From positions 18,170,857 to 18,234,856 of the forward strand of contig NC_065545.1 in NCBI RefSeq assembly GCF_932294415.1: DNA of 64,000 bases. The letters are read 5' to 3'. This DNA comes from Quercus robur (Eukaryota; Streptophyta; Magnoliopsida; Fagales; Fagaceae). The translations under genes and the position numbers were made by a program. Shown piece by piece: positions 1 through 64,000 of this stretch; positions within the stretch are counted from its first letter, which is position 1, and each line of letters opens with the position of its first letter. The notes under the pieces were generated by a model, which was given only the letters and a program-made list of their open reading frames with translations, had not been told where the DNA came from and ran no database searches.

Positions 1-643
1 AATTATATGTGAGAATATGTGTTGATCCCTTACCAGCAGGGGTTAGATGTTAGTATCCACTCACAGGATTGTATGTGAGAATATGTGATGAGTATATATG
101 ACATTGTTCTCTGATCAATTATATGTATGTGTTTTCTAATGATTTTGAGATGTGATTATATATGTATTAAGTGATTCATTATATGTTTTGGAATAATTAT
201 TTTTGATACCATTGAATGAGTTTGTGAAAAAAATCAAAATACTCGTGCTTTGCTTGACTCTATTCCGTTGTATATTCTGTATAATTACTTACTAGATGTG
301 TGGCTCACCCCATCAATTACTATTTTTCAAATTAAAGTGTAGTTGGGAATATAGAACCTTTGGATCGCTTTGTAAGGTGCAAGGTAGAGCATGGAAGTTG
401 TAGGCGATTTCAGTATTACTTGAAGACTTATAGAATTTTAGTTACCTTTATTTTGTAATTTATGTTTTATACAATAGAGATTATTTCCAATTTGTGGAGT
501 TTAGATTGTTGTAAGAGGTTTTTAAGAGTATTGTTTCTTTGGAGTATTAATTTATTTTGGATTAATTATGTTTATGGAGTTATATAAGTTTAGTAGGTTA
601 GTCATGCATCTGAATTCATGTTCCATGGATTTGGGTCGTGACA
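1..643 (+). mobile_element. 3' part of an LTR (Ty3/gypsy-like), fossil
   Basis: The sequence ends in GGGTCGTGACA at 633-643, the 3' end seen in many plant Ty3/gypsy LTRs, and the AT-rich lead-in with a 'gtgtggctcaccccat' box also looks like such an LTR. LINE coding sequence begins directly after it, so the LTR is a solo LTR or the edge of an element inserted into the LINE. The left end lies outside the window. The family is a call from memory of LTR ends. No coding part is visible. Confidence 0.6.
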
Positions 644-3600
644 CTCCCTCTCCACCTCCGTAAGCTTAGGTTGCCAAGACGATTTAGTAGGGTCTGTTTT
701 TGGTACACAAGAAAGGGAAGGCAAGTAAATTTTATTGAAACCACTTCTAATAAAAAACTTGATATCATCTTCCTCATGAATCCAATCACCCACTGCATCC
801 TTGATTGCCATAATTTTATTCCTCTTCCTTTTAACAAGAGTTGAGACATGATAAACGGAAGTATTACGGTCATCCTGAATCATCCAATTCACCCTGGATT
901 TCAAAGCCCATAATTCCTCTTCTTGATTCAGCACTACATCCAACTCCTTAAGGAGCTCATTTTCCAAATTAACAAGGAAAGTAGAAGGTTTTAAGGCTAG
1001 GGCCCTCTGAATACCATTGATCCTTGACATCAAGTTCTTTTTCCAAATGAAAATATTGCCAAACTAGTTTTTATTCCACTCCCTAGCTTTAAGAGTAAAA
1101 CAACTAATTGCAGCCTCCAGGTTATTATTACTTTCCCACGCCTGATGCACAAGCAGAGGAAAGGTAGGATCTAGCAACCAAGCAGTCTGAAATCTAAAGG
1201 ACGAACCTTACCAACATGGCATCTCGACTACATCTCCAACAAAAACTGGGCAATGATCCGAGTGGCATCGAGTGAGATGAGTTACTTTAGCTTCTGGATA
1301 CATCAAAACCCAGCTAGGATTCACAAAATACCTATCAAATCTCTCCTTAATCAAAGCCTGAACCTCCCTCCTATTAGTCCAAGTGAAACGAGGACGCAAA
1401 AAACCAATATCAATCATGTTGCATTTATCTAAACATTCTTTAAATAAGAGCGACCTACTAACACTCACCGCTCTTCCCCCAAATTTATCCTCATTTATAA
1501 GAGGTTCATTAAAATCACCTGCTATTACCCAAGGCATATTTTACAACTCAGCAACACTCATCAGATTCCATAAAATTTGCCTTTCGGAACTCCTAGGGCT
1601 AGCATACACAGCAAAAAGTAACCAGCTGTTCTTAGTGAAACGTACCTTCACCTAAGTGCGGATTTCCTGCTCTGTGCTAGAAAGTAAAGATATGTCAACC
1701 TTGTCATCATTCCACAGGACCTAAAGGCCTTCAGCATAGCCAATGGTGATAGTGTGGATAGCTCTATCAAAAGGCAACAAGTCCATGATTTCCCTTGCTC
1801 TGTCTCCCCCAACATGGGTCTCCATGACAATAAGAATAGCTGGATCATAAATCTGCACCAACTCTCTGACACGTTTCTTAAAAGAGGGCTTCAAAGCCCC
1901 CCTATAATTCCAAATTATAACATTCATCAGAAAACTTATAAGATGGGGTAGGGCATTCATCATAGAGAGGCCTCAGCTTCGCCTCCTCCCTCAAGTTCCA
2001 TCTGGTCTGCTTCAAGACCTCCCTCGTCTGACCCTCTCCTGGTTACAATGTTGCCATGTGCTGTAGAACCCCCATATCCAATTCCTGTAAGGCTAACAGT
2101 AGATTGAAGCCCACTATTGGATAGAAAACTTGAATCAGACTCATGGCAGGCTTTTCCCCATTGTGAATGTAGCTATCAGATGCCCCTCTAGCATACCCCG
2201 CTCCGTAAGACACTCCAAGGCTCCTTGATCTTGGCGCTGAACCACCCATGGTTCAGGATGGTCGAATCACGGTCAAGACAAAATTCGGAATCTTCACTAT
2301 AGCGCCTTCCACATTTACTACCCATCTCTAATGTCGTGGTGGCTATGAGCTAAACGAGTTCAGGAGTTTTCGGTCTTGCCTTTGCAGCTTCTTCCCTCAC
2401 TCAATCCAACAAAAGCACCTTCCCTTTACTGACTGCTGGTGCCGAGCTTGGAATTCCTACCTTCACCGGTGCTAAAAAACTGCCCTTGGCTCGCCCTACT
2501 CTAAGCTATCTCCTTTTTACCCTTAACCGTGTTTGATCGTAAGGAGCTCTGTGTAGATAGAGTCCGACCTGTTTGAGTTTTTGTCTCCCCTACCTTATAG
2601 TTTCGGGCCGAGCTGGGTTAGGCCTGTTGAAAAGGCTTCTTTCCAATACTTTGAACCACAACCTCTATTTGGGCCTTATGCAATGCTACCGAGGAAGATA
2701 ACTTCCTTTTACTCTCTCTAGTTGGCCCAACTTGCACTTCAACCCTAACCGGACTTCCAGCCTCTACATTAACAGTACTTTTGAAGACAAAATCCTTAGT
2801 CAATCCAGGTGGGGTCCCACCACTCCTCTGATTTTTTGTCCCTTTCTTTCTACATGTAACCACTACCCACAACCCATACAAGTCTTCATGCACAGTCCCT
2901 TGCTCAGGTTCATGCACTGCTTTAGTGGTCCCCTTCATCCCCTTCAGACTGTTAGGCACACGCTTCTCGTGTGAGCTAAACCTCCAATCACCTTGCTCAT
3001 TTCTCCCCTCCTCCACGGACAGCGGTGCTTGCCGAACAAAATAAGGGCAATTTTCCTTCCTGTGGCCTATACGTCCACATCCAAAATAGAGTTTTTGAAT
3101 ACCTCTGTAGCTAATTTGTTGTTCTAATTTCCCTATCATAATCACAGTTATCAAAGGTTTCTCCACATCCACTTGAATACGAATTCTTGCAAATCTCCCT
3201 CTACTTTCAGTCGCCTTAAAAGTATCGATTCTTAGGATGTTTCCAATGGCTTTCCCAATGTGATTCAACACCTTCGCATTGTAGTACTCAATGAGAAGTT
3301 CATTTAATCTGACCTAAACAGCAATGGAAGACACATTTGCTAAAGCAAGCTTAAAATCCGACTCTCAAGGTCTAATGGAGAGGAAATGATCACCCACAAA
3401 CCACGGACCCTTCCTCAATACATTTTTAAAATCCTCCCTAAGGGAAATTCTTGTGAGGAAAAACCCATGGCCTAAATCCACACGCTCCAATCTCCCTACT
3501 GGTTTCCATAAAGCCAAGAGCTTAACCTGGAGAAACTTTAGCCCCACGGTACGTCCATACACCTTTACGATGAAAGCTCTCGTCCATGGCTTCCGAAACT

Positions 3601-3890
3601 CTTGCTTAAATTCCCTAGAGAATCTCACCGCAACAAGACCTTGCCTAAGTGTCTCCACTTCACCATCAGATTCAACGTCATCTTCCATAGCATCTTCAAG
3701 GCAGAAAGCTTGCATAAAAGCCCTAGGAACATCCCCCAAAAGTTTATCCTTAAATGAAGCATTTTGGCTCTAAGACCCCTCAGCGTAAGTAGGTGACACT
3801 GGGTTCAAGCTAAGATCATCATAGTAACCAGCATGACTCACGTCTTTGACCTTGTTCTTGCTACATGCTAGTTCCTCTTGTTCTTCGCGA
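644..3890 (-). mobile_element. L1-type LINE, 5' half (ORF1 and endonuclease), 3' half missing
   Basis: Read on the minus strand. ORF1 comes first (about 3780 to 2618): a DUF4283-type domain (RPWTRAFIVKVYGR-like, then WKPVGRLERVDLGHGFFLTR) and a zinc-knuckle motif GCGRIGHRKENC near 3090-3050 whose usual first Cys is Tyr. ORF2 follows: an endonuclease/exonuclease/phosphatase domain with IWNYRGA and METHVGGDRA (1963-1721) and AGDFNEPL and HSDHCPVF (1537-1208), then the linker before the reverse transcriptase (1033-650). Several frameshifts and stops split both ORFs, so the copy is dead. The reverse transcriptase and 3' end are absent because LTR sequence abuts at 643. Plant L1 copies usually lose the 5' end, so this is the reverse. 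The 5' limit near 3890 is approximate. Confidence 0.85.
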
Positions 3891-4982
3891 GAGAGAGAGA
3901 GAGAGCGTTCTGGTTCCATGTAGTTTGATATTTCCTTACAAAAGTTACCTTTGGTTGCTCATTGGACGTGGAATATGTGTAAAGACAAAATTTACTACAA
4001 AATTTATTGTAGCCTATGGCTATAACCTTACTCAATATCTTTGTATTGAAGGCGAATTTTGGTAAGTCCACCCTTGGAATACATCTTCTTATTATATTCT
4101 TTATACTTGCAAGATTTTTAGAAAATTGAAGATCAATAGTTATGTTATCAATAAATGATTTAAATTGTAAGTTTTTATAGTTTAAAATTACGCATAAAAT
4201 ATAAACTTATAGATCATATAGTAAATAATATCCGATTGACACAAAATTTTATGTGTATTAAGAGTGTAAAGAACATGCAATTCAACTATTAGATTTTCAA
4301 AATATGTAATAATGTCTATTTTATTGAGTATGAAGTCTTAGACTACAACCAATTTTGTAGTTAAATTTTGTCCATCTTTATAACTGTTTAAAACATACAT
4401 ACATTAAAAAAAGAAATTTTCATAAATTTGGGGGCCCTCCCAACATAGTGTGGCTTCGCATATTGACTAAAACAACTCTCTCTACGTGAATTTAGGGCAG
4501 GCCATTGGATAGCTTATCTTATCACCCAAACTTTGTGGAGAAGTATTGTTAATTACTTAGTCTAAAAGCCAACATATTTTGAATCATGAGATATACCAAT
4601 TTGCGTTATTTTTAACTTTAGATTTTATGTTAAAAGTTTTGTGGTTGGATGAAATTATTCAAATTATCTTTATGTCAAAAATTTGGGTTCAATTTTCCCT
4701 CCCTCACTTGTGGTAAGAGAATTATAACAAATAACAACATTACCACATTAGTAACTTTCTGTCAAGAGTCTTGGAATTTAATTGACATTTTTTCATACAT
4801 GCATAAAGTGTTTGGAGATCTAAAGGGGAAAGAAAAATTGTAGGGTTAGCAGGATATTGTAACTTTCTAAAAATTAAAAAAAATTAAAAAAAAAAAAAAA
4901 CTTTCTAAATCTATGTTAGTCCTATCCTGCTCTTCCATGTGATATCCAAAATAATCAAGTTCATACTATATTGCAACTGTTT
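3891..4982. other. Intergenic, AT-rich, no gene seen
   Basis: No supported coding region. A short (GA) run lies at about 3889-3904 and A-runs at 4870-4901. The short ORFs here have no recognisable domain. Confidence 0.6.
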
Positions 4983-4990
4983 CATAGAAG

Positions 4991-5807
4991 TAGGGCCGCC
5001 CTTCCACTAGGCCAATTAGGCAATTGCCTAAGGCCCCCAAGTGGAAGGGGGGCCCCAAAAAAAAAAAAAAAAAAGTTTCAGATGAATTACAAAAATTTAG
5101 CACATCCTTTTAACCAAAAAACAAAAATTTTGGTAGATCCGTTAAACATTGGTTCTAAACAAAATCATTACCCAAAAATAACATTATTATCCTCTAGACA
5201 AACCAAAAATCAACAAGATAAACTACAAATCTGGTTTAAGAGATTAACCACAAAACAATCACAAATCCAAACAAATAAAACAACTCAAATCCCTAAAAAT
5301 TTTACCGTTCCCTCTGCTCTCCGCCTCTCTCTGTCTCTTATTCTTTCTCTGATATTCTCTCCACTGTTCTCAACTGCTCAAGCAAGCTTCCTCCGCTTGG
5401 ACTGCCTCTCTCAACTGCTCAAGCAAGCTTTCTCCGCCTCTCTCATTCTTTCTCTAAATCTAATTCTCTACTGTCCACCTCTCTCAACTGCTCACCGTAT
5501 CAGGTATAAATATATGGCGCTTCGCTTGGCTAGTTGGCTTTCTCTTCATTTAATTTGTTAAGATAATAAGATTAGGCATTTGGGCCTGTTTTGTTTATGG
5601 CTGCCTGGACATTTCACTTTTGTTTGGGCTTTCAAGTTTTTTCTTTTTTAATAAAGCCTGTGTTTTTTTTTTTTGGGTTATAGATCGGATTTGTTTTGTG
5701 TTTTTTTGTGGGTGGGTCTTATTAATAAGCTTTGTGTTATAGCTGTGCTTAAATTTTTGTTATGCTTGTGCTTAAATTTTTTTTTTTTTTTTAATTTTAA
5801 TCTTGTG

Positions 5808-5845
<38 letters not shown>

Positions 5846-7096
5846 GTTAGTGGTAATATATTGAATAAGTCTTTATTTATGCAGGTTGAGATTGCTAAAA
5901 ACTTGTTATTGTTCGGTGAAACTACAACAATACTTTATATATAAATCAGGTTCTATTTCTCATTTGCTGTACACTTGAAAGTTATTTTTTATTTTAGTCT
6001 TTATAAATATATTGTTTGATTAGAAATGTCTACTAGAAAATATGCATCTAGATATGAAAAACTTTAAAAAAGAAATAAAGAAGAAAAATTAATTGAGTCT
6101 CAAAAAGGATTAATGGATAAATTTGTTACTAGTAATAAACAAAATTTAGATGAAAATATCACAAATGAGTAAGAAATTCACCAAAAAGAGTTAGAAGATA
6201 ATGAAATAATACAATTGCAAGATAACAATGATGTTCAATTTTGCAATACAACAAATCTTGATAATGAACTTCAAAATAATTTAGAAGAAAATGAAAATAA
6301 TGAGAAAATGGATTCACATCTACAATGAATTCATCTAAAAAAATTGCATTAGAAATGGAAATAGAACTTGTATTTCGTGAGAAACGTATAATTCATAGAA
6401 AGAAACAATTTGATGAAAATATTCATAATGAGACAACACATTCTGCTAAAGAATCTTTTAGAATTAATTATTTCTTATATATAGTAGATAAAGCAATTAG
6501 TTCAATTGAGAATAGATTGGAACAATTTCAAATATATGAAGATATTTTTGGTTTTCTATTTAACTTCACAAAATTGAAGCCACTAGATGATGATAGTTTA
6601 CAAAAATACTGTCTTAAACTTGAAGATTTTCTCAAACGTGATGTTTATTATGATATTGATGGTTTAGATTTATTTTCAAAGTTAAACGTTTTAAAAGAAA
6701 TTTTACAAATAAAATATTATACTCTAATTGACATACTAAATTATATAAAAAGATTAGATTCATTTTCAAATACATACATTGCTTATAGGATTTTACTAAC
6801 AATACTTGTTATAATAGCTTTTGCATAAAGAAGTTTTTCAAAATTAAAATTAATAAAATCATATCTAAGATGGACAATATCCCAAGAAAGATGAAGTGAA
6901 TTAGCTATATTATTGATTGAAAATGAGATATTAGAAGAACTTGAATACAAATATTTTATTAGTCAATTTGCATCTCAAAAGGCAAAAAAAGATAAATTTT
7001 AAATGAAATGTATTATAATATAAAAATATTAAATAAATATTAATTTAATTAATATATAAATATAAAAAAGACTCCATTATTAGTTATCCGGTTCTG
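4991..7096 (+). mobile_element. hAT transposon, internally deleted (TTF/ZMYM-type family)
   Basis: The element is bounded by an exact 8-bp direct repeat CATAGAAG at 4983-4990 and 7097-7104, the target-site size of hAT elements. The left end TAGGGCCGCCC and right end CCGGTTCTG form only weak, imperfect terminal repeats. Just inside the left end is the sequence around 'aggcaattgcctaaggcccc' that I associate with plant hAT ends. A coding remnant starts at 6026 (MSTRKYASRYEK) and carries a few in-frame stops. The frame 6325-6828 plus the following bases to about 7002 encode the hAT C-terminal dimerisation region (RSFSKLKLIKSYLR, SELAILLIENE). The central transposase core is missing, so it is a non-autonomous derivative. 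About 1 kb of CT-rich leader precedes the coding part. Confidence 0.85.
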
Positions 7097-7314
7097 CATA
7101 GAAGTAGCAATTAATAAACCACACCTACCAGCTGTTTGGCATCGAATTCAATTAGCACACAGAAAAGCATTTACTAGTCCTTTCTTCTACTTCTTTTTTA
7201 ACTTTTGAATGCCAAGTCGCACATACATTTACTACTAGTAAAGTACCAGCACATAACAAGCTTTCTTACACCAAACCTAACTTCGTATAATTAATTTACC
7301 AACAACCCTATTTT

Positions 7315-8511
7315 TCATTTTGGTTTCTTGTGAAGTCCCAAAACAGCAAAGGCCACAAGCAAAAGAAAGGCGGAAGAACCAATCAGGGACAGAACTAAGG
7401 CAGCAGTGAAGTGGTGACAAAAGGCACCAAACATATCACACACCTTTCTCCATTGCACGTGTGAGTTCCCGTCACGGCCAATGATTCCAATAGCAGCCGC
7501 TGCACCATTTGCAGAGAAGAGTAGTGCCATTATGACAAGGTCTAGAATGCTTAATACCAATACTACTGCATCTTGGTTGAAGCTTGAGCTGACTGCCAAT
7601 GAGTATAACAAAGATGCTGCTGCATATGAACATGCTATGGCATTTGATACCAAGAAGTACCTATATATTTGCAAGGGTAATAAAGAATTAGGGTCCCTAT
7701 TTGATACCAAAGCAATTCTTAGAATACTGTGATTAACATAATCTCTTTCAGAACATGGGAAGATGACAAGTTATAATCGGAAAGAACATTTTCACAAAAA
7801 TATACTAATAAACTTTTTTATGCATCAATCACGTATGGTCACATCAGTAGTTATGAAATACATTATACAAAATATTGTCCCTAAACTTATTGGACATCTT
7901 AAATTTTAATGACTCTTTTCAGTATGTGCTTATCAGGCTATCACATACGCATTAGTTGTCATAACATTTGTATTGTCAAATACCAAATGCTTAACGAAAA
8001 CATTAAAAATAAAAGGATTCTTTAAAAGCATATATCTTCAAAACCATAAAACTTTTTGTTATATTACATAATGCACTTTCTTTTATTTGTATTTTTGAGA
8101 TGAAAGCTATAGAGTTTATGATGACCTCAATAGTATAAACAAACACATGGTTTGATTTCTTCGGAAATAGAAGATCAATGATTGGACTATTTTCAGTGCA
8201 GTAGTGGCTAGGGATCCAAAAAGTTCTACATGGAATAATGAAATGAACCATAGCAAATATAAACAAGAAACAAGTTTGAGACAAGCTTACACAAAAGCAG
8301 ACATATACTGCCACTTTGCAGTGAATTGAAGATGCAAGGTGGGTAAGCTTGGTGTAATAGTGATAGGAACAATCTCGGTCTCCTTGCTAACACCCACCAC
8401 AACTGCTGCAACCAGTGTAAAGGCCAACGCAAAAAGTCTCAGGAAGGCATCAAAAACCCTTACTCTCCTTGGACTCTCTACCACCTTCACATCACTCCTC
8501 ACTCCATCCAT
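7315..8511 (-). CDS. CASP-like membrane protein (CASPL1 type)
   Basis: Two exons: 8511-8291 and 7660-7315, joined GT..AG (donor GTAAGC, acceptor ATATAG) with the split codon restored as Val. The product is about 188 residues, normal for the family. It has four predicted membrane helices (residues about 20-42, 75-97, 104-130 and 158-182), a basic N-terminus (SPRRVRVFDAFLR) and the MARVEL/DUF588 features: Arg in helix 1 (FLRLFA) and Asp in helix 3 (SILDLVIMALL). The stretch FSANGAAAAIGIIGRDGNSHVQW is typical of the CASPL1 group. CASP proteins form plasma-membrane scaffolds that direct local wall modification; most CASPL members have no assigned role. The start at 8511 is the first Met before the conserved N-terminus. 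The gene is divergent from the SWEET gene about 6 kb away. The subgroup is an inference. Confidence 0.88.
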
Positions 8512-10553
8512 GTTGTTGTGCTTGCTGTACTACTAGTTCTACAAGAGAAAGAAAATAAAGAGAGTAGAGCAAAGGCAAAGAGTTATACGAGAGGGTGAAA
8601 GACTGCATCAATGTAAATAAGATATTGGGAGAGAGTAGGTGGGAAAGTGAGGGAAGTAAAAGCTAGCATTGAAGACAAGTCATATGCTTGTTTTAAATAA
8701 CCATGAACAACATAGTGAAAACTATGCCAGTTCATTTGGTAAAAAGGTTTAGTAACAGTCACACTTGCAGGCTAATTAAACTACCTAGAATTATTCATGT
8801 CACGTAGAAGAGTAGAAGACTAGAAGGTGATAGCTAAAATATTTAGGTCTTGGGAAAGTTATGGGACTTATTTTGAAATGAACCCTGATGGTCTGCGTAG
8901 TCTAAAGACACAAATGTTTTTTCACATTTGTTAAAGTGGCATATTGTCATGCAGTGATTAGCGTAAATAAAAGTTTTCGTATGAAAATAATGCATCTCTC
9001 ACAGAAACTTATCATCTTAGTAATTTTGAAATATTTTGTATTTCTAACATTATTTGAGTGGCTTTAATATCAAGTATTAGAGGAGCCGATGCAATCTGCA
9101 TTGGTTAAGTCATAGCCTCATCCCCTCAACCACATCAAAAGGAATTTATTAGTGATTTCAAACCATGCAAAGTAATAGTTCTTAAACCAAACCAACGGTC
9201 ATGTCGTCAACCCCAAAGATTTGAATTCAAAAACTCAACCCATAAAAGAATCTAACCACAAGGTTGGGTTCGTGTGTGAATAGTCTACTTACTTGAGGAC
9301 CCACAAGAATGTGTTGTCACAATCATATATGATTTTGCATTTGTTGGAGGTTACTCTGAATGTGACAAGGGATTGTAGGTTCAAAACTAAACTGTATCAA
9401 ACATGCTAGACTTGTTTAATTAATCCATATTAATTTCGTCCATTATTATCTACACCTGCACACCGAATGGTCCATTCTCAAAGTACCTTGCAGTTTGCAC
9501 ATAATTTAGATCTAGGGTCTGACTGGGCCGTCACACTAAAGAAAATTATGGGCTTCAATCCAAAAGTACAGCCCATCAATATGGGTTTATAGTTATTTAA
9601 AATGCAAAATTTTGCTATAGTTCTGCTCAATATTTATCATTTAAATGTGAATTTTAACAAATTTATCATTTGATAACATTATTTTTTATATATATCCTGC
9701 AAGTTTGTAAAAAATTTCATAAAATTAAATATTAATAACTATGTCATCAATCAAAATTTTAAATTTTAAGTTTAAAATAAGTTTTTAAATTAAATAGTAA
9801 ATAGTATTTGATTGACACAAAATTTGATATACGTATTAAAAACATAATATTTAATGGGTTAAATTTTCAAAATATATAGCTATGTTAGTTTTTTTTAATG
9901 GGACTTACAGCCAAACTTTGTCTCAGTAATCATAACAAGAACTTATAGTGATATGACACTGTTATTAAATTATGTTTACATAATTAGGAAAGGCATTTGG
10001 CTATATGGGCTCTGGGATTTTTTTCCCACCCATTTTTTTTTTTTTTTGGGTCACCTGTTACAATGGACAAGTAAAACTAAAATAGGAGAAGTTTAGATGA
10101 AGGCTAAATTATGCCTTACAGCTTATAGATAACAGAATTATATTAAGCAAGGCTACCCAAAGATCAAACTGGAAGAAGCAAACCCAGCACAGGGAGAATT
10201 TACCAATTAAGTCAAATAATTAAAGGTTTTTGTTAATAAAAAAAATCACAATTGATCAGGTTGGATTGGTTAAATCATGAATCAATCTTATTATTTACTG
10301 TCCAAAGACTCCAAACCCCTTTGATTTGTTAAGATAATTGAATCAAATTAAACTATTTAATTCATTGGATTTGGGTGAATCAAACTCAATCAAAAAATAT
10401 GTAAAACTAGTTTATCAACTCAGTCAATTTTTCTAGGATAAAAATTCACATTTTTTTTCTTAAATACTCAATAAATTTGGATATTACTAATCAAAATATA
10501 GCATTTAGATTATTTAATATATACGTCAAACTGATAAGTGTAGGGACTCAATT
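8512..10553. other. Intergenic, includes the upstream region of the CASP-like gene
   Basis: No coding region is supported. The first few hundred bases should hold the promoter of the CASP-like gene, but no clear TATA box was identified. The stretch 9080-9330 has a faint dispersed-repeat look that I could not place in a family. Confidence 0.5.
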
Positions 10554-11317
10554 TGTAACGACCCCAAATTGATGTATTGGGTTCGAACGTTAAAGGCTCA
10601 AACAATAAATTTGTAGAGAGTGGGCTAAAAGGCTAGGCCTTGGTAAACGGACAATTGTTAGTTATGGTGTTCATGATGATCGCACAGGGGTGAACTGAGC
10701 GTATCCAAGAAGACGCTCTCCTCGGCACGGCCTGGGTGGCTCTAGTTCTTGGCCCTCGTCCAAGGGGTTTAATATTCTTATAACCCCTTTTGTGCTAGGT
10801 TTCTCTTTGGCGATACATCACTTTCCTTTTATACTAGCTTTTCCCCTCCCTCGAACGTCCACGTATAGGTTCAGCTTTATAGGGCTGATACTTGTCTTAT
10901 CAGCCCATACCCAAAGTGGTTGTAAAAGCTAAAAAGCATGGCTCTGTTAGGCACAGAGTACTTAATTGCAGTAATGGCAGTCTTTCCCTTGTTCTTTGTC
11001 GCCACACTGTTTAGGGGTCCTTTCTCCATTAAGGCGGTCAGGACGTTTGTTGGCGCATTCAATGCAGAGGTGACAGTTTTCCTTGAACTACTCCTACAAT
11101 GTACTCGCCTTTCCTTCTGGGAGCGCTCTGGCGGCCGCCTTTGATAGCATGCCGTTCCTTCCTTCTAGGTTTTGGGACGCCGAGGACAAGATCGTCCTCG
11201 GCTATATCTCTAAGCCATTTGGACTTTCGTTGCATGTCCTCGGCAACACCTCTCCTCGGCGTGGGACTTAGACCCTAATGGAAAGTGGGCCGGGATCACA
11301 AATTCTCTGGCCCCACA
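10554..11317 (-). mobile_element. Solo-LTR-like fragment related to the Tat-type LTRs, fossil
   Basis: Bounded by TG (10554) and CA (11317), reading TGTGGGGCC...GGTCGTTACA on the minus strand. It shares with the LTR at 21785-22584, in inverted orientation, the stretch around 'caataaatttgtagaga' and the repeated 'cctcggc'/'gaggac' words. No matching 5-bp flanks and no internal domain are seen. It is probably an old solo LTR of a related family; the exact ends are uncertain. Confidence 0.55.
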
Positions 11318-14300
11318 ATAAGTATATGAAATTCTTTCATACTATCATATTTATTTTAATTGTTCATAATAAAATTATTTAGAATCAAACATTGAACCAA
11401 ATTCCAATAAACTAGTGAATGACCATCTTTCCCGTGCACTACTTACTGGTTTATTCTAAAACATTGACCCATTATTGTAATATTTTAGGACCAAAAAAAA
11501 TAAAAATAAAATAAAAATCTTACAATATTTATGATGAACAATGTTTCTACTTTCTACTATGCCTTTATAATCCGACTTCACTCTTTAATTTTTTTTTAAT
11601 TAATTTCATAGAAGTCTAGAAACATTTAGAAAATATATCAGATCGATTATGATGGTCATGTTGGTGCTAAATCTGAATGACAAGAAAGTCATGAAGTGAA
11701 AGATGTGAACGAAACAATCGTCTATTAGCAGTTGTCCTAGTAGATGCAAATAAGCAAATGTCTAATTAGAGAACCAGGCAAATTATTTTTGACTAATTTG
11801 AAGGACCTGAATATTCTATCACAGGTCATTATTATGAATTATTTGGACATTAAGTAAGCAAATTGAATATATGTGAATCACGTTTTCGAAATCCTTTATT
11901 TAGCTTTTGAGTGATCTCTTTGCTCACCCTTTAATATCAAGTAATTTATTAGGGCATTTTCTGATTCTTGATTCACTAGTCCCACCTCATTATAGTAGTA
12001 TCATAAAAGTGTAAAACTTAAAACCCATCTCTCTCTCTCTTTCTCTCTGGCAAAGAAAAACAAATAATTGCACACGTCCTGATTGTCATGAAATTATTGA
12101 TCTAAACGAAGGAAAAACGCATCATTGTGCTAAATTTAGCTTGTTAAACAACTCGAGATTTGAATATGCTTTATTGTCAATATGTGGATGACACATCCTC
12201 TAGGACTCTATTTAGTAAAATCCAGTTTGATATAATAATCTTATAAATAAAATAATTAAGCGTGTACGGCATGTGTTATTCCATAGATACCAATGCAAAT
12301 GAGGATATAAGTCATAGTATACTATATATGTACTGATAATAGTTAATGCAAACTATGAAGTTCTAAGAAAAAAGAAATTAACTACATAATTATGATTCCC
12401 ATGATCGTATTGATTGGATTATATGATTGAGTGAGAGTGTTGTGTGGTAGTAATATGTTGAATCCCATGGGAATGTATTAGGTTGATCTAGATTACACAA
12501 ACGAGTATGTGGAATTCTTTTTGAGAAAGGAGTATGTGGAATTCTAATTGCAAGTTGCAAGTAATCTTTTTCCTACTATAAATCCATAATTAATGTATTG
12601 CACACACACACAAAAACTATTGCAAAAATTGAAACTGAGATAGAAATAATGTATAAATGAAATTTAATGGGAGAATGAAAGCTCAAAACTAAGAGTTCAT
12701 AACACCACCGGTTTCTATGACCTGCAAGAAACAATAAACCAACAAATTCAACCAAGTGATCCTTATTTCTTTTATTGGTAAATTATTTCATGCGCCCAAA
12801 GTCATATCAATAGTTCAATATACCATATGCTTTTCCACAAAATTTTCCTGTCCCGTCTGGCTTGTCTTATTCCGTTATGTTTGGCACAATTTTTATTAAT
12901 TCTTCCTGAAGATGTAACAGGGCAAAGATTGGTTTCGCTAGCCTCTCCTCGTCTCACTTTGCTTTTTCCTGAACGTGTATATATATATTTATTCCATTTA
13001 TTTTAATTTACATATTTTATTACCATCCTTAAAACGTTTGCTTCATCTTTCTTTTAATACACACACGACTATGTTTCCTTAAGTATAGAAAAATACCTCC
13101 AACCTGTCTCATCCTGATTTGCCCACTCCAATCCCACGCCCACTCCAAATCCATGCGAGGTTTTTCAGCCCCAAATAAGAGACAAGAGAGGGACGGGGCA
13201 ACAATGATCCAACATATTTCTCTCATCACCTTCCCTCACATGATGTGTTAAGGGATGCTAGCTGCTTTTTTTTTTTTTTTTTTTTTCTTGATTGGTTTTA
13301 AAATTAAATTGGCAATGCAATCTTTGCAAATTCCATCATTATAAGATTTCACATTGGATTTAGAAATGAGGTTCTTGCTGATATATGCATAAGTAGACAA
13401 TTTTTTTTTTTTTTAAAAATGGCCCTTGCTTTTTGTAAGAATAGAGCCTATAGGAGCAAAAGCAAATTAGTCTAGACGTGGATGCCAGTCATGAATTGGT
13501 TGTGACCAATTTAAACGTAACGTATGTACCGCTAGTGGACCCCTCTCATCTCACATGCTAATTCCAATCCCTCAAAAAAGGGCTTTGGGAATAAATGCAA
13601 AACAAACTCTCTATTATTTCCACAACTACTCATTATTACACGTATCGAATGACTCGACACGCTCACTTTCTAGTCACATTTTAGCCACTCATACACGGTC
13701 CCAAATACCATGTGTAAATCCCAATTAGAGCAAGATATGGAATTTATTTGATTCATTAAAAAAATTTTAAATAAAGCTATGGAATTTATCTTTTTGGTTA
13801 TTGATTCCAAGGCTTCTTTTATTTTTAATTCTGTACTATCAAACTGTACCATTTCATTTTCAATGGCATTATGAACCAAATGAACATGAGGGGCATATAT
13901 ACTGATAATTACAGATAAATTGAAAGTTGAAATTTCAACATTCCTCTAAAGAAAGAAGATAATTACAGATGAAATGTTCATATGATAAAGTTCTAATGTA
14001 ACATATCCCCAAAAATCAAACATTAGAATAGCTCCAATATTCAGTTTAAGAAGAATTGCTAGTGAACGTATATATTTTATTGAATAATATTGTTAGGGAC
14101 ACAATATTCTTGTTGTTTCACTTATTTTGATTAGAACAACACTACTTTCACGTGAGTAATACCATTTAATTGTACACTAACTGCAAATTTACAATTAGCC
14201 ATGTCAACATGAAAAATGCTGTGTACATAAACTTTTTGATATATTTTGATAAAGCAATTTTCATTTAGTCACCTAGGCTAACAAGGAAGATCCTAAACGT

Positions 14301-14587
14301 TTCCTCAATAAATAAAAAAAAAAAAAAAAAAGAAGGAAGATCCTAAACGGCTCCTAAAGCAGCTATCTAGTGAAGTTTCAGGAGTTATAGAGAAGAATAA
14401 GTGAAAAACCTAGAAATTAAGTTTCAAAAATGGCAATAATAGAGCTTCTCTAGTTCTGGCCCGCAAATTCCCTCAATCATTATTTCTTTAACAACCCAGA
14501 GCCAAATAACCAAAAGCAAAAAAAAAATATTCATAATTCATGCATGGAAATATGGCATGCCACCCTTAGCAACACCTTTTCGTCTCA
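11318..14587. other. Intergenic, AT-rich, upstream of SWEET
   Basis: Low-complexity A and T runs (13268-13286, 13400-13414, 14312-14331) and scattered short ORFs without recognisable domains. No RNA gene was seen. The last 300 bp should belong to the SWEET promoter. Confidence 0.55.
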
Positions 14588-14597
14588 TATATAAATA
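14588..14597 (+). promoter_or_regulatory. TATA box of the SWEET gene
   Basis: TATATAAATA lies 91 bp before the start codon at 14688, a normal spacing for a plant TATA box with a short leader. The expected transcription start is near 14620. Confidence 0.65.
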
Positions 14598-14687
14598 AGC
14601 ACCCAATACCAAGAGTTATGCCAAGCTCTTTTGTTGATCCTCAACAACCTCTCCATCCTTAGAATCCAAAAGGGCTTCACATCAAGA

Positions 14688-14879
14688 ATGGCAACCATTC
14701 ATGCTGTTCATTTGGCTTTTGTTTTCGGCCTCCTTGGTACTTACCTTAATTTTCTCTCCTTCATTACCAAACTTTCCTGAATTCAGTTATATATACTATC
14801 ATTCTCTAATGCTATTCTCTATTTCTCATCCTATACAGGTAATATTGTGTCCTTCCTCGTATACCTTGCACCACTGTAA

Positions 14880-14924
<45 letters not shown>

Positions 14925-16046
14925 AGCTTATATGAAGTTGCATTTACATCATTGTTTCCTTCATTACCTTTTTCTTGTTAGGCCAACTTTTTCTAGGATA
15001 TGCAAGAAAAAATCAACAGAGGGGTTCCAATCACTGCCTTATTCAGTAGCACTATTTAGTGCAATGTTAACCCTTTACTATGGATACTTAAAGAACCGGG
15101 CTATTATGCTAATCACCATCAATTCCATTGGGTGTGCCATTGAGTCCATATACCTTATCATATTCATGATATATGCACCAGGGAGAGCTAGGGTACTATT
15201 TCTTACTCTTAACATGTTTTCATATATGATAATCATGTTGTTTTTATTATAGGTTTATGACATATGATTTGTTTCTCTCTCTACAGATTTATACCGCAAA
15301 ACTGCTTGCCTTTTTTAACCTAGGACTTTTTGGGATGATTGTGCTTTGCACCTCCCTCCTAATTAAGCAAAGTTATTTGAGGCTCACAGTTGTTGGATGG
15401 ATGTGTGCAATCTTTTCAGTCTGTGTTTTTGCTGCTCCTCTTAGTATCATGGTAAATTTCTTACACAAATACAAATTATATATGTTCTGCTTTAAGTATT
15501 CCATTAACTTCACCATTTGTTGTGGTTTTTTACTTTTTAAAATTTTGTCTATTGTGTGTGTTTTTCAGAGACTGGTTATAAAAACAAAGAGTGTGGAATT
15601 CATGCCCTTTTCACTGTCATTTTTCTTGACGATTTGTGCTACAATGTGGTTCTCCTATGGTTTATTGATAGATGATTTCTATGTTGCGGTAAAGTGCCTT
15701 AGCTAGTTCTCTTTGTTTAATGTTATACTTTATTCTTTCCCTTAATTTCTTTGCTTAGAAATTCATTAATTTGTTTCTTCTTGTTTTGTGTTATTAGACA
15801 CCAAACATACTAGGTTTCACATTCGGAATTGCTCAGATGATACTGTACATCATTTACAAGGATAAGAAGAACGTTGTGTTGCCAGAATTTAAGGTTGAAG
15901 ATGCTCCAAATGGCACCATACCCAGCATCGAACTGTGCACAGACGAGACGCCAGGGAAACTCAATGCCATGAATCAAACGCAAGAGTCTAAAATAGGTAA
16001 AGGGATTGGTGATGCAACTACTGAGGCAGCTGAATTAAATGTGTGA
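14688..16046 (+). CDS. SWEET sugar transporter (clade III-like)
   Basis: Six exons, all with GT..AG introns and consistent phase: 14688-14736, 14839-14875 (37 bp), 14982-15192, 15287-15451, 15569-15688, 15798-16046. The product is 276 residues with the SWEET layout: a first MtN3 triple helix ([30 protein letters not shown]), a linker helix, and a second MtN3 repeat ([21 protein letters not shown]). Asn residues equivalent to the two known pocket asparagines are at about 76 (ITINSIG) and 197 (TPNILGF). SWEETs are uniporters moving sugars down a gradient through the plasma membrane or tonoplast. Sequence similarity to SWEET10-15 (clade III, mainly sucrose) is my recollection and should be tested. 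The C-terminal tail after IIYKDKKN is hydrophilic. No break was seen. Confidence 0.93.
14883..14917 (+). repeat. (CT)n microsatellite in SWEET intron 2
   Basis: About 17 CT units fill a third of the 106-bp intron 14876-14981, starting 7 bp after the donor site. Confidence 0.9.
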
Positions 16047-16546
16047 GTACCCACAATGAAGTGAACAAGACATGTATTGCCCAAATGCAAAAAAAATAAA
16101 AGCTTCTACTTGGTTCTAGAGGAGTGGTTTGGCAAAAGAAAAACGCAAGGCGTTTCTGTTGTTTCTGTTTTTAGGGTCAGGTTCTTGTTGTTTCTTACAG
16201 ACCTTCATTATTGGTGTTGTCCGACTTACTAGTATTCAATGAATCAGTTTATAAGGCTTATGTCAACTATTTCAAACAACTATTAATTATAAAATTAAGT
16301 ATAACTTCTTAGTCCAATGGTTTTCTCCATCTCTTACTAGATTTCAAGTTCAAAATTGATCAAAGTGTGTCTGTCTAAGATTTCCCGACTCACTGTCACA
16401 TTTTAATGAAGTATGTATATCCTCGTACTTAAATTTGATTATGTTTATGTGGCAATGAAAATTATGAAATACAAGAGGAAAAGAAATAGCCACCGGCCCA
16501 CCACATGCATGGTCATTGGCTCAATTTGAAAAAATAATCTCCTTTA
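16047..16546. other. SWEET 3' untranslated region and short intergenic DNA
   Basis: Holds the 3' untranslated region of SWEET. An AATAAA signal occurs at about 16094, soon after the stop. Nothing else was recognised. Confidence 0.5.
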
Positions 16547-16766
16547 GGGTCTGTTTGGATATTGTTTATTTTACTGAAAACTGAAAAGTTATTATTAAAA
16601 ATACTGTAACGAATAATTTTTAATAGATAAAACGCAAAACGCATGTTAGGCAAACTTATTGCCATGGAACTCAGGATAGGCAAAATGCGCGTTTTTTAAG
16701 CTAGCTCAAAACTTATTGCCATGGGACCCAGGATTTAAAACACAAAACGCGTTAGGCAAACGCACA
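16547..16766. mobile_element. hAT-like MITE remnant
   Basis: It begins GGGTCTGTTTGGATA and ends near GGCAAACGCACAC, resembling imperfect terminal inverted repeats of a common woody-plant MITE with 'actgaaaactgaaaa' inside. A central segment around 'cttattgccatgg' is duplicated (16649 and 16711). No clear 8-bp target repeat was found. Confidence 0.55.
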
Positions 16767-17373
16767 CTCAATAATATAAATTCAAAATTGAATTCTTTTG
16801 AAGTGTGGAATCAGCTGTACAAATATTGTTTACTTTGTAATTGTTTATTGAGGAATGAAATTTGCTTATTCATAAATTTTAAAAAAAAAATGATATTTGT
16901 TTTAGTGAAATCTAAATGGACTATTACATTACATTGTTTATTTGCTACTAAAGAAAGAAAAAAAAAAAAAAAACAAATGAAATTGAGTGGGTAGTGATAT
17001 AAATTATAAATAGCAGATACTTCATACTTTTTTCTTTTACTACAAATACTTTTATGTGATTTTAATTTACATATATTACTTTAGGGATATGAAGATAATT
17101 ACGCACACTGCCTTAATGATCCATATCGATGCCTACTTGTCTTTGATCTTATAGAAATGACTACAGTATACTTTTGGTTCTTAATATTTGATCTTATTTT
17201 GATTATTTGACCCTAAACATTTGGTTCCATTTCAATTAATAATTTTACAATTTATTGTCAGATTAGCTTTGAGTCACATCACTCATTTTATGTAAACTAT
17301 CGTAACAAACTACATCACCCATATGCTTGGACCAAAAAAAGACAAAACAAAGCCATAGCAAACCATGGCATTA

Positions 17374-17404
<31 letters not shown>
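16767..17404. other. Intergenic, AT-rich
   Basis: Only A/T runs, including a long A-run at 17377-17404, and unremarkable AT-rich DNA. Confidence 0.5.
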
Positions 17405-17720
17405 GACTAAAATATATTTTTGGCCCATTCCGTTTGATGTTTTCATTTTATCCCTTAACGTTTTAAAAAGTTTCATTTTCACCCTTAACACATGGTTCAA
17501 TTTCTTAAAGGCCCTGCGTTAAATGGGTTATATATCGAGGTCCTTTTGGCACATAACAATATATAAAACTACTAATGGTAATAGATATGGATAACAAGGT
17601 TTTTTTGAAAACGAAACCAAACTTTTAAGGGACAAATTGAAACTTTTAAAATGTTAAGAATCAAAATAAAAACAATTCCAATTGTTAAAGCGTGAAAAGG
17701 CCCAAAAATGTATTTTGGTT
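17405..17720. mobile_element. MITE with long imperfect inverted repeats
   Basis: The left end ACTAAAATATATTTTTGGCC mirrors the right end GGCCCAAAAATGTATTTTGG. Inner parts also pair: TTAACGTTTTAAAAAGTTTC on the left with GAAACTTTTAAAATGTTAAG on the right. No coding sequence. The superfamily is uncertain because no target duplication is clear next to the A-run. Confidence 0.6.
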
Positions 17721-18951
17721 TATATAATTATTGTTCCTTGTTTCCTTGCACCTTCTTTTTTCATTTTTGGTAAATTCTCCATCCAAACGTTACCATGTAT
17801 TTAAGAAATCAACAGCAATATGTATTTTGTTCATATCTAACTTACATGTGAAACGGTTCAACCAAAATAGCATATACACAAATTAACTAAGTCGATGTGA
17901 ACTTCATGGTCATGATTGGCTAGTTACTTTGATCCCTTTGTTAACCAAGTAATATACTTTACGGAATCTAGTTGCTGCATCCAACCTTGTGTTTAATTAT
18001 TGGCATGAGATAGCCGAAAGAAAGAAAGAAAAAATGGTATGACTTTCTTCATTTATCAATCCCACGTTGGAATTCCTTCGAGTTTAAGAGGACTTACTTG
18101 GATCCCCACTAGATTATAAGAGAAAAGCAAAATTAAGGAATGTACCTTGATTGGCAAATTAGCTCTCACTATCCATTCATACTAGGCATGCCACCATACA
18201 ATACGACTTTTTTTGTATTGCAAAAACTTGAAAGTTACTATGTTATGGCCACTGTATTGAATCTTTCAAACGCATAATTATATTGAATTTAATTCACCTT
18301 TACAAGATAATATTGTTTGTGTTGTACTGTTATGTACATGTCTTGTATGTGCCATTTATTTCTAGCTAAAAGAGTTATACTAATACGCAATGTGGACATC
18401 TTCTATTTTAACAAAGCTTTTATTTTGGGACTATTAATTATCGATTTCAAAGTTGCACTTTTCCTGTGTGGCACAAGCACTAATTTTAGGTAGCTGATAA
18501 AAAATTAGATGCATCTTGCAACCAAAAACAAAAAACTGCTCTATATTTTGAAATTTCCCACAAATTATTTTGTCCTTAGTTTCCTCCATATTTTGTTTGT
18601 TCCTTTGTATAGTTAGCAAGTGAGGTATTGTACTACAAGTTGTGCAATGTAGAAAATCTATGCGCGATAAGTTGTTCAGAAGTTATTTTAAAAAAAAAAA
18701 AAAACTCTACAGTTTTTTTGGTAAATAAAACAATCTATGCATAAACTCATCAAATTATATTGTTTGAATTTAAGTCATAGTTTAGTGAAAAAAGTCTCTC
18801 ATTCAAGTCATTTGGTAAACATAGTTGTAAAAATGTATATATGTTGCAAGTTATTTGGAAGAAAAAGAAACTATTCGCTTGCAAATAATTCATTGAGTAA
18901 AAAAAAAAAACCTATAAATTAAATTAAGTCATTACATAGAATATGTACTTC
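17721..18951. other. Intergenic, AT-rich
   Basis: No coding region or recognised element. Short A-runs only. Confidence 0.5.
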
Positions 18952-19364
18952 AAAATTTTCTTGTTATAAATTCTATAAATAATAATAATAATAATTAAGA
19001 CATTATATTTTAAATCTTAAAATAAATTAAATCATATAATTCCAAAAGTTTAAGTTAAAGTGTTGAACCCTTAAAATATAAAACTACTATAAATTAAACC
19101 ATACAGTTTTGTGAATTTCAAGTTGAACTCAGGATTTAAAAAAAAAAAAAAAACGTATCAATTTAAACCCTAGGATACAAAATTTTCTTGTTATAGATGC
19201 TATAAATAATAATAGTAATTAAGACAAATTATATTTTAAATCTTAAAGTAAATTAAATCATACAATTCCAAAAGTTTAAGTTAAGGTGTTGAACCCTTAA
19301 AATATAAAACTACTATAAATTAAACCATACAGTTTTGTGAATTTCAAGTTGAACTCAAGATTTT
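18952..19364. repeat. Tandem repeat, two units of about 185 bp
   Basis: Unit 1 (18952-19137) and unit 2 (19179-19364) share nearly all bases, for example 'aagtttaagttaa' then 'gtgttgaacccttaaaatat'. Small indels separate them, so the duplication is not very recent. No coding content. Confidence 0.85.
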
Positions 19365-19813
19365 AAAAAATGTATCAATTTACATGGATGTGTTAACAAT
19401 TTTTAACTAGTTCAAATTTAGCTCACCAATATTATTTTTTTACGTACCAATAACAATTTTTATTTTCTCTCATAAAAAAAAATAAAAAATAAAAAAATAA
19501 AAAAAGACAATTTGTATCTTCATCTATGCTATTATTTAAGGGGTTTCCCCTATTTGGACCGGATTTTTTTTTGTTCCAAAATATCCCTACAACCTACATT
19601 TAAATAGGGCCAACTTAGTAAAAATACATCTTTAACTCCCACTAAAACATTGCCTAAACAGAACCACTCTTTTGATGGTTTTCAAATTACTTTATCTATT
19701 TCTCAAAAAAAAAATTACTTTATCTATTTATTAAAAAAAATTAAAACAAACATACGTTTATTTGTAAAAATACATCTACTGATTAAAAAAAAAAAACAAA
19801 TGCCATTATTGCA

Positions 19814-19844
<31 letters not shown>

Positions 19845-20497
19845 TATTTACTTCCACGTAAAACATTATCTATAAAATAGGATCACACTCCCAATACACT
19901 CACGTTGGTTTTTAAACTGCTCTATTAACTTCCTGAGAACAACTTTTATTAACTTTTACATTTCCATTTTTTATTTTTTGAGTTTGAAGCTATATCCTTC
20001 TTCTTCTTCTGGAAATATCAAACTAAACAAATTTGGATATGTATAAATTGCTTTGTTGGAAATAGACTTGATTACCTGACCGGATAAGTATATATGAGCA
20101 AATAATTTTCTTTTACTTATCCGAATATTTTCTTCTTTTTTTTTTTTATTTAAGTTTTCCTATCTCATATATTCAATTATTGTTTTTAAATATTTGTTTT
20201 GGTTTCTTATATTAAATGCCTCTCAAACGTGTATTTGTGATAATGAGATGTTACTGTCACAGCCATTCCCTTGATATCATGCTTCCACCAGATCAAGAAG
20301 GGCACAACATAAACGCGATTATGTTTCAAGCCACTAGCCCCTCTTGCTTTGTCAATATCTCACCAACAACCAATTAACATCTATTTAGTGAAATCCTGAC
20401 TTCAGAATATGTATTTGGTTGTCTCTTGCCACATGACAATTTCTATTTGTTTGGTATTTATTTCTCTTCTTTAATGTCAAACTGTTCTTTCTTTCTC

Positions 20498-20528
<31 letters not shown>

Positions 20529-21218
20529 AATTCAATAATTTTGCATCTAATATAACAAATGAGATCTTTCTTTTGGTTCCCTTTATTTATATTTCTTCAT
20601 TTTGGCTTCTGTTAATGGCTATCTAGAAAAGTTTTTCATTTTTTTTTTTTTTTTAGTTTCCTTTTTGTTTAGAATGATGTTGTTTCAAAGTGTCTCACAA
20701 GATTAACACAAAGTTTCTATTTGAATTCTTCATCTGCAGGCTAGGTGCCCAAGTTATTGAATCTTTAAAAAGTTTTTATAAAATATGCTCACTACATTGA
20801 GTATTTTCTATTAGTTTCATGTTATTCACGTATGTGAATTTTTTTTAGAACACTTTCTTTTAATGTGAACCTATATGCCAATAGAAACTATTAGGAAATC
20901 CAAAAGAAAAGGGGGGAAAAAGAAACTAAAAAGCATATAAAAATGTGCATAGAGTGTGTGAAATAAAGAAGGCTACACACAAATGTTCTTTTGATGGTTT
21001 AGAATGCAGCTGACACATTTAGTTCATTTCTCTTTATTATTTTTGTATGCATATGGATATTTTATTTTTTGTTGATAAATATGTATATGAATATTGAACA
21101 TATGTTGTTTTTCAATGCCATGTAAAAGGTTATATGATTTTGATATTGTATCAAAATAAATTGTTGAGTTTGATTTTGAATGCTTTTGATAATTTTTGAA
21201 TGCTTTAATTGGCTTCCT
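19365..21218. other. Intergenic, low complexity
   Basis: Contains a (TA)n run at about 19821-19846, T-runs at 20508-20527 and 20641-20654, and no supported gene. Confidence 0.55.
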
Positions 21219-21227
21219 TAAATAAAA

Positions 21228-21578
21228 GGCTAAAATGTAAAACTGGCCCTCCAACTTTCTTTAGATTTCATTTCAGTCCTCTAATTTTGCTTTCAATCAT
21301 TTTAGTCCTCTAAGTTTCAGATTTATTCAATTAAGGCTTTTCTGTTAACTTTTGTTAAAAATTTTTGAAAAAAAAAATCTGGAAAATATTTTTCAATCAT
21401 TAATTGATTTTTTTTAATTTATAAAATTAAAAAATTAACCACAACATATAACAAAAGTTTATGGAAAAGCCTTAATTGAATAAACTTGAAAGTTAGAGGA
21501 CTGAAATGAACAAAAGCAAAGTTAGAGAACTGAAATGAAATCTGAAAAAACTTAGAGAGTCAGTTTTGCATTTTACCC
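21228..21578. mobile_element. Mutator-like MITE with 9-bp target duplication
   Basis: A 351-bp element with almost full-length inverted arms. The left end GGCTAAAATGTAAAACTGGC mirrors the right end, and inner words such as AGTCCTCTAA/TTAGAGGACT pair. It is flanked by an exact 9-bp direct repeat TAAATAAAA at 21219-21227 and 21579-21587, the size used by Mutator-like transposases. No coding capacity. Confidence 0.88.
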
Positions 21579-21587
21579 TAAATAAAA

Positions 21588-21784
21588 CTAGCCTCTAAGC
21601 ACGCGCTCATGTGCGTATTCAGAAGCTCTTCTATTTTTTTGATAAAAGTTAATAATTTGCATCCATTATAAATTTGGATTACTACATTTTTCAATCACAA
21701 AAATACTTAGGAGTATGATCATGATGAGTGTTATGCATTTGTACCAAATATTAAAATCATTAACCTTTCTCCATGCATAACACT
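21588..21784. mobile_element. Foldback MITE, left arm and loop (split by the LTR element)
   Basis: Starts CTAGCCTCTAAGCACGCGCT. About 150 bp of this arm is the reverse complement of 36667-36799 on the far side of the LTR element, so both are halves of one roughly 330-bp foldback element. The loop has 'tgttatgcat...atgcataaca'. The last five bases, ACACT (21780-21784), are the LTR element's target duplication. Confidence 0.8.
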
Positions 21785-22584
21785 TGTAGGGATAAGGGCC
21801 AAAAATTGTATATTGGGTCTTGGGTTTTGGCCGAGGACGTTGATTGGTCCGAGGATGAATAAACAATAGTGAGGGTGTTAAGTTCAAAGTCTCATAAGTA
21901 ACATGCAAGTAAAAATGTTAAGAAAGGTGGTCCGAGGAGGAGTGTCTCCTCGGATAAACAAAGTATAGGTCAAACGTATATTCTATTACTCAAAGTGACC
22001 TTCTAGGAAGTTTCGCTGAGAAGGACATGTATCGTGAACATACTAGAAGAGTGGAAGTTAGGAAATATCTAAGGAAAAGCTGCTGTCACCACATTAAATG
22101 CCCTGCAGCTAACTTTCTAACTGCATTTATGTGGAGAAGACCCCTGAATAGTGTTGCCTTGGCTACCGCAACTCATAGAAAGCCAGAGAAGGTGTCTGAT
22201 GGGATAAGCACTCAAGTAGTGGCTTAAATGATCAACAAATGTAGGATCAAGATAACGAAAAAGAAGATATATAATGTAAAAGATCCTCCATGGATATGGG
22301 ATCGGAAAAAAGGAGGAGAAAGCACTGTAGCAAGCAAAATCGTATTTGTAATTGTTTCCAATTAATATACACTAGAACTTACCTCCTCGAACCAGGCCGA
22401 GAGTGAATTTATTTAGGTCAATCCTTCTGGTTTTTGTTTGATTATCTTTCAAACCTATTCTATCTGTTGTCCAACTCATTAGGGCCTAGTTCTCCAACCC
22501 AGTCTCTACAAATTTATTGTGTTGGGCTCACTGGGCCCATATCCCTTTATATTTTGGGTTTGAGCTTCAAAACGTGTCCCTACA
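21785..22584 (+). repeat. 5' LTR of the Tat-type element
   Basis: It has TG...CA ends and matches the LTRs at 36093-36661 and 39367-39934 over most of its length, including the 'ctcctcggata' box, but it is longer and more diverged from them than they are from each other. Confidence 0.88.
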
Positions 22585-25500
22585 ATTAGCGCTGTCTGTG
22601 GGAAGAATTTGTGTGATAGTGAGTGCAACGGTCAACTATGGTAGGATCAGGTCCCCAACAACAAGAGTCCATGAGGTCCCAAAGACATGATAACTTCCTT
22701 AATCTTGAACGTAGGAGAGATCGTGAGGGGAGCATACATACTACGCATATAAACAGAAGCCACTCTCAAGTTGGAAGTCACGTCTCTCAAGAGCAACATA
22801 ACAGAACCATGCAACTGGAGATTTACTAGTTAAAAAAGAAGCTGCGCCATGCACAGCGAGAACGAACCCCCTCCAACTCTAACGTTTCCTCTGAAGGTGA
22901 AGAAAAGGCAAGTTATAAGCAAAGGTCAAGAACTCCACCCAACGAATCTTTTTCCTATCATGAAGAACACCATCACAAACGTAGATACAAAAGCCCGCCC
23001 CACAGAGGCTTAGGAAATGACGCTATGAGTAAGACACTGAACCAGATTTTCAAGTTGCCCTTTACGCACAAGATTGAGAGGACAATACTTCCTCGACAGT
23101 TCCATCAGTCAATGTCCACCATCTATAATAGTCGAACAGACCATGTGGAGCATGTGAGCCACTTCAATAAGAGAATGACTGTCCATTCCAAAGACGAAAC
23201 CTTGATGTGCAAGGTATTCCCGTCTAGTCTAGGACCCGTGGTGATGAGATGGTTCGACGGCCTAAGGGCAAATTCCATAGATTCCTTCAAGAAGCTCACT
23301 CAAGCATCTGGCTCTCATTTTATTATGTGTAACAGGGTTCCTCGGCCCTTAGATTCCCTACTATCCTTATCCATGCAAGAAGAAGAGACCCTAAAGACAT
23401 ACTCGGACAGATACTGGGAGATATTCAATGAAATAAATGGTAACTTTGAAGACGTGGCCATTAGTACTTTCAAGGTTGGTCTTTCAACTGAGCACGGTTT
23501 AAAGAAGTCTCTGACTGGCAAACCAGTCACCAGTGTGTGCCAACTCATGGATCGGATTGATAAATATAAGAGGGTTGAGGAAGACTAGCAGCAGGGGAAA
23601 GGAAAGGCTAAGGTTATCCCTCAAGAGAGGATGGATTTCAGGTCGGACCAATACAACAATAACCGACTTCGGAGGGACTTCGCCGAGCAGTCGGGATCTG
23701 CCAATACTCAGGCCGTTAACGCGGTGTTCTGAGAACTAGTGCAATAAGTTCTGAAAAAGATTAAGAATGAGCCGTTCTTCAAATGGTCAAATAAGATGGC
23801 AAGAAACCCCATGAGGCGCAACCAAAGCTTTTATTTCCAATATTACCAAGATCAGGGACATACTACAGAAGATTGTAGAAATTTGTGGGACCATTTGGAC
23901 CAGCTGGTCTAAAAGGGAAAGTTAAAGCAGCTTTTGCATCATTCTAGTGGCTAAGGGAGCCAAAAAGGTTCGAAACCCCGGAGAGATGCTTCTTCAAGAC
24001 CTCCTTTAAGAATGATAAATGTCATCTTCGTCGCTCCAGGGAAGATCGAGTCCTGTCCTTCCAGGGTAATGTCTATCGCTCGACTGTCTGCTGAGGACTC
24101 AAATTCTGAGCCAAAGAGGGCTAAAGTAAGTATCCAACCGACGTTAAGCTTTTCAGACGAAGATAAAGTTGGAACCATACAGCCCCATGATAATGCTTTG
24201 GTGATCATGCTAAGGATTGGGGGGTATGACGTGAAAAGGGTGATGGTGGATCAAGATAGTGGTGCTGAGATTATGTATTCCGAGTTGTACAAAGGGTTGA
24301 ACTTGAGACCCAAAGACCTAACAATCTACAATTCTCCTGTGGTGAGTTTTGATAGGTAAGTTGTTATTCCGAATGGTCAGATTAGATTACCTGTACAGGC
24401 TAGTTCAGAAGTGGTGAAGGTAGACTTCATCATGGTGGATGCTTATTCCCCCTACACGACCATTGTGGCCAGGCCTTAGCTTCACGCCCTGAGAGCCGCC
24501 TCTTCTACTTTGCACCAAAAGGTGAAATATCCAACAAGAGGCCAGATTGAAGAGATTGTTAGGAGTCAATCCACGGTTAGGCAGTGCCTGGTGTCTGCCA
24601 TCTTACATCAACCCAAAGCTGAGTCCTCGGCCTCTGCTGAAAGGGGCTTATAGCAATTAAAAGCTTTGGTGTTGCCTGTCAATGGATCAGTCGATGAGGC
24701 CAAATGTGAAGATCTAGAGACGGTTGTTGTTGGTGATGATCCGGAGAAGTTCTTTCAGGTCGGAGCTTAGTTGCCTCCTCGAAAGAAGGAGGAGCTGATA
24801 GAGTTTCTTAGGAGCAATATTGATGTGTTTGCATGGAACGCTTACAAAGCCCCAGGCATCAATCTGAGCTTCATCTGCCATCATTTAAACGTTAATCCAT
24901 CTGTCACCCCCAAAAAGCAACCACCTCGGCACTCATCCAAGGATCATTTTGATGCTGTCAGAGATAAAGTGATGAAGCTTAAGCAGGCAAGGACTATCAA
25001 TAAGGTTTTCTACCCTGATTGGCTGGCCAATACTGTGGTGGTGAAGAAGAAGAATGGGAAGTGGCGAGTGTATGTGGACTTCACAGACCTAAATAAAGCT
25101 TGCCCGAAAAATTCCTTCCCTATGCCTAAGATAGACCAATTGGTGGATGCAACTGTAGGACATCCTCAGATGAGCTTCTTAAACGCCTTTCAGGGATACC
25201 ACCAAATACCACTAGCCCTAGGGGATCAGGAAAAGACAACTTTTGTCACCCCCACAGGAAAAGTGATGCCTTTTGGCTTGAAAAATGCAGGTTCTACCTA
25301 TCAAAGAATGATGACTAGAATGTTTGAATCATAGTTAGGCAAGAATATTGAGGTCTATATAGATGATATGATGGTAAAGAGTAAGGTGGTGTCCAAGCAT
25401 GTAGAAGACCTTGGGAACATTTTTGAAATTCTAAGGAAACACAAGTTACACCTTAATGCTTCCAAGTGCTCTTTTGGTCTGGGATCAGACAAGTTTCTAG

Positions 25501-27950
25501 GCTACATGGTAACTCACCGAGGAATTGAGGTTAACTCCAATCAGATTAAGGAAATTAACAATTTACAACCACCTCGGAATCCCAAGGAAGTCCAAAAACT
25601 AATCAAAATGACTATTGCCTTGAACCGGTTTATCTTTCGGTCAGCGGATAGATGCAGACCCTTCTTCCTATTGATGAATAAATGGAAGAAATTTGAGTGG
25701 ACTGAGGAGTGTGCTTTGGCCTTTAAACAGCTTAAGGAATATCTCTCTCGGCCACCTATCATATCCAGTCCTGAGATGGATGAGGTCCTGTTTGCTTATA
25801 TTGCTGTGGCCCCTCATGTTGTGAGCTTGGTGCTAATACAAGTTAATAGTGGCATACAAATGCCAGTTTATTGTGTGAGCAAATCACTGCATGAAGCCGA
25901 GATCTGTTACTTACCACTGGACAAAGCCATTTTGTCGGTAGTACATGCTACACGTAAAATCCCCCATTACTTCCAGGCACACACAGTTGTTGTCCTAACT
26001 CAACTCCCACTCAGAGCTCTGCTCCAAAGTGCTGATTACATAAGGAGGATTGCCAAGTGGGGTACAATCTTGGGGGCTTTTGACACCACATACATGACTG
26101 ACCTCTGTTAAGGGCTAGATCCTCGCAGATTTGGTGGCCGAGTTCGCTGAATCCCCATTCAAGAAAGAGGCAGAAACACAACACATGGATGAAAAATCAG
26201 TTGGTACAATCACCCTACAAGAACCTTTAATCTGGAAGGTATATGTTGATGGCGCAGTGAATCAAAGGGGGTCCGAAGTGGGGCTAGTTCTGGTTTCACC
26301 CAAGAAAATCACCATTGAGAAATCATTAAGATTGGGATTCTTGGTCACAAACAATGAGACTAAGTATGAAACCCTACTGATGGGAATGGCCATGGTCCAA
26401 AGAATGGGCGGAAAGGCAGTAGAAATGTTCTCGGACTCAAGATTGGTTGTGTCCAGGTGAAGGGAGAGTTGGAAGTAAGAGATGAAAGAATGCAAGAATA
26501 CTTGAGTCAAGTCAGGCATTTGCAATTAGGATTTGAATCTTTCAACCTATTACACATCCCTAGAAGTGGAAACACACATGCTAATTCCCTGGCCACGCTT
26601 GCAACCTCTTCGTCGTGGAGCTTACCTCGAGTCATCCTCATAGAGGACTTGTGCAAATCCACAAGGGTAAGAAAAAAGGTGGTCCATGTTCACCAAGTCA
26701 GAGTAGGGCCTAGCTGGATGGACCCCGTGGTACTATTCTTGAAGGAGGATATCCTACCCAAGGAGAAATCAGAGGCTGACACGATACGAAGAAAGGTTCC
26801 TCGGTTCTGGTTATCCGAGGACCAGAAACTGTACAAGTGCTCCTTTTCTGGGCCATATTTGCTCTGCATACACCCTGAGGCATTAGAACTACTCTAGAGG
26901 AGTTACATGAAGGAATTTATAGAAGCCACACAGAAAGCAGATCTTTATCTCACAGAACCAGCACACAGGGCTATTGGTAGCCAAACATGCAAAAAGAAAC
27001 ACAAAAATTTGTGAAGAAATGTGATCAATGCTAGAGATTCGCACCAAACATGCACCAACCAGGAGGAGTCCTCAATCTCCTATCTAGCCCTTGACCGTTT
27101 GCCCAATGGGGCTTAGACATTGTTGGCCCTTTCCCCAAGGCAACAGGGAACAAGAGATATTTGCTAGTCGGCACAGACTACTTCACTAAGTGGGTTGAAG
27201 CTGAGCCCTTGGCAAATATCAGGGATGTGGATGCCAAGAAATTCATTTGGAAAAACATTGTCACATGGTTCGGGGTCCCTCGTACCCTCATCTCGGACAA
27301 TGGCCTTCAGTTTGATAACAAATCTTTTAGGAGATACTGTTGTGACCTGAGAATTACAAATAGATATTCTACCCCAGCTTATCCCCAAGAGAATGGACAA
27401 GCCGAAATTGTTAACAAAGTCATAGTGAATGGACTCAAGAAGAGGTTGGATGATGCAAAGGGAAGATAGGCAGAAGAGTTGTCACACATCCTTTGGACAT
27501 ATCGGACTACGCCTCGTAGGTCAACGGGAGAGACGCCATTTTCAATGACATATGAGGTCTAGGCCGTTATTCCTTTGGAGACTGGATTCCCAACACTGAG
27601 GATGAGTTCTTTTACTCTAAGCAACAATAACAAGTTATTAGGGAAAAGCCTAGACTTAATTGAGGAGGGAAGAAAAAATGCAATGGTTCAATTGGCATAT
27701 TACCAACACAAGGTCAAGTAAGGTTATGATGCCAATATGAAGCTGAGACCTTTAGTGCCTGGTGAATTGGTGTTGAGAAAGGTTCTAGGTATTACAAAGA
27801 ACCCAGCATGGGGAAAGTTGGGACCTAACTAGGAGGGGCCGTATCGCATTACCTCGGTGGCTGGTATAAAAGCATATTTTCTCGAAGACCTAGATGAACA
27901 TGTAATACCACGCTCTTAAAATGTAAGCAACCTGAAAAGGTATTATTATT
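22585..27950 (+). mobile_element. gag-pol region of the Tat-type element, fossil
   Basis: Parts seen, with approximate limits: gag 23025-23590 (VEHVSHFNKRM, LKTYSDRYWEIFNEI); zinc-knuckle remnant 23830-23900; aspartic protease 24230-24480 (VDQDSGAEIMY); reverse transcriptase 24990-25480 (DLNKACPKNSFPMPKID, VYIDDMMVKSK); RNase H 25690-26090; second, archaeal-type RNase H 26235-26620 (VDGAVNQRGSE, LATLATSSS); integrase 26950-27560 (GTDYFTKWVEAEPL, SDNGLQF). No chromodomain was recognised, which fits the Tat lineage. The region is broken and does not encode a complete polyprotein. Confidence 0.88.
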
Positions 27951-28021
27951 AATGAAAGTTTCCCTTGTCATATGCTCCTTTATTGTATAAATACATTGTA
28001 CTTCCCATTATCATCTTTTTA

Positions 28022-28428
28022 AGTATTAAATAGAAGCTTAGATATGTCTGGCTTCTCGGACCACATGCTTTGAAGAAATTAATACTTAATGACATCTTTC
28101 TAAATATTAAACAGAACTTTAGACATGTTTGGCTTCTCGGACCACATGCTTTGGGGAAATTAATACTTAATGACATCTTTCTAAAAGTTAAACAGAACCT
28201 TAGACGTGTCTGGCTCCTCGGACCACATGTTTTGGGGAAATTAATACTTAATAACATCTTTTTCAATGATTAAATAGAACCTTACACATGCCTGGTCCTC
28301 GGACCACATGCTTTGGGGAAATTAACACTCAATGACATCTTTACAAGTGTTAAATAGAACCTTAATCATGTTTGGTCCCTCGGACCACATACTCTGGGAA
28401 AATTAATACTCAATGACATCTTTATAAG
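28022..28428. repeat. Tandem repeat (about 80-bp unit) between integrase and antisense block
   Basis: About five units, each with 'cggaccacatgct' and 'aattaatacttaatgacatctt'. A sixth diverged unit continues at 32323-32400 beyond the hAT insertion. It is part of the LTR element's non-coding interior. Confidence 0.85.
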
Positions 28429-31400
28429 CAGGGGCGTAGCCAGGAATAATTACATGGGGGGGCCGGGTTGTAACAGAGATATACTAAATATAATTCTTAA
28501 GTCTATTGGATACAAAATTATCAACTTTCATATATCATCATATACTTGAACATTAATAAACATGAAAAACTATCTAGCTCAATGTAGACATACAAAAAAG
28601 AACATTCACATCAAATCATGCCTGACGACGATTTTTCATGGAATAAAATTCATTCATTATCATCTCTACATTGAAATTCCCTACAATTTCCTTCTCTATA
28701 TAAACTATCATATTATCTGCCAAAAGCTCATCCTCTATTCTATTGCGAAGTTTTGTTTTTAACAACTTCATAGTTAAGAAAGCTTATTCTGTAGTTGCTG
28801 TAGAAACTGGAAGGGTCAACACAAGACAAATAAGTTTATCAATCAAAAAATAGATTTTAAACTTTCCTGAAATTTTTAATCCCTTACATAGCTCGGAAAT
28901 TGTACTCATATTCTGAAAATCTGGATGTTTTATCACATCAAGCTTATAATGTTGCAATTGAGACTCCAAAAGTTCTTGTTCATGTTCAGTGAAATCTTGA
29001 GGATAATATTTCTTAACCAAATTGCATATATCAACAATTTTGAATAATCTAAAAGCATCCTTGGGATTTAAAGTTGAACTAAGAATGACAAGTTCCGTTG
29101 TTAGCTCACAAAATCTACTTTTCAATTCTTGCAATTGAAAGTCTATTGCAACTGTAAATATGCCAATTCTAAAATGATGTTCCATTGTTAAATTTTCATC
29201 TTGACGACGATATCTACCTCGACCTTTAGTGTAACGAGCATTCATATCAAGAATATCAATTTCATATTGCTCACAAAATGATATAACACTAGCAAGTAAA
29301 TGCTCCCATCCATCATCTCTCAACTTTTGAATAAGTGATTTTGTAGTTGAAACTAAATGCATGGCATTTAAAAGGTCTTGAGAATGTTGTTGCAAAGCTT
29401 GACAAAGAACATTAGTAATTCCCATTATCTTTTTCATCAAATGCAAGATTAAAATAAATTCAAATGATGTTAATACCTGATAAGCTCCCTCGGCATCACC
29501 ACGTTGTTTATAGTTAGCCCATTCCTCAGAGATAGTGTTGATAACTTTGCAAGTAGTATCAAACATTTTAATCAAAATACAAATAGATTGAAAATGAGAT
29601 CCCCACCTAGTATCTCCAGCTCGTTGCAAAGTACCAATCTGGTTTGCACCTCTTCCAGTCTTAATTTCATTAGAAGCAATCATATTCTCAACTTGTTCTG
29701 CTTAAGCATGTTGCAATTCATCATTACACTTACTAGAACCAGCAACAATATTGATAATATTAACCAAATGATCAAAGAACTGATGAACATCTTTTACTTC
29801 TTTAGATGCTATAACTAGAGCTAATTACAACCTACGAGCCATACAATGTACATAATAAGCATATGGGCAATCTTTAAGAAAAAGAGCTTGTAATCCATTC
29901 CATTCACCACGCATGTTACTAGCCCCATCATATCCTTGACCTCGAATATTTTCAATGTGGAGGTTGTGATGAGAAAGGACAACACATATCTCATTCTTTA
30001 AAGTCAATGCAGTAGTGTCTCTAATATGCACAACATGAAAGAAACGCTCTTTAATGAAACCTTCTTTATCAACAAACATCAAAATGATGGCCATTTGCTC
30101 TCTCTTCGACTCATCCCTGACTTCATCAACAAGAATGCAAAATTTTGCATCCCCAATTTCTTCACGAATAGTATTTCGCACATTACTAGCAAGAATATGC
30201 AAAATCTCCTTTTGAATTATGGGTGATGTATATTTGGCATTTCCTGGAGCATTTTCCAAGACAACACTAGCTACTTTGTCATTGAAAGTTGATGTGAATT
30301 TTATCAATTCAATAAAATTACCTATATTTTTTGAATCAAGGCTTTCATCATGACCTCTAGAAGCACAAGATTGGAATGCTAGCCATCGAGCACACTCAAT
30401 TAAGGTTTTGAGCCGCAACCGATTATTCTCTAATTTTTTTGATGTTTGTTTCTCAATTAGCTTGTCAATATGTCATAAATAATTCTTTAAATCCTCGCAA
30501 CATTTCACAGCAATTTTATGTGGGGAGTTTGGATCTTTCCCTTCATGACAAATTAAAGGACAATTCATTCCATCTTTCACCTTTTTCCAATTATTAAAAC
30601 CTATTGAAATGAATGCATCTGATCCGGGACGACCTAATTGTTTCTTACTAAAAAGGTAGCAAGGTAGACAATATATCGCATCCATTGAAGGTGAGTATTC
30701 CAACCAATCCTTATGTGATTCAAACCATGAAAGTTGAAATCGACAACGATGAGTATCATCATTGTATGGATAGTATATATTTTTAGGTTGATACGGACCT
30801 TCTTTGAAATAAGCTCGTCGGATTTCATCTTGTTTGTTGATAGGGAATTCACATATTTGTTTACGTGATCTTGGATCACGATCTATCTCTTCAAATTGAA
30901 TTCTTGAACATTTGGAGAGGTGTTCATTAGGCATTGAAGTATCAACATTTGTTTCTACAGTCACAGGTGTCCTAATTTCTGAATTGCTAACATCTTTTTT
31001 CTTAAAAAATGCATCAATTGTTTTTCGTTTGCTCATAATTCTTTTAGCTTTAAGAATATGACTCAAAAATTAACCTTAAAAGAACTTTAAAAAATAAAAT
31101 TTTAATTAGAAATTTTTACTTAGTTATATGGATGTTATTCATACTCAAGAAAAAACAAAATTTCCACTATAATTTAAACAGTCAACCCATCAATCATCAT
31201 CATTCCTATTATTAAAATTTTCTTGTATTTTAATTTTTTTAATACAACTTTAATTAATAATAACCCCCTCAAACAAAAACAAAAATTAAATACACAAGTA
31301 TTTGTACACAACATAAACCAAACAATTTAACAACTCTCACAGCCACATTAACTAATCAAAAATAGATAATAAATCAAAATAATTTTACCTTAGAAAGTAG

Positions 31401-32230
31401 AAACTTTGTCTTCACAGAATCACAAAGTGCAAAAATGGGTGGGCCGTGTGGCAATGCTTATTGCCTACAATTGTAGATATTCTTCCCTTCAAGACTCATC
31501 AGTCATCACAAACAATCTCCTTATTTCCATCCTGACCATCCCCATGCCTTCAATCATATATTTCTCTAAAAATCTATGAAAATATAAAGAGCATGTGAAT
31601 ATTTAGGTGTAGATAGTTGAGAAAATAAAAAAAAAAAGACACTGAAAATAGATGAAGGCATAGTGCTTAAATAAGAGAAGAAAACTCACCAAGTAGTCAC
31701 CAAGTTCCAAATCTTGAAATTTGACAATGAAATATGCTGAGTGATTTTTTTTAGAAAGCAGGAAGAAAGAAAAAATTGGTCAGGATTTTTTTTTTTTTTT
31801 TTTTCGGGACTGGAGGACTGATGCTGCTGAGTTTTGGGGGCTAGTAGGCGGTACCAATGGGAAGTGTTTCACAAAAGACAAAGAAAAGAAAAGAATAAGA
31901 AGTAAAGTGGGAAGTGTATCACAGACGTCAAAGAAAAGAAAAGAATAAGGGATTCCGTGGAGACTGTGGGGTGGGTTTTTGAGATGGAGAAAGTGAAGTT
32001 TTGTTGTTATGTGTTTGGATTTTAGTATTTAAATGTTAGTGGGCCAACTTTGTGTTTTTTTTGGAGCATGAGAGGCCTAAAACTAAAGGTGGGAGCCTGG
32101 GAGAATAGAGGCCTAAGACTAAAGCTGGGAGTGGGAGAAATAGTGGGGATATGGGGTGGGGGGGGGGGGGGGGGGGGCGGATATCCAACATTGGGGGGGT
32201 CCAATCAATTTTCATGCCTACTCTGTTGGA

Positions 32231-32273
<43 letters not shown>

Positions 32274-32314
32274 GGGCCATGGCCCCCCCAAGGGACAACG
32301 TGGCTCCGCCTCTG
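28429..32314 (-). mobile_element. hAT transposon with ZMYM1/TTF-type transposase, inactivated
   Basis: A complete 3,886-bp element. Exact 8-bp target repeats TTTATAAG flank it at 28421-28428 and 32315-32322. Terminal inverted repeats are CAGGGGCGTAGCCA and CAGAGGCGGAGCCA. The minus strand carries one transposase frame from about 31036 (MSKRKTIDAFFKK) to about 28630. It has a TTF-type zinc region (HRCRFQLSWFESH, IYCLPCYLF; 31036-30476), a DUF4371/catalytic core (DEVRDESKREQMA, GQGYDGASNM; 30472-29828), RWGSHF at 29600, and the C-terminal dimerisation part (TMKLLKTKLRNRI near 28760-28690). Four nonsense codons (near 30473, 29825, 29702 and 28784) interrupt an otherwise continuous frame, so it is dead but probably young. 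A G-run (32157-32177) and a T-run (about 32232-32269) lie near its right end. Confidence 0.92.
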
Positions 32315-32322
32315 TTTATAAG

Positions 32323-32829
32323 CATTAAATGGAACCCTAGTCATGACTGGTCCCTCAGATCATATATTTTGGGAAAATTAACACTGTGATATCTATTGGT
32401 CTTTTATTAAGTGTCAAAACAGATCCAAAATTATATCCAACTCATTGGATTGATGGCTTTGGGTAAGTTGAAATCCTTATTTATTTATCTAAGTGATGAG
32501 CAGGATGAAGGTTATCTGCCCCTTTTATTTTTTACAAAGTATGCATTTATCTCCATTAGATTCAGCCTCCATTGTAGAAGGTTCAATTCTCAATATAAAT
32601 ATGTGGTAAACCTCTTTATTGCTGGTACTTGATCAAATTACTTAGATTATTAGCAATGTATTATTGTTAGTTTTTATTAAAGACAAAGTGACAACAGTTC
32701 AATGCTATTTGTGACAATAATAAGCTTCAAAGCACATAAAGTAAAGGAACAAGAGATAAAAAGAAAAACATTTTCATTAAAAAAAAAAAAAAGAAGGAAT
32801 ACATTATATACATTGATAGAATGTCATTA

Positions 32830-32869
<40 letters not shown>

Positions 32870-32879
32870 AAAATGAAAA
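32323..32879. other. LTR element interior, non-coding
   Basis: The end of the tandem-repeat block, followed by AT-rich sequence and a 38-base A-run (32831-32868). No coding part was recognised. Confidence 0.6.
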
Positions 32880-35812
32880 TCCTAAGTGCTAAGCCTTGGC
32901 CTTTGGAGGAGGAGGGTCATCATTTTATCTCAACTGAGAGGTAGGAGCATCCTTGGCCTTAGGATCAGCTTCTTTAGTCTTGGCCTCTGCTTCCTTTGCC
33001 TTAGCTTCAACTTCCTTGGCCTTGGCAGCATCTTTGGCCTCTAAGGGGGGCTTGGTCCCCTTGCCCTTACCTTTGTCTTTGGCCCCATCAGCCCCTTGGC
33101 CTTGATTACTAGCTTGGCCGGGTCCTTTCGAAGCCTCAGGGAGGGGGAGAGCAACCTGGGCAGTCAGGGGCTGCTCTGAAGTCTTTGGAGCAAGGGCAGG
33201 GGGAGAAAGGATGGCACCTAGAACTTCATGAATATCCGGGTGATATTATATGCCCCTAGGTTGCCTCCACGCCGAGTCTACAGGGACTCCTACAACATTA
33301 AAGGCCTCATCCCATGTTGCATTGCGGTAATCCCTGCATACCTCGGCCAGCTCTTCAGTGAGCCTGGCTTGTGTTTCCTCCATGTCGAGGGCGTAAGATG
33401 CTTGCCTTTCAGCCTCTGCTGCCTCCTTGGCCAGTTGAGCCACCTCCTTTGCCTTCTGCAGCTCTGCCCTCAGATCTAGCACAAGTTGCCTTGAAGTGGC
33501 CAGCTCTATTTCGGTCTGATAAAGTAACTTGCACTGGTCTTCAGCCTAAGTCTGGACATTTTTTAGTCCTGCCTCAGCACTTCTTCTATCCCTTTGCTCA
33601 ACAGTCAGCTTGGAGAGCAACTCCTTGTTCTCCTCCTTCGTGGCCCCCAAGGCCTTTTCAGTCTCGAGGCGAAGGTGGACCTAGTTCTTGACATCATTTC
33701 GAGCCTCCTTAACCCATTCCTCGGCCACATAGACCTCTTGGGTGATCTACACAAAAACAATATAGCAACCCCATTTAAAAATAATGATAATAAAATAAAA
33801 TAAACTTACTAGTACTTAAAAAATAAAAAGTATGTGGCTGTGAACTTACCATGGCAAGGTCCCTTTTTAGGGACGTGAAGAGGTCTTGCTGCTTCAACTT
33901 CCTCATAGCGTCCATATCTTTGGGTAAAAAAAGTGGTTGCTCCAAGGCATTGGCTATGTATGCAAAATGACCTCTTCGGAACTCCCTAACAGAGGTGTTC
34001 CACAGGATGACAGCCCTATCCACCTCTAGTCGAAGAGACCAAGTACGTTGCTGGGTGCGCACCTCAGCTAAAGTTTGCTCCTCACGGCTGTCCACAGAAG
34101 TGGACCTCTTGTCGCTAGGGTCTCTAGCCACTTTCTGTTGTTTTATGCACTTCTGAGGGGCCACTTCCCCTTCCTCAAGCTCCTGCACTGGCCTCTTCTT
34201 CTTTAGATTTGGAATGGCATGCAGTCCGAGGTTAGTAGGGGGTAGAGGGGGAGGAGGGGGAAGAGTGGGAGGAACTTGGGACTTGGGGACTTCTTATGAA
34301 GTTGACCCCTTGTTCCTTGCAACCATGAGGTCTCTTAGGCTTTTATTCCCCCGGTTCAGTGCCATCTCGTCTTCCTCTTCTTCGGAGGTACTGTCTGGAC
34401 AAGCAATCACCAAAGTCGGGGCGTGAACACTGAGTGCTTGTCAGGCTCGTCCTCAGCGTCCGAGATGTGAACTATCTGAGCCTCTTGAGCTTCCTCTTCC
34501 TCAAAATGAAATTTGTCTATCTTGTCCTCAAGTGTTAGACGTGAAGAGGCAATCTCCTCCCTTGGTGCTGCTGCTGCTACCTCAGGCAAAACCTGTTGAA
34601 GTGGCAATACAACAGGTGGAAGATCTCTCCGAGCTAAAAATCCAGGCACGAAGACGTCTATACGGGCCAATAGGGAGTCACCAGCTCTTATCGCCTAACT
34701 CGCCTCCTAGAAGATTCTTGACAAAGGCTCGTAGTTAAGTATTAAGTAAGCGGCTCGCAACTGCCTATCCTCACTTACAAAGACCTCGGACCTCAGCAAA
34801 TAGTTGAGAGCCGGAACGTTGACTAGGCTAGGTCTTGGAGCGACGTGTCTTTTATCTGCAAAAACATCCGAGGAGGAAATCATAATCAGACCAATGAAAA
34901 TTATCATCAGAAGAAGATGAAGTGTTAAAAATGAAAAGGGATAAAACTGAAAGGGCTAAATCCCCTGCCAAAGGGACTAATCCTAAGGTACCCCACCTGG
35001 CTCTCCCGCCCGAGTTGGGCAATGAAGACCGTCATGCCATTCCTCAGAGACAATCAGGTAGTCATCCTTCATGCCTTTGTTAGACTTAGGAATGCAGGAT
35101 ATTAGTCTAACGATGTCAGACCGAGACTTAAGATAATATCCCGTGCTGGTAAGTTTCTGGCACTCGATATCAGTCTAACGATGTCAGACCGAGACTTGAG
35201 ATAATATCCTGTGCTGGTAAGTTTTTGGCACTCGTACATATGAACTACATCAAGCCACGTGAGCCCCAAGCCCATTTGCTCATTAAGAGCGTCTACACTA
35301 CCTAAGATCCTAAATAAGTTAGGGGCGCACTGGTAGGGAGTCAACCTATGATTGATTAGATAGTCTTGGGTCACCCTGCCTATAGGGATTGTCATCCCTC
35401 CTTCTATGAAAGCAATCATAGGGATGACTACCTCCCCTTCCTCCCTGTTTGTGACTATTTATTCTGGAGCACAATATTGTAAGGTTACTCCTTACGGAAT
35501 GTGGTACTTGGCCCTAAAACCTTCCATACCAGCATCAGAATCTACTAGGTGCTTAAACCTACCTATCTGGCTAATCTAAAAGGAAATGGGTGAAGTTTTT
35601 AAAGAAATGAGACAAAGAATGGAAGGCCAAGGAGATTGACCAAGGAGAAAACAACCTAGAAGAAATAAAGAATAAAAACTTATGGGAAAGTGAACAAGTG
35701 ACACTATAGGAAGTTCTTGAAAGATTGAGAGTTTTTGAAAGGTTGAGAGCTCTTGAGAGTTTGAAAATTTTTGTAAAGTGAGAAAAAGTGAGCCCTTCAT
35801 GCACCTTATATA
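32880..35812 (-). mobile_element. Antisense gene block of the Tat-type element, fossil
   Basis: Minus-strand coding pieces lie between pol and the 3' LTR, opposite to gag-pol. Order from the 3' LTR side: an N-terminal piece (35419-35102) with IPIGRVTQDYLINHRL and LFRILGSVDALNEQMG, resembling the domain annotated as 'putative gypsy-type transposon'; an acidic linker piece (34670-34407, DKFHFEEEEAQEAQIVH); a piece at 34188-33775; and an Ala/Glu-rich coiled-coil-like piece (33482-33246). A TATATAAGG box faces this block at 35812-35804. Antisense genes here are known in Tat elements. The block is broken. Part of it is copied at 37697-39090. The domain name is a recollection. Confidence 0.7.
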
Positions 35813-36092
35813 GGAGGTAAGATTAAGTGGGAGTTATCCCACTCAAAATTCGAAGAAAAATGTCCACCTTAGGATCTGCTCCTCACCATTGGATGCGGGG
35901 AACAAAGCGCCACCTAGAGCAATTAATGACACGTCATGGGTTTCTAGGCGTCAGAAACAATTATGAGAAGCACCTGATAGTGCTCCCACGTGTGTAAATC
36001 ATAGGAATTAGTAATTTTAACTCTTAAGAAATCAAAATCCCAATTCTTCTCCTCGGATAAGAGGGAAAAAAATCGGAATTTTGAGGGGCTAT

Positions 36093-36661
36093 TGTAGGGA
36101 TAAGGGCCAAAAATTGTATATTGGGCCTTGGACTTTAGCCGAGGACGTTGATTGGTCTGAAGATGAATAAACAATAGTGAGGATGTTAAGTTCAAAGTCC
36201 CATAAGTAACATGTAAGTAGAAAGGTTAGGAAAAGTGGTCCGAGGAGGAGTGTCTCCTCGGATAAACAAAGCAAAGGTCAAATGTATATTCTATTACTCA
36301 AAGTGGCCTTCTAGGAAGTTTTACTGAGAGAGACGTACATCATGAACGTACTGGAAGAGTGGAAGTTAGGAAATATCTAAGAAAAAGCTGTTGCAACAAA
36401 ATCCTAGCAAGCAAAATTGTATTTGTAACTGTTTCCAATTAATATACACTAGAACTTACCTCCTCGGACCGGGCCGAGAGTGAATTTATTTAGGTCAATC
36501 CTTTTGGTTTTTGTTTGATTATCTTTCAAACATATTCTATCCATTGTTTAACTCATTAGGACCTAGTTCTCCAACTTACTCTCTACAAATTTATTGTGTT
36601 GGGCTCACTAGGTTTATATCCCTTTATATTTTGGGTTTGGACTTCAAAATGTGTCCCCACA
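36093..36661 (+). repeat. 3' LTR of the Tat-type element (copy 1)
   Basis: Starts TGTAGGGATAAGGG and ends CCCCACA, preceded by the purine-rich 'ttttgaggggctat' and followed by the target repeat ACACT. It is much closer to the LTR at 39367 than to the 5' LTR. Confidence 0.9.
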
Positions 36662-36799
36662 ACACTCATCATACTCCTATGAATTTTTGTGATTGAAAAA
36701 TGTAGTAATCCCAATTTATAATAAATGCAAATCATTAACCTTTATCAAAAAAATAGAAGAGCCTCTAAGCATGTGCGTGAGTGTGTGCTTAGAGGCTAG
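36662..36799. mobile_element. Foldback MITE, right arm (copy 1)
   Basis: Reverse complement of the left arm at 21588-21735, ending TGCTTAGAGGCTAG. The last 38 bases also form their own hairpin. It continues directly from the LTR's ACACT repeat. No target duplication of the MITE itself was found. Confidence 0.8.
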
Positions 36800-37253
36800 T
36801 AATTGTAAAAATTTACCTTATTGCTAAGTTATCAACTAGTATATATATTTTATTTTTTTTTTCTAGTAAAAAAAAAATAAAATAAAAAACCTTATCAAGA
36901 AAAAATCTAAGATCATATTCTTTTATGACAAGGATTAATAATTGTAAAAATGTGTGTGGTAAAAGATGTAGTCCTAAAATTAATCATATTTCTTTCTTAA
37001 AAAAAAAATCATATTTAAACTTAAAATCCCATTACCACATGTTCAACTTTTATTACCCCGACCCAGCTTCCAAACCAACCTAAAAAGTACAGAATCTCTT
37101 CCCAACACTCAGAAAATTGCAAATTAGGGTTTCAACTTTCAATTTCGTTCCCTTTTTTTCTTTTTTCTTTTCCTCTTTTGCCCTAATTCAAATTCTCTGT
37201 GATTCGCAAAATTTCCTCTTCCATTTAGCTTGAATTCCAACCCCTTTGCAACA

Positions 37254-37428
37254 ATGAAGCATCAGAAACCACGAGACGAGGAAAACAGGGGGGAAAACAA
37301 TGGCTCAAATTCGATAAAAATGAACAACAACATGAAGAAGAAGAAGAGATTAGGTGGGGGTGGCCTTTCGCTCGAGGCATTCGCTAATGCCAAAACAAAA
37401 GGAGATTTTTACAACCTATCTATCATAA
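37254..37428 (+). pseudogene. Orphan FYV7 first exon in duplication copy 1
   Basis: The open 175-bp exon starts ATGAAGCATCAG and ends ACCTATCTATCATAA with a GT donor at 37429-37430. It corresponds to 40553-40733, two Asn codons shorter. About 450 bp of upstream sequence is duplicated with it, so it has the same promoter sequence as the true gene. Later exons are absent: downstream lies the second copy of the LTR-element tail. Transcription from here could be spliced to exon 2 at 42580 by skipping the copy, or could end inside transposon sequence. It is not a complete gene. Confidence 0.85.
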
Positions 37429-37696
37429 GTACTTTTTTTTTTCATTTATTTTGATAAAGTTTCAGTCTTTTTTTCTTTTTTGAAGGTTTTTGTTGTTTGA
37501 GTCTTTGACAATTTGTGTTTTTTAGTTATTGGGTTATTTATTTCAATTTGATTTATTTTTTGGGTTATTTTGTTAGTTCTGTTTGATGGGTATGAGGTAG
37601 TGGGACTTGAAAGCTGAGACTGTTTGGTTTAGAGCTAAATTTCTGGTTGGTTGATGAGAAAATGCAGGAAAAGGAAATAAAAGAATTTTGAGCTAT

Positions 37697-39934
37697 GAGG
37701 TCTCTTAGGCTTTTATTCCCCCGGTTCAGTGCCATCTCATCTTCCTCTTCTTCGAAGGTACTGTCTGGACGAGCAATTACCAAAGTTGGGGCGTGAACAC
37801 CTGAGTGCTTGTCAGGCTCATCCTCAGCGTCCGAGATGTGAACTATCTGAGCCTCTTGAGCTTCCTCTTCCTCAAAATGAAATTTGTCTATCTCGTCCTC
37901 AAGTGTTAGACGTAAAGAGGCAATCTCCTCCCTTGGTGCTACTGTTGCCTCAGGCAAAACTTGTTGAAGTGGCAATACAACAGGTGGAAGATCTCTCCGA
38001 GCTAAAAATCCAGGCACGAAGACGTCTATACGGGCCAATCAGGAGTCACCAGCTCTTATCGCCTGACTCGCCTCCTAGAAGATTCTTGACAAGGGCTCGC
38101 AGTTAAGTACTAAGTGAGGGGCTGACAACTGCCTATTCTCACTTACAAAGACCTCGGACCTCAGCAAATAGTTGAGAGCCGTTGACCAGTTTGAGTCTTG
38201 GAGTGACGTGTCTTTTATCTGCAAAAACATCCTAGGAGGAAATCATAATCAGACCAATGAAAATTATCATTAGAAGAAGATGAAGTGTTAAAAATGAAAA
38301 GGGATAAAACTAAAAGGGCTAAATCCCCTGCCAAAGGGACTAATCCTAAGGTATCCCACCTGGCTCTCCCACCCGAGTTAGGCAATGAAGACCGTCATGC
38401 CACTCCTCGGAGACAATCAGGTAGTCATCCTTCATGCCTTTGTTAGACTTAGGAATGCAGGATATTAGTCTAACGATGTCAGACCGAGACTTGAGATAAT
38501 ATCCCGCGCTGGTAAGTTTGTAGCACTCGTACATATGAACTACATCAAACCACATGAGCCCCAAGCCCATTTGCTCATTGAGAGCGTCTACGCTACCTAA
38601 GATCCTAAATAAGTTAGGGGCGCACTGGTGGGGAGTCAACCTATGATTGATTAGATAGTCTTGGGTCACCCTGCCCATAGGGATTATCATCCCTCCTTTT
38701 ATGAAAGCGATCATAGAGATGACTACCTCCCTTTCCTCCCTGTTTGTGACTATTTATTCTGGAGCACAGTATTGCAGGGTTACTCCTTACTGAATGTGGT
38801 ACTTGGCCCTAAACCTTCCATACCAGCATCAGAATCTACTAGGTGCTTAAACCTACCATCTGGCTAATCTAAAGGGAAATGGATGAGACAAAGAATGGAA
38901 GGCCAAGGAGATTGACCAAGGAGAAAATAACCTAGAAGAAATAAAGAATAAAAACTTATGGAAAGTGAACAAGTGACGCTATAGGAAGTCCTTGAAAGAT
39001 TGAGAGTTTTTGAAAGGTTGAGAGCTCTTGAGAGTTTGAAAATTTTTGTAAAGTGAGAAAAAGTGAGCCCTTCATGCACCTTATATAGGAGGTAAGATTA
39101 AGTAGGAGTTATCCCACTCAAAATTTGAAGAAAAATGTCCACCATAGGATCTGCTCCTCACCATTGGATGCGGGGAACAAAGTGCCACCTAGAGCAATTA
39201 ATGACGCGTCATGGGTTTCAAGGCGTTAGCAACAATTATAAGAAGCACCTGACAGTGCTCCCACGTGTGTAAATCATAGGAATTGGTAATTTTAACTCTT
39301 AAGAAATCAAAATTCCAATTCTTCTCCTCGGATAAAAGGGAAAAACTCAGAATTTTGAGGAGTTATTGTAGGAATAAGGGCCAAAAATTGTATATTGGGC
39401 CTTGGATTTTAGCCGAGGACGTTGATTGGTCTGAAGATGAATAAACAATAGTGAGGATGTTAAGTTCAAAGTCCCATAAGTAACATGTAAGTAGAAAGGT
39501 TAGGAAAGGTGGTCCGAGGAGGAGTGTCTCCTCGGATAAACAAAGCACAGGTCAAATGTATATTCTATTACTCAAAGTGACCTTCTAGGAAGTTTCGCTG
39601 AGAAGGACGTGCATCATGAACGTACTGGAAGAGTGGAAGTTAGACAATATCTAAGGAAAAACTGTTGCCAACAAAATCCTAGCAAGCAAAATCGTATTTG
39701 TAACTGTTTCCAATTAATATACACTAGAACTTACCTCCTCGGACCAGGTCGAGAGTGAATTTATTTAGGTCAATCCTTCTGGTTTTTGTTTGATTATCTT
39801 TCAAACATATTCTATCCATTGTCTATTTCATTAGAACCTAGTTTTCCAACTTACTCTCTACAAATTTATTATGTTGGGCTCACTAGGTTTATATCCCTTT
39901 ATTTTAGGTTTGGACTTCAAAACGTGTCCCCACA
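37697..39934 (-). mobile_element. Duplicated tail of the Tat-type element, fossil fragment
   Basis: Copy of the antisense block (pieces 38038-37565 and 38714-38346) and the 3' LTR. It came by segmental duplication and not by a new insertion, because it lacks a 5' end and shares the same ACACT flank. A TATATAAGG box recurs at 39087-39079. Broken. Confidence 0.85.
39367..39934 (+). repeat. LTR of the Tat-type element (duplicated copy)
   Basis: TGTAGGAATAAGGG...CCCCACA, followed by ACACT at 39935-39939. It ends about 620 bp before the FYV7 start codon, so it borders the promoter of that gene. Confidence 0.9.
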
Positions 39935-40136
39935 ACACTCATCATACTCCTATGAATTTTTGTGATTGAAAAATGCAGTAATCCCAATTTATAATAAATG
40001 CAAATTATTAACCTTTATCAAAAAAATAGAAGAGCCTCTAAGCATGTGCGTGAGTGCGTGCTTAGAGGGTAATAATTGTAAAAATTTACCTTATTGCTAA
40101 GTTATCAGCTAGTATATATATTTTATTTCTTTTCTA

Positions 40137-40182
<46 letters not shown>

Positions 40183-40552
40183 ATCAAGAAAAAATCTAAG
40201 ATCATATTCTTTTATGACAAGGATTAATAATTGTAAAAATGTGTGTGGTAAAAGATGTAGCCCTAAAATTAATCATATTTCTTTCTTTTTTTTTAAAAAA
40301 AAATCATATTTAAACTTAAAATCCCATTACCACGTGTTCAACTTTTATTACCCAGACCCAGCTTCCAAACCAACCTGAAAAGTACAGAATCTCTTCCCAA
40401 CACTCAGAAAATTGCAAATTAGGGTTTCAACTTCCAACTTCCAACTTCGTTCAATTTTTTTTTTTTTTTCCCTCTTTTGCCCTAATTCCAATTCTCTGTG
40501 ATTCGCAAAATTTCCTCTTCCATTTAGCTCGAATTCCAACCCCTTTGCAACA
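39935..40552 (+). promoter_or_regulatory. FYV7 upstream region with MITE arm and A-run
   Basis: 39935-40070 is the duplicated right arm of the foldback MITE. An A-run lies at 40143-40178 and the leader is rich in pyrimidines before the ATG at 40553. No clear TATA box was seen, as is common for housekeeping genes. The same region exists at 36662-37253. Confidence 0.55.
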
Positions 40553-43446
40553 ATGAAGCATCAGAAACCACGAGACGAGGAAAACAGGGGGAAAAACAAT
40601 GGCTCAAATTCGATAAAAATGAACAACAACAACAACATGAAGAAGAAGAAGAGGTTAGGTGGGGGTGGCCTTTCGCTCGAGGCATTCGCTAATGCCAAAA
40701 CAAAAGGAGATTTTTATAACCCATCTCTCATAAGTACGTTTTTTTTTTTTTTTTTCATTTATTTTGATAAAGTTTCAGTCTTTTTTTCTTTTATGAAGGT
40801 TTTGTTGTTTTGAGTCTTTGACAATTTGTGTTTTTTAGTTATTGGATTATTTATTTCAATTTGATTTATTTTTTGGGTTATTTTGTTAGTTCTGTTTGAT
40901 AGGTATGAGGTAGTGGGACTTGAGAGCTGAGACTGTTTGGTTTAGAGCTAAATTTCTGGTTGGTTGCAGAGAAAATGCAGGAAAAGGAAATAAAAGAATT
41001 TTGAGCTATATGGAAATAATAGTAACTTTCTAGAATTCCAATATCTAATGTTTTATATGTACTAGTATTTGTGGAATTAGAATTTTTTTTATTTTTACGG
41101 TATTTCAGCCTAGTGGGGATGAAAGCTTTAGGCTTTTCAAGCTGTAGAATGCTTGTGTGATTCTATATGGTTTTTCGACTGGATGAATTTTGAAAGGCAA
41201 TTTCAGTTTTAGAAACTATACAAAATTGTTATTGACCAACTTTGTCCTAATCTTGCAGAGTCCGGTTCACTTTGAAAAAGGGTTTGCTGGTTAGCTTAGT
41301 TTAGATGAATAGATGATGTTCCTCTTTGTTTTGTATTAAAGAGCTGAACTGCGTCAAGAGCCTTATAGCTCAATTGGCACCTCCTGGTGTTTCCAATGGA
41401 GAAGTATGGGGTTCAAATCCCCCCACCCCCAACTATCAAATTATAAAAAAGTGAGCTGAACAGCATAGTGCATTGTATGAATTGGTCAGGATTAGTATTT
41501 GTGGAATGAGAAATATTTTTTTTGGTATTCCAGCCTGGTGGGGTGGGGATGCAAACTTTAGACTTTTCTAGTTGTACAATGCTTCTGTAATTCTGGTCTT
41601 TTGCCTGAATGAATTTTGAAAGGAAATTATAGTTTTAAAAACTAAATACCAAATTCTTATTGACCGACTTGGTGTCATAAACTTTCAGTCTCCAGTTCAC
41701 TACTTCAGTTTGAAAAAGGGTTTTCTGTTTAGCCTTTTTTAAATGATGTTCCTCTTTGATTCATATTAAGTGAGCTGAACTGCATTGTTTGTACTTTGTA
41801 GTTCGAATCGGTTAGGACCCCCCATAAACATGAGATATGATGTGTTAGTTATTCACTGTGTTCTCATACGGTCAATAACTTACAAACCATGTGAGTTGTA
41901 CACTAGGACGAGGGAGACTGTGGATGTTCTTGAATTCCTTTTGAGAGAAATGTAGGTATATTCCAGCTAATAATTTAGGAAGCACCGACACTATATTTGG
42001 GGTGTGTACCCATGCTTCCTAGGTAAGAGCTACAAAAATTGTTGTGTCGCCATGTCATATGTGTACCCATGCTTCTTAGCTAATAATATATTTAATTTTT
42101 ACAAAAATAGAATTATGTTGTGAAATGAGCAACGAGAACATCATTTTCAAAGATGGTGATAACAATTGTTTTCAAGGATTAGGGCAAGGAAAATGAGTTG
42201 GCAGAGCAGAGAGCCATTTTTTAACCAGAGCTACCTGAACTTTGATGTATATAAAAGCCACTGATTGAACTTGTTTGCTGAATGGACCCCTTTATTACCG
42301 TGCAACTTGGGGGCATAGCACCTGCTGTCCGTCGAGGATAATGATCCATTATCCTCTGTTTGTTTCCTAGATGGGTGAAAGAGCAAAAAATGATACTAAT
42401 CTCAAATATAAAAGAAGTGATAATGATTAAGAATTTGTTTCATCTTGTTCTTTCCAAGAATGAAGTGGAGAAAAAAATATTCTTTTCTGAAAGAGAATGG
42501 AAAGATGTCAGTGATTATAAATTTTGCTTTGTCATACTGTGGTATTTTAACTGACAGGTTCCTGTTTCATTTCTTTCAGAGAAGCAAAAGGAGTTTTATA
42601 AGAATGCAAAGCATGTGAAGAAGTATAAGAAGTTGCTAAAGCAACAAAGTCAGCAACATGATATTTCCTCAGCTATAAGATCCGTTGAGGTTTGATATGA
42701 CATCTACTTCATCTGAATGTTAGATTGTTTTGTTGGTTTCTCTCTAAAAATAGGTTTAGAACTAAATAAAAATGTCAAATACCACAAGTTTTACCATAAA
42801 CAATTGTATCACTATTTCTGAAATACAATTCATTACTCATGTCCTATAAAATTATTTTTTTTTTTTTAAATAAAAATTTAAAAAAAAAAAAAAAAAAAAA
42901 TCTTTTTAGGTAGTATGTGGATTTCAATTTGGAGTATTAGTTCCTAGTTTGAAGTCCTAATTATCATTACATTGTTTGGATCATTTATTTAAAGCACTGA
43001 TTTTGAAATAGAAAAAATGCTTGGTGGTGTTTTAAGTTTATACCACTCAGAAGTCAAAACCCCAACCCCAAACCCATCGCATCCATATAGATTTGTAGTT
43101 GCATGTGGAGTTTGGAAGCTTAAGTCACATACCATTCTGGTGTTTGTTGCAGGATGAGAATGAAACTGAAGATGGAAGCAGTATGGGTTTGAACAAACAG
43201 AACAAGAAGAATCCTGGTATACCCAGTTTGAAAGAAATGTATGATAAGAAGCATGAAAAGAAAGAGAAGGAAAGGATTGAGATGCAGGCAGTTCTTCAAG
43301 CAAAGAAGGAAGAGAGAGAAAAGGCTGAAGCTCGGAGGAAGGCTGCAAGAGAGAAGATGTTCAAGAAGACGAGAGCAGGCCAGCCTGTTATGAAGTATAG
43401 AATTGAGCATCTTTTGGAGACTATTCAAAATTCAGCCAAAAACTGA
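40553..43446 (+). CDS. FYV7-like rRNA-processing protein
   Basis: Three exons: 40553-40733, 42580-42689, 43153-43446, all GT..AG with consistent phase, giving 194 residues. The protein is very basic and Lys/Glu-rich. Its N-terminal block KKKRLGGGGLSLEAFANAK, the exon 1/2 junction FYNPSLIKKQKEFYKNAK, a predicted coiled coil (about residues 125-170, KKHEKKEKERIEMQAVLQ, AEARRKAAREKMFKK) and the C-terminal RAGQPVMKYRIEHLLETIQ match what I know of the FYV7/rRNA_processing family. Yeast Fyv7 is nucleolar and acts in 18S rRNA maturation; the plant role is inferred. Intron 1 (1.85 kb) holds a tandem repeat and a SINE. Exon 1 and the promoter are duplicated upstream at 37254-37428. The gene is convergent with TIR1. 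Confidence 0.85.
41060..41783. repeat. Diverged tandem repeat in FYV7 intron 1
   Basis: Unit 1 (41060-41352) and unit 2 (41489-41783) share 'agtatttgtggaat', 'gaatgaattttgaaagg'-like words, 'gatgttcctctttg' and the end 'gagctgaactgc'. They have diverged clearly, and a SINE inserted at the end of unit 1 separates them. Confidence 0.8.
41353..41452 (+). mobile_element. Short tRNA-derived SINE in FYV7 intron 1
   Basis: A 100-bp element with pol III A-box-like TAGCTCAATTGG and B-box-like GGTTCAAATCC and an A-rich end. It is flanked by near-identical 12-bp repeats GAGCTGAACTGC (41341-41352) and GAGCTGAACAGC (41453-41464). It is too short and poorly folded for a tRNA gene. Confidence 0.8.
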
Positions 43447-44384
43447 GTGCAAAAGTTCCTCAATTAGTGCTGAGCTCAATTGTACTTTGGTTGTTTTAGA
43501 GCTAGATTTCCATTGGGGGTAAAAAAAAAAACTTGATTGTTAAACTTTTCTGTAGCAAAATTTTTCTGTGGCAATGCGATAGACAAATACAATATTTCCC
43601 CTTCCTTTTCTCCACCTGCCCCTTCTCCCCTTTTCTTGTTTTGTAACAGTAGATATAATGGAAAGAATACAATTACTGAAAACAATTTTAATATGATAGA
43701 GAGAAATTGGTATTCTGTACTGTAATCCTGCAATATTGTTTATCAGTAAAATATGTAATTTGTCATAGTATTGAATTCATTTCATGTTTCTACCCAATTT
43801 TTTTTTCTCCTCTCTCCAAAGCTCTTCTTTTTTTTTCTTTTCTTTTTTTCCTTTTTCTTTTTCCTTTTTTTTTTTTTTTTTTCTTTTTTAACTGTATTTT
43901 TTGGGTGATCAAATTGCATTCATATTTAACAGTGGAAAAATATCCCTCTGAGACAGGCTAATACTTAAACATCTCTTAACTTTTTCATTAAGTGCCTTAG
44001 GACGTTAATTTTGTAATTTTTTTTAATTATTTATTTATATCAGAAGCTCGTTTGCTCAATGCTCTTACCAATTATACAGGATAATTTATACTAAAAGTAA
44101 AAGAAAAAGAAAAAGGAAGAAACTCTGATCATTTTATTAAAAGATTCACTGCAGCAAAACATTCTCTGCAATCAGACAAATAAGTCAGTGACTTGCAGTC
44201 ACTTTTTTGTACCCTTAACATGAACCATATCACTACGAAAACCCCCTCTATGTGTACTATTGACCAGGGTCATCATATCCAAAATAAAGACCAAAAGCTA
44301 AAAACTATGAAGGGAAATTCAGACAGACCAAAATACATCAAGCCCCAGGATCTTCAACAAAGAAGGTTGTCACTTGTCAAGGAC
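43447..44384. other. FYV7 3' region and intergenic, low complexity
   Basis: The FYV7 3' untranslated region comes first. A pyrimidine-rich stretch with long T-runs covers 43796-43888. No further gene is supported. Confidence 0.5.
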
Positions 44385-44537
44385 TCAAGCATAGCGAGGA
44401 ACAGCAATTAAAACCCGCCTTGGTGTTGGAGGTCTGCTGCAGAGGATCATAAGGGTCATAGCTATCACCAACGCCACCAGCAGTCCCATAAAATCCAAAC
44501 CTTCAGCTGCTAATTCCGAGCACACAAGCTTTCCCAT
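44385..44537 (-). CDS. Small one-helix membrane peptide, unknown function
   Basis: A 50-residue ORF: MGKLVCSELAAEG, then a hydrophobic helix (FMGLLVALVIAMTLMIL, residues about 16-32), then a basic, proline-containing tail (CSRPPTPRRVLIAVPRYA). The helix plus Arg/Pro tail looks like a family of short plant membrane proteins I recall only vaguely; I cannot name it. The frame stays open upstream of this Met (FFYLGKGVAGRFLFEALV), so the start could be earlier or spliced. No strong promoter was found. It lies between FYV7 and TIR1 on the TIR1 strand. No break is visible. Confidence 0.5.
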   Translation of the reverse strand: MGKLVCSELAAEGLDFMGLLVALVIAMTLMILCSRPPTPRRVLIAVPRYA

Positions 44538-47500
44538 CACCAAAGCTTCAAACAAGAACCTCCCCGCAACTCCTTTGCCAAGATAGAAGAAGAAAGAATC
44601 ACATATGCCTTAGAAAAATGAGATTGTAGTAGTATTTATTAATCTATTGAAGTCAACTAAGACCAAGACTTGAAAAATTCTTAATATGTTCACGCATGAT
44701 TAATATGAAGATTCTAGGAAAAAGAATGACGTCGTTGAATTTATTGTTGAAAATGGATGACTTCATACCGTGACACCGTCATACGCCAATACCAACCTAG
44801 AAAGCTCAATGTGAATAGACTGGTTTTACATTATTTATTGAATTTGAGGGTTGGTAATTGTAAGTTCAAAATTATTGGTTTCCGGGCGGCCTTTCAGTGT
44901 TGAAAAAGTCAGTTTTTGTGACACGATTATGCCAGTAAGTCCAAAACTGATATAAACAGATGTGACTGACTGACTTGGCGTATACTACACCCGGTTTGCA
45001 TCAAATTTTTTTTCTTTTTAGAAGTTGGGCTCACACAGTTCAACTGGGCTTCTTCTCCCATCTAGAAAGGAGAGGTGAAAGCCCATAGAACTCTTTTAGG
45101 TGAAAGTATAAGCCCAGATTTGTTGCAAAATGGGGTTCAAGTTTCTATGTGAGCCATGACTCCCACTCCCACGGCCACAGGCACGGGTCCCTTTACCACT
45201 TCTTCAAGAATAGGAATAGAATGTGCACTCTGGAGTGCCATGACAATGAAATGTGATAGAGCAATTCCTTCAAATACAAGTTCAAGAACCCAGACATGTG
45301 CAAGTGCAGTGCAGCCAGTCCTGGTCAAACAGGAACTAGGACTAAAATGCTACCCAATATTCCTGGTTAACCACCAAGTTTGTACAACTTATCATAATAA
45401 ATCTTTAGCAAAAGTAAATATACACATAATAGAATGCAAGAACTGAAATCCTGTTGTACGAAAACCAACTTCGATTTATGGTATATGGTAAAAAATGGAA
45501 TTGTTATAAACACAAAAAATCTAGCTTTTTCAGCATAGGACTGTAAATGACAATTCATAGAATTGGATTCCAACCTGCATTTCTTTCTATGCTTTGGCAG
45601 GCTATAATCATTGTATCACAGAAGTTAGGAAGCCACAATCATGATGCACACATATCGGGCTCATTTGGGAGTCATATTTGCAAATTTCGCTAGTTTGGTA
45701 CCAAGGAAATGGGCCATCTAAAAACTGAACCAATGCAACTTTAACTGAACCATTAGTATAACTTTATAATACAAAGCATGAATCAGTAACTGTGATATAA
45801 TAATGAGTGTGGGGTGAAAGAATAAAATCAGAGTGATGAAATCAGCAAAAGAAATCATAGTAATAGTAATAAGAGAATATAAATGATGGTGATCATCAAT
45901 AGAAAACGTGTGGCCATCATCAACCAATAAAATGTCTGGAATTTCATTACGCCAGCCACTTTCACACAATGGTTACCTCTCTTCACTTTTTTTTTTTTTC
46001 TAAATTTTAATTTATTTTTTAGTTGGGTCAGTCTTGTGGGGTTGAGGGTGTCTGTGTTATGTTATTGTCTGTCTACCTGTCCTGATTTCTTTCTGTTTTT
46101 CTTTTCTTTTATAAAATTTTGTTTATAAACTTTATCTCATCTAAATATATGTTAATCTCTGTGGCTATCTGATATTCAAATTTCACATAGGAGGCTCATG
46201 TACAACACTACAACTTTGGTTGCTGGGTCATTTATCAGGTTGTGGTGTGGTGTAGAAAAGCGAGCGTGAATGTAGCAAAAAGTTGTGGACACCATCCAAT
46301 GTCACTGAATCTATCACGTGGCTCACCAGTCGAGGCCCTCTCTCTCTCTCACTCTCTCTTTCTCCAATGAAATTGAACAAAAAGTGAAAGTTACCATACT
46401 AAGATAGAACATTTAACTAGAGGTGCACTTTTCATGCAACTGACGGTAAAATTCTGGGCCTTTTTTACATTCATTACCTGTTTGTCCTCCTCTATAATAA
46501 GAAGCTCCATATTTTGCTGGGTGGTAATTGCTGGTTGGTAATCTATGTGCTTAAAAGTACCTCAGTCCATTCCAGAAATTTATGTGCAGTGTCCAAATGT
46601 ACCTTAGAATTTTAGACCTTAAACTGTACAATTTCGATGTCTTTTACCCCAAATATTAAGAACTGCACCAATCCCATATCAGAAATTGAACCAAAACCAG
46701 ACCTCACACCTTAACACCACATGCCTCCTGTTCCTTCTCCACCTTACTGAGACTTTGATGACAATGTCATTTACTTTCGATATATCTCTCTTATTAGTTC
46801 TTCAATATACAAAACTTTACCAAGTCAACTTTAAAAAAAATCACAAGTAGCAAAAGCTGCATACCAGACACATGAACTTGATTTCTAATTTTCCAACTTT
46901 GAACAACCATTTTATACGTCTCTCCTTTATTGTTATTTTTTTTCTTAATCCTTAATAACAAACAGAAGCTCAAAAAGAGTGATCTATCATAGCAACAATA
47001 TGATAGGCCAACCCTTTTCTTTCTCCTTTTTTTTTTTTAATATACATATTTCCCATATCTAGTAGCTGAAATTTTCTTCTCCCATGTCCCTTGTGTAGTG
47101 TGTACAATTGAATTCGAAATGGATAATACAGTGACGAGCAACAACCATACAAGAAGTCAACTGGAATAGACGAAAATTTTGCAATCATGGGTAATCATAA
47201 GAAAACAGTACAAGTGTATGCACATGCCTTAACGGTCTCAAATGACCAATTCAACGGACTAAACCTCTACTGGACAAAATGCATTTCCATGGAGAGAAGG
47301 GAGAGGGGGAAAAAGTAGGGCTAGTATACGACCGTATGGAAAATGAGGGGCAAGAAAAATGAGGGATGGTATTGGTAGCACATGTGAGTAATACGCTAGA
47401 CAAGGCAAGTTATTTAACCAAATTATAATTACTGCTTTACTGGTTGAGAGAGAGAGAGAGCAAAGGAAAACCCCCGGTGAAAGAAAGTGGAAACTGGAAA

Positions 47501-48238
47501 GAAAGATCGAACAAATTGGAACACAGCGGAACTTTGAAGACTACTAGGGACCCCAGCAAAATTTGATCAACATCAAAAATATGCCATAAGAGGTAAAACC
47601 TTCCTTCGAAACTTAAAAAAGAGAGGTTCTTTCCCAGCAAGTCTAAAAAATGAAAACCTGCAAGTTGGGGTTGCACTAGAAAAAGAGAGCTTGGACCACG
47701 AACTGCATATAAAAATACAACCTTTACCCACCATACATTGGTTCTACACTTTTAGACAATGGATATGGTGCATTATAATTCAAACAATAAACAGAAGATT
47801 GATAGTAACCAAGAAAATGGCACTCAACTGGTAAACCTCTAAAAGGTTGAAAGAATGATAATTAAATTCAACATTACAAGTACAATTACAGAAATGTATT
47901 AGAACATGAAATCTTATTCCTTCAGTAGGTAACACCGACACAACTGAGTCCAAAAGATAATAATTCCTGATGAAAACAAGGAAATATGAATGCATAAACA
48001 TGCAGAAGTCTGCAAATAGTATACATGCTTCCTGCCGAATAAAATTACAACTCTTTTTGATACACATACAACAACAAGAGTTTTAACTCCTCTTATTAAT
48101 CACTAATTGGTATCCCATAGCTCAGCCAAGTGTAAAATGAGTGGCAATCGAGCTCTTGATCCACTGTATACCCTTCCCAACCTTGCTCCCACTCCAATCA
48201 GGGCTGCAATTATATTAAACTACATAAAAGTAAATGCG
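44538..48238. other. Intergenic between the small ORF and TIR1
   Basis: AT-rich with a short GA run at 47447-47460 and a CT run at 46339-46362. ORFs near 45137-45446 and 47437-47676 have no recognisable domain. The right end may include TIR1 3' untranslated sequence. Confidence 0.45.
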
Positions 48239-48255
48239 AAAAAATTTAGTACCAA

Positions 48256-48463
48256 CCCAAGGGGTTGGCCGAGTTGGTTGGGCTCTTGGTCTCAAAGTGC
48301 TTGTACTGGGCTCGACTAGGTGTGCTCCCTAGTTCGAGTCCTGCTACCTGCCCTTTGAAAAGAATTTCCCGGGCCAGTGCTTTACCCCTACGTGGACCCA
48401 CCCAGCACGAACAATGATTAGTCTTTGGTTGAAAGCCTTAAGAAAACAATGTGAGAAACCAAA
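48256..48463 (+). mobile_element. tRNA-derived SINE just downstream of TIR1
   Basis: About 208 bp with A-box-like GGCCGAGTTGGTTGG and B-box-like AGTTCGAGTCC, ending in an A-run. An exact 17-bp target duplication AAAAAATTTAGTACCAA flanks it (48239-48255 and 48464-48480). It lies 100 bp beyond the TIR1 stop codon in antisense orientation to TIR1, probably within its 3' untranslated region. Confidence 0.88.
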
Positions 48464-48563
48464 AAAAAATTTAGTACCAATGTACCATATAGACCATATA
48501 CCTGCTATACCCATGCACACACCTGGGGTTTGATTTAAGGGGCATAACACATGGGGATAGCAG

Positions 48564-51422
48564 TCAGGAAAGCCCCAATGCAGAATCTTTATCCTTTGTC
48601 CAAACAAAACCAGGCATGTCAAACCTTGGTCCAGAGACAGTCCTATATATGTAGAGCTTCTCAACTGGACAGCTTTCTGGTCTTGAATCTGGGGGGCCCC
48701 TCTCGTCAATAACCTCAACATTAAGCATCGGCATCTTCTGACCTAGCAGCTTACATGCTCCGAAACTCACAGAGCAAGAAGACATCCAAAGGGATCGCAT
48801 TGTCTCCAGCTTTGCAGCATTGGCCAAAAGAGCCTTGTCACCAAAGGGGCAGTCCCTAATCTCAAGTTTTCTAAGGTTTTCACAACCAGAGAGTACATGA
48901 TGGAGCCCCAGATCACTATCTCCAGCAAAAGCCACAGACAGCATCTCTAATTTTTTGCCATAAGTCCCAATGTACTTAAACACTCGATCAGTAAGAAGAC
49001 CAGAAAGGGAAAGCCGCCTTAGATCCTTGCAGTGCTCAACAATGGCTCCAAATCCCACATCAAGTGGTTCAAGGGTAAGGTAATCAGGAGTCCGTGGCTC
49101 AATAATACAAAGACGAAACCTTGTCATGTTAGGTCGATTCCTGGCAATGGTCCTTAAGGCCTCATTAGACATTTGACGGCAGAAGTACAGAACTGAATGC
49201 AGCTTTGGGCAGCCTTCAGAAACAGAGACAAGTCCCTGTTCTGTCAACAATACATTTGGTTCTGCACCAAATGGCTCTGACGGAAATACCCTCAATTCTC
49301 GCAGATCCTTGCAAGATGCTGCAAGTTCTTCTAGGCCCAAGTCTTCAATGTAATCCAGCACCTGTAGTCATGTTCTCAGTCAATACAGGAACAAATAAGC
49401 AACAGGAACATGTTTGTGTCCAACACTAGGACCATAAAACAAGTAAATTTTGAAAAACATCATATATAAAACCAGACATACCCATAATTTCTGCAAATTC
49501 TGACATTGGCTAGCTAGCTTGATAAGATCAGAACTTTGGATAGTGGCTGCATAGCTCAAGTTCAACGACGTTAACCTAGGACAGATAGGATAAACAACTG
49601 GAAGATAACCCGGGGCTACATCCCAAAAACCAGACAGGCTCTTAAGTTCTTTGCACCCAGAGAATGCCCCCAATAGGTTCGAGAAAACATCCGGTGGTGA
49701 GAAAACATCTGGTCGCAAGTCAGACGCTTCCCCAGTGCCTAACTCAACCAACTGAGGTGCCCGACGAAGTAGGATTGCAAGCCTGTCAAAGGGCACGGCA
49801 CGATTGAGCCGAAGAGTCCTCAGGTTGGGGCACCTACCCACCAGGCATTCCAAGGCTGTGAAGCTCACCTCAGAGTTCAAACAGGCAATGTTAAGGGACA
49901 CCAGTGAGGTGTAGTTATCAGGAAAACGGCTGAGCCAATGTCCACTAGACTGATTCAAGTCCTCCACTTCACTCTCCCTCAAGTCCAGCTCTCTCAAATT
50001 CCTTTAATGCATCAATAAATACAAAAAAATTACAAACACTTCTACTAATATTACCACATCAAGCAATTGAGCATAACCAACCCATATTTTACAAAACTCT
50101 TAACTATCTACAAATATAAACAAGTTCGTAATTTGTCCCCTTATATATCATCCACAATGACAAAGATCATTTTTTTATTTCTGGGTAAGTAGCATTGAAA
50201 CACATTACAACACAAAAGCAAATCATTTATTGTTTTCCAATCTAAGAACCCAGATTCCCAGAACCCCAAAACAGAAAATTAAAAAAATTATTAAAAAAAA
50301 AAAAACAAACATTGTTCACATTGTTACATATATCTTACAAAACTCTTAACTGTCCACAAACATAAACAAGCTTGTAACTTGGTCCCCTTATATATCATCC
50401 ACAATGACAAAGATCGCTTTTTTTTTTTTTTTTGGGTAAGTATCAATGAAACACATTACAACCCAGAAGCAAATCATTTATTGTTTTCTAATCTAAGAAC
50501 CCAGATTCCCAGAACCCCAAAACAAAACAAAAAATCAAACTATTATTCCCTAAAAGCAAACAAACACAATCAGAAACTAGTACAAACAGAATCTTCCTTA
50601 AATCAACATTTTAACTCAAACAACAAGATTCATTCATTTGACCACCAATTATTTAAAGTAAGAAGAAGAAAAAAAAGTGAACAACCCCACCTCACCCCAG
50701 GAAAAATAAAATAGAACCCAAGTAATCTTGACTAGATTTTCCACATTAACCAGTGCCCTCCCAGATCTACAATACAGAAAAAAAAAGTAAATAAAGCAAA
50801 GTAACACTAACTATAACTGACAACCAAAACACATTTTTACTAAAAAGAAAAAACAACAATGCAACAAAACCCAAGTTTAGTCTTCAACATTTTCAACTAA
50901 AAACCAGATCTTGAACACAAAAAGTTTGAATCTTTCAATTTGGGTTAAGCTAAACCTGCAATCAGCAGCAATGGCAGCAAGTCCTTTAGTCGAAAAACCT
51001 TCACAAGAAGAAAGCACAAGAACCTTAAAGTTCTTGAACGACTTAGAAATGAGTTTCAAGGTGTCGTCCGAGATGACCATGCGCTTCAACCGAATCTCTT
51101 CGAGCCCAGGATAAGCCTTGGAAGCCGCCTCGATCCACGGGTCCACGTAGGCGCCCCAACCTTCGGGTACGAGGTTGAAATCAGCGAAGTGTGGCTTACC
51201 TTTGAGCTCCAAACACCTCACGTCCGGGAACCGTTTGATCAAGATCACGGGGCTGACAGCGTAGCAGTTGCCCACGAACACTCTCCTCCGGCTCCAACGT
51301 TCGATCTCGTACCACGATTGACACACGGTCGAGATCGCGTTCCTGTCTCTGTCTCTCTCTATGAATGAGAACACGTGTTCCAACACTTCTTCAGGGAACG
51401 AACTACCCATCATCATCTTCAT
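48564..51422 (-). CDS. TIR1: TIR1/AFB auxin-receptor F-box protein (TIR1 type)
   Basis: Three exons on the minus strand: 51422-50956, 50001-49482, 49361-48564, GT..AG introns with correct phase; 594 residues, the usual length. The N-terminal F-box ([19 protein letters not shown]) binds the SCF adaptor SKP1; leucine-rich repeats follow to the end. R412 ([10 protein letters not shown]) and S447 (RRLSLSGLL) correspond to the auxin-pocket residues R403 and S438 of Arabidopsis TIR1. The protein is a nuclear co-receptor that binds auxin with Aux/IAA proteins and marks them for degradation. The sequence is closer to TIR1/AFB1 than to AFB2/3. The start could be any of several Met codons (51422, 51416, 51413 or 51410). 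Exon 3 holds a miR393 site. Intact. Intron 1 contains an internal duplication. Confidence 0.95.
48785..48806 (-). promoter_or_regulatory. miR393 target site in TIR1 exon 3
   Basis: On the plus strand the bases TCCAAAGGGATCGCATTG equal the first 18 nucleotides of miR393, so the TIR1 mRNA (minus strand) is perfectly complementary over miRNA positions 1-18; only positions 19-21 mismatch. It encodes the conserved TMRSLWMSS stretch. miR393 control of TIR1/AFB genes is established; cleavage would fall opposite miRNA positions 10-11. Confidence 0.92.
50081..50530. repeat. Tandem duplication in TIR1 intron 1
   Basis: Segment 50081-50278 recurs at 50327-50530, sharing 'ccccttatatatcatccaca', 'atgacaaagatc' and 'agaacccagattcccagaac'. 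About 200 bp each, moderately diverged, with an A-rich spacer. Confidence 0.88.
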
Positions 51423-51587
51423 GTAAAAAATTAAAATTAAAAAAATAAACACAACACAACACAAACACAAACACATTTTTTTTTTTTTTTTTTTGGTTTT
51501 CAAAGCTCAGAGAGAGAGAGTTTCCAAAGTGACACACACACAAAGTGAGGCAAAGCTATACTGTTAGATCTGAGAGTGCATTTCACA

Positions 51588-51593
<6 letters not shown>

Positions 51594-51623
<30 letters not shown>
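51594..51623 (-). repeat. (CT)n tract in the TIR1 leader region
   Basis: About 15 GA units (CT on the TIR1 strand) lie about 170 bp upstream of the start codon, probably in the 5' untranslated region or core promoter. Confidence 0.75.
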
Positions 51624-51628
<5 letters not shown>

Positions 51629-52526
51629 ATAAGGATTATTTGTTTGTGTTGTGTTGTGTTGTGTTGTGCTGTGTATGGGGGTCGAGGTTAGAATATAACC
51701 AGGGTTAAAGAAATGAGGGTGCGATGGAGGGTTGCAATTGTGACACGTGTAGGGTTGGATTTTTATGTTATCCATTTTGGTGACGAACGTGAGCCGCATG
51801 AAAAAATAAAAAGAGAGAGAGAGAGAGATGTACGTAAAGAGTGTTGAGTGTTGAGAATGAATTTGGGTTTAAGTTTAGTTGGGGTATCACCTTAAACAAG
51901 TCGGTCCGAACTGAGTATTAAACTTAGACATAAAACAAGTATCACTTTCACTTTAAGTCGAGCTGAGAACTAAACTCTCGAATGCAAAATAAATTTGAGA
52001 TTATTAGTGAGAATGGGAAAACTTTGTAAAGTGTTATGATGTGTAGCGTAATGGGGGTGGATGAAAGGGAATCTCATGATTCGGATTGCACGGCTGGATC
52101 TGAGGCCGAGGATATTGCGGGGACCACTAAATTTTGGAGACAAATTATATAAAACAAGAAAATTTAAATTCTAAAAAAAAAAAAAAGAGAGAGAGAGAAG
52201 AAATTTATTAAAAACAAAAAAAAAAAAAAAAAAGGAAAAACAGAAGGGGAGGTTAAAAATAATGAGGAATGATATGATGTGAAGTGTGTTATGATGACAT
52301 CATGGGGCGTCCAATCATACGTGACTATTTTGATCTATCATTCAGTCTCTATAGAATAGAGAGGAATAGATAGATAGATAGATATAGATGGGTACTCTTA
52401 CCCATAATATGATTTTGTACCGGGTAACATCACCATTTGTGCATTTCCGACGGGCCATGCATGGTTGGTATAAAGAGTGATGTTAAAGTGTGATTAGTGG
52501 CGAGTTGACATAATTTTGGCATAATT
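51624..52526. other. TIR1 upstream region
   Basis: Promoter side of TIR1. Further GA runs at 51813-51828 and 52186-52198, A-runs at 52175-52185 and 52217-52233. No TATA box could be assigned with confidence. Confidence 0.5.
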
Positions 52527-52527
52527 A

Positions 52528-52686
52528 GGGACACATAATTTGACATAATTTTGTACCATAACTTGTTACGTAGCGAGTTATAATTAGTTAAAGTGTGATA
52601 ATGAGACATGTGAGAACACATCTTTATCAATCACAACTCACCATATAGCGAGTTGTAGCATAAAATTGTATCAAATTATGTATCCC
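52528..52686. mobile_element. Stowaway-like MITE
   Basis: A 159-bp element with terminal inverted repeats GGGACACATAATTTGACA and GGGATACATAATTTGATA, flanked by TA on both sides (52526-52527, 52687-52688), as for Tc1/mariner-type MITEs. Inner words such as 'agcgagtt' also pair. Confidence 0.6.
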
Positions 52687-52688
52687 TA

Positions 52689-54670
52689 GTCTTACTCTTT
52701 GTATAATTGCCCTTATAATGTATCATCTACTTTTTTTTTTAATGATCTAATTAAGCTTTACTCAATTATAGAATTGTTTGTTCAAAAAACAAAATTATAT
52801 AATTGTTGTTCTGACAAATTATTATTAGAGCATTCGCAAAGTGGATGCAAAATACAAAATGTGCAAAAATTTGCAAAATATAGCATAAAATAGACTGCAT
52901 CAGTGCTTATATAGTGTACAATATAAAAAATTGTTAGTGTTCTCTTTGAAAACTAGTTATGTTTGCCATAATAAAAGAATGGCATGCAATGTTAATTGGT
53001 ACTGTAAGTGTTCGTTAAAAAATTGTTTCAGTTAAATCTTTGTGTTTTATGTTAAATTTTTTATTAGTTTTATAGAGTATAGAGTATAGAGCCAATAAAT
53101 CTTACTTTTTGAGATTCATGTCACTTTAATAATATTTTCAACCTCTCATTAATTCACGCTAATTTTTTTATTAGCTTAAGCCTACAATAATTAATTTTTA
53201 ATGAGCACTTTATGGTGCCCATTAATATTTCACATAAAAGAAAAATATCAATATTACTTTTTTAAAACACTCCTGCATAAAACTCGTATAATTTTTGGGT
53301 TTCTAAGTTTCATCACTTTATTGCAATCTCATTTATTAATTCAAATGGGCTACGATTGTGTTTTAGAGGAGGGTTGATAAACCAAATATCTATCTTAAAC
53401 TTTTTGTTTTCTAGTTTTGTAAAGTTTATATTTGAAATTGGTGTATTATTGTTTTCATAATAAAAAAGTATTAATTTTAAGTATAAATGATTCGGTCTTA
53501 CTTCACTTCTTTTAAGTATAACTCTGCATTTGCTCACATTTAGTGAATAAGTAAATCAACAAATAAGTAGATTCAAATGCACACAATTTTAAGCTAGTTT
53601 TATTTTTGATTAATTAATGTAGATATATAAACTAGTTTTCTGATCATTCAAAAACCTATTGTGTGATATATAAATTATGCACTGTGCCACAAATTTAATT
53701 CAATAATCTTTTTTTTTTAACTAAATAGATTATTCTTCTCCAAAAAAAAAAAAAAGAGGAGATTATGATAACAAGATCTTGGCATGATTAATTGATGGCT
53801 AGTGTTTATTTTTAATTTTTCACAAGTACCTGAGAAAGAAAATGAAAAATCATAGTGCAAGGAAAGAATAAATCATGATTTCGTTATGGAAGCCTTATCA
53901 TTAAGAAAAAGTTAAAAATGAAAAGCTTGTTAACCCAAATGAATGGTCATAATAATGAAGCTCAGAAAATTGATTAAAGTACACAAAAACAACTGCACGT
54001 AGCATCTTAATCAAGACCTTTTATACAGTGTACGGATAGAAGAAGGTAATGCAGCAGAGATTTTGTTTTTTTACACGTACACCCAAAAAAAGAAGGGCCA
54101 AAAATAAATAAAAAATAAAAACCCTAAAGTGAATAGTAACTTCCTTTTGATTCTTTACCACATAGTTTGTTTTTTTTTTTTTTTTTGATTGGTACCACAT
54201 AGTTTCTAAAAAAAAAAAAAAAGATTCTTTCCACATATGGTAAAAATCTAAAAAAACAAAATTATTGGACCCCAATGATGTGAAAATGTCGAATTTAGCC
54301 TCTGTTGAATTATTAGTTTCACATAAATTGGGGGGGTACTCCTGTCAGTCTGTGAAAAGGACATAGTATTATGGGGTCGTATTGGTTCAGCATGGAGTTT
54401 CTGGACCTGTCATTTTTTGTGCCTTAAAAAAAAATCAACGGTCTTCTTTACCTTTTAAGAGAAACCATCTAGACCGTTGGTCCCGTTTTGTTGTTTTTTG
54501 CTCAACGTTGTTGTTGTCTCTTAGCAAAGCATTGGTTTAGCAAAGCGAAAAGTGTTTCAAAAAATATTGTCCAATTTTATCTCAGAAATTTAGGAGTATT
54601 ATTATTAATAAAGAGAAAATTTAACTTATAGTTTAGAAGCATTAGTTTAGAGAACATTTTTTAAAACCTT
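52689..54670. other. Intergenic, very AT-rich
   Basis: No coding region or recognised element. T- and A-runs at 54171-54186 and 54209-54222. Confidence 0.5.
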
Positions 54671-54823
54671 TTTTTTTTTTTAAAGAGTTTCAACCACGCT
54701 CTTGATGATTGTTTTTTATCATCAAATCAAAACACCAATTGATTTTTGGTGTAAGTGGAGATTGAATCTCAGATTTCTTATTCAACGATAAAAGACTTTA
54801 CTAATTGAGATAAATGCAACCCA
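54671..54823 (-). mobile_element. tRNA-derived SINE
   Basis: On the minus strand it reads ATCTCAATTAGTAAAGTC (A-box-like), GAGATTCAATCTCCACTTAC (B-box-like), then 'caccaaaaatcaattggtgt' and 'gatgataaaaaacaatcatc', ending in an A-run. This layout fits a widespread plant SINE family. Target repeats are not clear. Confidence 0.7.
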
Positions 54824-55393
54824 CTTTTAGAAACTTTTTATAAGAAAAGAAAAAAGTAATTAATATTTTTACAATTTTTTATATTTCTCATAAAAGTAAT
54901 ATAAAAAATTTCCTAAAATTGTTAATTAACAAATGCTCTAATTAAGGGCACCTGTTAACACTACTCTTATTATAAATAAATAAATCAGTTTCTTTAAATT
55001 TCAATTAGAATATTTTATTAGCTAGCTGAGTTGGCTTGCACGTAAAGTCGATTTTTAATTGGTGAGAAATCGTGATTAAGATTAATAAAAAAAGGGGTTC
55101 TGATTAATTAATTAAAAATGAATGGGATTTAATTATTAAGCCCACGCTTGGTTCTCCGGGAATCTCTCTTCCCCCTCGAGTGGAATGGCTTGGACTTTGC
55201 TGTATATTTTGTAGTGATGCCACTCACTTGCTAACACTTTGAAAAATGTTTTTTGGAAACCGATTTCTAGGAGATATAAGCAAAGAAAAAATTAATTAAA
55301 AAAAAGAATGAGAAATAAGCATACCATTTGCCTTGATTGATGCCTTGGTACCATTTGATTAATCAAATTTTTATGACTTCGGGATAAACTTAA

Positions 55394-55425
<32 letters not shown>

Positions 55426-56177
55426 CAATTTTTTTAAAAGAATAGTACTATTACATATGCTTTGGTATTCTATGTTAATCACCTACACGTGAAGCAGCAA
55501 AACCAATGTCGAGGAATTGAAAAAATGAAAATGCGAAAAAAAGAAGAAGAAGAAAACTCTCTCATACGTGACAGCGGAGCGAAATGCATGCCGGTACACA
55601 TGCTATTTACTCATGGCAAAGTTTTTTTTGTTCATCGATTTGTGTTGAAATTGTGTTTGAAGCACAAAAGTCTTTATAGTATTACTATAAACCACACAAA
55701 GCCCGTAACTAATAAGATGGGAGTTTGAGTGGGATCCAAGTAGAGTTCGAGCTATATGAAAAAAAAAATATATATATATATACATATATATTTAGTTTTA
55801 CGTTTACGTGAAATATATATTTAATTTTCTATTTGGTTTGACGTTTTAAGAGATTAAAATGGCGTATTTAAAATTAAAATCTTTGTTTTATAATCACAAC
55901 TCTTCATAACTTTTTTACAAATGTCCATTTTAAATTCAAAACACAATTTTTCAACTTTTTATACAAAAGAATCTTATATACTTTTAAATGTGTTAATTTA
56001 AAGCATACAATTTCATTCATTAGACATTAAAACCTCTATTATTCTCCATTATATGTAACAATAATGGAGCAAATGTTAGCACCATAATACACCTAAAAAA
56101 CCTACACCATTTTATCACTTGCCAACTCTACGCCAAAGCATTTAATTCCTCGTACATTATTAAATTTGTTATTAATT

Positions 56178-56244
<67 letters not shown>

Positions 56245-57174
56245 AATTCAAAAGAAACCATTACATGGGCTCTCTCGATCTATAGCTATGTTTCTTCTGA
56301 ATTTCCTTCTTATTCGTACCTTTAACACTTATGAAAGTATTTTCTCCACCAAAAAAAAAAAAAAAAAACACAAACACTTATGAAGGTACCTTAAATTTTT
56401 ATTATTTTGGGTACGTAAAGATGCTAGAATTTATGTTGTTTATGCTCAAGCTAGCATATTTAACACATCTCATAAATAGTATCACATGCATGCACAAGAG
56501 TTTCTTCCTCATATGAGAGTCAGAGATAGAGAGATAGATGAAGGGCAGGGAATAAATAGGATGCTAGATGAAAACGTGTATACCATATTGTATATGCTAG
56601 AATAAATATGAAAAAAAAAATGTATAAAATCATAATAAGAGAACACGAGAATTATGTGATTCAGCATTGTTGGCCTACATAAAAATTAAAAAAAAAAAAA
56701 TCTTGAAGACTACATTTTTAGTAGAAGTGAATTTAAATGACTAATATATCTAATATATTTTGAACACTTTTGATTTTCCTTCTTATTCGTGCCTTTAAAA
56801 CTTATGAAGGTACCTTAAATTTGTATTAATTTGGGTACGTAAATGTACTAGAATTTATGATGTTTATGCCCAATAGTAATGAGTAGATTCTAGCTTTCAC
56901 AATTTAACACCCCAAAACAATAACATTGATCATCAGTACTCCTTGTACGTAGTACAACATCGATGCGCAACATTTATTCCTCATTTGAGAGAGAGAGAGA
57001 GAGAGAGAGAGATATGCAAGGACATACATACTGATTCACTCATGGTTTGTTTTAGTTTCTACTGAGTTTCATTCATATTTGAGTTTGTACTTTGTACAAT
57101 CTATGGAAGTAATTAATAAAACAATGTTACTTTAGGTGTGTATAGGCTCTAGCATTTGCTACTTATTAATGGAG
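54824..57174. other. Intergenic with microsatellites
   Basis: No supported gene. Contains a T-run at 55400-55425, a (TA)n run near 55769-55790 and the long (AG)n tract listed separately. A stretch at 56296-56440 resembles 56775-56870 ('cttattcgt.cctttaa.acttatgaagg'), a weak dispersed repeat. Confidence 0.5.
56179..56242. repeat. (AG)32 microsatellite
   Basis: An uninterrupted AG tract of 64 bp, the longest simple repeat of this type in the window; likely length-variable. Confidence 0.95.
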
Positions 57175-58254
57175 TGTGAGGATTTCAGTGCTGGTTGGGT
57201 TTGGAAAGCAAATACCCTCCCTAGAATTAAAACTTTTTTGTAGATGTGTGCCCATAATAGTATTGGGGTTAGGAGTTGTCTTATGAAGAGAGGGGTTTGT
57301 GTAGAAGAGTTGTGCCCCATTTGTCAAGAAGCTCCGGAATCAGTTTTGCATGCCCTTCGTGACTGTGCTTAGGTTAAGCTGGTGTGGGCAAAGCTGGGTA
57401 TTACTGAAGCTAATCGGGTTTTTTGGGATAGTGGGCTGCTGGACTGGTTGCATTGGAATGGTAATCATATGGACACGGGGGCTGCTACAAGTGTATCCAT
57501 GAGGTTGCCGTGGAAAATTAGATTCCCTTTGCTGTTTGGAACATCTGGAAAACCAGAAATAATTTTGTTTTTCAAAGGAAGAGGCTGAACCCTCAATTGG
57601 ATTCGCTTATTATTAACCAAGTCATTGAATTCTTGCACTGCATTGCCTCTCCTAGAGTACCGGTCCAAAGAGTTGTTCAGAGAATTCGATGGGAAAAGCC
57701 TCCGGTTGGGTGGATGAAGCTTAATACGGACGACTCGGTGTGTGGCAATCCGAGTGTGGCTGGATGTGGGGGAGTGATAAGGAATGATCGTGGGCTTTGG
57801 ATTAGGGGTTTCTCCAGACGTATAGGAGTCACAAACAGCTTTATAGCTGAGCTATGGGGTCTAAAGGAGGGCCTTATGTTATGCTGTAATCTCAACATAG
57901 ACTCTGTCATCGTTGAACTGGATGCAAGGGCTATTGTGGATGCTATTAGTAATGATCAATATGTAAACAATGTAATATCCCCTGTTTTGGACAACTGCAG
58001 GTGTTTGATCTCTTGTTTCCACCGGATTCTTTTCAAGCACTGCTACCGGGAAGCAAACCGGTGTGCAAACAGTTTAGCTAGGTTGAGTATTAGCCAAGAA
58101 GCTGAAATTGCTTTCTATGAGAGCTCGCCTGTGAGCACTCTTAAGGCTTATGAGGATGATTGTAAGGGTTTTTACCTGTCCAGGTTGTGTCCTGTTTCTT
58201 TTGTGCTTTCTTAGTTTTTAATAAAATCGCCTTTTACCAAAAAAAAAAAAAAAA
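57175..58254 (+). mobile_element. 5'-truncated L1 LINE, 3' end with poly(A)
   Basis: Reads into the zinc-binding tail of the reverse transcriptase (CPICQEAPESVLHALRDC near 57315-57368) and then the RNase H domain 57700-58100 (GWMKLNTDDSVCGNP, GGVIRNDRGLWIRGF, FIAELWGLKEGL, EANRCANSLARLS). The ORF ends at 58214, followed by 'aataaaatcgccttttacc' and a 16-base A-tail (58239-58254). Two stops and a frameshift lie before the RNase H. The 5' end is truncated, as is usual. Target repeats were not found. Confidence 0.88.
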
Positions 58255-58847
58255 GAATTGTCATATGGAGTATTTATATTGTTGTATGGATAAAAGGAAA
58301 TAATTCAATTTTTTGAATGTGTAAGACTTTTTTCTTTTAGACTTTAACCTTTTTAATTTTGCATTTCTAAGTAGGGTGTAATAAAAAAAAAAAAAAAAAT
58401 TTAAATGTTTGATGCTTTGTTATATCAAACTTGTCAGTGCTATAAAATCCACGCAAGTCAACTTTACCATAATACATTATCGTTTCAAAAGAAAAATCAA
58501 GTGGAATCTTTTGCATAATTAGTAGATTAACGAAATTCTATGCATCAATAGCTCAACAAACACAAGTAAAAACTCACCCCCAAAAAACAAAAAATCAATT
58601 CCAATTGATAAGAACACACAAGGATTGATTTTGATATATGAAAAAGCTTTATAGAGTAGCATTGTATACTGCAATTGATGGAAACTTTAGAAAACAAAAA
58701 AAAAAAATGGGAAAGAAACGAAAAAAATCACATCAATCTTTTCCTTTTTTTTTTTGGGAGGAGAGGAGGGCAAAATCTTTTCTAAACGTCATTTTCTGGG
58801 GAGTAGAAAGTCGAAAACTTTTTTTTTTTTTATGAAAGAAAGTCGAA

Positions 58848-58889
<42 letters not shown>

Positions 58890-59497
58890 TAGCATTCACT
58901 CTTTTCCTTGTATATTCTTATTCCCCGTGGACCCTAATCTTTTGAGCTTATAGATTAAAAAAGTGGGGACAAAGTGTTAAGCACAGATAACGCGTCTGAA
59001 TCATTATTTACTACTATCTTTTCTTCTTCTCTTTTTTGAGAATCTACTGCCTATCATATAGGTCATAAAAAGTAAAATCTATTTTGTCTATGTTTTCCTT
59101 TCCTTTAAAAAATTAAAGTTAAAATAAAACACAAAGTGTGTATGAATATGAATATAACTTCCTCTCCATTCAGCCCAAAAAAAAAATTTCCTCTCTCTTC
59201 CTCCTTTTTCTATTAAATATTATCATTAGTTCCTTTTTCTATTAAATATTATCATTAGTTTGAGATAGCTTACTTTTATTAGTTTTTTTTGTTTAAAAAT
59301 TAAAAAATAATCCAGATAAAAATCTAGTTGTACCTTTTTTCTTTTTTTCTTTTTTTGAGAGACAAATCTAGTTGTGCCTAAAAGGCTAAAACATGATATT
59401 AAAAAACTATATATAAGCTTGCGATGAAAACAAGCTGATTCTTAAATTTATTCAAACATACACGGAGAACATTAATGTACTTACATAAATAGGGAAA

Positions 59498-59538
<41 letters not shown>

Positions 59539-59980
59539 CCCTCATAGATGGAGTACTTAATTACCACATGACAACAACCAAAAAAAAAAAAAAAAAGTTG
59601 ATGGTGGAAAAGTCCAAAATAAAAGATTTCCAGACATATTACTATTACTAAACTCAGTATGTTTTGATAATTTCATAAAGAAAAAGGCAAAAATAGCACA
59701 GATTTAATTGCAAATAAAAGCACACAAATGTCACTATTATCAGGAGCACCTGAAAGTGTACATTAATTAATCCTTTTTTTTTAAGCAAGTCATAAGTCAT
59801 GAATAAGCCCCATGACTCTGTATATATAGTACCACTGCACATCATCAATTGATACAAACAAAATCATAGAAATTAGCATCACGTGACAGAAAGCTAAGTT
59901 CGATTATGTTAATGTTTCAAAAAATGACTTTTTATTAGTGGAAGAGTCTCAATCTTATAATTAATTAAAGCTTAATTAAG

Positions 59981-60023
<43 letters not shown>

Positions 60024-61936
60024 TCATGTGCATATACTTCCAAAATGTGTAACAGTGTATCTCTTATATTAAAAAAAAAAAAACCCATATAGTAGAGAGC
60101 CTTTTTCTAAGCTGAAATATAGTTTGTGTGAGCATAGAGCAAAGGCTCGGAGCAAGCTTTTGTTGACCAAAACTTGATAAGAGAGCGGGGGCCTCTCATT
60201 TTGACTACTGTATAATATGGCTCCCACATAGGCACATCTTTATAAAAATGATGCACCAACGACTCTTTTTAATAATTTTATTTTTGAGGATTATAATCAT
60301 CGACTAAGGAACCTTTGACTATTTATAGCCATGATAAATGGTGAAAGGCTAAAATAAGTTAATACTAATTATTATTTCATCTATCATTCAATTTCAATCA
60401 ACCTTTTTGTTTTGATTTTTTTTTTTTGGGGGGGGGGGGGGGCCCTAAATGATTTGAAGTATATAAATGTTAATAATCTGAAATTAATTTAAATAGTGAC
60501 AAACATGGTAGCTATATAAAGTATACAAAATTTGAAATTCAAAATTAAGTCATTAATGAGAAAATTGAATTGATAGGATCCAATATCAATTTGTGAGATT
60601 TGATTTTGTTGAATGACTAAATCTATAAGTCCTACCCAAACTATTATTGCTTGATTGATTACTGTGTGTTGTTATGATTTAGATAGTTATAGCCATAATG
60701 ATCATAATTGACTTAGTTACATTATTAATAGAGAAAAGTTATATGGGGCCTATTCAGCATAATTTTAATTTTCGGCTTCAAAAAAGTATTTTAAGTGTTT
60801 CGATCTAGTGTTTAGAAGAGGGAATACATTGTTTTTTTTTGTTTTTTTTTTTTTTTATATATATATAAAATAGTAGGTTAATAATCTCCAAGTTCCTCTT
60901 TACATAGCTAGATATATTACAGTCCTAAATTTACTCTCTCAAATGAAAGACAGATCCTACTTTTGTAAAGTTGAATAGTTAGATAAGCTTTTTGTTGAAG
61001 TTTTATTTTCTTATTTGTTAAAAGTCGACAAAAATAAAATTATGCTTAAAAAAAAGTTTTAAAAAAATGCACATAAACAAATATGCTAAAAAAGAAAGAA
61101 AGATAATTTAACTCACCTTTAGACGCAGAAAACCCACTAATGTTATAATTGTATTTTGAAAAAATAATCTAAACTCACCTTTAGACACAGAAAACACACT
61201 AACGTTCTTGAAATAAAGTTTTCAAACTCACAATCAAAAATCACTTTTCAAACATGGAATTATGCTTGTAAGTTCAATTACTTCATTTAATAATTAATGT
61301 TAGGTAACTGTCAATGAAGATCAAACAAAAATATCTCTCTGTCTGCCAAAAATTTTCCGCATCTTCTTTATCTTTTTTCTTCTTTTGCTTCCAAGCGTAA
61401 AAACAAAGATTTGAAATTGTCCAACACTACTTACTACCAAAAAAGAAAAAAAGATTGGGGGGAATTACATATGTTAATGGGTATTCGATTCCACTCATTA
61501 AGAGGTAATCGAGCGGATCTCACTGCATTGGAAAATGAAAAAGCCAATAAACAAATACCGATTACCTAGAGAAAGTTGATTCATTGCAATAAACAAACTC
61601 TACCTTAACCAATCCGCTTTCTTAATATATAAACTTTCTTCAACACTTTAATAAAATTAAATGATTCATTAATAAATATTTTAAGAATATCCGTTAACCG
61701 AACTTGCTTAATATATAAACTTTATGTTATCTTTATTTAATTTTGCTAAAAAAAATAGTCCAAAAAACTTATCCGATAGCAAGAATCTTTGGTTTTTACC
61801 CAATCAAGTGTAGCCCAAAGTTTGACATTTCCTACGAGGGAGCAAAAAATGAGTGGACTAACCCCTCATTCCCTAGTTCATAAATAAAAAAATAAAATAA
61901 AAAACCCACAAAGTAAAATTGACTAACTAAAAAAAA
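58255..61936. other. Intergenic, low complexity
   Basis: No gene supported. Holds (TA)n tracts at 58851-58886 and 59509-59534, a (CT)n tract at 59987-60018, a G-run at 60428-60442 and a short tandem duplication at 61110-61200 ('actcacctttagac.cagaaaac'). Confidence 0.55.
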
Positions 61937-62578
61937 AGGCAAAAATAGCCCATTACCATCAATTTTCAAAATAATTTGCCCAGAAACACTGTTTCCAAAC
62001 TATATAGCAATATACCACTTTTTTAGGTACTCGAGCTTGGCAAGCTCGAGTACCATGTTTTTTTAATCCACTATCGCCCCATATTCAAGGAGCCCTATAG
62101 TGGCGTTTTTAAGCCCTATAGTGACGTTTTCGGGCCAAAAAACGCCACTATAGGGCCCCTTGAACCTGTTATGGGGACTTATAAAAAATTTTTGCAGGAA
62201 AACGCCGCTATAGGGTCCAAAAACGTCACTATAGGGCTTAAAAACGTCACTATAGGGCCCCTTGAACCTGTTATGGGAACTTATAAAAAAATTTTTGCAG
62301 GAAAACGCCGCTATAGGGCCCGAAAAACGTCACTATAGGGCCCCTTAACCTGGTATGGGGCTTAAAAACGCCGCTATAGGGCCCGAAAACGTCACTATAG
62401 GGCTTAAAAACGCAACTATAGGGCTCCTTGAATATGGGGCGATAGTGGATTAAAAAAACATGGTACTCGAGTTTGCCAAACTCGAGTACCTAAAAAAGTG
62501 GTATATTGCTATATAGTTTGGAAACAGTGTTTCTAGGCAAATTATTTTGAAAATTGACGGTAATGGGCCAATTTTGCC
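61937..62578. mobile_element. Palindromic foldback element with CTATAG repeats
   Basis: A 642-bp element. Its outer arms of about 190 bp are inverted copies (GGCAAAAATAGCCCATTACC at the left; its mirror at the right end). Each arm holds a perfect or near-perfect hairpin GGTACTCGAGCTTGGCAAGC/CTCGAGTACC (62027-62054 and 62462-62488). The centre (62085-62430) carries eleven CTATAG cores in units like AACGCCGCTATAGGGCCC or AACGTCACTATAGGG, plus a 110-bp direct repeat around 'cttgaacctgttatggg'. A-runs flank it, so an 8-9 base A target repeat is possible but unprovable. No coding sequence. Confidence 0.85.
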
Positions 62579-63076
62579 AAAAAAAAAACCAAATCTTATC
62601 ACAAAGCCCAAAAGCTGTGCTTTTCTGGGGCCCCCAATCCATCAAACAAAAAACTCGCTTGAGGTGTGAGTAGATTTAGATGGTGGCCAAAGCCAAGTCT
62701 GCCTGCCCCTATCGCCGGCCTGCAACGTCCAATCAAACCTTAGAGATTGTGACACCAACTTTTGCTTTTCTTTTTCTTTCTTACTTAGCGTGAAGTTGAG
62801 CTTTACAAAACTTTTTACATTGTGGTTTTGACGCAAAAATAGAAAAAAGAAGATAGCTTTACAAAAGTTAACAGCCCTGATATGATTATCACCGACAGTA
62901 ACCTCTCTTCAAAACTTTTTACGTATGTCTTTCTACTTACGTGTCCTTCTCCCATTTGCTCTCACTCTCCCTTTCATAAATAATAGTTGACTGTGTTTTT
63001 CTTTTACTATATTGTAAACGTTGTATTCTTTATTAGTATTTTTTTTCCTAACCCAAAATATTACCTCGGAACGTAG
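62579..63076. other. Intergenic
   Basis: No coding region recognised; ordinary AT-rich sequence. Confidence 0.5.
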
Positions 63077-63213
63077 GGGCATTTGGTATGGTGTTATAAG
63101 TAATGTTTTTCAGTTATTAAACAATATTATACATATTTTTATATATTTTTCACCTATACATATTTTTTAAAAATACAAATAACGTTATTAGAATAATGTC
63201 AGCAAACGCCGTC
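63077..63213. mobile_element. Possible hAT-like MITE
   Basis: The ends GGGGCATTTGGTATGG and CAGCAAACGCCGTC loosely mirror each other, in the style of 'gtttgg...ccaaac' plant MITEs. No target repeat was verified. Confidence 0.35.
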
Positions 63214-64000
63214 TTAGACTTCTGACCAAGCAAAGAGTTGCAATGTTACCTAATTTTTTGGGTCTAATCAAGTGTAGATGATGACACTTGGCGATATGGG
63301 TATTATTGTGCTTATGTGGGTCATGGATATGCTAAGATTAGAAGGAATATAGATTAGAGTCATTAGACTTAATTGGTTTGACCAAGAATAAAGCACAATT
63401 GAAATGTGGGCATAAGATCTTGAGGATAATCTTAAACAAAGACTTTTATCTACCAAGTGAATGTGATAAACGAATTTAGACCTTGGTAATAAGTTGTTAG
63501 AACTTAGAAGTAATTGCTTAGGAAAAAACATATAAAAGTTGTTAGAAGTTAGGTTCAGTTTAGACCAACCAAAGCATAAGTTAAGCCTTGAGTCAGAATG
63601 TGATCCAGCCTTGAGATATTATTATTGACCTCAATTTTGATGGTAAGATATTACAAATTATTTTAAAATAAGTGAAGATATGATTACTAGCTTAATGAGG
63701 TATTATTGCTTTTTTTTTTTTTAATGTGAAAAAGATAAGTGAGAAATTGAGAACTCTTTTTCAAATCATCAAGCAGTTTTGGCAAGTAGTACACACCTCT
63801 TTCTTTTTAATTGGTGAGGAATGAGCATTTTAATCCGAATTCTACTCATTTATTTTTATTTTTTGAAAGAATTGAACTATAAAACTATTAACAATACCTT
63901 AAAGCAATTATTAATACTAGAAAAAATTATAATGATGTAGGTAGTAGTTGGTTTAGAAAATAATTTTTATGACAACATACATAAACCCATAAGCTGAAGA
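63214..64000. other. Intergenic, nothing recognised
   Basis: A minus-strand ORF at 63268-63531 has no domain I know and looks fortuitous. A T-run lies at 63711-63722. Confidence 0.45.

Follow-up and report, generated by a model that had tools for sequence, protein, structure and literature searches.

We refer to the whole 64-kb stretch of DNA analyzed here as the window; it lies at C41:18170857-18234856 in a 786-Mb genome of 42 contigs and has an N content of 0. Genes in the window encode SWEET, TIR1-type, and CASP domains, in agreement with a plant origin. FYV7, a ribosome-assembly gene whose predicted product is an rRNA-processing protein, is found on the plus strand, with a single-copy exon 2 (42580-42689) and an exon 3 (43153-43446) that runs to the stop codon and matches PF08524. 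Two versions of exon 1, also on the plus strand, precede them: exon 1A at 37254-37428 (175 bp from the ATG) and exon 1B at 40553-40733 (181 bp from the ATG). Each has an open frame that continues in phase into exon 2, and they end in the donor sites AA/GTACTT and AA/GTACGT, respectively, of which donor A lacks the G at position +5 and donor B has it. A genome search for FYV7, in which the best candidates were scored, returned this locus and, as the sole other match, a frameshifted 3' fragment on contig C37; with the PF08524 family model, exon 3 was located at the window locus only. The fragment (L032, C37:50854000-50863500) comprises the last part of intron 2 followed by exon 3 and the sequence beyond it, and is 82-91% alike to FYV7, depending on the stretch.

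Elsewhere in the window, SWEET-type sugar transporter pieces lie at 14932-15706 (MtN3_slv), and a piece of a TIR1/AFB-type auxin-receptor gene with Transp_inhibit and F-box_5 domains lies on the minus strand at 50877-51503. The minus-strand stretch at 48564-49361 has no Pfam match and perhaps extends this piece as a further part of the TIR1/AFB-type gene. Short duplications of about 100-200 bp each, 89-96% alike, are present at 18951-19370, 50084-50527, and 61938-62578, the last with an inverted pair. A PDB search gave one match, of no use at E 0.92.

An LTR retrotransposon occupies positions 21785-36661 on the plus strand, upstream of FYV7, with gag, RT, RNase H, and integrase pieces that are broken by stop codons. 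Its LTRs, an 800-bp 5' LTR (21785-22584) and a 569-bp 3' LTR (36093-36661), both on the plus strand, form a TG...CA pair flanked on both sides by the 5-bp target-site duplication (TSD) ACACT (21780-21784 and 36662-36666). Pfam matches over the cut-off on pieces of the element were PF03732, PF00078, PF17919, and PF17917, and PF00665 scored 32.2, slightly below its cut-off of 32.6. The order gag, RT, RNase H, integrase is a mark of Ty3/gypsy, and by this domain order the element is classified as a predicted Ty3/gypsy LTR retrotransposon. In the Tat lineage of Ty3/gypsy, a second RNase H domain stands ahead of integrase; at 26131-26460, the sole Pfam match was DUF7922, below its cut-off. The arm of a foldback (dispersed inverted-repeat) sequence follows the element at 36668-36800 on the plus strand, and its partner arm lies to the left of the element on the other strand (21587-21719). 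Because opposite arms flank it on both sides, the element appears to have inserted into such a foldback sequence. A DNA transposon, presumably hAT-like, is nested in the element at approximately 28429-32314; it is flanked by the two copies of its 8-bp TSD, TTTATAAG, and contains a minus-strand DUF4371 piece. A tandem array of units of about 81 bp (28009-28428) adjoins it, likewise within the LTR element.

Self-comparison of the window and a MAFFT alignment delimit a tandem repeat of two plus-strand copies, copy A at 34325-37694 (3370 bp) and copy B at 37695-41009 (3315 bp), the latter contiguous with the remainder of FYV7. Read from 5' to 3', copy A contains the 3' part of the element interior, the 3' LTR, the foldback arm, the FYV7 promoter, exon 1A, and the start of intron 1. 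The unit comprises the terminal 2.3 kb of the element together with the arm, promoter, and exon 1, and reaches 266 bp into intron 1. In copy B, the 3' LTR is at 39367-39934 on the plus strand, and the TSD was re-copied at 39935-39939 through the tandem duplication. A reading of this DNA from its sequence only (hereafter the sequence-only reading) had proposed a head-to-tail duplication of about 3.3 kb over a transposon/host-gene boundary, and both comparisons bear this out. The reach it gave the unit, from the interior of the LTR element through the 3' LTR and the FYV7 promoter into intron 1, agrees with the TSD ACACT and the PF08524 match. It had placed the start at 34327, which differs from 34325 only in leaving out the AT common to the breakpoints.

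In the self-comparison, A and B aligned in two collinear BLAST pieces, with 93.3% identity over 2573 columns and 94.2% over 843 columns. The scattered differences noted earlier between the copies were recovered in the MAFFT alignment, in which 151 of 3274 aligned bases differ (4.6%), in addition to indels of 1-68 bases. Past its first 151 bases, the host part of the unit matched only A and B among the 83 matches listed, for which 40 of 1422 candidates were scored; the exception was one 39-bp inverted match internal to the unit. Neither an unduplicated copy of the locus nor a further exon 1 was found elsewhere in the genome among the best candidates scored.

The junction between the copies (37693-37698) reads GAGCT-AT-GAGG, and its AT (37695-37696) corresponds to the AT of both parent breakpoints, AACC-AT-GAGG at 34325-34326, within the LTR element, and GAGCT-AT-ATGG at 41008-41009. 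This comparison upholds the earlier claim that AT is the only overlap of the junction with both parents: two bases match forward and none backward, and the join is gap-free and devoid of filler. A 27-mer over the junction matched once genome-wide at up to three mismatches. At least 2 bases are common in a fraction of 0.18 of random local joins; the 2-bp overlap is thus within chance and gives no preference for microhomology joining over blunt joining or template switching. Comparison of the 300-bp surroundings of the two breakpoints gave a local score of 20 (21 for the reverse complement), against a null median of 19 and a null 95th percentile of 27. No hairpins beyond those of shuffled sequences were found at either breakpoint (z 0.24 and 0.26), and two control stretches behaved likewise. 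Since the breakpoints lie outside the LTRs and their likeness is at the level of random pairs, recombination between LTRs or other repeats at these positions is excluded, which fits the earlier proposal of end-joining or template switching in place of LTR recombination. The breakpoint sequences support a non-homologous route, for which end-joining and template switching both remain candidates.

For the age and order of events, ten related transposon pieces elsewhere in the genome served as outgroups, these being the best ten of 40 scored, with the window's own two set aside. A and B were sisters relative to all ten, with support of 99.9/100. Each of the 11 indels in the transposon part could be placed on one of the copies, 5 on A and 6 on B; for the two that lie in the LTR, the placement depends on outgroups L020 and L027. 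When the 107 substitutions between A and B in the transposon part were polarized by L020, the closest of the ten outgroups, 48 fell to A and 56 to B, with 3 left; by the majority of five outgroups, 37 fell to A and 67 to B, again with 3 left. Private changes are thus present on both copies, as expected if A and B drifted on their own. Faster decay of one copy was considered, with mixed outcomes: maximum-likelihood branch lengths were 0.021 for A and 0.030 for B, and Tajima tests of A against B rates with five of the ten outgroups gave p = 0.49 (L020), 0.07 (L021), 0.001 (L022), 0.09 (L023), and 0.04 (L027).

Kimura two-parameter (K2P) distances between LTRs were 0.111 for the 5' LTR against A, 0.105 for the 5' LTR against B, and 0.052 for A against B, corresponding to a ratio of duplication age to insertion age of 0.48 (bootstrap 0.32-0.68). 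At 41 of the 69 variable LTR sites, A and B group together against the 5' LTR; the other two groupings account for 15 and 12 sites, and one site has three letters. About 231 bp of the 5' LTR are absent from the 3' LTRs of both A and B. Among the five outgroup LTRs compared, L020, L022, and L027 plainly keep a stretch of this size at that place, and the patchier L025 and L026 leave room for it. From the LTR distances and the loss common to A and B, the order of events is insertion, LTR deletion, and then duplication. Within copy A, a 68-bp segment is tandemly repeated (35098-35233, plus strand), with halves about 6% apart. The segment is single in copy B and in all ten outgroup copies; hence, the repeat arose in A after the duplication.

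Differences between A and B in the transposon half comprise 88 transitions and 14 transversions. The transitions fall on 24 of 98 CG sites, 16 of 115.5 CHG sites, and 48 of 731 CHH sites, a spectrum that hints at methylated DNA. The host half has 28 transitions to 21 transversions, which differs from the transposon half (Fisher p = 0.00015) with the caveat that the alignment of a pyrimidine tract near 37150 is unsure; its counts of 4 in 22.5 CG and 3 in 29.5 CHG sites are too small to be told apart clearly from the rates in the transposon half. Divergence is 4.6% in the transposon half and ranges in the host half from 2.9% in exon 1 to 8.7% in the stretch with the poorly aligned pyrimidine tract, with 3.8% in intron 1. 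The differences show mild clumping, with a variance/mean of 2.1 in 32 blocks of 100. Gene conversion between A and B was considered, and no tract is claimed because the longest stretch of identity, 113, is the same as the median of the permutations.

The locus is very probably an old partial tandem duplication, its order of events and non-homologous origin included. In this reading, the LTR retrotransposon inserted about 0.6 kb 5' of the FYV7 start codon. Later, a single non-homologous event copied about 3.3 kb in tandem, from the element interior into FYV7 intron 1, presumably by end-joining of staggered breaks or by a template switch during replication, and A and B drifted independently from then on. 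The outcome is a partial tandem duplication of the gene, in which two sets of promoter and exon 1 stand on one FYV7 body.

Based on its open frames and matching phases, FYV7 is predicted to be one gene with two potential starts, a consequence that the sequence-only reading had left out: two alternative first exons for one gene. The predicted proteins have 192 residues from start A and 194 from start B, with PF08524 scores of 55.8 bits with exon 1A and 51.9 bits with exon 1B (cut-off 23). Exons 1A and 1B differ by 2 synonymous and 3 nonsynonymous differences and one in-frame 6-bp indel, a pattern that gives no hint of purifying selection. With rough rates, the chance that both copies stay intact under neutrality is about 0.33, and no selection on exon 1 is shown by their intactness. 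No outgroup was found for the host half, for which the C37 copy has the 3' end only; the exon and promoter differences are therefore left unpolarized. Start B would yield the normal FYV7. A transcript from start A, if made, would have exon 1A joined to the common exon 2 by removal of an intron of about 5.1 kb (37429-42579), which would contain the LTR of copy B, the foldback arm, and exon 1B. Use of start A would thus require splicing to skip exon 1B, and three acceptor-like sites 5' of ATG-B could intercept it; joining exon 1A to two of these leads to an early stop, and the third is stop-free across 40 residues.

A telo-box, TTAGGGTTT, is present on the plus strand at 37124-37132, at -130 from ATG-A, and again at -134 from ATG-B. 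Within 700 bp 5' of either ATG, the sole site II match lies far upstream, in the LTR (-654 and -678). Telo-box and site II elements are frequent in the promoters of ribosomal-protein genes, typically near -30, and a telo-box occurs in 32% of random promoters (PMC3229498). The position of the FYV7 telo-box at -130/-134 is atypical by comparison.

False duplications, in which two haplotypes of a single-copy locus are placed end to end, are known from assemblies of outbred organisms, and two alleles, too, would be expected to carry private changes. An assembly artifact of this kind is nonetheless improbable at FYV7. Against a yardstick of about 1%, the divergence of both halves is high for alleles, and the A-B split dates to about half the insertion age. 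The gap-free join with its 2-bp overlap also argues against it, as an overlap assembler should need a read spanning the join. Unequal homologous recombination merits hardly any credence: LTR elements recombine often, yet here an LTR is internal to the unit, and the breakpoints, one inside the element and the other in intron 1, have only the null-level likeness described above, which refutes recombination between repeats. We give equally little weight to 3' transduction, in which a read-through transcript would have been retroposed into a neighboring site. Such a transcript could account for a unit in which an LTR is followed, in the sense of element transcription, by the host sequence downstream of it. 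However, copy B begins within the body of the element, stops in an intron where no poly(A) tail is present, and directly abuts A with no target-site duplication.

A different question, within the preferred reading of a genuine partial tandem duplication, is whether start A is dead and FYV7 is expressed from B alone, for which the chances appear about even. The missing +5 G of donor A would fit a dead start, as would the neutral look of the exon 1 differences, the uninformative intactness of the exons, and the need for a start A transcript to read through the LTR in its intron. On the other side, exon 1A is open and in phase, its PF08524 score is slightly above that of 1B, and the telo-box is retained. 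Heterochromatin within introns is reported for more than 10% of rice genes (PMC7145194), and PEP1 of Arabis alpina uses both of its starts (PMC3527215). That both starts are active, from two near-identical promoters 3.3 kb apart and with the upstream transcript splicing across the captured LTR, is a tentative proposal that we regard as rather doubtful.

PEP1 offers the closest likeness among the systems compared. As described by Albani et al. (2012; PMC3527215), PEP1 has tandem copies that cover exon 1 with portions of the promoter and of intron 1; each exon 1 copy is joined by splicing to a single exon 2, and distinct starts were determined by 5' RACE. At FYV7, portions of the promoter and of intron 1 are likewise doubled along with exon 1, and either exon 1 copy can be joined in frame to a single exon 2; the locus thus has the structural features of a PEP1-type partial tandem duplication as far as its sequence goes. 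The two loci differ in layout: the PEP1 exon 1 copies lie 6.3 kb apart, with several duplicated segments of which the longest is about 2 kb, whereas FYV7 has one 3.3-kb unit that includes an LTR. Regions upstream of both PEP1 exons are highly diverged, whereas the FYV7 promoters are alike. Two starts with different expression were shown for PEP1 (PMC3527215), whereas those of FYV7 are predicted from sequence.

Concerning the route, a rice study attributes 14 of 27 non-co-linear copy-number-variant genes to nonhomologous end-joining (NHEJ), 12 to TEs, and 1 to nonallelic homologous recombination, reading breakpoints with micro-homology or free of homology as NHEJ (PMC4812662). With 14 of the 27 gene copies so attributed, the route proposed for FYV7 belongs to a common class. 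A break-repair case on wheat chromosome 2D is a 494-kb deletion (PMC6097286). FYV7 resembles the rice and wheat cases in having breakpoints with micro-homology or none, and differs in kind, being a tandem copy that ends in a first intron, as opposed to non-co-linear gene copies in rice and a deletion in wheat. If start A is used, FYV7 would resemble the rice genes with heterochromatic, TE-bearing introns (PMC7145194), since an LTR and a TE fragment would lie in its first intron, whereas methylation at FYV7 is hinted at by the mutation spectrum alone.

Patch-mediated break repair may account for the 68-bp repeat of copy A. Vaughn and Bennetzen reportedly described, in 2014, short tandem duplications in rice arising through such repair; compared with these, the unit duplicated at FYV7 is large, at 3.3 kb.

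The mechanism of the duplication is in itself ordinary. The locus provides an example, dated relative to a transposon insertion, of a promoter and first exon doubled without the whole gene. If both starts are active, the isoforms would differ N-terminally (E/K, two more N, and LSII/PSLI), and the share of start A would depend on silencing of the element through the LTR-bearing intron. Since the search located FYV7 a single time in this genome, the locus would be well suited to a clean test of a dosage effect.
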